From: Owenia fusiformis
Taxonomy: Eukaryota; Annelida; Polychaeta; Sabellida; Oweniidae
DNA: 64,000 nucleotides
Assembly: GCA_903813345.2 (NCBI GenBank)
Contig: CAIIXF020000011.1
Location: 31,426,166-31,490,165, forward strand
Direction of reading: 5' to 3'
Shown here one piece after another: positions 1-64,000 of this stretch. Every line of letters begins with the position of its first letter. Within the stretch, counting starts at the first letter, position 1. The position numbers and the translations under genes are program-made. A model generated the notes under the pieces. The model worked only from the letters and a program-made list of their open reading frames with translations, made no database searches and had not been told where the DNA came from.

Positions 1-3000
1 TCAATCAACAAAGACCATATCAATATGTTTCTTTTCTGGAATATATTGATGGCAATTTCTTTCCCAATTTGTATATTACCTTGAAGTTAATTATGTCTGA
101 AATCTGACAAAAAGTGCGAGGCGTATTTTTCATACGCTCTCTACATCTTTCACATTTACACAAAGAGTACACTAAAGGTAACCAGAACAGAGCGTAGTGA
201 ACGTTATATAAAAATTGGAAAATGAAGTAGCCGACTTATTTTTTATTTTTAAAAAGTAAGTCACTTGATTTTCTCGTTTTCATACATTTTATAAACGAAA
301 TATTGTCCACACTCTTTTCTCGCTACAATAGTGCAGTCTTTATGCAAAACTGAAAGTTGTAGACAACATTGGAAAGAGGTCCATATTTGAAAGTAATGTG
401 TGGCTTCGTTAAAATTAGACTGTATAAAAATTCCCAAAAAACACATCTACCTTAAAGTTGCTTGAGAGATTAAGAAAGTGTTTCCATGACTAACTTGGGG
501 TCTGTTTTGAGAGAAAGTCCCTGAAATTAGAAATTCACAAAAATCGAGGGGATCACATTCTGCTCAATTTTGTTCATGACATTGCTAATGCGCATAAACA
601 TTACTAAGTACACCATGCAACACCGTTGTGTTACAATGTAGGTACATACAATTAATGTAGTTACGTGTACAATACATAATACAACTTAATATCTTTAACG
701 AGCAGGTTAGACTCTTCCATACTTTTTTAAAAACTTTTCAAAAGCAGTACTAGTTTTAATATGTATTCAGTCATAAATCACGTCAACACAACCAACGTGC
801 AATATTTTGACAGACGTTGTCACCCATTAATGCCTAAACCTGTCATGAGCACGTACAATCAAAATATTTGTGCGTCAATCAAGCCGTGAAAATAAGCAAC
901 CAATATCAAAATATAAGAAAGCCCAAGATACATTGTATTTGTAAAAAAGGGAACGTTACATAATGTCAGGTTCATATTTGCTGCGATTCATCGGACGGTC
1001 CTCGGCCGATTGAGTATTTTGTTTCAAACAAATACAATTTTGAACAAAACACTCAATCGGCCAGACACCTATGTGACCCAGCCATAACGTGGGCTAATTG
1101 TCGCGAAATGGTTGTTCTAGCTAACTGTGATATAAATGCTAATTGCATATATTTTGTAATCTCTCAATTTATAACATGTTAGGCTATGTCAGATATGTGT
1201 GAGCGTAAAATATTAAATCGACTCCTGTGTTATATATATAGGTCACGTCTCACAAGGCTTATACGTTATCTCAAATCCAGCCTTTAAATTGAAACAACTT
1301 TTACAAATATTTGAGGGAAAATTCGGTATACAGCTTTTACAACATGTGCTCGACCCTTACTGCTGTACAAATTGAAGTGCGGTGTTTCTGCTTGCAATGG
1401 GTGTATCCCTACATGCATTAAAAACTGTTGTACATTGTAGGGAGAAGTGTTAGTTTAAACAAGTCAGCCAATGGAAGTACTAGTGCTGTAACTCGACTAA
1501 AAACTAGCCATCATAATTACAAATAAAATTCATCTATGGTCATTACCCCATAACAAATCGTGGGAATACTAAAATAAATTGAAATGTATCAGGTCTTATC
1601 ACTATACAAGAAATGTATTTTATTGCGTTTGAGTCACGTAGTACGAATTAGCAAGAAAATGATTTATATTTGGTCGTTTAACGTTATGAAAATAGAACGG
1701 TAATTGTAAATGCAGTATTACTGAGTGAACAGTGTATGTATTAGTGAATAAGATCACTTAGGCTCTAAGCGGCGAGATAAACTAAGTCTATGTCTTTAAA
1801 ATGTTTATGAAAATTTTTCGGACAAACCTTTTTCCTTATCCTCAATTGTTTAGGATTTCAAAGATTTTTAGCATCATGTTCTCAACAGAATAATAATGGG
1901 CATTAATGAATTTGTGATGCTAAAGATAGAAAAGGTTTTACAGGTGGTCGGAAAGTTTTTAATTTTGAAATGCGATTTCTTATTACTACATTATCGAGAA
2001 AGCTTATCAATTGTCCATTATAAACATTTTTGTATATTGTCCAGCGGCGACACAGCCGCAGAGCCACATTTTGGCAACCAGCATGTATATACGATAACAT
2101 TATTGTATGTAAATAATACACTCGGTTTTTCTGCAGCAGCCGCAGAGCCACATCCTAGTTAATGTTATGTTTCTTAAGTGAAGGTTAGAATAGAAATCTC
2201 AATACTTAACTTGAAAGGCGACTACGTCAACCGCAGATCAATTTACTCCCCAGTCACATTTGTCGCACAGTGGCCGTAAGTAGACCGCAGATCAATTATA
2301 TCAGTGAAGGGAAGCCGTAGATTTTATAACTCGGAGTTACAATATTTGTTAATTTCTGCGGTCCCCGTAGAAATCAACAGGCCGTACGTAGCCAGACCGC
2401 ATAAAGGTCATTTCATTGCAATCCGTTCAAATCGTTAGCTCAGCTACAAAAAACTGATTGACTAAACGTATGATACATAAATGAGAGCTAAGAAAAAAGC
2501 GCAAGAAAAAACAGTGAAATGTACTTGAAGTGGCGATTGTGTTTTCTGCTTACCAGTTACCCAGCTCTAATAGTGCGATATAAGGTGACTTGATTATGCA
2601 GATGAGAAGACCCCATTGGTTTCCCGGTCAAACAATCAAAACAGACGGGGACAAGCTTTGTTTGAACTGTTACTATCAGACTATATCTAGTATTTATTTG
2701 TTTCGTGACCAGAAATCCACTTAACTATAGGGAATATATTCCGTTATAAAGATAGATTGTTTTCACTTACCAATCATTCACTAACATGTGCTGTCATATT
2801 CAGCTCTGGCCTTCATGTCAAATGGGGGAAGGGTAACCCCCACACTGAATAAATTCAAAGTTCGCGCACCCTTCTTTTTCATCAATGATGATAGAACAGT
2901 TTACGATAAAAGGCCGAACGCAGAAAACATTGAAATTACGAACGCGGTACGTTCGGGGTATTTCTCTCGGCCTTGGAATTACTTAAGAAAAATAGACCAT

Positions 3001-6000
3001 CCATAGACGACATGGCAACGACATCTAATTTTCGTCGAGTGAATCATTTCCAAAGATAATCAATTTTAAGAGAAAATTGCACATAATGGTTTTGCGAGAC
3101 GACCTCTATCTAACACAAGTAAAATTCTACTAAAGAGATCGCTCAAAAATGTTGAAAAAATGTAACCATTTTTCTCATCAATTTTAAGACATACTTCTCA
3201 TGGATCGAATCACGATTTCTTTACAGAAAATAAGACTTTGCTTTATTATGTGGTTACGATATATGTTATTTTGCTGCTTAAAAAACGTTAAGTCATTCTA
3301 TTTACGCACTGAAAAACGGTACAAAATATAAGATGGAATTTCATCGCTTCGCCAAAAAAGTTCTACAAAATGCGTTTTTCATAATTCAACAATAATATTT
3401 TAGAATATAAAAATTCATCACACCTCCGATATTGTCTGAAAATTCCATAATGATCGTGTAGAAAATAAAAAAGTTGTACTCATCTAAAAAGCTCTCTCTA
3501 TCGAGCCTCTTCTTTTATCAAAAATTCTCATGTACTGTTTTGAGCATTTATACAAGGATGTGCCATCAACACATTAAGATATAAAATATATTTAGGTCAA
3601 AATATTAAATCTAAAAAGCTTTTAATACTTTGATAACAATGAAGTAAATCGATAGATCCAGGTCATAACAACTATTATAATTACAGCATTTTGTTTTGTA
3701 TGGTAATGATTTAGATAAGTCCTTTGTACTGTCATTTGCTTTATTAAAAATACTGTAATTGCTGAAAAATATGTCTGAGTTCACATTGATGATTCCCTTA
3801 CAGATCAATTATCAATTAACTAAAAGGTCATTGGGTTTAAGCAAATAGAGTAAAAACTGAACTGAAAACAAGGAATAAATTGAAAGTTAATGTAAAGAAT
3901 GTTGAATCAACATTCTTTCTGCAAAAATTCAGAATTTATCTATTAGAGAAGGAATGTAGGTCCCATTTATATACTATTTTACTCTTTTTAAAAAGTGCTA
4001 TATTTTTGTCGTCTATTGCCGATGAGCGTGAATCTGAGAAGTCAACATATGAATCTTAGGTCCCTGTTGAATGTTCATATTGGCACTGTATAGTATAATG
4101 TGCACATCTATCCCTTGTGTTTTCATACTATTTTAGGTAGAACTGTCTGGATAAGTTGGCAGACCAGGCTGACATTTTTATCTTTGCAAAAAATGGCAAT
4201 TAATTATCATGATAAAACAAATTATAATTCAATTTACGAGGCATTCATTTTACTTTCATGAATTATTATGTTTGGATACGTTCTTGAGATAATCCAATTA
4301 CCCCAATGATCAAACTGGATGATTATGTTATTAATTCAATTTATAATTCGTATTGACTCAAATGTTTTATGTATTAAATGCAGATGATCATGGTTCATTA
4401 CAGATGTTGAATCATCATGAAATCTAGGGGTCTAAATTTTTTTGAATTGCGAAGAACCAATGGCATCATAATTACTTGTATATTGAATTCATAAAAATAA
4501 GTTTTTATTAATGCATTTATTATTAATTTGATCATTAATTTCCTAATTATTGATCATATAATCTATAGGGTACGAAGTGATTCTTCAAAATGTCTTGGTT
4601 TGCTACCATATGGTAACAAATCTAGCATAGTGTAGGTTAGTACTGTGAAAGTGACTTTCATAGAAAAATCAATAATATACTAGGATCCCTGGAGTAAAAA
4701 TATTAATGGACATGTTTTGAAATGCGAAATTCAATAAACAATAATGAAACTTCCATGGAATGAAGAACATATTTGTGAAGTGAATGCTCTAAATTGTAGA
4801 GAAAACCGAGAAAATAATATACTTCACTCAAATTTAAGAGAGAATTGATGTAAAATCAACATGACTGCGAGACTTCCGGAACATGAGTTCCTCTGCTATA
4901 GAGAAGTCTTATATAGGTATTCATTATTGCTCTAATAATTGTACACAGACTTTACTTATCTCCCGTTACTACTGTATGAATACAAAGGACACAATTTGAA
5001 TAAGGTAGATATTGCCTAGGATACTATACTGTAAGCTGCATTTTATATATACACAAATGATATCAATCTTGGATTCAATCAATTAAGTATTAATAAGACC
5101 TGCAAAGATTATCCAGGTAAGAAATATTCACTCTTGTCAATAAAAGACAATTGTTATAAATTCTAGTTGTTAATAATAGGCTAGTTCACAAGTTTCAACA
5201 ATCCTTGTAGTATTTGTTTGAGCTTCTTTTAATACTCAAGTAATTTCTATCATGTAAAGCATTTTAGAATGAGACCATATGGTCTATTGAATTAGTTAAA
5301 GGTTCATCCCTGGAGTTGTAAATTATTATATTATTGTTGGTATTACATAATACTGAAGTCATCCCATATGGTACAATGGGCTTCCTGGCATTAAAGCACT
5401 TGGATACGGTGCCCAGTTGAAAATATGCAAACTGTTTTGGATTCAGTTGAAAATTAATTTGCACCTGGTTGAGATTTTATGAAATCAGAAAAAATATAAA
5501 GAAGTGTCTAATATGTTATGTTTGTATTCTTAAGGAAAGGATTCATATCATATACATGTATTAAAATATATGATTTTATGTTAGGTATTGCTTTTATGCG
5601 TTTACAAAAGGCCTCGATCTTTCATGAGTTTTTGTATTTACTTACGCTAGAAATTACTGTAAGTCTAAGTCTTGCATCAAACAACTTTTGTATTGTATCC
5701 TCCAATTTCTATCTAATTTTATTTCTCAAATTCCAGCAAATATAGCATACATAACATCCAATTAGGGTATTTATTGATTAATTATTGTATAATCTATTGT
5801 GTTGTTATTTCATTTGCCATAATTGATTATCTTAAATGTAAGTTTACCATTTCAGTTAAATGTCATACATTCATCATATTTATAATTGTTAGCTGTAGTA
5901 TTCATATATTCCTTGTAAAATAGTATTGTCCATGCAAATTGAAGAAGTTGCATAAATATCACAAATACTAAATTGCGTAATTTAAAGAGTCAATTTTGGC

Positions 6001-7092
6001 ATGGGAATTCTATTGAAAGTCCATGATTTTGGTAAAAAGAAAAGTAGTCTGTTATCTATTTTCATTGGTTGTTTTATTGCCTTAATACGTTGAGCTTTGA
6101 ATGAATTGTATATATTTTTGCATTGAATTGATTTGAAGATGGATTTGAAGAACAGAATTTCTGCCTTGGTATAATAACATTCCTCCCACAAAGAATAATT
6201 TTAAATGTATGAACAAAAAATCATATTGTTATTATACTTTAAATCAATTTTCAGTTGTTCACCCTATTTGCCATTTAAAACATTGCATAAGTCAGAATAT
6301 TAGAGATTTTTTCAATTCAAAGATAACTTTTTGTCCTGTCTGTAGCCTTTGAATATATGTATGTAGTTGTAATATGATAAATCAACACATAACCCTTCTC
6401 TTATAGTCTTATATTGCACGTTGAAATCTGATAGGTGTAATTTTAGAATGTTAAACCAGTAAGGAATTGCATTGTAGCAAGACAGTGCAATGACAATGGT
6501 GTGGTTATTTTTCGAGTAGAATTTTTTTCAAGGAGGTCAGTACACCCCCTCCAAATGTCTGGCAAGTAGAAGTCTTCGTTAATTAATTTTTCCCTTAATT
6601 GCAATAGATCAGACAATTGCAAATCTGTTGAATTTGTTTAAATAGCCATAATACCATACAGAGATTCTTGCACATGATTCAAATACCAGAGAATTCAATT
6701 TGCCAAACTCATGGAGGAAGTGTACCATAGGCCAATGCATGTTAAAACCTGAAATTCTGTACCAGTATGCAGTTATAGGTTTGATTTTCTAAGCATGTAC
6801 GCAACTTTAAATGAAGTGCTAGTCTGTTCCTCATCCTATCCAGACACTCACAGTATTTCTTGTATTGCATTCACTTCTGTTTCAACGTAAAGAATTACTT
6901 TGTCACATTCAATTATTCGATTCTAGAAGAACAAATCATATTCTCATAAATAAAATAATATTGGATTCCTAGGGGATTTCACTTCTTACTGTCAATGTAA
7001 GAAATGTAAGAAATCATGCTGTTAAGTTATTTAGTGTAACTTATGGTGATGCTATACTCTATAAATCACCAGGAATCAGAATGAAACTACAG
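1..7092. other. Intergenic AT-rich DNA, no gene recognised
   Basis: I see no coding region I can support here. All open frames are short, lack recognisable motifs and overlap stops in every neighbouring frame. Small features are a perfect-looking inverted repeat near 1004-1062, a short GC-richer patch at about 2040-2400 where the words gccgcagagccacat and accgcagatcaat each occur twice, and a segment at about 320-440 resembling one at 17405-17530. The 72-codon frame at 2788-3006 has no recognisable domain and I do not call it a gene. Confidence 0.6.
1004..1062. repeat. Short inverted repeat (hairpin)
   Basis: The arms at 1004-1023 and 1043-1062 are near-perfect reverse complements (ggccgattgagt against actcaatcggcc) around an AT-rich loop of about 20 bases. 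It may be a tiny MITE or an end-to-end remnant of a TIR element. No target duplication is clear. Confidence 0.6.
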
Positions 7093-7268
7093 TACAGTAA
7101 AACCTAAGTGAAACACCTTTGGTATTTCTAAAGTGTTCTACTTGGGAGGTGTTTCACTTGTAGAGGTTCATTTAACATTAAGTCTGTTGGTCTTGGGACT
7201 CTGAAAAGTGTTCCACTAACAGAGGTGTTCTTCTTCTAAAAGTGTTCTACTTTATAGGTTTCACTGTA
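7093..7268. repeat. MITE, TACAGTAAAACC family, copy 1
   Basis: This element of about 176 bp begins TACAGTAAAACC and ends GGTTTCACTGTA, which are imperfect inverted ends. Its interior repeats words such as gtgttcta and gaggtgtt. The copy at 56441-56609 matches it along its length, and weaker copies lie at 30092-30276 and 51212-51373. The TA at each end fits a Tc1/mariner-type non-autonomous element, but no transposase is encoded. Confidence 0.7.
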
Positions 7269-8530
7269 CATAAGACGAATGCTAAGCGTGCAAAGAGAAA
7301 TAGTTCAGTGTGTCTGAGTTGTTTCCTTCATTAAGAGGACAGATTTGATTTTTGTCACTTCTTTATGGTTAACCACACCGCCTATATTGCTCTTCTCATC
7401 CTTAAGTTATAAGCTGTAATGGCTCTCATTGTTCTCTGTATGGATAAGAGAGTCTCATTAAGAAAGTATATTCCGCAAAATAATGAATTTCTATACCTGC
7501 TTCATTATCTTTGATTTGTGATCAATCACGCTGAACTTAGTTTCATATTGGTTTCCATAACCTTAGAAATAATTGGAATTGTAGTGAGAAAATCTTTATT
7601 TGCCAGATTCATATATAGAGCCATAGACCATGAAATTGAATATGGGAAAATGCCAGATTATTCTCTGATGTTTATTGGGTAACATGATCATCTCAAAGAT
7701 CAATTATTTTTTAAAGGTCTTGTATCATAACCCATGTGATTGAAATGAGCCATGGATGTAATCTGCCATTCTATAAAGGGGTAACAATATATATGAATAA
7801 AGTGTTTAAAGGGATACAACCGATATGCTCTGTACCATTCGATACATATTACATGTATCTTAGAAAAGGTTGATGGTATCAGAGTAATCGAAATTATATT
7901 GATTAACATTTTAGTTAGAAATGTAGAAAAAATGACGAGTGAAAAAATTAATATGAGTATATGTGTATACTCGTCTTATGTCATAATGTAAGATTAACCC
8001 TGAAATATCCAAATTTTTAGATAATAGGCTTAACAAAAATAACATTAGGTGAACTTATTCTAGAATTAGATATTTTTGAAATGTTGCTCTTCATTTCTGA
8101 TTCCCTCTTTAATGAGGAATTAAATTTAAGAATAGGCATGTTTTTCAAATAATTAATTTAAAACAAATTTATCTTGTGAGATTTAAAATTGGTTACTGCT
8201 AGGCCATAAATAGATCAATTTTCAAGAGGGGACAACTTAAATCTACACAAGGTCAGATTTTTTCTATTGAATTATTAATAAACTATGAATTAATGATTGA
8301 TGCAAGACATTATAATGTACTGGACGTGAGTCACTTATTTATCTGTTAATTAGATGACCTTAAATGCCCACTTACCAAACTATATTTGTTTTCTATGTTG
8401 AACATGGAGTGTGTTATACTAAGGGTGCATCCATCTTAACAGTTGGGACCCCATAACATTTTAGGTCAATGACATCACACTTCGTGGCAGCTTAATCATT
8501 GATGTCGAAACAAAAATGCCTAATCTAATA

Positions 8531-8680
8531 TTATGTCACCCCAAGAAGTGGTGACGTGTTGTCACAGTCTTTTTACAACTCTTTTGTGGATAATCTTCCG
8601 CATCCACCATTCAGATTTTCTGTAACAGTGTGCAATAACTTACAAGGTGGTGACATTTTGTCATGTTAATGCCTTGTTTT
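8531..8680 (+). repeat. Short copy of the gtggtgac-headed dispersed repeat
   Basis: It starts with a ttatgtcacc...agtggtgac head and ends with ggtggtgacattttgtcatg followed by ttaatgccttgtt. The same head and tail bound the much longer element at 59008-60719. The internal array of about 120-bp units seen in the long copy is missing here, so this looks like a deleted copy or solo remnant. Confidence 0.6.
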
Positions 8681-10380
8681 AATTTTTTCAGTGACAGACG
8701 TGGCTTTTCAAAACCCAGTAAAGTGAATTAAGGCACTAGAAGTGAGAGCTATTTGCAATATCCTCTCTGATCCAATCTATTTTACTGCCTGGTAAATATT
8801 TCAAAGAGCAATTATGTCACCATGCTCTAGGTTATGTAACCATCTAAGGTCATGGTGAATTTCTTGCCAAGACAAATGATCTTGTTTTACTCAATAGAAT
8901 TCTAACATTGACCTGACAGCATTATTCACCCCTGGAGACAGTGGGTATTCATTCCACTCTGAATGAAGTTTGTTTAGGGATTTAGAGAACCTCAGTCCAT
9001 TTGTTCGTCTTTCCATTTGTCCGTCTGTTTGTATGTATGAGTGATAGCTGAAACACTGCGACCGCATGTCAGATTTGGTTCAAATTTTATAAGCTAGTGC
9101 ATTATTAGAATTTTCAATATGGCTGCTCAATTAAAATGTCGAAAATTTTTCGTAAAAAATGTAATTCGATAACTCTAATACCAGCTGTTAGATTTCGTTC
9201 AAATGTGATTCACTGGCAGGGACATAGAACCCCTACTCGGGAAAGTATTTTCTCATATGGTTTCACATTAAGTCATTGGTGTAAATTGTATTATATCTGT
9301 TAATCTGGTTATTTCTATGATCAAATATTCAAAATGTTGAGTGATTTCATATGTCTTGCTGGTGACTTGCTGTTTATCTTGTTTATATTTAACTGATACT
9401 CACACTCACTCTCCTTTAGGAGATACCAGATTACATGTTTATATCTGTTTCAAATTCTCCCTTTGATTTATCCCCAGATCTCCCAGGAAGTACCTATGTT
9501 AATACAAGTATTTCTATTCTCTCTTAGATCCCACATGAGGAATTTGGAACTGTATTAATATTCTTCCTCAGATTCTCTCCTCAGAGAAATCAGTTTACAT
9601 GTTAATATTTTACTTGATATTCTCCCTAGAGTCATCATGGGACGGTGTGAGTGTGTTAGATTTCTTTAAAACCTTTAAATTTCTGTGCACATTTAAGTGC
9701 ATGATATCATAGGTAACATCATGACCTCATCAATCAAAAAAGAAAATATAAACACCCACCATTTATTGCACTTTGTGTATTTGCATGACATCATTGATTA
9801 TAATATGAAGCTGTTGTTACACTGTTGTGGCACAGTGTACCCCAGTCAACTGTGGTAAAATGATGCATAAGTATCTTGAAATGCATCTTTCTTCTGGCCA
9901 TTATGGTCATAGGGTTGACCTCATACATTGTATCAAAAAATCAGGGCCTAAAATCTACTTCATGAAGTCAGCAATTTTGGTAACAAACTGGCCTTACTGG
10001 GCATTATTATTTTTTTTTAATTTTGGGCCTCTTCAGATTTAGGCGGAAATTTTTGGGGCCTCAGCCCTCATCTTAATTTTCAGGTCTGCCCTTGATCCTT
10101 ATTTCAGTAGGCAATAGAATTCTATGTTGCATACACCCACACAGCTCATTGTTATTGATATTATTTATAAGCTCACATTATTATGGTACTCAGAATGATA
10201 AGAGGTAATAGAAATTTATAGTCTCTTGTGAATTATGATCTATCAGGAATATTTGAATATGCAATCTTAGATAACAATAGTGTCATTTTAACTTAGTACA
10301 AACTTTGCATCTTTATTTTATTATACTTAGATAAACCTTTAAATATGAGCACTAAGTCTAAAGTGAACACCTTCACATGA
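8681..10380. other. Intergenic DNA with a weak repeat relic
   Basis: No gene seen. About 8985-9200 contains runs of the type ccgtctgtttg followed by text about a subterminal caatatggctgctcaattaaa. This resembles a decayed copy of the repeat at 39033-39899. The 71-codon frame at 9827-10042 has no recognisable motif. Confidence 0.4.
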
Positions 10381-10385
10381 GATAC

Positions 10386-11060
10386 CATGTTGAAATGGAC
10401 CATGGCCATACCATGGTAAACCATGGTATGACCATGGTATACCATGGTATATGGCCATGAAATGCAATGAAATACCATGGTAATACCATGGCCGATCATG
10501 AATGTTAAATGGCACCATTGCACTTCATTGTTAACAGTGCGTTTTTAACATGGAGTTTTCCATTGAAAAAATACTGCCGTTTCGCAGTATTTCATGGTCA
10601 GAAACCATCAAATGCAATGATATCATGGTCAAGTTCTCGGCCATGATATCATTGCATTTGATGGTTTCTTGACCATGATATCATTGCATTTGATGGTTTC
10701 TGACCATGAAATACTGTGAAACGGCAGTATTTTTTCAATGGGAAACTCCATGTTAAAAAAACGTTCCTGACCATGAAATGCAATGGTGCCATTTAACGAT
10801 CATGATATACCATGGTATACCATGGTCAATTAACATGTAATTTTGTATCTAAAAAATACCACCGTTTCACAGTATTTCATGGTCAAATACCATCAAATGC
10901 AGTGATATCATGGTCTAGACATTTAACCATGATATGCAATGGAGCCATTTAATTATCATGATCTACCATGTTATACTGTGGAAACTATACTTAAAATTTT
11001 GCATTTAAAAATACTGCTATTTTGCAGTATTTCATGGTTGCAAACCATCAAATGCAATAA
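10386..11060. repeat. CATG-rich palindromic satellite, left block
   Basis: The block is dominated by self-complementary words such as ccatggtataccatgg and catgatatcatg, and by repeats of accatcaaatgcaatga. Related DNA recurs at 11340-11652 and 22434-23215, on the other side of the retrotransposon. Small frames through it (for example 10293-10523 on the - strand) are products of the repeat and are not genes. Confidence 0.85.
10475..10825. repeat. Large hairpin inside the CATG satellite
   Basis: The sequence from about 10475 to 10640 reads back as the reverse complement of about 10660 to 10825. Matching landmarks include ggcaccattgca at the outer left against tgcaatggtgcc at the outer right, aacatggagttttcc against gggaaactccatgtt, and aaaaaatactgccgtttc against gaaacggcagtatttttt. 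Only about 20 central bases are unpaired. The right half carries one extra copy of the atggtttcttgaccatgata word. Confidence 0.8.
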
Positions 11061-11339
11061 AGTACAGTCAAGATGTTTAATCGAAGACTGGAGGTTTGAC
11101 TTACAAATTAACAAGTTGATCTCCTATTTATCTGACAACAGTCAAATAAAAGTAAAGCATATTTGTTTAACAAAAAAAATTGTTTCTAGGGTTATTAACT
11201 TAATTATTCATAATAGAAATTAATTTATTAAATAAAGGAACAAAAGTATATAAATTTGTGATTTTGATGAATATCAGAATCACTAATTATAATAATTTGG
11301 TTATCTAATTAACATTTATTAATAAAGATATTTCATGTA

Positions 11340-11652
11340 AAAAATACTTTTTGAACATGGTCTTTCATTGTATTTCACTGCATTGCAAGAAAGACCATTG
11401 CATTTCATTGCATATCATGATCAATCATTGTATTTCATTGCATTTCATGGTTAAACGTGGTATTTCATTGCATTTCATGATCCATTTCAACTCTGACCAA
11501 ATTTAGACTTGAGACTCTTGTAGAGTTCTTTTTAGCAATGAAATACCATGGTATAACCATGGTATTTGATGGTCAGGTTTGACAATGAAATGCTATGAAA
11601 TACAATCAACCACGAAATGCAATGATATGCCATGATAAATGATAGTTATGAT
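11340..11652. repeat. CATG-rich satellite, middle block
   Basis: The block holds further tgcatttcattg and ccatggtat words, ending with a unit that runs from agcaatgaaatacc to agttatgat. The same unit, with a few differences, starts the block at 22434. The retrotransposon therefore lies between two satellite units. The stretch 11061-11339 just before it is unremarkable AT-rich DNA. Confidence 0.75.
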
Positions 11653-11958
11653 ACACAAACACAAACACAGTTGACAGGAATAATTTTGCTCTGTGAAATA
11701 GGACTGATTTATGAGGAACAAGAACAAAAAGAATCACAATTTTAGTACCGCAGGATTCGTGAATACATCAGGAATCTGGATATATAATTATTTTTGTGAT
11801 ATTTCAAGTGTCTAAATGACATTTGATGGAAATTATTTCAGATAAATTGAGGAAAATATTTCAGACTTACACAAAAATACAGTATTGAACTGCATTGAGG
11901 TAATTAAGTTTTTAGCACTTAAAGAACTAGAAGGTGTTAATGTGCATATTAGCTGCCT

Positions 11959-13515
11959 ATGACCATGGCTAGCCCTCAACCCTCAGAAGTTGGAACTGAT
12001 ATTGGCTTGCTTATTGGATCACCTGATTCTGTTTATAAAGAAAGTCAGGGGTCACCTGAATCAGCTGATATTCTGACCTTAAACCTGACTATCAACAAGT
12101 CTCCTGAACAGTCTCAGTGTTCTCAGGGGGCATCTCAAGCTCGTGCTTTGACTCCAAGAGAACCAAACTGCTCAACTAATCTTGCTTCACCTTCACAGAA
12201 TGACACTCAAAGGTCTGTCCATAAACGCAGAAGTAAACGTCTAGGCAAAAACACATTGCCTTTGGATCTTAATGGTACTTTCAACTCAGACTCAGGAGCG
12301 AAGCGTAAACGTCCCGTTCGAGCGTGTAGGACGGCCCCTAAGACCCCAAAGCTTCCTAAGTCCAACAAATTACATACTCGCTGTCTTCCAAATATGACTC
12401 TGATATAAACACTCGCAACCTAGTAGCTATCATACAAGACCTTAAGGTGGCAGTTGATAACACCACAGCCAAGGTTGATGCTTTGCAGAGCACAGTGAGT
12501 GCAATAAACACTACGAATCTCGATCTTGTAAAACAACTATCTGCCAAAACTGCAACCTGCAATGAACTTGAAAAAGAGTGTAAAAGCCTTCGTGAAACCC
12601 TTAACTGGCATAAAATGAACAAATCCCAAAATGAACCTGTCAAACCCCACCCCAAAAACGCTAGTGATTGGAAGTTCTATCGTTCGTGACCTCGATCAAG
12701 ATAAACTCAATGACGTTGAAGTTATTTCTATTGGTGGGGCAGACATTGATATGGTCCATAAGCGACTCACTAATTTAGACACCAAGTACCAAAAGGCTAT
12801 TCTTCAAGTAGGAAGTAAAGACTGTGCAAAATCATCAGATAAGGCCTCGATCAAAGCTAAATACCAATTAGCTATTAAAGGTGCCAAGAACATTGCTACC
12901 ACTGTTGCCGTTTCTAGCATTTGCCCTCGAACCGACAAAGAATTGGCGCAGAATACCGCCGATGCCCTTAATGCTGAGCTACAGATCCTATGCGAGGAGG
13001 AAAAGATCGAGTTCATCAACAATGACACAAATGGCTTTAAACTACAGAGTGGAGAAATAAATGAAGGTTATCTCTGGTCTGATGGTCTTCACTTATCAAA
13101 GCCAGGATCTAATAAATTGGCACGTAACATGGGACTCGGCTGTAAGACACGAGATGTTACAAAAAACAACCGTGCCCGTCAACAGCAACGTAACTTGCAA
13201 CACTCATCGCAGGCTACAGCCCAACACAAACCCACCAGCAACGATATTCATGTCCCCTCTTTGCAGCAACAACAGCCCCCCGTACGTGACCAACGTGCCC
13301 AGCCCCCCTCCCATGATATTTCACGTAACATTTCACCAGCCTGTTTTAAATGCGGAGAAAGGAGTCACCTTGCGAATTCTTGTTGGCACACAAATTCCAT
13401 ACGCTGCCACTCCTGTTCTAATTTTGGACATAAGAAAGCAAGGTGCCCATTCACACAAAACTTAAACCACCCTAATTTTGTTAATGGACAGTTTGGACAG
13501 CGCTGGCCACAATAG
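11959..13515 (+). pseudogene. Retrotransposon ORF1: coiled coil, SGNH-like domain, CCHC knuckles
   Basis: This is probably one protein of about 500 residues broken by two compensating frameshifts near 12387 and 12640. The first part (11959-12385) is Ser/Pro-rich and ends in a basic stretch (KRRSKRLGK, KRKRPVRACR). The middle (12387-12640, second frame) has heptad-like L/V spacing consistent with a coiled coil. The last part (12631-13515) starts with IGSSIVRDLD and carries DGLHLSKPG, the expected first and last blocks of an SGNH/GDSL-type hydrolase. The third block reads VGSKD where GxND is usual. Two zinc knuckles of CX2CX4HX4C form follow (CFKCGERSHLANSC and CHSCSNFGHKKARC). Such ORF1 proteins bind element RNA. 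The role of the esterase-like fold is not settled. Confidence 0.8.
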
Positions 13516-13650
13516 GCTTTAGGCAATGTTTCTGCCTTCGTCCCATCTGACTCATTTACAATATCTCCGCCCACTCCTGAACCTGTCATTCACCAACGTA
13601 ATCGCAAAACTCGTCGGGGAAGAAGAAAGATCTATACCAGCTCCACTCAA

Positions 13651-15654
13651 ATGACCTTTGCTTTTAATAATGTATGCCACTTTGGCCTTGCTAAACAGCA
13701 TGAGCTCAACCAGACTTTATCTAAATGTAGCTATGATATTGTTGCTATTGCTGAAACTTTTTTTGATGACACTAACACGCTTTCAATTTTAAATGATAAC
13801 TATGTGTGGATCCCTAAAAACAGAGTTGGTAAAAAAGGTGGGGGTGTAGGATTCTTTGTTAAGAAAGGAATAGTAATCCTTGAAAATGATTTACTTCACT
13901 CGAGTTGTGATGACCTAGAAAGATTATGGATTCGTGTTAAAATTAATAATAATGTTCTTAATCTTGGAGTTACTTACTTTCCCGTAGATGGAAAAAATTC
14001 AATTTTAAGCGAAAAGTTAATGGATGAGTTGATCTCTAATGTTGCAGAGGTTGAATCAGATGACACATATACTTTATTGATGGGTGATTTTAATGGGAAG
14101 GCAACCAAATTTTGTAAAGGGCAAAGCAGCCAAAATGGTAAACTTATCGATCTTTTCAGTGATGTCACAGGCATGCACATGTTAAACTCTATTAACTGTC
14201 AGGGTGAGATAACATGGTCAAGGGGAACTCAACATTCATCCATTGACTATTGCTTTGGTAACCATAATTTTATGAAGGTGTACCAAAATATGATTATTGA
14301 TGAAACCCACGAAGAGGCAAGTTTAGGTAGTGACCACTCTTTTATGATTATAAATGCTATACTGCCCTCTCAGTCAGGTAACCTTAAGACCAATGTTCCT
14401 CCTGATAATAAAGATGAAGATACTGTAATTTGGAACATCAATGATAACACAGATTGGGATTGCTTCAGAAACGCCATTAATACTGAATTTAGTTCCTGGG
14501 ACATTTCCAAGTGCAGTAACATTGAAGATGCATGGTCCTCATTCAAAGAGAATATAATGAAGGCTGCTCATATAGGGGTTGGGATTAAGAGGGTACCAAC
14601 GAACCATCGTTCATTTTGGGATAAAGAAATTAAATTATTAATCAATAATCGTAAAGAAGCATCACGCTTCTACCGATATTGGAGTCGTTCAAAGTCAGCT
14701 GACCCTGACATACTTCGAGAAATTTGGAACTTATACCTCGAACGTAAAAAACAAGTTCAGTTGAAAATAGTTGAATCACATGTAAAGAATCACATCAAAG
14801 TTTTAACTAGTAATGCTAGGTCACTTTCTAAATGTTCAAGATCCTACTGGAAAAAATTGAAAATGTTCAATGAAAATAATGGATATCCCATTCAAATCCA
14901 AGACCCTAACAACAAAGATATGATCTTAACTGACCCCAAAGCCATATCTGAGGCTCTACATTTGTATTGGGAAAGGGTGGGGCGTAATAATCGTAATCCA
15001 AAGTTTACCTCCAATAATCTATCAGATAAGATAGATTCTTTATTAAAGGAAACTAACTATGATAATAATGCCTTAAACAGCTTCTGCTTTACATATGCTG
15101 AACTTGTGCAATGTCTCGGAAAGCTTAATAATGGCAAGAAGTGTGGTACGGATAATATACCTAATGAATTTCTTAAATACGGGGGAAATACAATGTTTTC
15201 TTCCCTTTTTGACCTTTTTAACAAAGTAAAATCCCTAGAAGTTATGCCTACAGAGTGGAAAGAAGGATTACTTGTTCCTTTATACAAACGAGGTTTAAAC
15301 ATTGACTTAAATAATTACAGAGGTCTCACCATGAATTCCAATGTTTATAAAATTTATACTAGTCTACTTGATAGTAACATTAAACTTAACTCAGAGTCAT
15401 GTGACCTTCTTGGTGATTCCCAGGGAGCTTTCAGGGAAAATCTTAGACTTGAAAACCACATTTTTGCTCTAAAAGGTTTATGCTCACTTCGTAAATCCTC
15501 TAAGAAAAATACATTTTTATCATTTTTGGATATTTCTAAGGCATTTGATGTTATTGACCGCAATATGTTATTTGTGAAACTTTGGGAAATGGGTATTCAA
15601 GGAAAAATATGGCGGTTGCTCCATGAGGCTTACAGGGATGTTTGTAATAAAAGT
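13651..15654 (+). pseudogene. Retrotransposon ORF2, N-terminal part: endonuclease and RT up to motif A
   Basis: Residues 1 to about 240 form an apurinic-type endonuclease with its landmark residues visible: AETFF near the start, LLMGDFNGK, SSIDYCF and LGSDHSF. The RT follows, with KKCGTDNIPNEFLK, WKEGLLVPLYKRG, NNYRGLTMNS, QGAFRENLR and motif A FLDISKAFDVID. The reading then runs into the inverted repeat of the inserted transposon and stops at 15690, so the last residues (PVPSLSELTRI) belong to the invader. The enzyme would nick target DNA and prime cDNA synthesis from the nick. An in-frame upstream extension before the ATG at 13651 is possible. Confidence 0.88.
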
Positions 15655-16250
15655 CCTGTCCCTAGCCTCTCTGAGCTTACTCGGATTTAGAATGAAATAA
15701 CTTTTGATTTTCTTTTAGAAGATACCCTGAAGTGTAGGAATCCATAAGTTATTTTTTCAGGTTTGGGTAAAATCAATTTTTATGGCAGGTTATAGTGGCG
15801 CCATCTAGTGATTTTAAAGTTGCAGGGTGATAATCTTAATTAATTTTTTTTTCAGCCAAACCTAATTTCATATTTATTTTTTTGCTGTTTCCTTAGAGAC
15901 TACTTCCTAAACTATGCATTTGAATTTTTAGGTGATCCTGGAAGGTCATTTGATGGGTCATTTTGCCTCAAATATACAGAAGCGCCACCTATAATCAAGG
16001 GTCTACCTTATAAAGTTTATTATTCTGAGGCTGTTATGGTAGATAAAATTGTTATTATTGGTGTAATAATTAGAACCATAAAGGGGACATATGATGCAGT
16101 ATCAAATTAATATATGTGGGACATGGGAACTTAGAAAATTTTTTTTTTGTAAAAGTGGAAGAAATTTGACAAAATATCAGTTTTTACATATTACCAAATA
16201 CATATGCTTTTTTATTTCTAAGGTAAACCTAACATGATGTAACAAGTAGA
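15655..16250 (+). repeat. Left terminal inverted repeat of the 5.2-kb transposon
   Basis: Read inward, it matches the reverse complement of 20255-20848 down to a shared segment ending near taaacctaacatgatgtaaca on the left and taatccttatatgatgtaaca on the right. The arms differ by point changes and small indels in T-runs. The 100-codon frame at 20393-20695 on the - strand is simply the sense reading of this arm and is also present here in broken form. Confidence 0.85.
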
Positions 16251-16269
16251 AAAATATATATTTAGCCAA

Positions 16270-16600
16270 AGTGTCATAACACAGTGTGTCATGCTAATAA
16301 GTAGTCACATACCAAATATGAACAAAATCGCTCCACTACTTTTCAAGTAATTGCAAAAATTGTAAAATAGCACGTAAAAGACGCCATTTTCATGTCTAGC
16401 TTGACTAATGTCCTATAGAACTTTTTACATTTAAAACACATTGCTATTACAGTTCTATACACTGTACCTAAATAACTGTCAAATCGGCACTAAAATGGCC
16501 ACCATTTTGAAACGAGCGGCCATTTTGAAAATCAGCTTTCGAGCAGGACTTCTACCCCCATAGTGCACATGTATTGTTCAATTTTTTAGATGTTGATGTG
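16270..16600 (-). repeat. Reverse-oriented fragment of the CCGT-type dispersed repeat, inside the transposon
   Basis: The reverse complement of this stretch reads tagaagtcctgctcgaaagc, then gattttcaaaatggccgctc, like the segment at about 39180-39240. It also contains the phrase for a gtagtggagcgattttgttca block found three times at 39420-39760. It lacks both outer ends of that repeat. Confidence 0.7.
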
Positions 16601-16625
16601 TTTATGTTATATAATTAAGTTTTTA

Positions 16626-16702
16626 TACAGGATGTCCCAAAAAAGTGCCACAAAATACATATATAATATATATAGTTTTGTGGCATTTTTTGGGACACCC
16701 TA
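16626..16702. repeat. Palindromic MITE of about 77 bp
   Basis: Begins TACAGGATGTCCCAAAAAAG and returns as CATTTTTTGGGACACCCTA around an AT core, so nearly the whole element is a hairpin. The CAGG(A/G)TGTCCCAAAAAA end and the TA at the boundary fit a mariner-derived MITE. It lies inside the 5.2-kb transposon. Confidence 0.75.
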
Positions 16703-17549
16703 TGTTTCAAAACATCATAAAGTTTTTGTAAAACTAATTAAATATAGTCTGGTTTTGTTTCATACAAAATTCAGATATGGATTTTGAACTAATGGTTTCA
16801 TGAAGAGAGTTATAAATATCATGGGATAAAAAGCTTATTTACTGAGAGGGATTCAATATGGGTTTATAATGTGAAAATATGGGCCCTCAGGAAATATCAT
16901 ATTGTCCCTTGGACGGAATAAACCCCATATTAAATCCCTCCCAGTTAAATGGAAAATTGTGCTGAAAGTTTTGCTTCGTTCAAAAATCTTTCAAAAATCT
17001 AGTGTTTCTAAGTACTTGGAAGCATCACAGATTTTAAATTGGATATGGCAAAATTTATGGTCGATTTAAATTAAAAAATAATCATTGGACTGTGCCAGTC
17101 AGCTTTTGTACCATACTGGTTCATTTCTGCTAGCTGCATGTACCAAGGGTGTGAAAGTCTTCTTAATTATGGGAGCAGTTTCATGAACTTTATGGAATAA
17201 ATTTTTCTAATTTTACAAGAATTCAATTTATAGAGGTTGTTCTTTATGATAGAAATTTTGATCCAATCCTCGATAGAGTCACATGTTATTTTTTAAATAA
17301 ACAAGAAAATTCAGTTAGAAAATCCAGAAAATTTTCACAAAATGTTCTCACTGAATTTTCTATTTTTTTATATATTTTATCAAAAAAATCTTCTCTTAAC
17401 AGTGTTTCCTAGGTGCATTAGTGCACTCTTTGTGCAAAACTGAAAGATGAAGACAATTTTGGGAAGGCGTGATTGATATCTAAAAATTAACATGTGACTC
17501 TATGGAGGATTGCATCAAAATTTTTATCATACAGAATTACCTTAACATA

Positions 17550-18152
17550 CAGGGTGTCAAATAAGTCCCGTCCCGTCCCCCCCCCTCTACAGCCAAAACC
17601 AAGATATATGGTATCAAGTGTGATATATCATTGGATAGATTGTCCAAAGTTACGTTGATTGGCATATAGCTGAAACCTGTCAATCAATGTTACAAATTGC
17701 TACATTGTATCAATTGAGGTGACCATAGACCTAAAAACATGGCAATTTTACATATTTTAGGCAGGATTTTTAGAATCGGGCATCAGAAGTCAAAGGAACC
17801 CAAAATGTCAACATTTTGTGTTTGGCTGTAAATTCAACCAATTTCTGGATAGGGTTATGTGTGTAGAAAATAGAGGGGTGAGGATAGTGATAGTGAAAAC
17901 TCTTTGATAACAGGTGGAATGCCAATATTTTTGAGGTCAAATCCTTCTCATTTTGACGCAAAAAGGGCCATTGGAAGAGAGTACACTAACTATAAAGGAT
18001 ACTATCAAAATATAGATAAATTTCATCCAAAATACTTGAGAGTTGGTGAGTTAACGTAACTTTGGATGATCTTTCCAATGGTATATCACACTAGGTACCA
18101 TCTATTAAGGTCTTGGCTGTAGAGGGGGGGACGGGACTTATTTGACACACTG
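17550..18152. repeat. MITE of about 600 bp with CAGGGTGTCAAATAAGTCCC ends
   Basis: The left end reads CAGGGTGTCAAATAAGTCCC followed by a C-run and CTCTACAGCCAA. The right end is the reverse complement with small differences and finishes at 18152. The match continues inward for roughly 100-120 bp, including a shared accttaatag/ggtatcaagtg-type region and a gttacgtt word. It encodes nothing convincing; the 63-codon frame at 17770-17961 is not supported. No clear target duplication. It sits 16 bp downstream of the stop of the Cys/His-rich gene. Confidence 0.75.
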
Positions 18153-18168
18153 AATAAGTACTTTTAAA

Positions 18169-19287
18169 TTATAAATGATTAATTACCAATTTTACAGCAT
18201 CTATCTTGCTTGCCAGAAGAAAATCCTGAGACTGCCTCTTGCTGTGCTTTATAAATGTGACATCTTCACCAAATCGCTTACGCAAATATTTGGTGACAAG
18301 TTGCCCTTGAACAGGGCTACGTTGAAGGCGGTCACCGATCTTTTTGCAAATCTCTGATACAGAGAAGGCTTTTCCTGTATTCAAGTCTTGTTGAATTTCA
18401 TTGATGACATCATTAAATACATCATACATATTTGATTTATCATGAAGAGAATTTGAATCAGTACTTTTCTGGTATTTATGGCTGTATTGTTTGTAACAAT
18501 AGTTATGGTATAAGAGATCAGTTTCAATCACTCCTTTCACATCAGTGAGGTGACAGGTGCTGGTATACACTTCATCCTGTAAGTGTTGGGTTTGTACAAG
18601 AAACTCGGTAGCTTTCTTCTCTTCAGAAATTCGGGATTTTTCATATGTTTTGTTTTTTGTGACCTGATTACAATATATACAAACATTCTGGTATTTAGGT
18701 ACATCAACAGCTTCAACAGAGGGCCTTTGTGGTAGGGAACATTTCATTTGTTTGGGTTGTGCTGTTGACGAATGAGGTGTATTTCCAACCATTCCTTCAA
18801 TGGTTTCTTCAGTATCAGTTTCAGTTTCTTCAGTTTCTTCATTCCTTTGTGGAAGGGAACATTTCATTTGTTTGGGTTGTTCTGTTGAGGAATGAGGTGT
18901 GTTTCCAACCATTCCTTCAATGGTTTTTTCAGTATCAGTTTCAGTTTCTTCATTCCTTTGTGGAAGGGAACATTTCATTTGTTTGGGTTGTGCTGTTGAG
19001 GAATGAGGTGTGTTTCCAACCATTCCTTCAATGGTTTCTTCAGTATGCCGTTTTTGGGTGTATACTCTGTAGCAAGCATTGTTCATGTGATATAGAATAG
19101 GTGCGTTTTCAAGTTTGGCTACTTTCATACGTTGATAAACTTCATCATCTTTCATTTTGCTTATTCTAAGCAAGGTTGCAACACCTCTTGCTTGTCCAAC
19201 AGTTGGCTTGACAACATTGCTGTTACTGTCTTTAAAATCATCTTGGCAGATAATACATTTTCCTCTTTCAAAGTTTATAGAAGCCAT
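18169..19287 (-). CDS. Transposon-borne Cys/His-rich protein of unknown function, 372 aa
   Basis: I do not recognise this protein. The N-terminus has a CIICQDDF pair of cysteines, then HMNNACYRVY, a pattern like a zinc site closed by H...CY..Y. The middle is three tandem copies of a unit of about 40 residues (ETIEGMVGNTPHSS...QPKQMKCSLPQR) separated by Glu/Thr runs. The C-terminal part repeats the theme with CIYCNQV and, further on, YTSTCHLTD and YHNYCYKQY. The paired CXXC / H..CY layout suggests two zinc-binding modules. It is the only sizeable ORF of the long-TIR transposon and could be part of a transposase or an accessory DNA-binding protein. A MITE lies only 16 bp beyond the stop, so the original C-terminus may have been lost. 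Confidence 0.65.
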   Translation of the reverse strand: MASINFERGKCIICQDDFKDSNSNVVKPTVGQARGVATLLRISKMKDDEVYQRMKVAKLENAPILYHMNNACYRVYTQKRHTEETIEGMVGNTPHSSTAQPKQMKCSLPQRNEETETDTEKTIEGMVGNTPHSSTEQPKQMKCSLPQRNEETEETETDTEETIEGMVGNTPHSSTAQPKQMKCSLPQRPSVEAVDVPKYQNVCIYCNQVTKNKTYEKSRISEEKKATEFLVQTQHLQDEVYTSTCHLTDVKGVIETDLLYHNYCYKQYSHKYQKSTDSNSLHDKSNMYDVFNDVINEIQQDLNTGKAFSVSEICKKIGDRLQRSPVQGQLVTKYLRKRFGEDVTFIKHSKRQSQDFLLASKIDAVKLVINHL

Positions 19288-20254
19288 TTAGGAAGTTAAC
19301 TGGAGAAGAAATAGATTGTTAGTGATTTTAAAATATTCAATCTCTGGGTCTCAAAAATACAGTCACAATTCAGGATCATGCATAGTTTATCATGTAACTG
19401 GGTTCATTTTAGTTATTAACGTTAATTCGTTAATCCATATGCAAGGAAATTTGACTTTCAAAGAAAAGCTGGATGTGATCATATGTTTTATTTTCCTAGA
19501 CACCAACTTACATTCTATATTAGAAATAATTTGAATCATTGTAAGTGATCATAATTTTAATTCTTCTATTTTGTCGAAGATGAGCAATCTTTATATCTTA
19601 AATAAACCTTAAGCTTACTTACTTTAATCACATTTTAATAATTTTGTTTCCACCAATTCAATACATGTTCATCTGTAGTCTCAAATATATACTAAATACA
19701 AAAACAGAGGTTAGTCAATAAGTCAATTATAGAGGATTACTGTTTTAAACAACCTTCATGCTAATAAGATGTAAATTACCCCAAAATTAGCTGCCATGGC
19801 TTTTAACAGGAGTTTCAGTTTTGAGTTTGATATTAACTTATGATGGTATAAATATAATATAAAATTAGATCTAACTCCATTTGGGTGGGATAGATTGAAG
19901 GATCATTTTTTATTTGAAAAGTGTAGATACATCTTTTGAGAAGCTCTAATTTTATACAAAATGTTTCTGGCAAAAATTACCTGTAAAATAAAATATAATT
20001 TATTCTAAAAGTGCACACTTATGGAAATGATATGATTAATAGATGTTATACTCTATTAATACAAAGAAACTCAGGAAAAGCTTTTCATACATTCATTAAG
20101 TACCGTGTTGTATTTCCAGAAGTTGAGTCTTTGATATAATAAGGGGTGTATATCAAACACAGAATAATTAAATAATAATAATGGGCCAAAACCAAAATTC
20201 AGCCCTACAATTACTTCATTCATATTCTCAAAAATCAAAATGTATTTGTTTGTA

Positions 20255-20848
20255 CTTGTTACATCATATAAGGATTACCTTAGAAATAAAAAAAGCATAT
20301 GTATTTGGTAATATGTAAAAACTGATATTTTGTCAAATTTCTTCCACTTTTACAAAAAAATTTTTTTCTAAAGTTCCCATGTCCCACATATATTAATTTG
20401 ATACTGCATCATATGTCCCCTTTATGGTTCTAATTATTACACCAATAATAACAATTTTATCTACCATAACAGCCTCAGAATAATAAACTTTATAAGGTAG
20501 ACCCTTGATTATAGGTGGCGCTTCTGTATATTTGAGGCAAAATGACCCATCAAATGACCTTCCAGGATCACCTAAAAATTCAAATGCATAGTTTAGGAAG
20601 TAGTCTCTAAGGAAACAGCAAAAAAATAAATATGAAATTAGGTTTGGCTGAAAAAAAAATTTATTAAGATTATCACCCTGCAACTTTAAAATCACTAGAT
20701 GGCGCCACTATAACCTGCCATAAAAATTGATTTTACCCAAACCCGAAAAAATAACTTATGGATTCCTACACTTCAGGGTATCTTCTTAAAGAAAATCAAA
20801 AGTTATTTCATTCTAAATCCGAGTAAGCTCAGAGAGGCTAGGGACAGG
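20255..20848 (-). repeat. Right terminal inverted repeat of the 5.2-kb transposon
   Basis: Reverse complement of the left arm. Its close match to the left arm argues that the insertion is fairly recent compared with the decayed mariner relic at 32565-33615. The DNA between the ORF and this arm (19288-20254) is AT-rich, and I see no second gene in it. Confidence 0.85.
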
Positions 20849-22268
20849 ATCAAAAGTTATTTTTGGTAATTTTACCTCTCCATGGTATTCTAGTACTTCT
20901 GGATTAAAGCAGGGCTGTTGTTTATCCCCATCCCTATTCTCACTAGTCATGACTGACTTAGTTGATAGACTGAATAAAGAAAACCTTGGTATTCCATTTA
21001 ATAACATTAAAGTCCCAACATTACTTTTTGCTGATGACATTGTTCTTATGGCCGAAAGTGAGAGCCAACTGAATCATATGCTAAAAATTGCAGATCAGTT
21101 TGGTTCTTGCTGGGGATTCAAATTCGACCCCAATAAATCTAAAGTAATGGTTATTGGCAAGCGAATAGATAAAAATAAAACTTGGGTATTAGGTGACCTT
21201 GAAATCAAAGAAGTTGATACTTACAAATATCTTGGCATCCATCTAAATAGGCAATTAAGAGATAACTACCACGTGAATGTTGTTTTAAAAGAAAAGGATA
21301 AGAAGTTAAGAAATCTAGTTGCATCAACCCTAACTAAGCATATTAACTATAATAGAATATCATTTGGTAATACATTATACTACTCCCAGTACTTCCCTGC
21401 TTTGTTGCATGGATGTGGTGTTCTAATTCTTGACAAGACCTCTGAAAAGACCCTTTCTTCAATGCAATATAAATTGGCCAAATCAATTTTTCAACTTAAA
21501 TGTAACCCTGCCAAAGCAGCAATGTTAGGTGACCTTGGCTGGAGAAGCATTATTAACATTATTCAGAAAAGACAAATTGATTATTTTTTATATCTTAAGT
21601 TCTCCATGAGGAACGGCCTACATAAGGCAATTTTTGATAAACTGTTTGAACATTTCAAGGGAAGAGTAAAAACATGTTGGCCATATTTTGAAAACATACA
21701 AGACATTTTAATTGAACATGGCCTTGATGATGTTGTGTTTAGAGATGACAATGAATGGTATGATTCTTTTTTGACCATATCCTCCCAACAACACAAAAGT
21801 AATTTTCTATCTGAATGTTCCTCGAAATCTTCACTAGAATTTTATGAATCAATCAAACAAACCCCATTTCTGGAGAATTACCTTACTTCAAGTAATGATT
21901 TTGTTGGACAGAGATTGAAGTTCAAAGCCAGAACTGGGTGTTTGGGTATTGGAACTGACCTCAAAAGAAGAAAATGTGATGATGGTTTTTGCAAACTTTG
22001 TTCCCTTCATCCAATTGATGATTTAACACACAGATTTTTTACATGTAGCCACAACCAACGTGAAAGAATTGATTTTTACAACAGAATTAAAACCTCATGC
22101 TCCCCTGATGTATTTAATATGTTCTTAACGCTTCCTTTAAATGAAAAATTAAAGTGGTGCCTAGGAGATGTTGTTTTTAGTATTTGGGGCAAAGACCAAG
22201 GATTCTTGTTTGACAAGTGTGTCAAACAATTTTTAGTGACTATTAATAACGATATTTTAAACTCATAA
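20849..22268 (+). pseudogene. Retrotransposon ORF2, C-terminal part: RT motifs B-E and C-terminal zinc finger
   Basis: This continues the interrupted RT. It contains motif B (SGLKQGCCLSPSLFSL), motif C (LLFADDIVLMAES, with the catalytic DD), the WGFKFDPNKSKVMVI block and YKYLGIHLNRQ. Near the C-terminus is a CX2C...HX4C finger (CKLCSLHPIDDLTHRFFTC), as found after the RT in many APE-type elements. The first ATG is at 20949, but homology clearly extends upstream to the transposon junction. The frame on this side does not join the upstream half cleanly when the transposon is removed, so there is also a 1-base shift next to the insertion site. Confidence 0.85.
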
Positions 22269-22433
22269 CATATGTACAATTTAACATATTTGTTTTATCT
22301 ATCTATCTATCTATCTGTATTGTATTGTATTTTATGAATATGTATTTGTTTTATGTACTGCCGCACTGGAATTTTCCATTGTGCCACTGATTAAAAAGTG
22401 TTTGGCAAATAAATAAATAAAAAATAAATAAAT

Positions 22434-23215
22434 ATGGCAATGAAATACCATGGTATTACCATAGTATTTGATGGTCAGGTTTGACAATAAAATGCCATGA
22501 AATACCACCAACCATGAAATGCAATGATAAAACCATGATAAATGAGAGTTATGATTTTGGCAATGAAATGACATGGTATGACCATGGTAATTGATTGTCA
22601 CACGGTACAATGAAATGCCATGAAATGTCATCAACCATGATATACAATGGTAATACCATGGTAAATGATGGTCAGGTACATAACAATAAAATATCATGGT
22701 ATGACCATGACATTTGATTGTCAAATTATACAATGAAATACCATCAACCATGATATACAATGGTAATACCATGGTAAATGATGGTCAGGAACCTGGCAAT
22801 AAAATACCATGGTATGACCATGGTATTTGATTGTCACATCTTATAATGAAATGCCATCAACCATGATATACCATGGTAAATTATGGTCAGGAACATGGCA
22901 TTGAAATACCATGGTATTTGATTGTCACATCTTACAATGAAATGCCATGAAATGCAATCAACCATGGTATACCATGGTAATACCATGGTAAATGATGGTC
23001 AGGAACATGGCAATGAAATACCATGGTATTTGATGGCAAACTTTGGACATGAAATACCATGAAACATGGTATAACATGATATACCATGGTATACCATGGT
23101 CAAAAATTGACCAAAAAAACATCATTGCCACCATGGTCAGAGTTGATGGTAATTTCATTGCCGATCATGATAGACCATGGTAAACCATGGTATACCATGG
23201 TATCATGGTTTACGT
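22434..23215. repeat. CATG-rich tandem satellite, right block, units of about 100-123 bp
   Basis: About six to seven units start with ggcaatgaaatacc-like text at about 22436, 22559, 22682, 22795, 22897 and 23009. Each contains ccatggtat, a ttgattgtca word, catcaaccatgatatac and aatgatggtcagg. The block continues the satellite interrupted by the retrotransposon. It ends in a dense ccatggtataccatgg run near 23170-23215. Open frames on the - strand here (22332-22772, 22958-23158) are repeat artefacts. Confidence 0.85.
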
Positions 23216-23485
23216 TTAAATATGGTATTGTTAAATAGCCACTGTCATTTGTGACTAATGTTCAGTATTTCTATCAAATGGTTGCTCTTTTGTAATTGAA
23301 ATGTGGTGATGTCATTTTGTTAAGGTAATGCTTAGCATTCCGGATTCTGAAGAAAGTGAGCACATTCTCAATATTTATAGTTCATTTGACTACATAGCTG
23401 CATTTCAAAAATTTGAAAATTCAATTCAAATGAATCTAGTCATGCTGGAAAACCTTATTATTACCACCTTGCCGGGCCAGTTCTA

Positions 23486-23695
23486 GGGGTTTTAGTGCTA
23501 GTTTAGAAGGCGTTCATTTTACTATATCGACCTGAGAAATGTGTGACGTCATAGTGGTGGTCCATATGGACCGGTCTAGAATATATTCTGGGCCGGCAAT
23601 TTTTCCCCGGGAAATTAGATATCGTTCAGTGCGTAAGATTTTCTTGCTATTTCAGCCCTGGTTGTTAACGGTGGTAATAATACTAATAACGTCAT
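23486..23695 (+). repeat. Dispersed repeat, copy A (inverted copy at 48806-49023)
   Basis: Runs from ctaggggttttagtgctagt through gtgtgacgtcatag and ccccgggaaattagatatc to cggtggtaataatactaata. The segment 48806-49023 is its reverse complement with substitutions and small indels. No coding content. Confidence 0.8.
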
Positions 23696-23703
23696 TTCTG
23701 CGA

Positions 23704-23766
23704 GCAATATAGTGAAATTTTGGACCTTGGGCCTTCGGCCCTCGGTCCAATATTTCACTGTATTGC
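23704..23766. repeat. Hairpin with gggccttcggccc core
   Basis: The arms gcaatatagtgaaat and atttcactgtattgc enclose a ttggacc...ggtccaa stem with a ggccttcggcc tip, directly after the dispersed repeat at 23486-23695. The style matches the hairpins at 54075-54233 and 61084-61217, which also have cc(c)gaagggc or ccttcgg tips. Confidence 0.7.
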
Positions 23767-24884
23767 CCTAAGAAATGACATTATTGTACTTTTATAATCA
23801 AGTACATGTATTATTGACTTCATATTGTCAGAATGACTAAATGTAAACACTTGTCAGTTTGAACACTTTTAGCTGGTCACAGACTAGTGTTTGCTATTAA
23901 TTTTTAATGTCATTTTCTAAAAGCAGTCTTGAGGTTATCATGTGTTTATCCCCGAGATACTTGAGAATATTGTTTCTTTTTAAAAATGAGATAATAAATG
24001 ATAAACTGCATGAATAATATTCTAAATAGGATAACTGGCTGGTAGGTTTCTTTTTAAAAATGACATTTATAAAAAGTGTCGATGAAATACAAATAGGGAA
24101 TCTATAAAAAGATCAATGCTTAATCTGGAACTTAAGTAATAATTATTATATAATGACTCTCATCTACTCTACCAGTACATGTATTGTGCAATTATTGACA
24201 TCATCTTTGTATTAAATATAGTCCACAAAAGGGAGTTATAGTTATTTCATTTCATTTCATTGATCCCTTCTGGGTGGTAACCTTTTAAGTTTATATTAAA
24301 AACTCCTACAATCCATATATATACACACATATGTAGATCTTTTGACAGGTTACCAAGGGGACTCTCATTTTATGGCAATTTCCTGTCATCCGAGTGGGAA
24401 TTAAACCATTCTGAAACTCATCACATCTTTTAGAGAGGAAAATAGGTGACATGGTTTCTTATGATGTATTAATTTATCTTTGCAAAGGATGCAGGTACAA
24501 GAATGTATTTATTAGATGAGCCATACATACTGTTAAACCACTGTATTCCCTCAGTTATACAATGCTAGAAATTAATTAATTTCACAAGTGCATAAAGGGC
24601 CAAGTTTTGACCTGGATACTGAGAACAAAATAAAAATGATGCATTAACATTTCAGACAACACATGGCCATACTGCATTCTGATTGGTCAGAAAGAGCTAA
24701 TGCATGTCTAGATACATGTATATGAATTTGAATGACTTGTGTTTGCAGGTGGGAGAATAGAAGATGAGTGATCAAGAACTCCCAGAAAGATGAGACGTAA
24801 TCTTATGTGAACACTGAATTACTGAATCACCTACCCCGTCTCTAGGTTGCCAGTAGCGCCACCTGGGAGCCAATCGAGTGCAAG
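23767..24884 (+). promoter_or_regulatory. Probable promoter and 5' UTR region of the VPS13-family gene
   Basis: No coding exon is recognisable between the last repeat and the ATG at 24885. A possible 5' UTR exon begins after gtttgcag near 24749 and holds a short upstream frame (24764-24793, MSDQELPER then stop) ahead of the main ATG. No TATA box or initiator can be assigned with confidence, and a more distant non-coding first exon is possible. Confidence 0.35.
24764..24793 (+). promoter_or_regulatory. Possible upstream ORF in the 5' UTR
   Basis: A nine-codon frame (ATG at 24764, TGA ending at 24793) precedes the main start by 92 bases and is not in its frame. If the mRNA includes this segment it could lower translation of the main ORF. 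Whether it is transcribed is unknown. Confidence 0.3.
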
Positions 24885-27464
24885 ATGTTGGATGGACTCG
24901 TTGCAGGGCTTATTAATAAGTACCTTGGGAAATATATTCAGAATTTGGACTCTGATAATCTGAATATCAGTATCCTGAGTGGTAAGTTTATTTTCAGATT
25001 TACATCAACATAAAGTAGCCAATGAAATATGGGATTAATTGACAATTTAAGATGTAGAAATGCCCAAATTCATTAGAATTGGAAAAGGGACATCCACTTT
25101 TTAAAAGTTAACCTTACGACATATGAGTGATTATGGCAAAAATGTGTTATTTTGATTTTCCATATGCTAGATCAAGGAATTATCTCTAGTCTAAAGAGTT
25201 TCTATGAAATTTAGCACTTGGGAAGGGTAAATCATGACCACCTTGAGTCTAAAGAGTGCATACATGTGAAGTTAAGTCTTGGGAAGGGTAAATTGTGACC
25301 ACTTTGGCATTTCTGCCAAAGGTTCCATTAAAGCTGTGGACTTGACATGATAAAATGAATGTAGGGATGTAACGATAAGTGCACCTTAGCAAACAAATTA
25401 GTTTTTATAGCTACTTAGCAGAAGAAAAGTCGGATGAACTCATGAGGAAATTCTCACAATGGTCATGTTTTATAATGAAAAATAGTTGAATTAACAAGGA
25501 ATAAAGTAAACAAAAATGCTGAATTGACATTATTTATCATGATGAAAATCTTGTGTCTCAACCAGTTGATTTTATAAGAGAGAAATTAAAAATTAGTGTT
25601 AAAGGCATGACCACAGTAGAAATATTTTGAATGGTAAGATTAAGCCCCCTAGTGATATATTGCAATGTAACACAATCCTCACATGGTATTTTTACTTCTA
25701 AGATTCAGTTTGAAGTAATAATACCAAATCAGTGCAATATTTCTTCATAAACCTCACAATTCAAATGCAATTTATAATTTATCAATGTCTAATAAATGAT
25801 TTTATTCCATGATGTTGTCAGGAAAAATTTGAACAGACTCCTCTGTCTTTAAGAGCTGTCTTTCTCTCACGTTTTGATTCGTTTAGCGACATCCATTGAA
25901 TAGCAATATCACAAATCCTATCAATCTAAGTCTACTTTTAAAGCCCTCACATATATTCTCGTCACAAAAATCCAAAATAATGATGCTAGAGTAAATAAAT
26001 CTGTATTATATATTAAAGAACAGGATCTTGAATAGGAATTTATTACATGAACTGTGCCATTCTGATTAATCAGATGCTCTTCTAGCTATGATTAGTTCCT
26101 TTTGTATAAGAGTAGATTCTGTTGTTATCACCCAATGCCGATTTATTTCATTTTTGTTATGTAATCATGGATACTAACCAGACTTCATAGTTTAGAGGCA
26201 ATGGCCATCTACATGTGTAAGCAAACTCAACAATTTGACCAGCTCATTGGCAGAAGAGCCTAAAATTCCCAAAGTATGACAAGGTATGGTAAGTGCCTCA
26301 TTGATATATTCTTATCTCATTCTATCTAAATCTCTTTGTAATTTGATTTCAGGCAATGTTGAGTTGACAGACTTACAATTGAGGCCAGAGGCATTGGTAA
26401 GTGCAGTGTCATCTGTCTTTACAGAAACTGACCTTATTATACAATGTGACCTTGCATGACCTTGACCTTCAGAGAATTTGATTTGACTGTTTTTCATAAT
26501 TGATCTTTGTCATTTAATGGCAACTGTTTCAAATAAAATCTCCCAACTTTAGTAACCAAAGATGATCTTGACATTGAATAGTTCTATGTTTCAATTTCCT
26601 ATACATTTCTCTTACTATTTTCAGTTTGAATTGGATCTGCCAATTGAGGTGAAGGCAGGTTATGTTGGTAAGTAATAGCCAAGATATTCTTCGACTTGGT
26701 ACAACAGAAACAATACTTGTTGGTTTGATTCTGTCTTGCATCATCCATCTTAAAGGAAGCCAATTTGATACTAGAATATAACCCCAAAGCTAACACTCAA
26801 TTTGTATATCCCAGAGTTCAAATCTGACCATTGGTGTGCAGATGAATAAACACAAATGAGACATCTCAATCTAAAATTATCAAGGGGCACCTAAGTTGCC
26901 CCTTTAACCAAATGCCTCTTTAGACTCGTCTGTCATTATGACCCACTCTCTAATAGTGATTATAAAACTAAAAGAATGATAAGAATTTGATGAAGTTTAC
27001 TGATCTGAAAATAGGATTACTTATAAAAACATTGTTGATTTCCAGGTAAAATCTACTTGAGCATACCATGGACCAGCCTGTATAGCCTCCCAGTGATAGC
27101 CTCTGTTGAGGATGTGTATGTTATAGCAGGTCCACTCTCAGACAGGAAATATGATGCTGAGAAAGAGAAAAATCTGGCTAATGCCATCAAAAGGCAGAAA
27201 TTGGAAGACCTTGAGATGTCAAAGACTGAAAAAGGTAAATGTCTGGCATGTATATTGATCAGTACTAATAAGGTCAAACATGAAATAACATTCATCATGG
27301 TAAGATGATTATGTTGCACTTAGCAGATCTACATAATACGCTATTACTTTTCTTTGCTCAACATAATCACAATGGATTTTTGTTCTCTTATAGGTGAGGA
27401 AACAGAATCAAATGACCAAGGCTTCTTTGACTCTCTGGCTGCAACTATTGTGAACAACATACAG
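24885..27464 (+). CDS. VPS13A/C-like: VPS13 exons 1-5: chorein N-terminal domain (residues 1-148)
   Basis: Exons 24885-24981, 26353-26396, 26625-26667, 27046-27234 and 27394-27464. The start MLDGLVAGLINKYLGKYIQN is the classic chorein opening, followed by LRPEALFELDLPIEVKAGYV, the conserved block that lines the ER end of the groove, and KIYLSIPWTSLYS. The ATG at 24885 is preferred because the family begins at exactly this point. Introns 1 to 4 hold no genes. Frames at 27057-27308 on the + strand simply cover exon 4. Confidence 0.92.
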
Positions 27465-30400
27465 GTATTCATTTGAGACTTCTGTTTCTAGTTTTCTCAA
27501 CTCTCACAAAATGCAACAATTGTAATTTGTAACTGTAATTATAATTATTCATTTGAGATTAATTCATTTCTCAAGTTTTAGGCTCTAGCTGTATACATTG
27601 TGAATAAAATGCAAGTATTTAATTGAGACCTACCCATTAAAGTTAGAATATACAGTACTAATATTATTTTGTCATCACCAAGTAAAATGAGGACACCCAT
27701 GTCATTTATTAAGCTTCACTTTAGCCAGTTTATTATCATCATGAACCTATCAGATGAGCTCCATTTAAACTAACTTAAAGTCTCCGATAAATCGGACTAC
27801 GTATACCGCCGTGTTTACATTAGGGGATTAGAAGAGTTTACTTTTATTTAGGTATGCAAACAATATCAATATTAGGCCTTCATGCATGTACTCGTGTGTA
27901 CAATCAGCATGCCCTTCAATATTATATAAACCGGGCTATTCAAGTACTACATAATGTACACTATTTATGTGTGTACTTCATGGGAATACGATTCCCTGGG
28001 AAACAAAACACAAATACTTTTTATATGTTCAAAATGAGCCATTTGATTGATGCATACACTTAATAGCTCATTAATAACATCTACAAAGTATATCTAATAG
28101 TAATTTTCAATTTCAATTGTGAAACTTGCCTGGTTACAATAATACGGGAAATCAACACAGGACGAAGATTGTTCACCTTCCTGACTTACCTCTGAAGCCT
28201 GTACCTTGTAATCTCTTAATATAGGTTAGCGAGAGCAGTTTTAAACTTTGGCGCACACTTTAACTAACTTAACAACAAAAAATGGAACAACTTGAAAAAT
28301 TTAGAAAATATTTTTATGGTTTGTAGGTGTTTGTGAAGAATATCCATATAAGGTATGAAGATAATGTGACTATTCCTAATCAGCCATTTGCATTTGGCGT
28401 GACATTGAAGAACTTCTCTGCTGAGACTACTAACTCGCAATGGCAGGTCACACAGATTGATTCCAATGCACAAGTCATACACAAGGTAAAATAAAAACTA
28501 AAACTGTCACAGAAGCAAATACTGTTATGTTATTCAACTCTAGACAATTAAATCGAAATGTGAATGAAAATTTCACATTTTCTTTTTTGATCGTTATATG
28601 GGAAGACGGAGATTTACCGTAGGGTTTCTATTAGATTTTATTCTGTACATATAGAGAATAAAAAATTCTCATTATTTTCTCTATTTCATAAAATTGTGCA
28701 AAATGTTAGCTGTAATAAAAACTTGCTGTGCTTTACTAAGTGCATCTGTTTCAATAAATCCTTGCAGCAAGTGAAACTTGATAGTCTAAGTGCCTATTGG
28801 AATGCCTATTGCCCAGAGCAGAGTTTGGTCAGAGGGAAGTTGTTCACCACTGCATGGAGGGTAATACTTATTTATTTTTATGATTTGCTGAATATGTAAC
28901 AAAACTGCATGGAGGGTAATACTCATTTATTTTTATGATTTGCTAAATATGTAACAAAACTTCTCATTGGTCAGTGTAATGCCTAGATATTTTTCATGGT
29001 AATCTTATCTTATTGAATATGTTGCATGAATGAATTTAAGGACATTTACAATACTTGAGGGAAATTATCTAACAAATTTTACCTTAGCTTACTGTTTTAA
29101 GCTATTATCGCATTGATTTTCTATTTTTACAGAATTTGTTGAAGAATTCGCTTGAAACAAAAAAGATAATGAACGAAGACTTTGATTATGGTGAGTACTG
29201 GTGTATTAACACTTTAAACCTCAGTATGATCGTGGGTGTTCAAGAGACATTGATTGATATAAGAAAAGGATTTTAAACTCCCCATTCCATATTCATTATT
29301 TTCATCAATGTTATCTGAGATCAAGGCAGTCTTGAAACATGAAAATGGTGATCTACAAAATATGTGTCTTTGATTGGTGTAAGTGTAATTTGAGTAAAGT
29401 TATCTGACTATTTTTTCAGTAATTCGGCCAATATCTGGTGAGACGAAAGTGATCTTAAATAAAGATGGGAAATTGAATATTCCAATGCTGATAGCTGACC
29501 TGGTCATAGAGGACATTGACATTATATTCTCAAGACAACAGGTAAACAATACTTAACATTGCTGGTATTATAACCAATGCCATATTCTTGTGATTCGTAA
29601 TGAGTGTTGAATCTGAGTCCGAAAAAAAGAAAATTTACAGAGTCTGGATCAAGGATTTTTATAATCAAGTTGTTATGTTGTGAGATGTACATATTCAATA
29701 CTCAATATATCCTTTCAAATAATCACCCTGTGAATGTGTCTGTTTTCATTCTGACTATATGTACATGATATATCAATTTATCAGAATTACATAATTTATG
29801 AACTTGCAAAGAAAAATAAAGTATGCATTCCCCGCTTCATTCAAACATCCATAGTTTCAAGTCATATTTAACATTTAAAACATTTTCATATTTCAGTATT
29901 TGAACTTGATGGCCCTGTTAGATTCATTCAAACTGATGGCGCTGAACCAGAGGTATCGTAAATACGCCCCTGATATGCCAGTAAAAGGCAATGCACATCT
30001 CTGGTGGAAGTATGCATACAATGCCATTGTGGAAGAGAAGATTAGGCCCTATTCTTGGTCCAGGATCAAAGAACATAGGTGTGTTCACAAGTATGGTAAA
30101 ACCTGTCTTATCCAAACACCAAAGGGACCACACATAAGTGTCCAGATTAACAGTGTTCACATTTTAAGGTTTTCTTAAGATGTAAGTTAGTGGAAGATTG
30201 ACAAAATTGAGACTGAATGTTCACATTGAGAGGTGTTCAGATTAGAGAGGTGTTTGGATATACATATTTTACTGTACATCTATGGTCTCCCCAGCATCTT
30301 CTTTCGTGGCGCAGCACCCACTTATGACTGAAAACTGCACCTATCATGCGCCTACTTCAAAGTTTGCGCCACTTTCAAACTGTCTATGCACCCACTTCAC

Positions 30401-33400
30401 TCAATACCGACCGAAAGTAAAAAAGAAATAGAAAAAATAAAATAATTTCACATTTTCTTTTCATTGCTCTCGTGCTTTGAGGAACCCACGAAACTTTGAA
30501 AATCAGCTGCGCATATCCTTGAGTCATTATGTTACTACGATTTATTCATAAATAATCTCATCATGTGACTTTTAGGTCCATATATGGCAAAGAGGGGTGG
30601 CATTTATGTGGATGATTAATATGAGGCCCTATGCATAAGAATTGAGAACGGCTTACTTGTTTGTAAATAAATACGAACTGTTTAAATATTTGCACCAACT
30701 AACTTTTCACTGTAACAGGGATATTGTGTACTCTTTTTATGATGATAAAAGACTAGTCTCGGTTTGGAGAAGGAAGTTCATCAGTCTACTGCATGTTACG
30801 CCTGCTTTGGACAATTTTGATATTTTTATATATTGCAGATTTAAATGTCCTCTTTCGAATATTCATAATTTAATTTGGTTGTTAATTCTATATTTTTCAA
30901 AAAAAATTATTAGCCCAGTAAACTGTTCTCCAAACCGAGACTTGATTTATTTAGCTATTACTAGCCATTAGCGATACAATCGATTTTCTAGATGAAATAT
31001 GAATATCAACACTTTAATTGTTTGTAATTTTCACATATCAAAACCTTGTCATGGTCAAAAAAGGTCGGCAGGCGGCGGATGGGGGGCGGTAGGTGGAAAC
31101 TTAAAACTTCCAATAACTTAACAAATACTGCTTAGACTGCTTCAATTTTTCTACAAGTTTTCAGAAGTTCAAATCTGACTTTACATTTAAGATTTGACCT
31201 TCAATGACATTTTCAAGGTAAAAAAGGGAAAAAACTAAATTTTATTATCAAAATCATCTACAAGTTATGAGAAGTTCAAATCTGACTTTAGATTTAAGAT
31301 TTGACCTTCAATGACATTCTCAAGGTCAAAAAAGATTAAAAGGTATTTCTTCAACTTGCTTCAAATTGACCAATTTTTTGTTCAAAGTCATCTACAAGTT
31401 CCCAGAAGTTCAAATAGATTTAAGATTTCACCTTCAATGATCTTCTCGGGGTCAAAAAATTTGCTTCAAACTGACCAATTTTTTTTCAAAATCATCTACA
31501 AGTTCTCAGAAATTCAAATCTGACTTCAGATTGAATTGATAATATCGTGAGCTTGAATTGAATATGTAGCTCGTCCTATTATATGCAAATTCTATACAAA
31601 TAGTTCAAAAGTATAACCAATGTAATAAAAGGAACCTTCACATGAAAACCAGTTTGCTAAAATATATCTTTCATTTAGGAACAAATACCGGCAATACAAG
31701 AACCTGTACAAGAGGAAGTTAGAAAATCCCTCAGATAACGAAGTTAAGAATAGACTGAAACAGCTAGAGGATAACCTGGACATAGCTAACATTCTCATGG
31801 CAAGAGAACATGCTAAATTGGAGGTAACTCCAAGGGTGGTTGCATTAAATAATTCAATCCATTTACTTAATTGCTATCGCCAGTTAACCCTCATTATGAT
31901 ACTCAGACCGTCTCTACAATGCACAAGAATGTTCTAGAAGGAACTGAGACAAGGCTGTGATATCTCATGATGGTTAACCCTGGGAATGAAGCATTTACTT
32001 TTTAAAGTTCAGATTAGCATACTAAGATATAATTTGTACTAAATGAAAGATTATTTTGATGGGGTGTTTAAATAGGGATGAGATATTAGGATAATGATTT
32101 ACACTGTACTTAATATAATTAGTCAATTAATAAACTAATTAAAACTTAACGAAATAGGGATAAAATAGTGAAATAAACCAGTGTCTTTTAATGAATTAAA
32201 GAATACTTTTATGTACTCTGTGTTATAGTTTACCAAAGAGGCACCTGAACGAGCAGACAAGAAAGAAAAAGAACAAAGTTGGTGGAATTGGGCATTTGGA
32301 AGCGATGACAGTGATGATGAAGAAAAAGTTGTGATAGACAAGTCTAGAACAGGTAAGTTGATGCAGATAATTCTACAACTGGCAAGTTGTTGTTGACAGT
32401 TCTAAAACAGATAAGTTGTTATAGATAAGTCTTGAACAGGCAAGTTATGGTATCAATTCTAGAACAGGCGATTTATAGATAAATCTTGTACAGAGTAACC
32501 TTCATTGACTTAACTTTCCAAATTTTCTAATATGCTAATGTAATGGATAATTATACAACACATACCAGGTCGTTCAATAAGTTCACGGAAAAATGCTCTC
32601 ATTTCAAAGATTTTTGAGTTTTTCTCATGAAATTTTCACACAATGTGCAAAAAACATTTTATTATAGATTCATTAAATATCAGCATCTCTTATTTGATTG
32701 GTCAAAAAGAATGGTTACTTTGGTAATTTGACTTTTGGGTAGGCGGGGCACTTTTCACGTCACATTATTCAATAGAAAAATAACAGAATAGTAGGCAAGT
32801 TTATGAGTGTATCACATGCATTTTCTCTTCTTTGCTTTCTATGTGAAGATGATATAACTTAATATAATATTCACAACTATTGTTCCATAAGGTGTTAGTT
32901 GTTGAATGCACAATCGCTGGTGTTCAACCTATTGTTGAAACTGTGCTCTGAAGTCACCAGGAAAACTTGTTTGAAGGGCAATCTAGACTGCAGTCAAAAG
33001 TTGTTGCACTTTTCATATTGTGCACCTCTTAATTAATCCTTCATCCTGTTGAAAACAGCAAAATCAAGGGTTGTCTCTTCTGGAAAGTATGGAGCTTGGG
33101 GTAGCCTTGCCATCTATTTTGTCAGTTTGTGATGGTTTCCTGCACTATTCACAATATTAGCAGTGTGACTGGGTGCATTATCAATTTATCATGGTGGAAA
33201 AATTCAGTTTGGCTAAATGGTTAAGTGTTATCAACTTGCCATAGCATAATACACTTTGTTGATTTTCTCATTCTCTAGTACAGTATTGACTAGCAGGATC
33301 CCGGAAATGTCTATGAAAACTATGAACATCAATTTTCTCTCATTACATTAAGAACAATAAAACCTAGGGATCCTTCATTTGCACATGTTGATAGATTTCT

Positions 33401-36400
33401 GTAATTGTAAATTGTGTGACGTAAAAAGTGCCCTGCTTACCCAGAAGTCAAGATACCATAGTAACCATTATTTTTGACCAATCAGATTAGAGATGCTGAT
33501 ATTTTAAGAATCAATTGGAAACTATTTTTTTACACATTTTGTAAAAATTTCATGAGAAAATATCAAAAATCCTAGAAATGAGAGCATTTTTCCGCGTACT
33601 TATTGAACGACCTGGTATAAATTGACTTAAGAATTATCTTTGTAACAGAAGAAAAATTTAATCCTCTTGTCTACTTTCAGATTGGCTGTCCAAATTGACC
33701 CCTGAGGAGAAGGAGAAACTCTACAAGGGTATTGGTTATGATGTCAATGCAAGCGCCCACAGTGAACATCCCCCTGAGGTACATAGCAAAATATTCAACT
33801 AATGTCACATGTAGTTAATTTCATAAAATGACAACATCCCTAGGCCCTAGTCATTGCTATCCATCCACTATAATACCACACCAGATCTAGTTGGAAAAGT
33901 AAAGCCAGTGTAAATGGAACATTTTTTGTACCCCAAAATATTATTCCACTTACAATATAGGTGTTCAACTTCATTGACACAAAGTCAATGGGTAACAGGA
34001 TTTTCAAAAATTCCCACTTGTGAAAGTGTTCCACTTACAAAGGTTTCTTTCGACGGGTCCTATTGTATTTTCAAATGTGATCTCCATTTGGTAATGGTAA
34101 TTTTTTGTATTCTTTTTTCCAGTACGTAGCTCACAAGATTAATATACATCTAACTGCCTGTACAATATCTCTGGTGAACTATAGTAGAGAAGTACTGAAG
34201 GTGTCAGTGGCCAACTTCTCTACAGCCATTCAGAATAGGCCTCAGTCTAATGGATTCAGGTGAGCAATTCACTATGTGTAATTGGAGCCAGAGGGGGGGG
34301 GGTATTCCTAGTTTCAATTTTGTTGAAATTTTTGTCATATATTTTTAAATGATTTCTATGATGACTTTCTATGGAGTCCATATAATTATAGTCATTAGAT
34401 CATTCAGTGTAGCTGGCAGGACAAAGCTTTATGATTTCTATGTTCTAACACTTATTGTGTCTGTTTGTCTATTCTGTCTCTAAGAACTGTCATATATTTC
34501 TTACTAACACTACAATGCTTTCTTTAATGTTAATTCTTAATAATTCCGTCAATTTTTTTATTATTTATTTCTAGCTATTGAAATAACACTTTGATTACAT
34601 GCAAAATTATGATTTTCAACTTTTAGCTTAATCTGAATATGATTTATCTAGCCACCTGTTGACCAACCTAGAACTTTTCATTTAACATATACTGTACAGT
34701 CTAAAGCACAATTCTTAAGACATATTACTGCTCCTTCATTTCTCTTTTGTCTCTATTTTTGAGGGAATTACTTGTAGATACTAGATATAGTACAGCAAAT
34801 TCTGTTCAAAGAACATTGACCCTCTCTGGAAGGAACACCTGTCTTCAAGCTACAGTATCAGTTAGTACAAGAGCATTCTCAGTACACATATATGAGTACA
34901 GTACTATTGGTAATAGTACAGTACTATTGGTAAAAGTACAGTACTATTGGTAAAAGTACAGTACTATTGGTAAAAGTACAGTACTATTGGTAAAAGTTGA
35001 ACAGAGCTTTGATACCATACTGATCTATTTGTGCTCATAGTTCAGATATCATATTGGACATGGGTATGTTTTCTTGGGATTGTGCCCTAGACTGTACTAC
35101 TAAAACAATCTTCTTATGAATATTGGCTTGTTTCATGATTACAGTGTATCGTGTTGTGTACAACCAAATCCTGACAGGTTATTCTCTATACTTTTCATTT
35201 CAACTAGAATAAAGCTTACAGGATCCAGAAGTGGTGTTATTTTATATTGAAGGGCTACTTCTGACATGCCTTTCGACATTGCACATTGGTACATGGAGAA
35301 GATCCTAAGCTTACTAGTTTAAATAAATTATAATGGAGGCTTTGGGTTTCACATGTTCTGCTTCATTTGTCCAATTTGATTGCTTTGACTGCTTACCATT
35401 AAGTTTATGTGTATGTTTGAGTTGGTGTTTCGAGTGGGAATTCCTATTTCTCAAAAATGCTGCTGAAAATTCCTTTTGGTTCATATTTCATAATGTAACA
35501 ATTTATACATGAGATTGCAATAATTATGTAATTTACGATGCTTCTGGACGAACTTATTGTGTGGCTGTCGTGTTATCTGGGTTACCCACCTGATGCTGAA
35601 ACTGGTGTGTGTTTACTTACAACTAAATTGTTATGCTACAAATGAAGCTCCCGTTTGATGCTTTGCTTTCACAAAACCCTTAAATGGATGTGTTATTAAA
35701 TTATCAAAATATTTTAAACATGTGACATATTCAAAAATCTTAATATATTATTAGAAAACATGAAGGGAAATGGGAAAAAATGCTTCTAGAAAAAAAGTAA
35801 GCACTTTCCTAACTGCTATACACAAAACATAGTTCATAAAAATTATATCAAATTGTACTAACATATCAAATCAAATAGCCCATCATTCCAAATCATTTTG
35901 ATCAGTAAGGAATGTTGATGTAATTTGTTCTTCTATTTATATGTAAATATAAAATCTTAATCATGCCAAGGGCTTCATGCTAATTTAGATCATTGTGTAG
36001 TTTGTCATTCATTTATCAAATAGCTACTGCTTTAATGCTGTCTATGTCGATTTTGTAGTCAGTATTCAAAAGAATTATCTTCATGTATTTGATTGTATTT
36101 CCAGAATCGGTGGTAGAACAGAAAGTTTTATTGTAGAAGGCGCCTCTGTGGAGAATGACCTTGTAGCAATAATAACATCTGATATTGGAGTTTATGGTAA
36201 TACATTTAATATAACAACTAATTTAAATTTAAATGTGCTAATTCACATTATTTTATAGTACAGTATTAAGATATAAAGTCTAGTGTTTTGTCAACAGTGA
36301 GCCTTTGGGTTCGGCTAGGGATCCATCTTTCCATTTCTTTTGCCATCCATCTGTCCATTAGATTGACTGATAGTCAGTCCATCCATTCACATTGATTTTG

Positions 36401-39400
36401 ACGTCAAAAAGTCATATTTTTGTTAATATGTCAGAAATATGTTAAATAGAACTACCACATGATGCCCGTAAGTTGCTGAAGACATAAAAATTATATAAAA
36501 AAGTCATAGCCTCATGGAAAACAGCTTTTGACATTTACTCATTGAACTTAGCTTTAACGTGTCATTGTCCTCTTGGTTTTCAAAAAATTGGCAATCTTGA
36601 CATCAAAAGTCATGTCTTGGTAACAGTTCACTGTGTGAACACAGGGGCAATGGGTCCTTTATTCTAAATTTAATAAATAGATTTTAAAAAACATGGAATT
36701 AATTTCTACACCTTGTGTATACAATGTGAACATAACATTAAATATTTTCTCCATTGAATACAGAGAATTTTTATTCGATTAAACACAGTATTCAAGAGCA
36801 CAATCATATACATATATTTCGCAGATGTAGCGGTATGTGTATATTACTATCCTTATTGTCCCCACAATAATAAATAACTGTCTTATTTTCATTCAATCGC
36901 ATTGTCTCCCTCATAGTCCATACAGATTTCGTACCATGTACGCACTTTCTTAGGGGTACATCTGTTATGTATTCCTTTGTCGGGTCCCTCGAGTGCCCAC
37001 AGGAGTCCCTTTTCCGAAGCTGCAACTTTCAATTTTGAAGTGGCACTGGGATATAGGATGGGATTCATATGGGAGTCAGCTGTCAGATCCATAGGTGGAG
37101 GGCATTTTTGGAGGTTTTCATCTGGAAAATTAGAATATTGAGTTTTTTCATTCTTCTGATTGTTTGAGAAATCTCAAATGCAACTCATTTGATTTCGACT
37201 CTATCCAGCTATCTTCCTTTAATATTAAAGGGAAGGATGTGATTCTATGTTTTTGCATTTGACTGTCTTGTGATATTTTGCACCAGATTTACTCCTGTTT
37301 TGCTGTATTTTGTGCTATTGTAAAAAAGATCAAATCTTACCATTATATTTCTTGTCTCTTTTCCTTGTCACCAGCACCCCCTTAGCTATGGTCACCAATA
37401 TTAGTATGCCTATTTCAATCATGTTTTGAAGATTTAAAAGCACAATGAATGTTAACTTCTACCTCCAGCAAAATCAAACTCTCAGTGTTTACTTTAGCAA
37501 CCAAAAGTATTGTGATACCATCAATTGTACCTGTGACATCATAAGTACTGTTTGTGATGTCACAAATACCAATTGAATTCTCATATTCTTGAGTTATTGT
37601 GATGTCATGTTTGTTTATGGTTACAGTTGGTAGTTATATAAATAAAATTATGACATCACAGTTCAAGTATTCTGTTTAGTAGTCACTGTGTGTTTCCATA
37701 GCAACAAAGTATAATTTGTATTCATTTATAACCATCAAAATTGACTACATGTATTTGTTGGTGATTTGTTAGTCTCACAATTAAAGATGCCTGACCCCTA
37801 ACCATTATTTTATCCATACTCTTTGACTCCCTTGGTGATCCTATAGGATCCATCTATCCATCCATAGGTCAGTCTGTTCATCAGTCCATCCCTTAACATT
37901 GGTGGTAATGCTATTTAACATTTAAACATGGGGATTAATGAAATGTTTGCTTTACATTTGCAGCGCCTGTTCAGGATCAGCAAGTGTTCAACTTTGACTT
38001 TGATATGAATCCTGTCTACATAGCTGCAGACTTTGCTGTTAGGTTGAATGTACAACCAGTTGAGATAGTCTATGATAAGGTACAGTAGGTCTTGAATTTT
38101 AGCTCTATGATTTAATAAAATGACTCTTTGGTATTCAGTAAGTTTATTGTTCAAAGTGATTTCAGGTTTTTTATTATTCAGAAAAATTACATAGACTTAT
38201 GATTAATTTGTCTATTTTATTTTTTGAATATCTTGCTACTAGTGTCTCATGAAATAGACTAGCCTAATAATAATTATCAAGAGGAATCAGGTTTTTCTAT
38301 CACATCTTGTATTTCTTTGATATTTGACTTTGCACATACTACCAGGCTGCAATCTACTTGTACTGATTTTCCTTCTTGCAGCACTCCTTGTCTGAAGTCC
38401 TGTCATTCTTCCAAGCTGCAAGCGTAAGTGCATCGGACATAGCAGCCGCAGCTACATCTAGTTTGAATCAAATGGTGGAGATCTCTAGGGCAGGCCTGTA
38501 TTATGCCATTAACCAACACAAGACCATACATCTCTCTGTCAACATGCACTCCCCCTATGTTGTAATACCAGAGTATGGAACACTGCATAGGTGGGTTTAA
38601 AGTATTTTATGATTCCCTGTTCATCAATCTCCCTGTTTTTGCCACTGCCAAGAAGTTATGACATGTTCCAGAACATATGACATAAATACAATAAATATGT
38701 CAGAACATATGAGAGACAATCTGTCATTGGAGAACTCCCGACTGAAATATGACTATAATATTTATTTATGTTTAAAGCCGTGATAAGCCATTGGAAGCCT
38801 GTTTATATGAAAAAATTAACATACATGTGTAATGCTTGGTTGTGTTTCAGAAGGGGCAATGTGCTTGTTCTTGACTTTGGTAAACTGAAAGTTGAAAGTG
38901 AGTTGCAGACCAAGGATATCAACCTAGAGGACGCCACCTTCTCTGAGATTGAAACACGGCTGTATGATAAGTTTAACATAACGGTCACAGATGTTAAAGC
39001 TCTATTGGCTGACTCAGGTAATATTACTTTTTATCCCATCGAACGAAGTTCGGAGGGATATAGGGAACGCCTCCGTCCGTCCGTCCGTCCGTCCGTCCGT
39101 ACGTCCGTCCGTCCGGACAATAACTCAAATACCGTTGGCCCAATTTTGTTCATATTTTGTACACATATACCCTATGCAGGTAGAAGTTCTGCTCGAAAGC
39201 CGATTTTCAAAATGGCTGCTCATTTAAAAATGGCGGCCATTTTAGTACCGATTTTACAATAATTTAGGTGCAATATGTAAAACTGTAAAAGCAATATGTT
39301 TTAAATGTAAAAAAACTATATAGGACTTTAATAAAGCTAAAAATGTAGATATTAAAGAAGCACATGGCAGCCATCTTGAAAAATGGCGGCCTTACTCGTT

Positions 39401-42400
39401 ATTTTACGATTTTTGCTGTAAGTCAAGAAGTAGTGGATCGATTTTGTTCATATTTGGTATGTGAATACTATAAGCATGACTCACTGTCTAATGACATTTT
39501 TGGTAGGAAGCAGCCATTTTGAAAAATGGCCGCCATTTTGAAAAATGGCCACCATTTTAACATATTTTACTATAACTCAAAAAGTAGTGGAGCGATTTTG
39601 TTCATATTTGATATGTGAATACTATAAGCATGGCACACTGTCTAATGACACTTTTGGTAGAAGGCGGCCATTTTGAAAAATGGCCACCATTTTGAAGTAT
39701 TTTACCATTACTCGAAAAGTAGTGGAGCGATTTTGTTCATATTTGGTATGTGAATACTATAAAAAAAAGCATATTACTTCTTCTGATGACAACTTGGCTA
39801 CTGAGCAACCATTTTGAAAATGGTGGCCTTTCTTATGTGTGTTATTTTATGATATTTGCTATATACTTAAAAATGCCAGTCATTTCTGTTCGATGGGATT
39901 CGCTACGCTTTGGCGTTGCCGTTGTTCTGGTTACTGTGATATTTAATTACATCTAAGGAAATATTTGCCTCAAGACTAATGGACTCCACATTTTAGCTTC
40001 AATTGATTTATGTAAGGTAGATCAGACTCAGATCATTTCTCGCCCTAGTGTTCTCAGAGATCCATATATTTCCTCAATTTGAAAATTATGAACAAAAATG
40101 ATTTTTTCAAAACACAATTGGTTAACTGTAAAATCTTATTCTGTTTATTTATTTTATATATTATCATTATCTGTCCATTTATAATTTCCCCTGTAACTAT
40201 AGTACAAGGGACATTATTATACTACCGGTATTTTATTTTATTATGTTACAGGAGATGATTGGCATACAGCTCAGACACAAGCAGACTCCAAATACCACAT
40301 TATCCCCACTGTGGAGATGCAACTGTCCTTCTTTAACACAGTCAAGCCAGACTACAAGGCCCTTCCTCAGTAAGTACAGTATTTAAGATAAATATGGAGG
40401 TGGTAATTAAGAACTAAATATATAAAATGAACAAAACTTAAAAGATAAAAATTAGGATATTACTGTATATTTTTGCCAAACATGTTTGTACATAGATAGA
40501 TAGTGCAAAGATGCCAAACTTTACTTGTAGATGCCAGAACAAAAACCGAAAAATTGAAGTATTCTGATATTATTGTGTATTTGGACCAAACATTTTTGCA
40601 CATAATGTAGATACTTAGATAGATACATATGTTACTTGTAGACAAAAGATTGTTGCAAATCTTCCCACACTGAAGCTGAATGTATCTGATGAGAAGATTG
40701 TTATGCTGTCTGACTTTCTCCAAAACATTCCCCTACCCAGTCATAGTGAGAGTATACCAATGATGATGTCTGACAGTGTAGATGGGGGACTGAATGTTGA
40801 TACAGTACATCCAGTGTTTGTAAGTATTTAACCAATTGTCACATCATTTCACAATGAATCATATTAAGATTTTATTGCATTCTCCATAACCCATCTTGTA
40901 ATTAGGTGAAGTGGTATGTTATTAAAAGTTTGAAGGCCCTAAGATTTATGAATCAAATGAAATGAATGAAATCGTATACAATGAAATCAAATGAATTATT
41001 ACAGAGTATGGAGGAAGTAGTGCTAGAACCATCATTGAATGACCTCAAGGCACTACGACGCTCTGTATGGAACAACTCAGTTATAAGACGACCAAGATTT
41101 AAACGAGATCAGGTTGACAGAACTGCCAAAAGATTATCTCACCTTGTAATTCCAGGTATTGAATTATTTTATGTTTGGAAATCAACTTACCATAAAAATA
41201 ATGGAGTTCAATTATGTTATGTTGCCATAGAAAAAATCAAAGTGCTCAATATGTACATAACATCCAGAAAACCAGATCAACAATGACAATTTCGAAGCTA
41301 AATTTGATTGGTTGATCCATGGTTGATTGCAACATGCGATATGCACGCTCATCCGAATGATTGATTGATTGAATGATCAATGGATTGATTGTATGTTTGA
41401 TTGTTTTGCAGAGGATGAGGAATATTATTCTGCCTCAGACCACTCTGATGAGGAAGTGGAGGAATGGGCAAGGTGAGTTTTTTACATTTATTTTTTCTCA
41501 CTTTTCCTTGTTTATTTCACCTCCATACAAAATAAAAGGCTTCTGTTGTGATATGTAATTTTTCCTTTTTTCTCTGTAGGCTGTAGTCTCAAGTTTCATT
41601 TTTTAATTTTTTAGATGTAATATTTTTCAACTTTTCCGATACTAGAAATTCAGGGGTAGGTTGTTGCAGTTCAAATCGAGACGCCATATTTGTTGTTCAG
41701 GGTAAGTTTGTTATAGCCTTAAAAATACTTTGTGTTAGGTTAAATTTGTATCCATCACCAAATTTTTTTACAATTATGTATTAAGTACCTACTTCTTAGA
41801 TAATAATTGTTTTCAATATATGTCAATGTGTAAAAGTCTACCCAAACTACCTGATTTCTCGATTCGTATTTCAGGTGAACCGACTATGCTGTGACTTTGC
41901 TTTGACTCTGCATGGCTATGGACTACAGGCAAGATTAGGTGGAATAGAGCTGGTGGATAGACTACATACAGGTATATAGCAATGCCAATGGGGAAGCATT
42001 ATAGGGATTTCAAAAGGTATTAATCAACAAGGTACATAGCAATGCCAATGGAAAATCATAGAGAAATCACAAGGTATTATGAGTTTATCTTTGGCAAACA
42101 AAATCACTTAACTAGAGTAATCAATGTGTCTTCTCCACTTTTTTGTTGCATTTAACAGCCATACTTAAAACTTTATTAATTTACTATGTAGGTATAGAGG
42201 GCCAATACCTGGAGATTCTCAGTTCAAAGTCCGAGTCTGACCTTATGATGCTCACCTATCAAAGAGTGGAACCTGAGTGTCCTGATTTTGCTGGAGTTTA
42301 TCAAAGTCGCGAGCATGATGTCATACTAAAAGGAACCAATCTGAGTGTGGTGTTTGATAGAAATGCTGTTCTGTACTTGAAGGGTTTTGTGGAACAGTTG

Positions 42401-45400
42401 TTAGCGAGGTAATTGGATATTACATAATCATCCTTAATCATAATCCCCAGGGTCTGACATCAGTGCAAACTCATAAGCTGGAGTATATGAAAATATATGA
42501 TAAAATGCACAACCTTTGTAATTCAGTCTGGCATGTAGATCTATATTCCTTATGAAACAACTTGAAAATCCCTTCCACTATATAATCACCTTTAGATGTT
42601 AAACAAACACCCCTGGACATACATGTTGGGCCACAAAATGTTACCTATTCTGATTGAATCTGAAAATCATAAGGCTAACATTTTTACCCACTCTGTATAA
42701 TAATCAATCACCCATTGAAAGTATAACATAACTCACAAGATACATGTAAGTAATTTTGTATTGTATTTTTCAGGATCCAACCACCAATTACTGAGACAGC
42801 TATCCCAGCAGTCCCTCCAGAGGAGGACAAGGCATCCCAGCAGCCTAGTATATTCTCTACAATGATGGAAACTGCCAGTTAGTACACTTTGCACTTTGAA
42901 TCTTTTTTGCATTTGAATCTTTAATAACTTCACCAATTTAAAAGATATTTGGGATCTTGTATGAGATCATAGGGAATAGATTAATGGGTCAACTGTGCAT
43001 TTTGCTTGCAATTTGGTCACCCCTTATAGATCTCATTCTGCCCTTAAGTAAAGTGGCACTTTATTCATTTGTAGCTGAACGTCCAGAGCCAGGGGGCACT
43101 AAGGTGAATGTGGCGACATCTTTTGATGAACTTGCAATTAAGTTGTGCAATGATGAAACCCGCTTTGCTGAGATACATATAAAAGGTACAATTTAGATTA
43201 GATTATTTGAAAACTTGTATTCTAAAAATAATACAAAAAGATATTCTCAATGATCATGTATAATATTCTTCTCAGTTCAGTCTTTCTCTCAAAAAGTTAT
43301 ATTATTTTCTGAGTTCAAAGATTTTTATAATTCCAGGAATGGAAGGCAAGGTACAAGTCAAGTACACACGCACTATATTACAAGGCAGGCTCAAAGATAT
43401 TACAATAGATGACTCCAGATCTGAATATTATCCAAAGGTTAGTATTCGCATCAGAATATGCAATGCAGGGATTACATTTTGTGATTCAGGGGTTACCTGT
43501 TCGACTCAGGGCTCACATATTGCAAATCAGGGGCTGTAAATAAAAAGTACTTACTGGCTTACCAACACAACATGAGACATGAAAGAGGTGAGAATAGATA
43601 AATAAGAAACACTCAAACAGTAGGGTCCATTCACATGGTCAATCCCCGGAAGTGATTTGCTATTAACAGACAGGGGTGAATTTCATAAATGTACATTAAC
43701 ATTTCAGATTCTAGCCATAGAGGACAACAGTGTCTTCGATCTGAAAGTTGTTATAAACAATACTTCTCCACAACCCCCTGGAGACAATAAGAATAAGCCA
43801 AGGTATGTGATTAGCAAGATGTTTATTTTCCCTTAATGAATTCAAAACTGACTTTAATACAGCATCAAGTTTCAAAGGATGTAACTGTGTTTTGTTCATT
43901 AGGTAGTCCAGTATTGCAGCTGAAACAGATTTTTGAATGGCTGAAGTCCTTATATTACGGAGGTTTCCTTTGAAACAAAGATGTAAAAATAATCTGAAAT
44001 GATTTTCCATTTATTCAATGTTAAAAATTGTGAATTGCACATTTGGTAAACTTGTATATAAAAAGAATAATAAAAACAATATGCTTTTGCTAATTAGGGA
44101 AAGAGATTCAAACAAGAAGCTTGGAATAGATGCCAGTGTTAAACTAAGAATTGGACGCATCTACGTGGTCTACTTGAACAAATTCATCATGGACATAGTG
44201 GTAGGTTAACTGCTTTGAAATGTTTTAATTTTCAACAACACACTGTGTGTTCATTTGACTTTCATGTAGTAATGCCTGGTGAAATACAGGGTAAATATTG
44301 TTTGAAATAAACATGTATGTGGAAAATATTGTGGAATTTGGAAAAATCGTATTCAGAGGTATTATCTTTACCCCATCCTAGTATGAGTTTCCTTATGGTA
44401 CCATCAGCTCAACAAGGGGCATCGGTTACATAAATGTTTGTTCCCTTGCATTAGGTATGAAACTTCAAGCATTTTCAGGTGCTACCGTTCAGGTTAGGTG
44501 TTAATTGTAATGGGCTTTGTTTGGCACCTGTTACAGGCTAACCACTAGTCTATGAGATTAATAGTAAAATGTCCTGTGATTATAGACTGAACATACTGAA
44601 CTGAACATACTGAATATTTCAATTTAATTTCAGCTTTATTTCTTAATAAAATACTGATACAAATATTTTGAGACTTGTAATGATTTACCTGATATATTTT
44701 AGGATTATGCTGAACCTTTCTACAACCCAGAGTACACACAGTCTGCTACTAAAGCTGCAAGACAAGCTGTTGCTAGACAGGTGAGGGTTAATCATTATCA
44801 TCTTTTAGGGCAGGAAATTGTTAACTTTCTTTCTTTTTTCCAAATCAATCCAGATATCTTCTGGATACAAGCACATCATTTGTTTAAGGATGGATCAATG
44901 AATTTCAACTTCATATATTTTTTTCTCTAAGTACACCTGTTGGTAAATTTGTTTTTCCATTTCTATAATTTACAGTGAATAATCTTAATTTTAGAGAAAG
45001 TTCAAATTGTAGAAGCACCCCTGGTCCTTATGGCCCTTTTATAATACACACACTGCTGTACTCTCTAAGCTATAATTAAACATTTTCTGACAATATTTTG
45101 ATTTTTACATTGTAGGTCCAGGAGATTCAAACCAGAGGAATGTGTGTATCACTCAACTTAGATGTGAAGGCTCCCACAGTTCTTGTACCTCAGAATTCCA
45201 AATCTGCAAATATCATACTGTTAAAGCTGGGAGACCTGAGCCTTAAGAACTACTTTGAGCAAAGTAAGATGTTGAAAGGAAACCAGTCATATGATCACAT
45301 CTATATGCACCTGGACTATGTAGAAATTACAAGGTGGGTTATGGTTGCGTATATTGGCATGTCTTTTATGATGAAAAATATTATTAAAGTGATACAAATA

Positions 45401-48400
45401 TGGGTTTCTTTAAAACCGACAGAAGATAAAACCAATGAAAATGACAGACAAAATTCAACTATTCAAATTATGATTTTAACGTGGAAGAGCTTTTTGGTAA
45501 AAACAGCCAAAGAAAATTCCGTTTCCAGCTACCAATCTCAAATCCATGTCTGACTGAATACATACACTTATATGGTATGTTACACCCTTAAAATGTTGTA
45601 GACATTAAAGTGTTGAATGTCTCCAAGCAATCATTAAGCCCATACCTGTTATACATGTTCCAGGGCTGTACTATCCATGGGAGGAAAGGTGGAACCTGTA
45701 CATACAATAGTCGAACCCATACGTATGAGGGTTGATGTTAAACGTGCCATAAAACCTGTCATAGTTGAGACAGGAATTGACATATCAGGCAGTCTACAGG
45801 AGATTAAGGTACACTTTATGATATACTCATGTATTATCTTTTTCATTCCAGAAGTACGAAATTCACCAATCTATAGTCCATCATTTAAATTAGTAAGATT
45901 GTATTAATTCTAGTGAATAAGTTTGTGACTGTTCAGTGCTATTTGGCCAATTTTATATTCTCGATCAGGAGTACATTTTGATTCTTACAGATAAAAAATA
46001 GTCCGAACAATTGTTGTTGTAGACTTGCATCTGTGAATGAATGCTATATAATCAGTTATAACTTGAATGACATATTCACTTAGAGCTCATGTTTTTATAA
46101 CTTAGTCACCAAATAGATATATGAAGGTAATTGCCATTACAAGGAATTCACATGTATTACCTCACCCCAGTTCTGCAGTTCTGATTTCTTTTATATACTA
46201 TTATTTTATTGATTTGGAAATAGCTAGTTGGGCTAGTGTGGTACTGATGTCATTTAAATTAATATTAACCATCCCACTGAACAAAGTTTGGAAGGGATAT
46301 AGAGAAATGGCTCATCCATCTCTTTGTCCATTCAAATTTGTTTGTCTGTCTGTGTTTTTTTCTAATTTTTATTATGGTTTCGGGATGCAATTGTTTTTGA
46401 TTTCCATTTTCAAAATTTTCACAACAGAGCTCCTCGGTAGGGCTCTAGGAAGATATGATTATACTGATAAAACCCAGAAGAAATGAAATATAGTTTTCAA
46501 ATCAAAGCTTAAGACATACATTAGTCTTATCCCTTTCCTTAACAATGTATTATATTTCAGTGTTGTGAGGAAAGGGAGGTTATTAACTTATTTTGATTTT
46601 CAATGATTCTTTAAATTATAAAAAAATATTTAAAAAAAATACCCATTTCAAATTGTTCAAAATTAATTTATAATAAAATTACAATGTAAAGGCACAGCCG
46701 TCAGAAAAAGGTGGTATATTGTTTACACAGGAATGTTAAATTCAAGCTACTAACCAATCAATCCCCCCCCCCCACTAATGCTCATCCACAAAACATACCA
46801 ATATTTCATTTTAAAATTTCTGCATGTTGCTTTTTACAGGTTAACTTGACACAGCAAGATTTGAAGATTGTCATGGCAACACTTAGAGAGAACCTCTCTG
46901 ATGGATCTCCACAGTTAAAACCAGGTAAGAAAGAAAAATGAAAAGAAAACTGACAGTGACAAACAGACAGGTTAAAAGAGGACTAAAAATGGAAGAAACA
47001 AACAAGATATTTTAATTTTGAATCTTACTTATATTATTCGTCAAAGATAAGAAGGCAGCATTATATTTTAACAAATTAATGAATCTACTTTTGTACTCCC
47101 AGAGAGCAATGAGGTGTTTCTGCCTGATATAGCTGAGGAGACTGAGGAGTCGACTGATGCCACTGTGTCACCAAGGGTGAACACTGAGCCTGGGGGTCAA
47201 ACAAAGGTCAGCTTCATTATGGATGGAATGATCTTGACCTTGAAAACTGATGTAAAACAGGGCGACTTAATGGTATGTATTAATATTTTCTCGAGGTTTT
47301 TATTTAATTTTACTACTTGTATACTTATATTACTTTGTACGGATTGAAATTTTGAAAAAATGGCATGTTTGTTGATAGTTTAAAAACTATTATACCACTC
47401 ATACTGCACAGTTAATCTTGATTTCAACCCTTTTTTATGGGAGAATACTATGAAGGCCACGCCTCATGTAAATAAGATTGCACTGAGCTACTTTACTGTA
47501 TTGTAAATGTACATGTATATCTCTGATTCAGATCATGTCACCGGGGTCTGGCAATACATCTGATGGTTTGTCAAGGTTTGAAATTGGCCGCATTGACATG
47601 TCAGTTTTCATGAATCCTGACACTTCCATGGAAGTAGGCATCAGACTGCAGTCTCTTGCCATGGATGATATACGCCCTGACAGTCAGCTTGCTATCAAGA
47701 GGTATGTGTGCTGTGTGATGCTTAGTCAAGGAAAATAATATTAAACTTTGCATGGGGCCTTTAATTCAGAGGTTGAGTCAAGTATCAATGAGTCTCTTTT
47801 TCATTTTGTTTGTGGGGGTAAGAAAAATTGTTCAAAAAAGTTTTAGTGAAAAACAATAGCAATTCATTTCATTGACCATATTGAAACAGATTTTCCACTT
47901 GTAGAGTATACATCAAATATATTGTATTCCTTTATGATTTCACTCCCATGCTTGTCGATCCATGAACCCATTGACATTATTTTAATATTTTCACTCACCA
48001 TTTATTGTTATTATAGGATATTGCAGTCTCATCTTGACCTGGCCCACCCTCAACAAAAGAAAGCTGACCTGCCCCCTATGGTCGATTTTACTTATTTACA
48101 GGACCCAAATGGAAATATGAATGGTATGTTTACTTGTTATCTTTATAATATAGATTACAGACCTAGTGGTCAAAATGTAGATTATGAACTACTTGCTGCT
48201 ACTTTCAATATTTATCTGTACATGCGGAAAAAATTCAGCCTGCCCAAATCAAAGCCATCTTTTTTGTTTGCATTAAGCCAACAGTCCTACACAATAGATG
48301 ATTTCAGTATATATGATGAAACCAGGTTGAATACATCTACTTCATTTCCTTATGTCCAGTGGATGTCTTACTTCCTTTCATCAGGTCCTCATACATGTAT

Positions 48401-50137
48401 ATTTCCTGATCATTGCAGTTGCCCTTAACATGGAGAGAATGCGGGTGAATGTCTGCATTAAATACTTCATGACAATTATCCAGTTATTTACTGGAGCATT
48501 TGAAGATGCCACCCCTGCTCCGACCCCTGAACCCCCTGCTCCTATCCCCAGGATTCGTGAATCTCGCAGACTTTCCGCTCGGGATAGCATGCGACGGAGT
48601 ATGCGGGGTAGTATGTGGGTTGACCCAGTGCAACTTGAAGAGAAGCAGGCAACTTTAAGAATTCGTGGAGAGATCAAACATCCAGAGATTGTCCTATTTG
48701 CCAACCCCAGTGAAAAACATAGTAGAGTGCTTGTCATGAAAGTGAGTGGGAAATAGTAACTTTTTAAGATTTTCTTGTCATGTACTTCACAATAGTACAT
48801 GACATGACGTTATTAGTATTATAACCACCGTTAATGACCAGGACTGAAACACCAAGAAAATCTTATGCTCTGAATGATATCTAATTTCCCGGGGAAAATT
48901 GCTGTTCATCAATTGCATTCTTGACCAGCAATATTGACCGCCGCTATGACGTCACATATTGCTCAGGTCGATAAAGTAAAATGAATGCCTTCTAAACTAG
49001 CACTAAAACCCCTAGAACCCCTAGATGTGCTGTTGTGATTATAAATTAGTAACATCTCTGATCACTTGCTTTAAAATGGTATATATATTTCAGACAAATA
49101 TAGTGTATGACTATGAGCAGATTGGTGAGAAGATGAGAGTGACTGGATCAATGGCAGATCTACAAATCATATCTGGTGTATATGGAAAGAAACAGGAAAT
49201 CTCATATAAGGTAGAATTAATGTTCTTTGTTTTCTTTTATTAAGACACTTAAACATGTATCGCTTTTGACAACAGATAATTTCTTTATTTTGTTATGAAA
49301 AAAATCCAAGAGGTAGTAGATTAAGATAATCATAGAAATATATGAATTCATAATTCAGATGGGTAAAACAAAGATACTGTTCTGGGGTTATTGCTAACAA
49401 GCCTAATTTGCAGTCCAGGATTTTATATTTTCTTAATATGTACCTGTTAATATTTTTGAATACATCATGAGTATTATTTGAAAATATGAAGTCTAACTTA
49501 ATATAAATATTGCATTGTTTACTGTTTTGTTGTGCAGGTGCTGTTGCCATGCAACATTGAGGTAGAGAAAGCATTTGCCTCAGAAAAGTCAGGTCTAAAT
49601 ATTGATGCCAAACTGTCCAAGATCAACCTCCATCTGTCTGTTACCACAGTCAACATCATCCTTGGAGTCATAGAGGCAATTAATGCACCTGTCCAGGTAA
49701 GAATTGTGTTTTTGACAAGCAGTATTTCACCTACATATATAGTTGCACATGGCTAATGTGCAGTTTTGAGTCATTGATACTTTGAGAGGGATCATCCTTT
49801 CTTCCATATTTGGGAGATATAGATTTAGCCTCTCCTACTTTATATTGTATGTGACACATGATATATATTAACTATTTCCCTTACATTTGGAGGTTTCCGT
49901 ACACATTAGAGCATTGATTGCATAAATATGTATTTTGTTCTCTCTCAATCTTTTCTATTGCACTCTAATATTTATTAAAACGTATAATCAATAAGTCTAA
50001 TGTGCTATTTATGTTTATTTCAGCCTGTTGTAGAAAAGGAGGAATCGACCAAAGAGAAAACAGATGATACAAACTTGTGGAATGTCGTCCCTGTTACTCA
50101 AGACAAGTGGCTCACTAAACAAGGTATTTCTTGACAT

Positions 50138-50168
<31 letters not shown>

Positions 50169-53100
50169 AGCAAGGCTGATAAATTGTTTAGTAAGGGGAT
50201 GTGACATAGAATGAATTATTATGGGTAGTATATTATTTTGATATACAGTATTTGTGTTTTAATTAAAATAAAATTACAAAAATGATGAATGTTCTATTAA
50301 TTCAGATCCACCGAGGAAAGCCTCGACGTTCCCAAGCCCAGCAGAAAATTTGAGTCTGGAGACGTTGACACTCTCTGCCCCTGAGGTTATTGTTATGTAT
50401 GAGAGTGAGGCTCGTAATTGGCATGTCCCTATGCTGTGTCTGCAGACATCCTTACAGGGTGATCTACATGATTGGTCACGTCAGGTATATTATGTTTTGA
50501 TATATGCAGTCTTCTATCTAAGCTGAGTGTTCGTACAGATCTGTATTTGTATATAAGGCAGCTCAGCCTAAATTACAAGCTTGATAAAATCTTAATGGTT
50601 TTCTGGCTTGTAAAAGGGACTGTATTTGATACATTGAAATTTTACCCAATGATTATTAGGGGTAAGCCATTAGTATAGGGGACCTAGACATTTAAAATAT
50701 ATCATTGTTATTAAAACAGTGCCTTGACCAAACTCCTGGGAATGACCAGAAGTGTTTTGATGTTTTGATAAGCAGGTTTTCACTTTTAACGTTTTTAACA
50801 TTCAAGTCAATGGGAGAATAATATGCATAGTCAGGATAAATGTGCAATTCCTTTACATTTTCTCTTCATGTTTTCTCCAGATGTGGCTCCAAGCAGAGTT
50901 GCATCTTCAAATGAGTTTCTTCAATGAGAAGCTTGCCATGTGGGAGCCTCTCATTGAGCCTGTCATGGAGTATGAAGACCACTACAGGCCGTGGGAGATG
51001 CTCTTTAAGGTATGTGGACACAAAAATGTATTGCTTTAAGTAGAACATGCACTCATCTTTTACATTTCTAATAAAGAATGATACAGGATTCTCTATTCCT
51101 TGAATTCTGGATTCTCTATTCCTTAAATTCTGGATTCTCTATTCCTTAAATTCTGGATTCTCTTTTCCTAAAATTCTGGATTCTCTATTCCTTAAATTCT
51201 GTATAAGTCATGTACAGCAAAACCTGTCTGACGGAACACCTTTCTTCATGGAACAATAAATATATGCTAATTCAGCAATTTTTGAGTTGGCCCAGAGTAT
51301 GGAATAATTTTTCCATTCTGGAAAGTGTTCCTTGTTTGCACAACAGAAAGAGACCACAGGGGTTTTATACAATTAATTTATTGTTACCAATTCTATGGTA
51401 GAACTATATTCATAGAAGTGAATCTTTATATAACCAATATTTCTAATCCTGAATTGCCCAGATGATCCAAGCTGAGAGCCATCCCATAACATCAGAAGTT
51501 GCCCAGCCAAAGTTCCAGGCCAGAGATGAAGTAGATTCACATGTCCATAAACTCATGTGCCGTGCAAGCACCCGTAGGTCTACTAGAGTGCCACCTATTC
51601 CTGAGACAGAAACTGAGACAACGGAAACTGAAACGGAGAATGAAATGACAATTGTGCGCCCTCTATCGAGACGGAAGAAACTCAGTTCAAGATTCAGGCG
51701 AAAAAAGAAAGGTTTGATTTTGAAACATTTATATTAATATTATAATTAGTAGACTAGTGATAACTAAAAAAAAAAAAAAAAAATAGTTGTTTTGCCTTTA
51801 GATATTTAAGAGGTAATTAATAAGGTTTAAAATGAATAATTCAAAACATGAAGGTTACAATTACAAATTACACAGAAACATTCTATGGCACACTGTACGA
51901 AATCTGTGATGGGCCTCTGCACCAAACATCCCTGTTCAGAACTCAGTCGTGGTTGCTCATTTTTGTGGAAGCTCATTGATGAATAAAGATATTACAGTGC
52001 ACTGTAGAGTAAAAAATCATTTTTATCCCAAAAAGCTGACATTGTGGACGATAAGGATGAAAGTGAAACAGAATCGGAAAATGAGAATGTGGATAAAGGG
52101 CTGCTTGATAAACTTGGCCACCTGTTTACGAGCGACAGTAGCGAAGATGCGGATGTATCAGATCAGGAAGATGAAGTGTCCATACCACAAACATCGCCTG
52201 TGTTTCTACACAAGAGTCGTGAAGCACAAGACTCTGGTACATGTTATTTCTAAATTGATGTACCTGTCTGTCAATGTCTCAGTGGCTATGTTTGCCTTTT
52301 ACTTCAAATTTTAGGACATGATTTTTTCATTTAGAGTGATTTATAATAAAAGAGCCGAATCACCTCAAAATTTAATTAATTTTCTATTTAAAGTTTATTT
52401 CATATTTGAATTCAAAATTTTTAAAGATAAAGACAATATCTCTTGATGCATCCATTCATCAATACAAAATTAACATGGCCATTTTGACTTCTATGTAACA
52501 CTTTAAGCATGTTGTAGTGTATCTATCCCTAATACGCACCACATTTACCAGCTGTATGTAATATGGTATTGATGTTTTATTTAACCTAGGACTATATGGT
52601 CATCATACCCTTTGCATTCGTTTGACTTCACTTCTTAAAAGAGAGCTTCGTCTTCACTCTTTCAAAGTAAAATAAACCTGTGAACTCACCGCGCCAATCA
52701 GTGTTCGTCGGCCAAATTTGACCGACGTTCTATATATGGTCATTCCTTCTGACGTCATCGTTGGGCCCGGAATTGACCAATGACATGCGCATATTTAATT
52801 AGAACGCATTTGGTGTATGTTTCTTCAAGCTCGCTAATTGGTGGAAGAAAGGTCAGCGCGTAGGTAAAAGTGATTTATTACCCAAACTGCCACCGGTACC
52901 CGCCGCGGGGGCGGGGCTACTAAACTGTCATATGGTCTCTACTGGCAGAGTGTAGTTTAACTAGACTCTGCACGCAGGGTATGGTCATCATAGTTTTACA
53001 CATACAACTCTATTTATTGATATTTTTATATTTTTTAATCTTGAATGCTCTTTTGTAGGTAGAGGAAGTAGTTTTATTCAGTCATTTCCATTTCTTTTCA

Positions 53101-56100
53101 TTTTTTCATTTTTTTCAGAATGACTATTTTTTGACATTTTATGCATGCAATTCAAAATTATTAAAGCTTGTTGAATGATCTATGATAGTAAAATCTATGC
53201 TGTTTTTAACATTCAATTAATTTTAATTTGATTGCTTGTGTGATGAATGCATGCTACTAGAGTAGAGCTCAATCAATGTTTCTTATATTTTAAATACATT
53301 TGTACATCATACATATATTATTAATACAAGTGCATTATTTGATTTAAACCTAAATCATAAAAACTATCTACCGTTTGAGCTTCACTTTCATTTTAGATAT
53401 CTTGTTCCTGTGTATTAAATTCTACCTAATAAAATTGAGGATTGTATATGAAGAAAATATGATGCACATAATATATCATCTGAGTTTTATATTCAAGCAT
53501 ATTTAATCCTCTATATCTTAACATGTTCCTTGTGTGTTTTCTAACAACTTTAATGTTAATATATGAAGTATATTTAATAGTTTATTTTTTTCTTATCCAT
53601 GATTGTTTATTTCCAGTGTCATCAGAAGTTGATGTGGTTGATGGTGGGGCACTGGACACAGAGCCATCTGGTGGTGAAGTGTCTCCTGTTGAGCCAGTTG
53701 ATATGTGCACCTATCTAGTGGTAGACTCACGGGATATGTTACTCCTCAACCTTACCCCCCAGGCCATGGACATACTCTTAGATGTCTCACAGGTACCATG
53801 TTTACCCAAGTTTACAATGCAATAATTCTAATTCAAAGATGACCGTGCTCTATTCGAATTTCTCAACCAATCAGAATGCAGCATAGCCAATATAGAACGT
53901 TCTCTAATTCTCCATAGATGCACGACCATGCTCTATTCAATCTGCAATTTGCATTGTTTTGAGTGACGTCACATCTCAGCTGCACATCTGGGGCTCTGTC
54001 CGGGGATAGCATGCGTATTCTTCCTTCATGCCCGTTCCACAGACACGGCTTTTACTAATTTTTATGTTTGAATCGGAATAAATAATGATAGGCCATTCAA
54101 TATGGTGAAATTCAGCACTCGTTGGACAGAATGTTAGTACAAATGCACTCACCTTCGGTTCGTGCTTTGTACAACATTCTGTCCAACTCGTGCTGAATTT
54201 CACCATATTGAATGGCCTATCATTATTTATTCCTTAAATCAAGAACAAAATGTGGAGAAAGTAAATGCTGCTGAAATTACATATTTTTCATTATTTTATG
54301 TTATATAAAAAAGGTTTCGCTTTGATTTTGGGAAACTTAGATTTGAATATCAATGTTAATGGGCTAATTTTTTCTATAAAATTGATACCACATTTTCATG
54401 TTTAATTGAATTCAGACATTTCTGTTTCCCCATCTAATGTTACTAAGATAATGACCTGATATGAATTGCAATTATTTTACATTCCAGTTTTAACTGAATA
54501 AAATAAATGTATCACTCTGTTGACTAATATTTTAATGTGTTAAAATAATGTTTTATAACAATATATTTTTGTATTTCAGACATTCTCTAGTGGACCTAAA
54601 GAATTGTCTAAGTCAGTACTAGACTTGCCCATGTTTGAAATGACCAGCCATCTTGGTATTGGATGTAAAGCAAACTTGACTCTACATAGGTCAATTAAGG
54701 TAAAATTCTGACTAACAATCTCAATGGCTCAACCATGCCTGGTCTTTGTATTATTGCTCATATAGTACTAAATATATACAGTTGAGGTATTTAAGTAGAG
54801 GCCATGCCAGTTAATTTTTAAACCATGCCAGTTGATTTTTCGGCATGTATAGGAAGATAAATTGACAACTGGTCCATAATTCAGTTTTAATCAGTAGGGT
54901 TGAAATCTATTTTTTCATTTTTAAAATAATTTAACCGGAATAAATTAGTATAAGGAAACTAATGGAATGTTTAAATTGCACTTTTATTGACTTTTTTCTC
55001 AGCATGTTTGATTGTTAACCTCCTCAAGGTTTGAGATAGAACTTGGATTGAAGAACCCGCAAAATTGCATGTATGGGGTTTAACTGAAATGCCCATTCAT
55101 TTCATGGGTGTATTATGGGTTGTTTTATGGGTCTTTCTCAAACCAATGAAATATTTCCAAGCTCCTTGACATTTGTATACTTGGATTGGAGAACCCGCAA
55201 AATTGCATGTATGGGGTTTAACTAAAATGCTCATTCATTTATGGGTGTATTATGGGTTGGTTTATGGGTCTATCTCAAACCAATGAAATATTTCCAAGCA
55301 CCTTGACATTTGTATACAGGCAGGTAAAGAACATCTTCATAACCTGACCCGAGTGGATAAACCTGACTTTGATGATGAGGTAGATGGAGGGTTAAAGGTC
55401 AAGGACACAGACAGGTAGTTCAGAGGTCAAGGAGATATTGAGATTCAGCATTTTGTGTTATCATTGTGTTATTGTGTAGTCAATAATCGATTGATTTGGA
55501 CTGAGTTATAATTCAAGGAAATCTACTTGGGAACCTCATGTATTTGAGGGGCTCTGTAGTGTAGAAACTGCTTATAAAAAATAATTATACAAATATTGAA
55601 TATCCGAATTAAATAGTGAAATGCTGAATCATCAATATAATATCATCATTATATTGATGTTTTCCTTCATGTATGCCTACATCAAATATGGCCATGATAT
55701 ATGTGGAGGTCACATCCACAGTATATCATGTGTATTTGATATAGGAACAGTACATAAACATATATGCTTTGTTCAAGCTAGGAATTGAAATGACAATATG
55801 GAAATGAACATAATATAGTATCTTGTGGGGTAAACTGCCAGGCCAATAAGTTGCCTAAAGCTATTTGAAAGTGACTACAGCTCAAGGTGTCTGACATATG
55901 ACATATACAGTATATTGATACCATATTGTTATTTCATTTGAGTTTGACTGAGTAGTATAATATCCATGGTGTACTTGTATAGCATCCCTCACATTTCAAG
56001 ATGGAAATAGGACTTTTCCATATTAGTAGTACTATAGATTAGTTAGTGATATAGGTGTTGTTCAATTGTAGAGTTTGGAGGAATTCATACCGTGAGTGCT

Positions 56101-59100
56101 TAGAACTACGTTCTGCATAGTTAGTTAATGGAAAAATCATGATTATTTAAATTCAACTTTGAGAAACAAACTCCAACTCATGGCCACTCTCTGGAAACCA
56201 ATTGTACACTCAAAATAAAACGTGGGCTCTTTTTAGAAAGCCAGCATCAATCAAAATCAAAATGATGATTTTTCCAACCTACTGCTTTGTTAAATTCTTA
56301 TTTTGAATTTTTATATTGCACTAACAAATCTGATGGGTTTTTTATGGGGGGGGGGGGTTATAAGTTGATTAGGTGAATAACTAAAACGCAGCATTATATA
56401 AAGAAACATTATACAAGGCTGTATGCATATTGCACTAATATACAGTAAAACCTGTCTTAGTGGAACACCTTTGGTACCTCTAAAAAGTGTTCCACTTATA
56501 GACTCTGGGGTTCATTTAACATTGAGTCTCTTGGTCTTTTGACTCTGAAAAGTCCACTTCTAGAGGTGCTCCACTTCTAGAGGTGTTCAACATTACAGGT
56601 TTCACTGTATAGTTAAATGTACATGAAAGAATAAAATCCTAACTTAAACCGGAATAATTTGCTATTTGGTTGCATTGCATGCTGCATTATATTAAATGAA
56701 TCTATATTTCTGTTCCATTCGCAATAACTACAGGTGGATTTAGCATTACACAATATGATTACATGTTAAAATATCTATATTATGCATTGTGGTTGAACTT
56801 GCTGCATTTCCAGCTATGATATGTAACAGCTATCTACATATTCTCAAATAAATAAGATGCAAATGCTGATATATTTTAAATGATAACTGCTATCTATATC
56901 TTCTACATGAGATGCAAATGCTGATATATTTTAAATGATAACAGCTATCTATATCTTCTACATGAGATGCAAATGCTGATATATTTTAAATGATAACTGC
57001 TATCTATATCGTTTACATGAGATGCAAATGCTGATATATTTTAAATGATAACAGCTATCTATATCTTCTACATGAGATGCAAATGCTGATATATTTTAAA
57101 TGATAACTGCTATCTATATCTTCTACATGAGATGCAAATGCTGATATATTTTAAATGATAACTTCTATTTATATCTTCTACATGAGATGCAAATGCTGAT
57201 ATATTTTAAATGATAACTGCTATCTATATCGTCTACATGAGATGCAAATGCTGATATATTTTAAATGATAACTGCTATCTATATCTTCTACATGAGATGC
57301 AAATGCTGATATATTTTAAATGATAACAGCTATCTATATCTTCTACGAGATGCAAATGCTGATATATTTTAAATGATAACAGCTATCTATATCTTCTACA
57401 TGAGATGCAAATGCTGATATATTTTAAATGATAACAGCTATCTATATCTTCTACATGAGATGCAAATGCTGATATATTTTAAATGATAACTGCTATCTAT
57501 ATCTTCTACATGAGATGCAAATGCTGATATATTTTAATTGATAACAGCTATCTACATATTCTCAAATAAACAAGATGCAAATGCTGATATATTTTAAATG
57601 ATAACAGCTATCTATATCTTCTACATGAGATGCAAATGCTGATATATTTTAAATGATAACTGCTATCTATATCTTCTACATGAGATGCAAATGCTGATAT
57701 ATTTTAAATGATAACAGCTATCTACATATTCTCAAATAAACAATATGCAAATGCTGATATATTTTAAATGATAACAGCTATCTAGTATCTATATCTTCTA
57801 CATAAGGTGGATATTTCGTTACTAATCACTGCATTGTTTTATCAAATGATATGTGTTATAAATGAAAAGTGAAAATTCTTTTTGCTTTAATTTGATTTAT
57901 AAATAATTCAAGTTATGTGGCAATCATCTGCTTTTCTTTAGAATATGTATGTATATATTATAATTTTTTAAACAAAAGCTAGAATATTTTATTGCCCGAA
58001 TGTTTATACAAGTATATGTAAAATAAATTCTAATATGAGTGTCCCCATTGTAGTATAAAATAGCCGAACTGAATCTCTGAATATGTATCTTATTTTGTAG
58101 TGATGAAGATGAAGTGGACGGCCTTGGGTTCATCGCTCGTGCCCTAGCTGGGGTGGGACATACCGCTATATCTGCTGGGGCCTTCATTTCACCTGATGAC
58201 GATATAAACCCTCATGGTACACATACTGAAGTCCAGCCAGATACTATGCACTTAGAGGTATGTTGTAAAAGGTAGCATTGAAAGGGGGGGGGGCATAAAG
58301 CCATATCTGCTGGGGCCTTCATTTCACCTGATGATGATATAAACCCTCATGGTACACATACTGAAGTCCAGCCAGATACTATGCATTTAGAGGTATGTTG
58401 TAAATTGAAAGTGGGGGGGGCATACAGTTGTATTTACCTTTGTACTTTGGAAAACTATACCCTATGGGTAATCTTGGGGATAAAAAAACTGTAGAGCTAG
58501 AGAGATTATCACATATGATATACTAGTTACACTGTTTCTTGAATGTCAGTCCATAATGTCCCTTAGCATTGAAGATATCCCTAACTATCTGTGAAGATGT
58601 TTCTATATTTCGCAAGTCTAGTAGGAACCCCTTTTAATATTATCTCATTCCAGATATAGATATCTTCACTATCATTATGGCCCTAATTATCTTATTTCAT
58701 GTTTAAATATTACAGATAGATGGCTTTAGTGACTTGTACAATTTGTCACACAGAAAGGCTGTGAAACATCTTATACCACTCTCTCCTGAAAAGGTACGAA
58801 GTTCTTAAGTTATATTTTACTCCAGTTTAGGCTCTGAACATCTGTGTTTTTAGTTACTGAATTTTTAATCTTGCTCAAGCACAACTCCTGTTAATCCCTG
58901 GGACCCAGACACTGATTATAGAAATCCCAGAAAGTTATTTGTATTTTATTGAAATAATGAATACACGTCAGACTATAAGTGGATTGAGTGAGAAGTGAGT
59001 TTTTATGTCACCACCAAAAGTGGTGACATATTGTTATGGTCTCCGTTTTTTTATGTCACCACCAAAAGTGGTGACATATTGTTATGGTCTCCGTTTTTTT

Positions 59101-62100
59101 TGCGACGGCGGTTGGTGGTTGGCGTCCGGCGTCCGGCGGTTGGCGTCCGGCGTCTGTAACAATTTCTTACAACTTCCTATAACTTAACAAATACTGTTTA
59201 GACTGACTTCAATTTTTTTCTTAATCATCTACATGTTCTCAGAAGTTCAAATCTGACTTTAGATTTGACATTTGACCTTCAATGACCTTCTCAAGGTCAA
59301 AAAGGTCTTTTTTCAACTTGCTTCACATTGACTAAATTTTTTTTCAAAATCATCTACATGTTCTCAGAAATTCAAATCTGACTTTAGATTTGACTTTAGA
59401 TTTGACATTTGACCTTCAATGACCTTCTCAAGGTCAAAAAGGGTAAAAAAGGTCTGTTTTCAACTTGCTTCAAATTGACTAAATTTTTTTTTCAAAATCA
59501 TCTACATGTTCTCAGAAATTCAAATCTGACTTTAGATTTGACATTTGACCTTCAATGACCTTCTCAAGGTCAAAAAAGGTCTGTTTTCAACTTGCTTCAA
59601 ATTGACTAAAAAATTTTTTTTAAATCATCTACGTGTTCTCAGAAATTCAAATCTGACTTTAGATTTGACTTAAGATTTGACATTTGACCTTCAATGACCT
59701 TCTCAAAGTCAAAAAAGGTCAAAAAGGTCTTTTTTCAACTTGCTTCAAATTGACTAAAAAAATTTTTCAAAATCATCTACATGTTCTCAGAAATTCAAAT
59801 CTGACTTTAGATTTGACATTTGACCTTTAATGACCTTCTCAATGTCAAAAAAGGTCAAAAGGTTTTTTTTCATCTTGCTTCAAATTGACTAAAAGAATTT
59901 CAAAATCATCTACATGTTCTCAGAAATTCAAATATGACTTTAGATTTGACTTTAGATTTGACATTTGACCTTCAATGTCCTTCTCAAGGTCAAAAAAGGT
60001 CTAAAAGGTCTTTTTTCAACTTGCTTCAAATTGACTAATTTTTTTTTTCAGAATCATCTACATGTTCTCAGAAATTCAAATCTGACTTAAGATTTGACAT
60101 TTGACCTTTAATGACCTTCTCAAGGTCAAAAAAAGGTCAAAAAGGTATGTTTTCAACTTGTTTCAAATTGACCAACTTTTTTTTCAAAATCATCTACATC
60201 TTTTCAGAAGTTCAAATTTGACTTTTACAAGTTCTCAGAAGTTCAAATCTGACTTTAGATTTGACCTTTGACCTTCAATGACCTTCTCAAGGTCAAATGG
60301 TCTTTTTTCAACTTGCTTCAAATTGACTAATTTTTTTTTCAAAATCATCTACATGTTCTCAGAAGTTCAAATCTGACTTTAGATTTGACATTTGACCTTC
60401 AATGACCTTTTCAAGGTCAAAAAGGTCTTTTTTCAACTTGCTTCAAACTTACTTAATTTTTTTTTCAAAATCATCTACATGTTCTCAGAAGTTCAAATCT
60501 GACTTTACATTTGACATTTGACCTTCAATGACCTTCTTAATGTCAAAAAAAGTCAAAGAGGTATTTTTTCAAATTGACGAATTTTTTTTTCAAAATCATC
60601 TACATGTTCTAAGAAGTTCAAATCAAACCTTCTTAAGGTCAAAAGGTATTTTCCAACTTGCTTTAAATTGACCAAATTGTTTTAGGTGGTGACATTTTGT
60701 CATGTTAATGCCTTGTTAACATGATGGCAGTAGTATTTTTGTAAATCTCAACCACTAGTATAAAGTCAAAGTGTATTTTTTAATTTTTCCAGAATCTCAC
60801 TCGCTATGTGGTAATGTTGGAAGTTGATGTTAAACATGGCAAGAAACAAGTCACAATACGATCTCCATTACAGGTTAGGATATTATGCTGGTTATAACTC
60901 TTAATCAGGGTTTAAAGTCAACTTACAAACCCTTTGTTTGCTATTTTGTTTATTATTATTTCTCAGCTGTGTGCTGGTCATATTTTTACATCAATCTGTT
61001 TTAAACAGAAAGTGACATCATACTAGATAATGTATAAAGAATCTTTTTTATTCCACATATCATTAACTTTAATGGATATTGAACAAATATTTCACTCTAT
61101 TGAGGTGAATACCTGTACATCTTTCACAAGTGATATTCCACGAAGCCCGAAGGGCAAGTGGAATATCACCTTGTGAAAGTGCTACAGGTATTCACCTCAA
61201 TAGAGTGAAATATTTGTTTTATTATATCACTGTCTAGCTAAACATCCCTAATATTATTAAGTCATTAAGTCTTCAGATATTTTTACGAATCTGCTTGACA
61301 TGTGACCCGGTTTTGACCAATCATACTGTCGCTAGCTAGATAGTGATATAATAAAGTACCATATCTCATCAGAAAATATTTTACTGTCATAATAATCCTT
61401 GTATCAATTTTGGTTACCAGCTGTATAACCATCTTACGATACCGGTCGATGTTTATTGTCTTACGGAACATTTGAAAGTGAGGCTTGGAGACGAAGTGCC
61501 ATCTGGTGAGGAGAAAATGCATCTTGCCACACTTGAGCCAGGTCAAAGTTTCCCAGTTCCACTTTATGCTGCCTACCACTGTAGACTGTTCATAGCACCT
61601 ACAGAAAAGGGGTAATCATACCATACATTTCTTGTTCTGTTTATGTGTTTATCTTACCATAAGTTACAATAATTATTGAACTGATACATGAATCAAAATT
61701 ACATCATGAAATAGTGTTTATTTTAAGAAACACACAATTTTTAAACATATCCATTCCATATTGAGAAAATTATATGAATTATATTTTGTAAAATATCAAA
61801 CATGTTTAGTCCAAAGCAAGTACAAACTGCAGGATTTTCAACCATGTAATTTGTACATATTCCTTTTAGGTAAGACATATTACTGAAATCAATTGTACAT
61901 GAAAAGTATTTGAAAATTCAGAATTAAATCTTCACTTACTTAAATGTAATATTCTTATTTCTAGGTACCAGCAAAGTTATAATGGTTTATGGTGGGCAGA
62001 CTTGTGTGATGCTACTGGGAAGGATAAATACTTTCACTGTCTCTCACTAGAGGGCGAAAAGAAACCATTCCATTTCAAGGTCAGTAGCAAAAACAATTCT

Positions 62101-64000
62101 ATCTGTTTGGAATAGATTTAAGATAAATTATCAGGATATTACAGATTAGATTCAGGGAAATATTCTGATAAATCTTCAAATAACTGTTTTATTGAAAGTT
62201 ATTTTACCCAAATATTTGATTTAATTGTTTGATTAAAGGTCAAGTAAAAATATTCATGAATATAAAGTATTGCAACATCAGAAGTATTGACCAAAATACA
62301 TACTAAAACATAAAACCTGTAATTCAAAAGGGCTATTCTGTTGTAGGTTGAGTGTATGCCTGGTGAAACTAGTAAGAAGTCTACTCTAGGCCTGCCTAAA
62401 GCTATGACTATACCACATTATGACATTCACCTATATCCCCCAGTAAGACTACATAACTACCTGCCATATGATGTGCAGTATAGTGACCAGGTAGATACAA
62501 TAAGATCATCTAAATAGCCAAGATGCAAAAGTTCCAAATTAAGTTTAACAAGTTTAAGCCTCTGTCTTATTAATTCAGCAATATAAGTGGATCTTTTAAA
62601 ATGGAAAACCTTTTTGGATGTTAAACAAATGATTTCATTATCCCAGCTTTGTGTAAAAGGCCCTGAAAAAGGCCTTGGCTACTGATTATCCACTCCAGCT
62701 CTCAGTGTTTATTGCTTTCGTTTAGGTCACAGAAGGATTAGAAGCAGCTTCTATAAATCAGGGGGAAAATGTATCTCTTCATACGGTTGACCTCCATAAA
62801 GGTGAACAACTGAATATAAAGGTAATGATTATTAAAAAATATGATTCCAATGGGATATGGTTCTCTGTAGAGGTTCATCCTCTCTACCTCTTGGGCTTCT
62901 TTATCTCATTTCAACTCATTTTAATTCTTATAAAGTTACTATTCTGCGAAAAGCCTCGACATTATTGATTAACATTGACAAGTGAGACTTGTACTCATCC
63001 ACTAGAAAACATAAAATCAATTTGATGTTACGTTTAAATGATGAATATTCAACCAGGCCATATTTCAAACAGATGGAATTCATCACAAAAATAGAACATA
63101 TTACCTTATCCCGTGCCAGGACTATAGTCCTGTAACGAGCGCATTCTTTTGCCTGTACGATTACAACTTGGGAGAATTATCTACACCCCCAAAATGCAAT
63201 CTGATTTTCGACGCCGTTTCGGTGCCAAATTTCGGTGCCGTTTCGGCACCAAATGGACTGACTAGTCCAGTAGCAAATTTTGGTGTCGAAAGGTTTCGGT
63301 TCCGGAACGGTGTCGAAACGGTGCCGAAACAGTGCCGAATGAATATTCGACCAGGCCATATTTCAAATAGATGGAATTCATCACAAAAATAGAACATATT
63401 ACCTTATCCCGTGCCAGGACTTTAGTCCTGTAACGAGCGCATTCTTTTGCCTGTACGATTACAACTTGGGAGAATTATCTACACCCCCAAAATGCAATCT
63501 GATTTTCGACGCCGTTTCGGTGCCAAATTTCGGTGCCGTTTCGGCACCAAATGGACTGACTAGTCCGGTAGCAAATTTTGGTGTCGAAAGGTTTCGATGC
63601 CGAAACGGCGTCGAATTATATTGGCTGTGTATGCCCCTTACACTTAAGATACCTACTTCAATAGATTCCTGGGTATTTTAGTACCAAAAATGGAGGAATT
63701 TCATGGTTGAAATAAGTTAAATATTACACGCAAATATTGCGATCAAAAATGAATAAGACGTTCGCAGGACTATAGTCCTGGCACGGGATAAAATATTACC
63801 TACATTGACTACCATCGATAAACTCAAATATTTCAGGTCCTAGATTACATGAGGCTTGAATGGTCTGGCACATTGGATATTGCAGCAGATAGTTCAGATA
63901 AGAAAACAATACAAATGAACATTTCTGACCCTGAAATAGAAGCTAAAAATAAACAGTTAAACTTGGAAGTGTCAATCAAGCGTGATGTCACACTAGATGT
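24885..64000 (+). CDS. VPS13A/C-like: VPS13-family bridge-like lipid transfer protein (VPS13A/C type), 56 exons, 3' partial
   Basis: A very large multi-exon gene. Joined by reading GT-AG sites and keeping frame, it gives about 2,460 residues before the window ends; human VPS13A is about 3,170, so the C-terminal VAB, DH-like, ATG2-C and PH-like parts lie beyond 64000. Landmarks in family order are the chorein start (GLINKYLGKYIQNLD), IHIRYEDN, QPVEIVYD, an FFAT-like motif, LNLDVKAPTVLVPQ, HPEIVLFAN, WEPLIEPV and VTIRSPLQ. The order and wording fit VPS13A/C better than VPS13B or VPS13D. Such proteins form a long hydrophobic groove moving phospholipid between ER and other organelles (mitochondria, lipid droplets, endolysosomes). 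Exon coordinates are given in the block entries that follow. The one place the frame does not close is after exon 23. Confidence 0.93.
28327..32352 (+). CDS. VPS13A/C-like: VPS13 exons 6-12: N-terminal rod (residues 149-442)
   Basis: Exons 28327-28485, 28768-28860, 29133-29190, 29420-29541, 29897-30078, 31679-31823 and 32229-32352. Recognisable family wording includes NIHIRYEDNVTIPNQPFAFG, DSLSAYWNAYC, VIRPISGETKVILN, YLNLMALLDSFKLM, RKYAPDMPV then WWKYAYNAI, and the Trp-rich QSWWNWAFGSDDSDDEE ahead of an acidic run. The donor of exon 7 is tandemly duplicated. The intron after exon 10 carries a MITE that starts 14 bases past the donor, and a gtggtgac-family repeat. Confidence 0.9.
28849..28958 (+). 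repeat. Tandem 55-bp duplication across the exon 7 donor
   Basis: Two 55-bp copies (28849-28903 and 28904-28958) start at actgcatggagg and run through gtaatact(t/c)atttattt to atgtaacaaa. Each contains the exon 7 3' end and its GTAATA donor. Use of the second donor would add 55 bases with an in-frame TAA, so only the first keeps the VPS13 frame. Confidence 0.85.
30092..30276. repeat. MITE, TACAGTAAAACC family, diverged copy
   Basis: Begins tatggtaaaacctgtctta and ends ttttactgta, with internal aacacc / gaggtgttcagatt words as in the other copies. It starts only 14 bases after the exon 10 donor. Confidence 0.6.
31030..31530 (+). repeat. gtggtgac-family repeat, internal part
   Basis: A GC-rich ggcggcggatggggggcgg start is followed by about four units of about 100-120 bp containing cagaagttcaaatctgac and gatttgaccttcaatgac(a/c)tt. 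It is the same internal unit as in 59008-60719. The gtcaccaccaa head and the gccttgtt tail are missing. Confidence 0.7.
32565..33615 (-). mobile_element. Degenerate mariner-like element with TA target duplication
   Basis: Ends CCAGGTCGTTCAATAAGT and, in reverse complement at the right, the same with slight change, flanked by TA on both sides (32563-32564 and 33616-33617). Inverted similarity extends inward about 200 bp. The - strand interior contains a decayed transposase: DNAPSHTANIVN followed by a frame with several stops and FNRMKD*LRGAQYEK, matching the HDNAxxH and LRG regions of mariner transposases. About 1.05 kb, within the exon 12-13 intron. Several stops and shifts make it inactive. 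Confidence 0.82.
33681..40819 (+). CDS. VPS13A/C-like: VPS13 exons 13-20: rod (residues 443-814)
   Basis: Exons 33681-33778, 34123-34259, 36105-36196, 37964-38079, 38382-38590, 38851-39017, 40252-40369 and 40642-40819. Family wording includes LTPEEKEKLYKGIGYD, YVAHKINIHLTACTISLV, VQPVEIVYDKHSLSEVLSFF, MHSPYVVIPEYG, VLVLDFGKLKV, DWHTAQTQADSKYHIIPTVE and NLPTLKLNVSDEKIVML. The region forms several repeating beta-groove segments. The donor of exon 19 leaves CA, completed by the first A of exon 20, which keeps the frame. The exon 12-13 intron holds a mariner relic and the exon 18-19 intron a CCGT-type repeat. Confidence 0.9.
34895..34995 (+). repeat. Five tandem copies of a 20-bp unit
   Basis: Unit agtacagtactattggtaaa, five copies in a row within the exon 14-15 intron; the first has taat in place of taaa. 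The rest of this intron (34260-36104) holds no gene I can see. Confidence 0.9.
36889..37121 (-). CDS. Possible antisense exon or gene fragment in the exon 15-16 intron
   Basis: On the - strand, after a good acceptor (attttccag), a frame of about 77 codons runs to a stop at 36889. It contains CPPPMDLTADSHMNPILY, SEKGLLWALEGPDKGIHN and VRTWYEICMDYEGDN. Base composition is clearly richer in G+C than the surrounding intron and there are no internal stops. I recognise no family. It could be a terminal exon of a nested gene, a transposon gene fragment or chance. Confidence 0.3.
39033..39899 (+). repeat. CCGT-type dispersed repeat with short inverted ends
   Basis: Starts ATCCCATCGAACGAAGTTCG and ends GTTCGATGGGAT, so the outer 12 bases are inverted. 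After the start comes a (CCGT)n run at about 39070-39117, then a block repeated about three times (agtagtggagcgattttgttcatattt, split here by reading, and aatggc(c/g)gccattttg). It lies 15 bases after the exon 18 donor. A reversed fragment is in the transposon at 16270-16600, and weaker relics lie near 8985-9200, 36290-36430 and 46270-46400. Confidence 0.75.
41005..41971 (+). CDS. VPS13A/C-like: VPS13 exons 21-24: FFAT-like segment (residues 815-935)
   Basis: Exons 41005-41155, 41412-41472, about 41646-41701 (uncertain) and 41875-41971. Exon 22 encodes EDEEYYSASDHSDEE, at the position where VPS13A and VPS13C carry their FFAT motif for binding VAP proteins on the ER. Exon 24 begins VNRLCCDFALTLHGYG, matching the family's next beta segment. 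Exon 23 should supply the bridge: a frame ending RDAIFVVQ fits, but the gtaagt donor lies one base beyond the in-frame end, giving CAG-G|GTAAGT. Either the sequence has an extra G, or the true exon differs from my choice. Skipping exon 23 also gives an immediate stop. Confidence 0.7.
41420..41440 (+). other. FFAT-like (phospho-FFAT form) motif in exon 22
   Basis: Core EYYSASD with acidic flanks on both sides. FFAT core positions 1-7 are normally E-F/Y-F/Y-D-A-x-E. Here position 4 is Ser, which is the definition of the phospho-FFAT subtype, where phosphorylation supplies the acidic charge. The placement after about residue 866 matches the family. Confidence 0.65.
42192..45808 (+). CDS. VPS13A/C-like: VPS13 exons 25-33: central rod (residues 936-1326)
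   Basis: Exons 42192-42408, 42774-42877, 43075-43185, 43337-43437, 43708-43802, 44098-44200, 44703-44780, 45116-45333 and 45664-45808. The clearest family block is exons 31-32: ATKAARQAVARQ followed by CVSLNLDVKAPTVLVPQNSK and LLKLGDLSLKNYF, which in VPS13A/C sits between two groove segments. Exon 26 ends at the A before gttagt and pairs with CTGAACG of exon 27 to keep frame. Codons stay regular and no intron here exceeds about 600 bases, making this the most compact part of the gene. Confidence 0.9.
46840..49696 (+). CDS. VPS13A/C-like: VPS13 exons 34-40: central to C-terminal rod (residues 1327-1703)
   Basis: Exons 46840-46924, 47103-47272, 47532-47701, 48017-48123, 48419-48741, 49094-49210 and 49538-49696. 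Family blocks are VNLTQQDLKIVMATLRENL, MVDFTYLQDPNGNMN joined to VALNMERMRVNVCIKYF, HPEIVLFANPSEKHSRVLVM, and INLHLSVTTVNIILGVIEAI. Exon 38 inserts a Pro-rich stretch (TPAPTPEPPAPIPRIRE) and a basic Arg/Ser stretch (RRLSARDSMRRSMRGSMW), both probably unstructured loops. Between exons 37 and 38 lies an in-frame open segment that could be an alternative exon. Confidence 0.9.
48154..48384 (+). CDS. Candidate in-frame cassette exon, 77 codons
   Basis: The segment lies between exons 37 and 38. It follows a T/A-rich stretch ending tatag, runs 231 bases (77 codons) without a stop in the VPS13 frame, and ends CATCAG|GTCCTC. Phase in and phase out are both 1, so inclusion would leave the flanking frame intact. 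The direct join of exons 37 and 38 restores the family sequence, so this is not part of the core protein. The donor is weak (GTCCTC). It may be a lineage-specific alternative exon or an open stretch by chance. Confidence 0.35.
48806..49023 (-). repeat. Dispersed repeat, copy B (inverted relative to 23486-23695)
   Basis: Contains cgttattagtattataacca, gatatctaatttcccgggg, tatgacgtcacatattg and ctagcactaaaacccctag, the reverse complement of copy A in the same order. It is in the exon 38-39 intron, just after a small gtcatgtac...gtacatgac hairpin at about 48777-48805. Confidence 0.8.
50024..54699 (+). CDS. VPS13A/C-like: VPS13 exons 41-47: C-terminal rod with acidic/polybasic linker (residues 1704-2088)
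   Basis: Exons 50024-50123, 50306-50484, 50881-51009, 51462-51711, 52036-52236, 53617-53792 and 54580-54699. ENLSLETLTLSAPEVIVMYE and FFNEKLAMWEPLIEPVMEYE match the family closely. Exons 44-46 then add roughly 150 residues that I cannot match: an ETETETTETETENE run, a polybasic RRKKLSSRFRRKKK cluster and long acidic Ser-rich stretches, before the family resumes with MLLLNLTPQAMDILLDVSQ. Exon 47 ends in the MTSHLGIGCKANLTLH block, which fits the start of the next family segment. Confidence 0.87.
51086..51200 (+). repeat. Five tandem copies of a 23-bp unit
   Basis: Unit ggattctctattccttaaat followed by tct, 5 x 23 = 115 bases, in the exon 43-44 intron directly before a MITE-like copy. One unit has ttttccta in place of tattcctt. 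Confidence 0.9.
51212..51373. repeat. MITE, TACAGTAAAACC family, diverged copy
   Basis: Begins tacagcaaaacctgtctga then cggaacaccttt, with later gaaagtgttcc and a caggggttttat end. The left end is clear; the right boundary is approximate. Confidence 0.5.
52610..52990. repeat. GC-richer intronic element bounded by related words
   Basis: This block in the exon 45-46 intron differs in composition from its surroundings and holds gacgtcat, cggtacccgccgcgggggcg and a second gagtctagtt/aactagactc-like inverted word. Outer words atggtcatcataccc and gggtatggtcatcat occur at both sides. It is probably a transposable-element remnant. No gene seen in the remainder of the intron (52237-53616). Confidence 0.4.
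54075..54233. repeat. Large hairpin of about 160 bp
   Basis: The left arm starts ggaataaataatgataggcc and the right arm ends with its reverse complement. About 70 bases pair on each side with few mismatches, around a tip with a ttcggttc-like word. It lies in the exon 46-47 intron. The preceding 53830-53990 has caatcagaatgcagcat, a phrase resembling 24678-24692 (actgcattctgattggt). Confidence 0.85.
55043..55316 (+). repeat. 138-bp tandem duplication up to the exon 48 acceptor
   Basis: Two copies of a unit from ttggattg(a/g)agaacccgc to ccttgacatttgtatac. The second copy ends within a few bases of the acceptor of exon 48 (tgtatacag). The first copy carries tatacttgg at the same place and so has no AG, leaving a single usable acceptor. 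Confidence 0.85.
55320..64000 (+). CDS. VPS13A/C-like: VPS13 exons 48-56: linker and start of the VAB/adaptor-binding region (residue 2089 on), partial
   Basis: Exons 55320-55414, 58101-58257, 58716-58793, 60793-60873, 61421-61611, 61965-62079, 62347-62490, 62726-62821 and 63837-64000 (cut by the window edge). From exon 51 the match is good: VKHGKKQVTIRSPLQ, LYNHLTIPVDVYCLTEHLK, FPVPLYAAYHCRLFIAP, YDIHLYPPVRLHNYLPYD and ...LDYMRLEWSG. These belong to the first repeats of the VAB domain, which binds adaptor proteins carrying Pro-X-Pro motifs. Exons 48-50 are less conserved; exon 49 encodes ALAGVGHTAISAGAFISPDD. Part of exon 49 is duplicated just downstream. Confidence 0.87.
55415..56440. other. 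Intron between exons 48 and 49, first part: nothing recognised
   Basis: AT-rich intronic DNA with an 11-base G run near 56347. No gene or clear repeat seen before the MITE at 56441. Confidence 0.5.
56441..56609. repeat. MITE, TACAGTAAAACC family, best copy
   Basis: Ends TACAGTAAAACCTGT and ACAGGTTTCACTGTA are inverted with one mismatch. The interior has the aacacctttggtac(c)tct and gaaaagt...aggtgttc words shared with 7093-7268. TA at both ends fits Tc1/mariner-type insertion. Confidence 0.8.
56825..57806 (+). repeat. 55-bp minisatellite, about 17-18 copies
   Basis: The unit is (ga)gatgcaaatgctgatat, attttaaatgataac, (t/a)gctatctatatcttctacat. Spacing is 55 bases (for example 56856, 56911, 56966). 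Most units differ only at the T/A before gctatc. Three or four variant units have ctacatattctcaaataaac in place of ctatatcttctacatga, at the start (56830), about 57550 and about 57720. One unit lacks a few bases near 57345. It lies wholly in the exon 48-49 intron. Confidence 0.92.
58290..58420 (+). pseudogene. Partial tandem duplicate of exon 49
   Basis: The 3' part of exon 49 with its donor and following G-run (58155-58289) is repeated at an offset of 135 bases. The copy's 36 or so codons from AISAGAFISPDDD to DTMHLE are open, and its differences are silent in that stretch. It keeps a GTATGT donor but has no good acceptor and no 5' half of the exon. Reading through from exon 49 meets TAG in the first intron copy. 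Confidence 0.85.
59008..60719 (+). repeat. Long gtggtgac-family element with internal array
   Basis: The head atgtcaccaccaaaagtggt occurs twice in tandem (59005-59090). A GC-rich ggcgtccggc run follows, then about a dozen units of about 100-130 bp containing acttgcttcaaattgac, atcatctacatgttctcag and gacatttgaccttcaatgac. It ends ggtggtgacattttgtcatg then ttaatgccttgtt. Full copy of the family whose short forms are at 8531-8680 and 31030-31530. It fills the exon 50-51 intron. Confidence 0.85.
61084..61357. repeat. Two adjacent hairpins in the exon 51-52 intron
   Basis: Hairpin one (61084-61217): caaatatttcactctattga to the reverse complement at the right, with a cgaagcccgaagggc tip and about 58-bp arms. 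Hairpin two: tttattatatcactgtctagct at about 61217-61240 against agctagatagtgatataata at about 61333-61354. Such paired arms are typical of TIR-type non-autonomous elements, one possibly nested against another. Confidence 0.75.
63106..63792. mobile_element. TIR element with 8-bp target duplication and internal tandem copy
   Basis: Left end TTATCCCGTGCCAGGACTAT, itself containing the palindrome ggactatagtcc, and right end (63765-63791) its reverse complement. Direct ATATTACC lies at 63098-63105 and 63793-63800. The left 298 bases are duplicated: text from gatggaattcatcac at 63072 recurs at 63370, including a second internal copy of the left TIR end (with ggactttagtcc). The interior contains many cgccgtttcgg/ccgaaacgg words. 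No transposase; the small frames at 63161-63681 are repeat artefacts. It lies in the exon 55-56 intron. Confidence 0.85.

Follow-up and report, generated by a model that had tools for sequence, protein, structure and literature searches.

Within the window (the whole stretch of DNA analysed, 64,000 nucleotides), an insertion of 5,194 bp with inverted arms at its ends (609 and 611 bp) interrupts the second open reading frame (ORF2) of a LINE and carries between its arms a 372-aa ORF and several nested repeats. The features, in window positions, are the following:

13516..15654, + strand: left part of LINE ORF2, open, with the endonuclease and the start of the reverse transcriptase (ORF list, Pfam)
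15646..15654, + strand: left flank AATAAAAGT, candidate duplication (sequence read)
15655..16263, + strand: left terminal inverted repeat, 609 bp, with the tip CCTGTCCCTAGCC (arm alignment, tip search)
16268..16572, unstranded: stretch that resembles the repeat at 39163-39500 (75% over 339 columns)
16629..16701, unstranded: short palindrome with CAGGATGTCCC / GGGACACCCT ends
17234..17542, unstranded: second nested inverted-repeat element, with 66-bp arms (88%)
17547..18155, unstranded: nested element bounded by inverted ends (82% over about 110 columns)
18169..19287, - strand: 372-aa ORF, with module 1 at residues 11-79 and module 2 at residues 203-271
within 18169..19287, - strand: in-frame repeats, about three, each 37-40 residues long, between the modules of the same ORF
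residues about 285-371 of that ORF, - strand: C-terminal part, modelled as helices (structure prediction)
19300..19980, - strand: candidate for a possible 5' UTR intron (splice-site scoring)
20238..20848, - strand: right terminal inverted repeat, 611 bp (arm alignment, tip search)
20849..20857, + strand: right flank ATCAAAAGT, candidate duplication with 2 mismatches (sequence read)
20849..22268, + strand: right part of LINE ORF2, open, with the remaining reverse transcriptase (ORF list, Pfam)

The anatomy is that of a DNA transposon copy with terminal inverted repeats (TIRs) whose arms are nearly identical. Aligned with each other, the arms agree at 97.5% over 611 columns (13 substitutions and 2 gap columns), the first 475 columns holding 3 of the 13 substitutions, and the 20-bp tip, searched window-wide with at most 3 mismatches, occurs only at the element's two ends, with 0 occurrences expected from 100 shuffles. 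The original prediction, made from the sequence alone, had recognised these inverted ends at a length of about 590 bp, which is revised here to about 610 bp, and had placed the insertion inside a reverse transcriptase gene, as Pfam confirms: the flanking ORFs each hold one part of RVT_1, the left ORF matching profile positions 6-106 (28.0 bits, slightly below the curated cut-off of 29.6) and the right ORF positions 113-205 (69.7 bits), and the LINE is open on both sides. The insertion is bounded by inverted terminal repeats, as in class II elements of the TIR cut-and-paste type. Searches of viral contigs with the LINE fragment and with the 22-base TIR tip returned no match.

The 9-base flanks of this single copy are equal at 7 of 9 positions. 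The imperfect flank noted earlier is present, and the 8-9-bp duplication associated with it is a candidate only, given the 2 mismatches and the LINE frame, which stays open only when 1, 4, 7 or 10 bases are removed (joins of 0-11 were tried) and not when 8 or 9 are. Because 14 bp are common to the right flank (20849-20862) and the right arm (20795-20808), the right junction may have been reworked. The near-identity of the arms, from which recent activity had been proposed, is confirmed; the 2 flank mismatches fit a very recent insertion badly.

The 372-aa ORF is the only ORF of at least 110 aa on the element's gene strand, and far exceeds what chance would give, the longest run without a stop being 171 among 300 first-order randomisations of the element sequence; its G+C by codon position is 0.48/0.34/0.29. 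The paired CXXC and H..CY..Y motifs reported for this single ORF are found at C11xxC14..H67x4C72Y and C203xxC206..H261x2C264Y, and delimit two Cys2-His-Cys modules that are 28% identical, with an alignment score of 58. This score was reached by none of 2000 full shuffles and by 2 of 2000 shuffles in which Cys and His were kept fixed, the best of the latter (one shuffle) scoring 71, above the observed value. Synonymous and non-synonymous differences among the internal repeats number 0 and 1, 3 and 3, and 3 and 4, and carry no selection signal. The structure model of the whole ORF (pLDDT 36) was unusable and was left out of the fold search; the last 95 residues are predicted to form helices (mean pLDDT 70.8), and their model has no match in BFVD or PDB at E <= 0.001 (best E 1.7 and 1.5). 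We infer zinc and DNA binding; with the whole-ORF model unusable and the C-terminal model matching no fold, the DNA binding is putative.

Pfam includes profiles for the MULE transposase, SWIM, FLYWCH and the KDZ transposase. At curated cut-offs it recognised nothing in the ORF, in ten chosen sequences, or in six read-through frames each of 16262-20238 and of the right arm, so that the earlier statement that no DDE or known zinc motif could be found holds within Pfam, which would miss a transposase too divergent for its profiles. An encoded DDE/D transposase is accordingly not recognised by Pfam, and a non-autonomous copy need not carry one. Matches below the curated cut-offs were rejected: Phage_lysozyme2 on the ORF (E 0.082); DUF7700 (0.26), MjAgo_N-like (0.024), ADC (0.14), DUF6559 (0.048) and zf-BED (0.18) on the ten chosen sequences; DUF1697 (0.052) and DUF4982 (0.018) on the interior read-through frames, for which matches were listed to E 0.1; and Sgf11_N (0.16) and DUF624 (0.54) on the right-arm frames. 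The BED zinc finger and dimerisation domain of hAT elements are not seen, the only trace being the sub-threshold zf-BED match, which falls within the ORF's C-terminal half (12.3 bits against a cut-off of 20.6). The 372-aa protein or its parts had no match in viral contigs, prokaryote genome contigs, phages, plasmids or PHROGs, and nothing meaningful among PDB sequences (a lone match at E 0.25); as none of these collections consists of animal genomes, and as scans of contigs can pick up no more than close relatives, the missing homologues say little. Among the literature matches listed, no title or abstract start describes the 372-aa protein.

We consider it probable that the element is a non-autonomous, long-TIR copy of the cut-and-paste kind, and that the product of its ORF most likely serves a transposition machinery as its DNA-binding front part or as an accessory protein. 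With no recognisable cutting enzyme in the element, it probably moves with a relative's help. Such cut-and-paste movement in trans would begin with an autonomous relative at another genomic site that supplies a DDE-type transposase; this enzyme would recognise the ends of about 610 bp and excise the element, which would then be pasted at a new site, here the LINE reverse transcriptase. The 372-aa ORF would be either the DNA-binding front part of the element's own machinery or a separate accessory protein, the catalytic part having been lost from this copy or never having been there. The explanation rests on a single element copy, and was shaped by large invertebrate proteins in which two similar N-terminal Cys/His modules are followed by a catalytic-looking domain, a resemblance counted as no evidence.

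Two special cases of this explanation would assign the element to a known superfamily. It is possible, and we hold this tentatively, that the element is a derivative of a MULE (Mutator-like; Phantom-type) whose transposase lies in an autonomous partner, as its arm length resembles that of MULE/Phantom elements. In the available part of PMC6446971, MULEs commonly have TIRs of hundreds of bp and duplications of 8-11 bp, and Phantom elements have TIRs of 18-613 bp and duplications that are either 8-10 bp long or left unstated; these ranges include the TIRs of about 610 bp and would include the candidate 9-bp flank. Elements other than MULEs also have long TIRs, however, the candidate duplication here is imperfect (7/9), no MULE, SWIM or FLYWCH match was found by Pfam in the ORF, the ten sequences, or the interior or right-arm frames, and the element's zinc-type module is none of the types tabulated for Phantom in that part of the source (none, FLYWCH or SWIM; PMC6446971). 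The same part describes a minisatellite after the ORF of Phantom in aphids, and its list of Phantom hosts includes no molluscs. Slightly more doubtful is the case of an internally deleted element from a different known superfamily, such as Academ or KDZ/Zisupton, with an N-terminal region outside Pfam. Academ elements duplicate 3-4 bp, which the 4-base flanks AAGT and ATCA do not match, and the element shows no catalytic domain to compare with Academ or KDZ/Zisupton. The available part of PMC10294476 nonetheless ranks Academ next after TcMar and hAT among DDE/D element numbers in molluscs, where it appears bivalve-restricted, such that Academ-type elements would be expected if the host were a bivalve, and gives bivalve Academ elements a mean of 5,565 bp, close to the length found here. 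Zisupton, a TIR element as well, has 8-bp duplications (PMC12730594, available part), whereas Pfam finds no KDZ transposase match in our element and its duplication is only a candidate. KolobokP is likewise an animal DNA transposon of the Kolobok kind with long terminal repeats, but as described in the available part of PMC9587614 these repeats are direct, and those of the element are inverted. The element's arm tips also have no TTAA beside them. Kolobok duplications are TTAA, a further difference.

Other readings depart from the preferred one in what they make of the protein. The original prediction had allowed for a possible new family or for a non-autonomous form with a passenger gene, and of these two the latter fits better; the non-autonomous part stands, no transposase having been recognised, and the passenger appears less likely than a part of the element's own DNA-binding protein because of the duplicated Cys2-His-Cys module and the helical C-terminal part. 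We thus regard as unlikely a captured host gene or fragment, of the sort that MULEs often carry: Pfam found no similarity of the ORF to any transposase, and MULEs tend to take up host gene fragments (PMC6446971, available part), but a frame of 372 codons that opens with an ATG and encodes a duplicated module of zinc type is unlike a short captured fragment, and no known family matched the ORF at the curated Pfam cut-off. It is quite improbable that the element represents an undescribed long-TIR superfamily whose autonomous recombinase starts with tandem Cys2-His-Cys modules similar to the present ones. Least credible of all, and very improbable, is that the 372-aa protein alone makes up a complete transposase or recombinase of a novel type; it is the only sizeable ORF on the gene strand and matched no family or collection searched, yet the lack of matches is weak evidence for this reading since the searches included no animal genome or protein collection, and two zinc-type modules, a repetitive linker and about 90 helical residues leave little room for a catalytic core.

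What the locus shows at present is one seemingly non-autonomous element inserted in a young LINE, an ordinary event in genome biology. Should the ORF turn out to be the front part of a transposase not yet catalogued, the tandem Cys2-His-Cys module, the helical part and the diagnostic 20-bp tip together would provide a handle for finding the autonomous element and for placing it among the DDE superfamilies.

Several smaller observations concern the remainder of the element. The DNA here has a G+C content of 33.8%, a value that does not say whether the host is a bivalve; Rfam and tRNA scans returned nothing, a bacterial-type promoter scan gave 7 sites against 8.3 expected, and a 104-aa frame within the right arm has no Pfam match. 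By splice-site scoring, the candidate intron has a donor-like site (CAG|GTAATT) that ranks first among the 231 GT sites of the element and an acceptor-like site with 12 of 15 pyrimidines, 12 bp upstream of the ATG; towards the end of the ORF no donor-like site ranks higher than 33 of 231, so that lost downstream exons at that end are unsupported. Beyond the ORF stop, the nested element at 17547..18155 has outermost 28 bp that agree at 93% and an edge 13 bp past the stop, the palindrome at 16629..16701 is presumably a Tc1/mariner-type MITE, and the stretch at 16268..16572 is also matched over shorter lengths (85% and 93%) as far as 39758. The nested palindromic elements occupy 991 of the 1,905 bp past the stop, or 1,296 bp including the dispersed repeat, and about two thirds of this stretch therefore consists of nested or dispersed repeats.

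The element is a genuine insertion, 15655-20848, into a LINE with an endonuclease domain, and it splits that LINE's reverse transcriptase in two (Pfam). RVT_1 profile positions 6-106 are matched to the left of the insertion at 28.0 bits (cut-off 29.6) and positions 113-205 to the right at 69.7 bits, bearing out the original observation of an insertion into a reverse transcriptase gene. Because the left part of the LINE runs for 713 codons without a stop and the right part is open as far as 22268, this LINE appears to be a young copy, and the insertion into it younger still. In an ORF upstream of the LINE's ORF2 (12619-13515), a GDSL-like stretch scores 31.3 bits (cut-off 32.9; E 3.5e-7), and CCHC-like knuckles are visible by eye close to the ORF's end.

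Features of the element
15655-16263, left arm (terminal inverted repeat; arm alignment)
20238-20848, right arm (terminal inverted repeat; arm alignment)
18169-19287, minus strand, ORF of 372 residues (ORF search)
ORF residues 11-79, Cys2-His-Cys module 1
ORF residues 203-271, Cys2-His-Cys module 2
17547-18155, nested element with inverted ends
17234-17542, nested element with inverted ends
16629-16701, nested element with inverted ends

The inverted ends, first put at about 590 bp, are present and a little longer: pairwise alignment of the arms spans 611 columns with 13 substitutions, 10 of them beyond column 475, and 2 gap columns. Allowing at most three mismatches, the outermost 20 bp (the tip) has two occurrences in the 64,000-base window, one per element end, where chance predicts none.

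Immediately outside the arms, the sequence is AATAAAAGT on the left and ATCAAAAGT on the right. The imperfect flanking repeat noted earlier holds at 7 of 9 positions and is a candidate duplication only: among twelve LINE joins removing 0 to 11 bases, the frame is open only with 1, 4, 7 or 10 removed, and joins removing 8 or 9 lose it and reach a stop. Since these two joins lose the frame, there are three possible explanations: a one-base shift already present in this LINE copy, a later change at the junction, or the absence of a classical duplication. The right flank at 20849-20862 also repeats exactly 14 bp (ATCAAAAGTTATTT) of the right arm (20795-20808), a match spotted post hoc; 23 of 58,680 window 20-mers (the element and its closest surroundings left out) match the arms over at least 14 bp, as do 0 of 4,420 LINE 20-mers. 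The right junction may have been reworked, and a template switch or conversion there, if it took place, would explain both the 14-bp match and the imperfect duplication.

First-order randomisation of the element, repeated 300 times, gave no frame longer than 171, as against 372 for the ORF. The ORF's G+C at codon positions 1, 2 and 3 is 0.477, 0.340 and 0.290; such unevenness is often seen in coding sequence. The paired CXXC and H..CY..Y motifs noted earlier both fall within the modules, which follow the pattern C-x2-C, 52 or 54 residues, H-x4-C or H-x2-C, then Y-x2-Y. Modules 1 and 2 share 28% identity (MAFFT) and align with a score of 58. Of 2000 full shuffles none scored that high; of 2000 with Cys and His fixed, two did (one scoring 71). 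Judged by sequence, they are two copies of one module, and may bind zinc or DNA. The stretch between them carries in-frame repeats, about three in number, with a tandem period of 111 and spacings of 120 and 111, each divisible by three. The last 95 residues are predicted to be helical (mean pLDDT 70.8), and structure searches with this model found no significant match; the whole protein gave no usable structure model and no meaningful match in Pfam, PHROGs or PDB sequences.

Among 231 donor-like sites on the ORF's strand within the element, the one at 19980 ranks first. An acceptor-like site with 12 of 15 pyrimidines lies 12 bp upstream of the ATG, a count that 5 of the element's 119 YAG sites on this strand reach; across the window, 96 of 3,321 reach it without an AG. 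Donor and acceptor could delimit a 5' UTR intron, in agreement with a real spliced gene; another acceptor-like site directly adjoins the donor and would leave zero exon between. Splice-site scoring does not support lost downstream exons, the best donor close to the ORF end ranking 33.

As first noted, no recognisable transposase emerged: Pfam gave only sub-threshold matches for a set of ten sequences (the 372-aa protein's C-terminal half, a 104-aa right-arm frame and eight selected ORFs of the interior), for the 4-kb interior read through in six frames (best DUF4982, E 0.018) and for the right arm read through in six. Beyond the ORF stop, the three nested elements occupy 991 of 1,905 bp. A further 305 bp (16268-16572), immediately inside the left arm, show 75% similarity to repeat sequence at 39163-39500, and briefer stretches of similarity extend as far as 39758 (85% and 93%). 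The other 609 bp are fragmented (largest piece 532 bp, stop-free runs of at most 64 codons), and upstream of the ORF, at 19288-20237, such runs reach at most 80 codons. This copy probably has no intact catalytic core. The nested elements 17234-17542 and 17547-18155 are just 4 bp apart, and 261-376 matches part of the former (17348-17466) at 76% identity. The repeat at 39163-39758, 75-93% identical in pieces to 16268-16572, is made of GGCCATTTTGAAAATGGCC-type units.

What is demonstrated is anatomy; most likely, the long arms would be the substrate of transposition and an autonomous relative would supply the enzyme. If the copy's ORF is expressed, its product would be a DNA-binding protein with the arms as a possible target, acting as repressor, as accessory protein or as the front part of the transposase. 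Phantom TIRs are 18-613 bp long (PMC6446971), a range that these arms fit; the transposase defining MULE/Phantom was, however, sought in this copy and not found, and the element is therefore not filed there.

Elsewhere in the window (G+C 33.8%), an exon-like ORF downstream of the element (45116-45550) weakly resembles the middle region of VPS13 (PF25033, Pfam; E 2.6e-6, 26.3 bits, under the cut-off of 50). Taken together with the LINE and the nested elements, this ORF points to a probable animal genome. Tandem arrays lie at 56855-57790 (55-bp unit, 16.9 copies, 93% matches) and 59213-60624 (periods of 136 and 281 bp).
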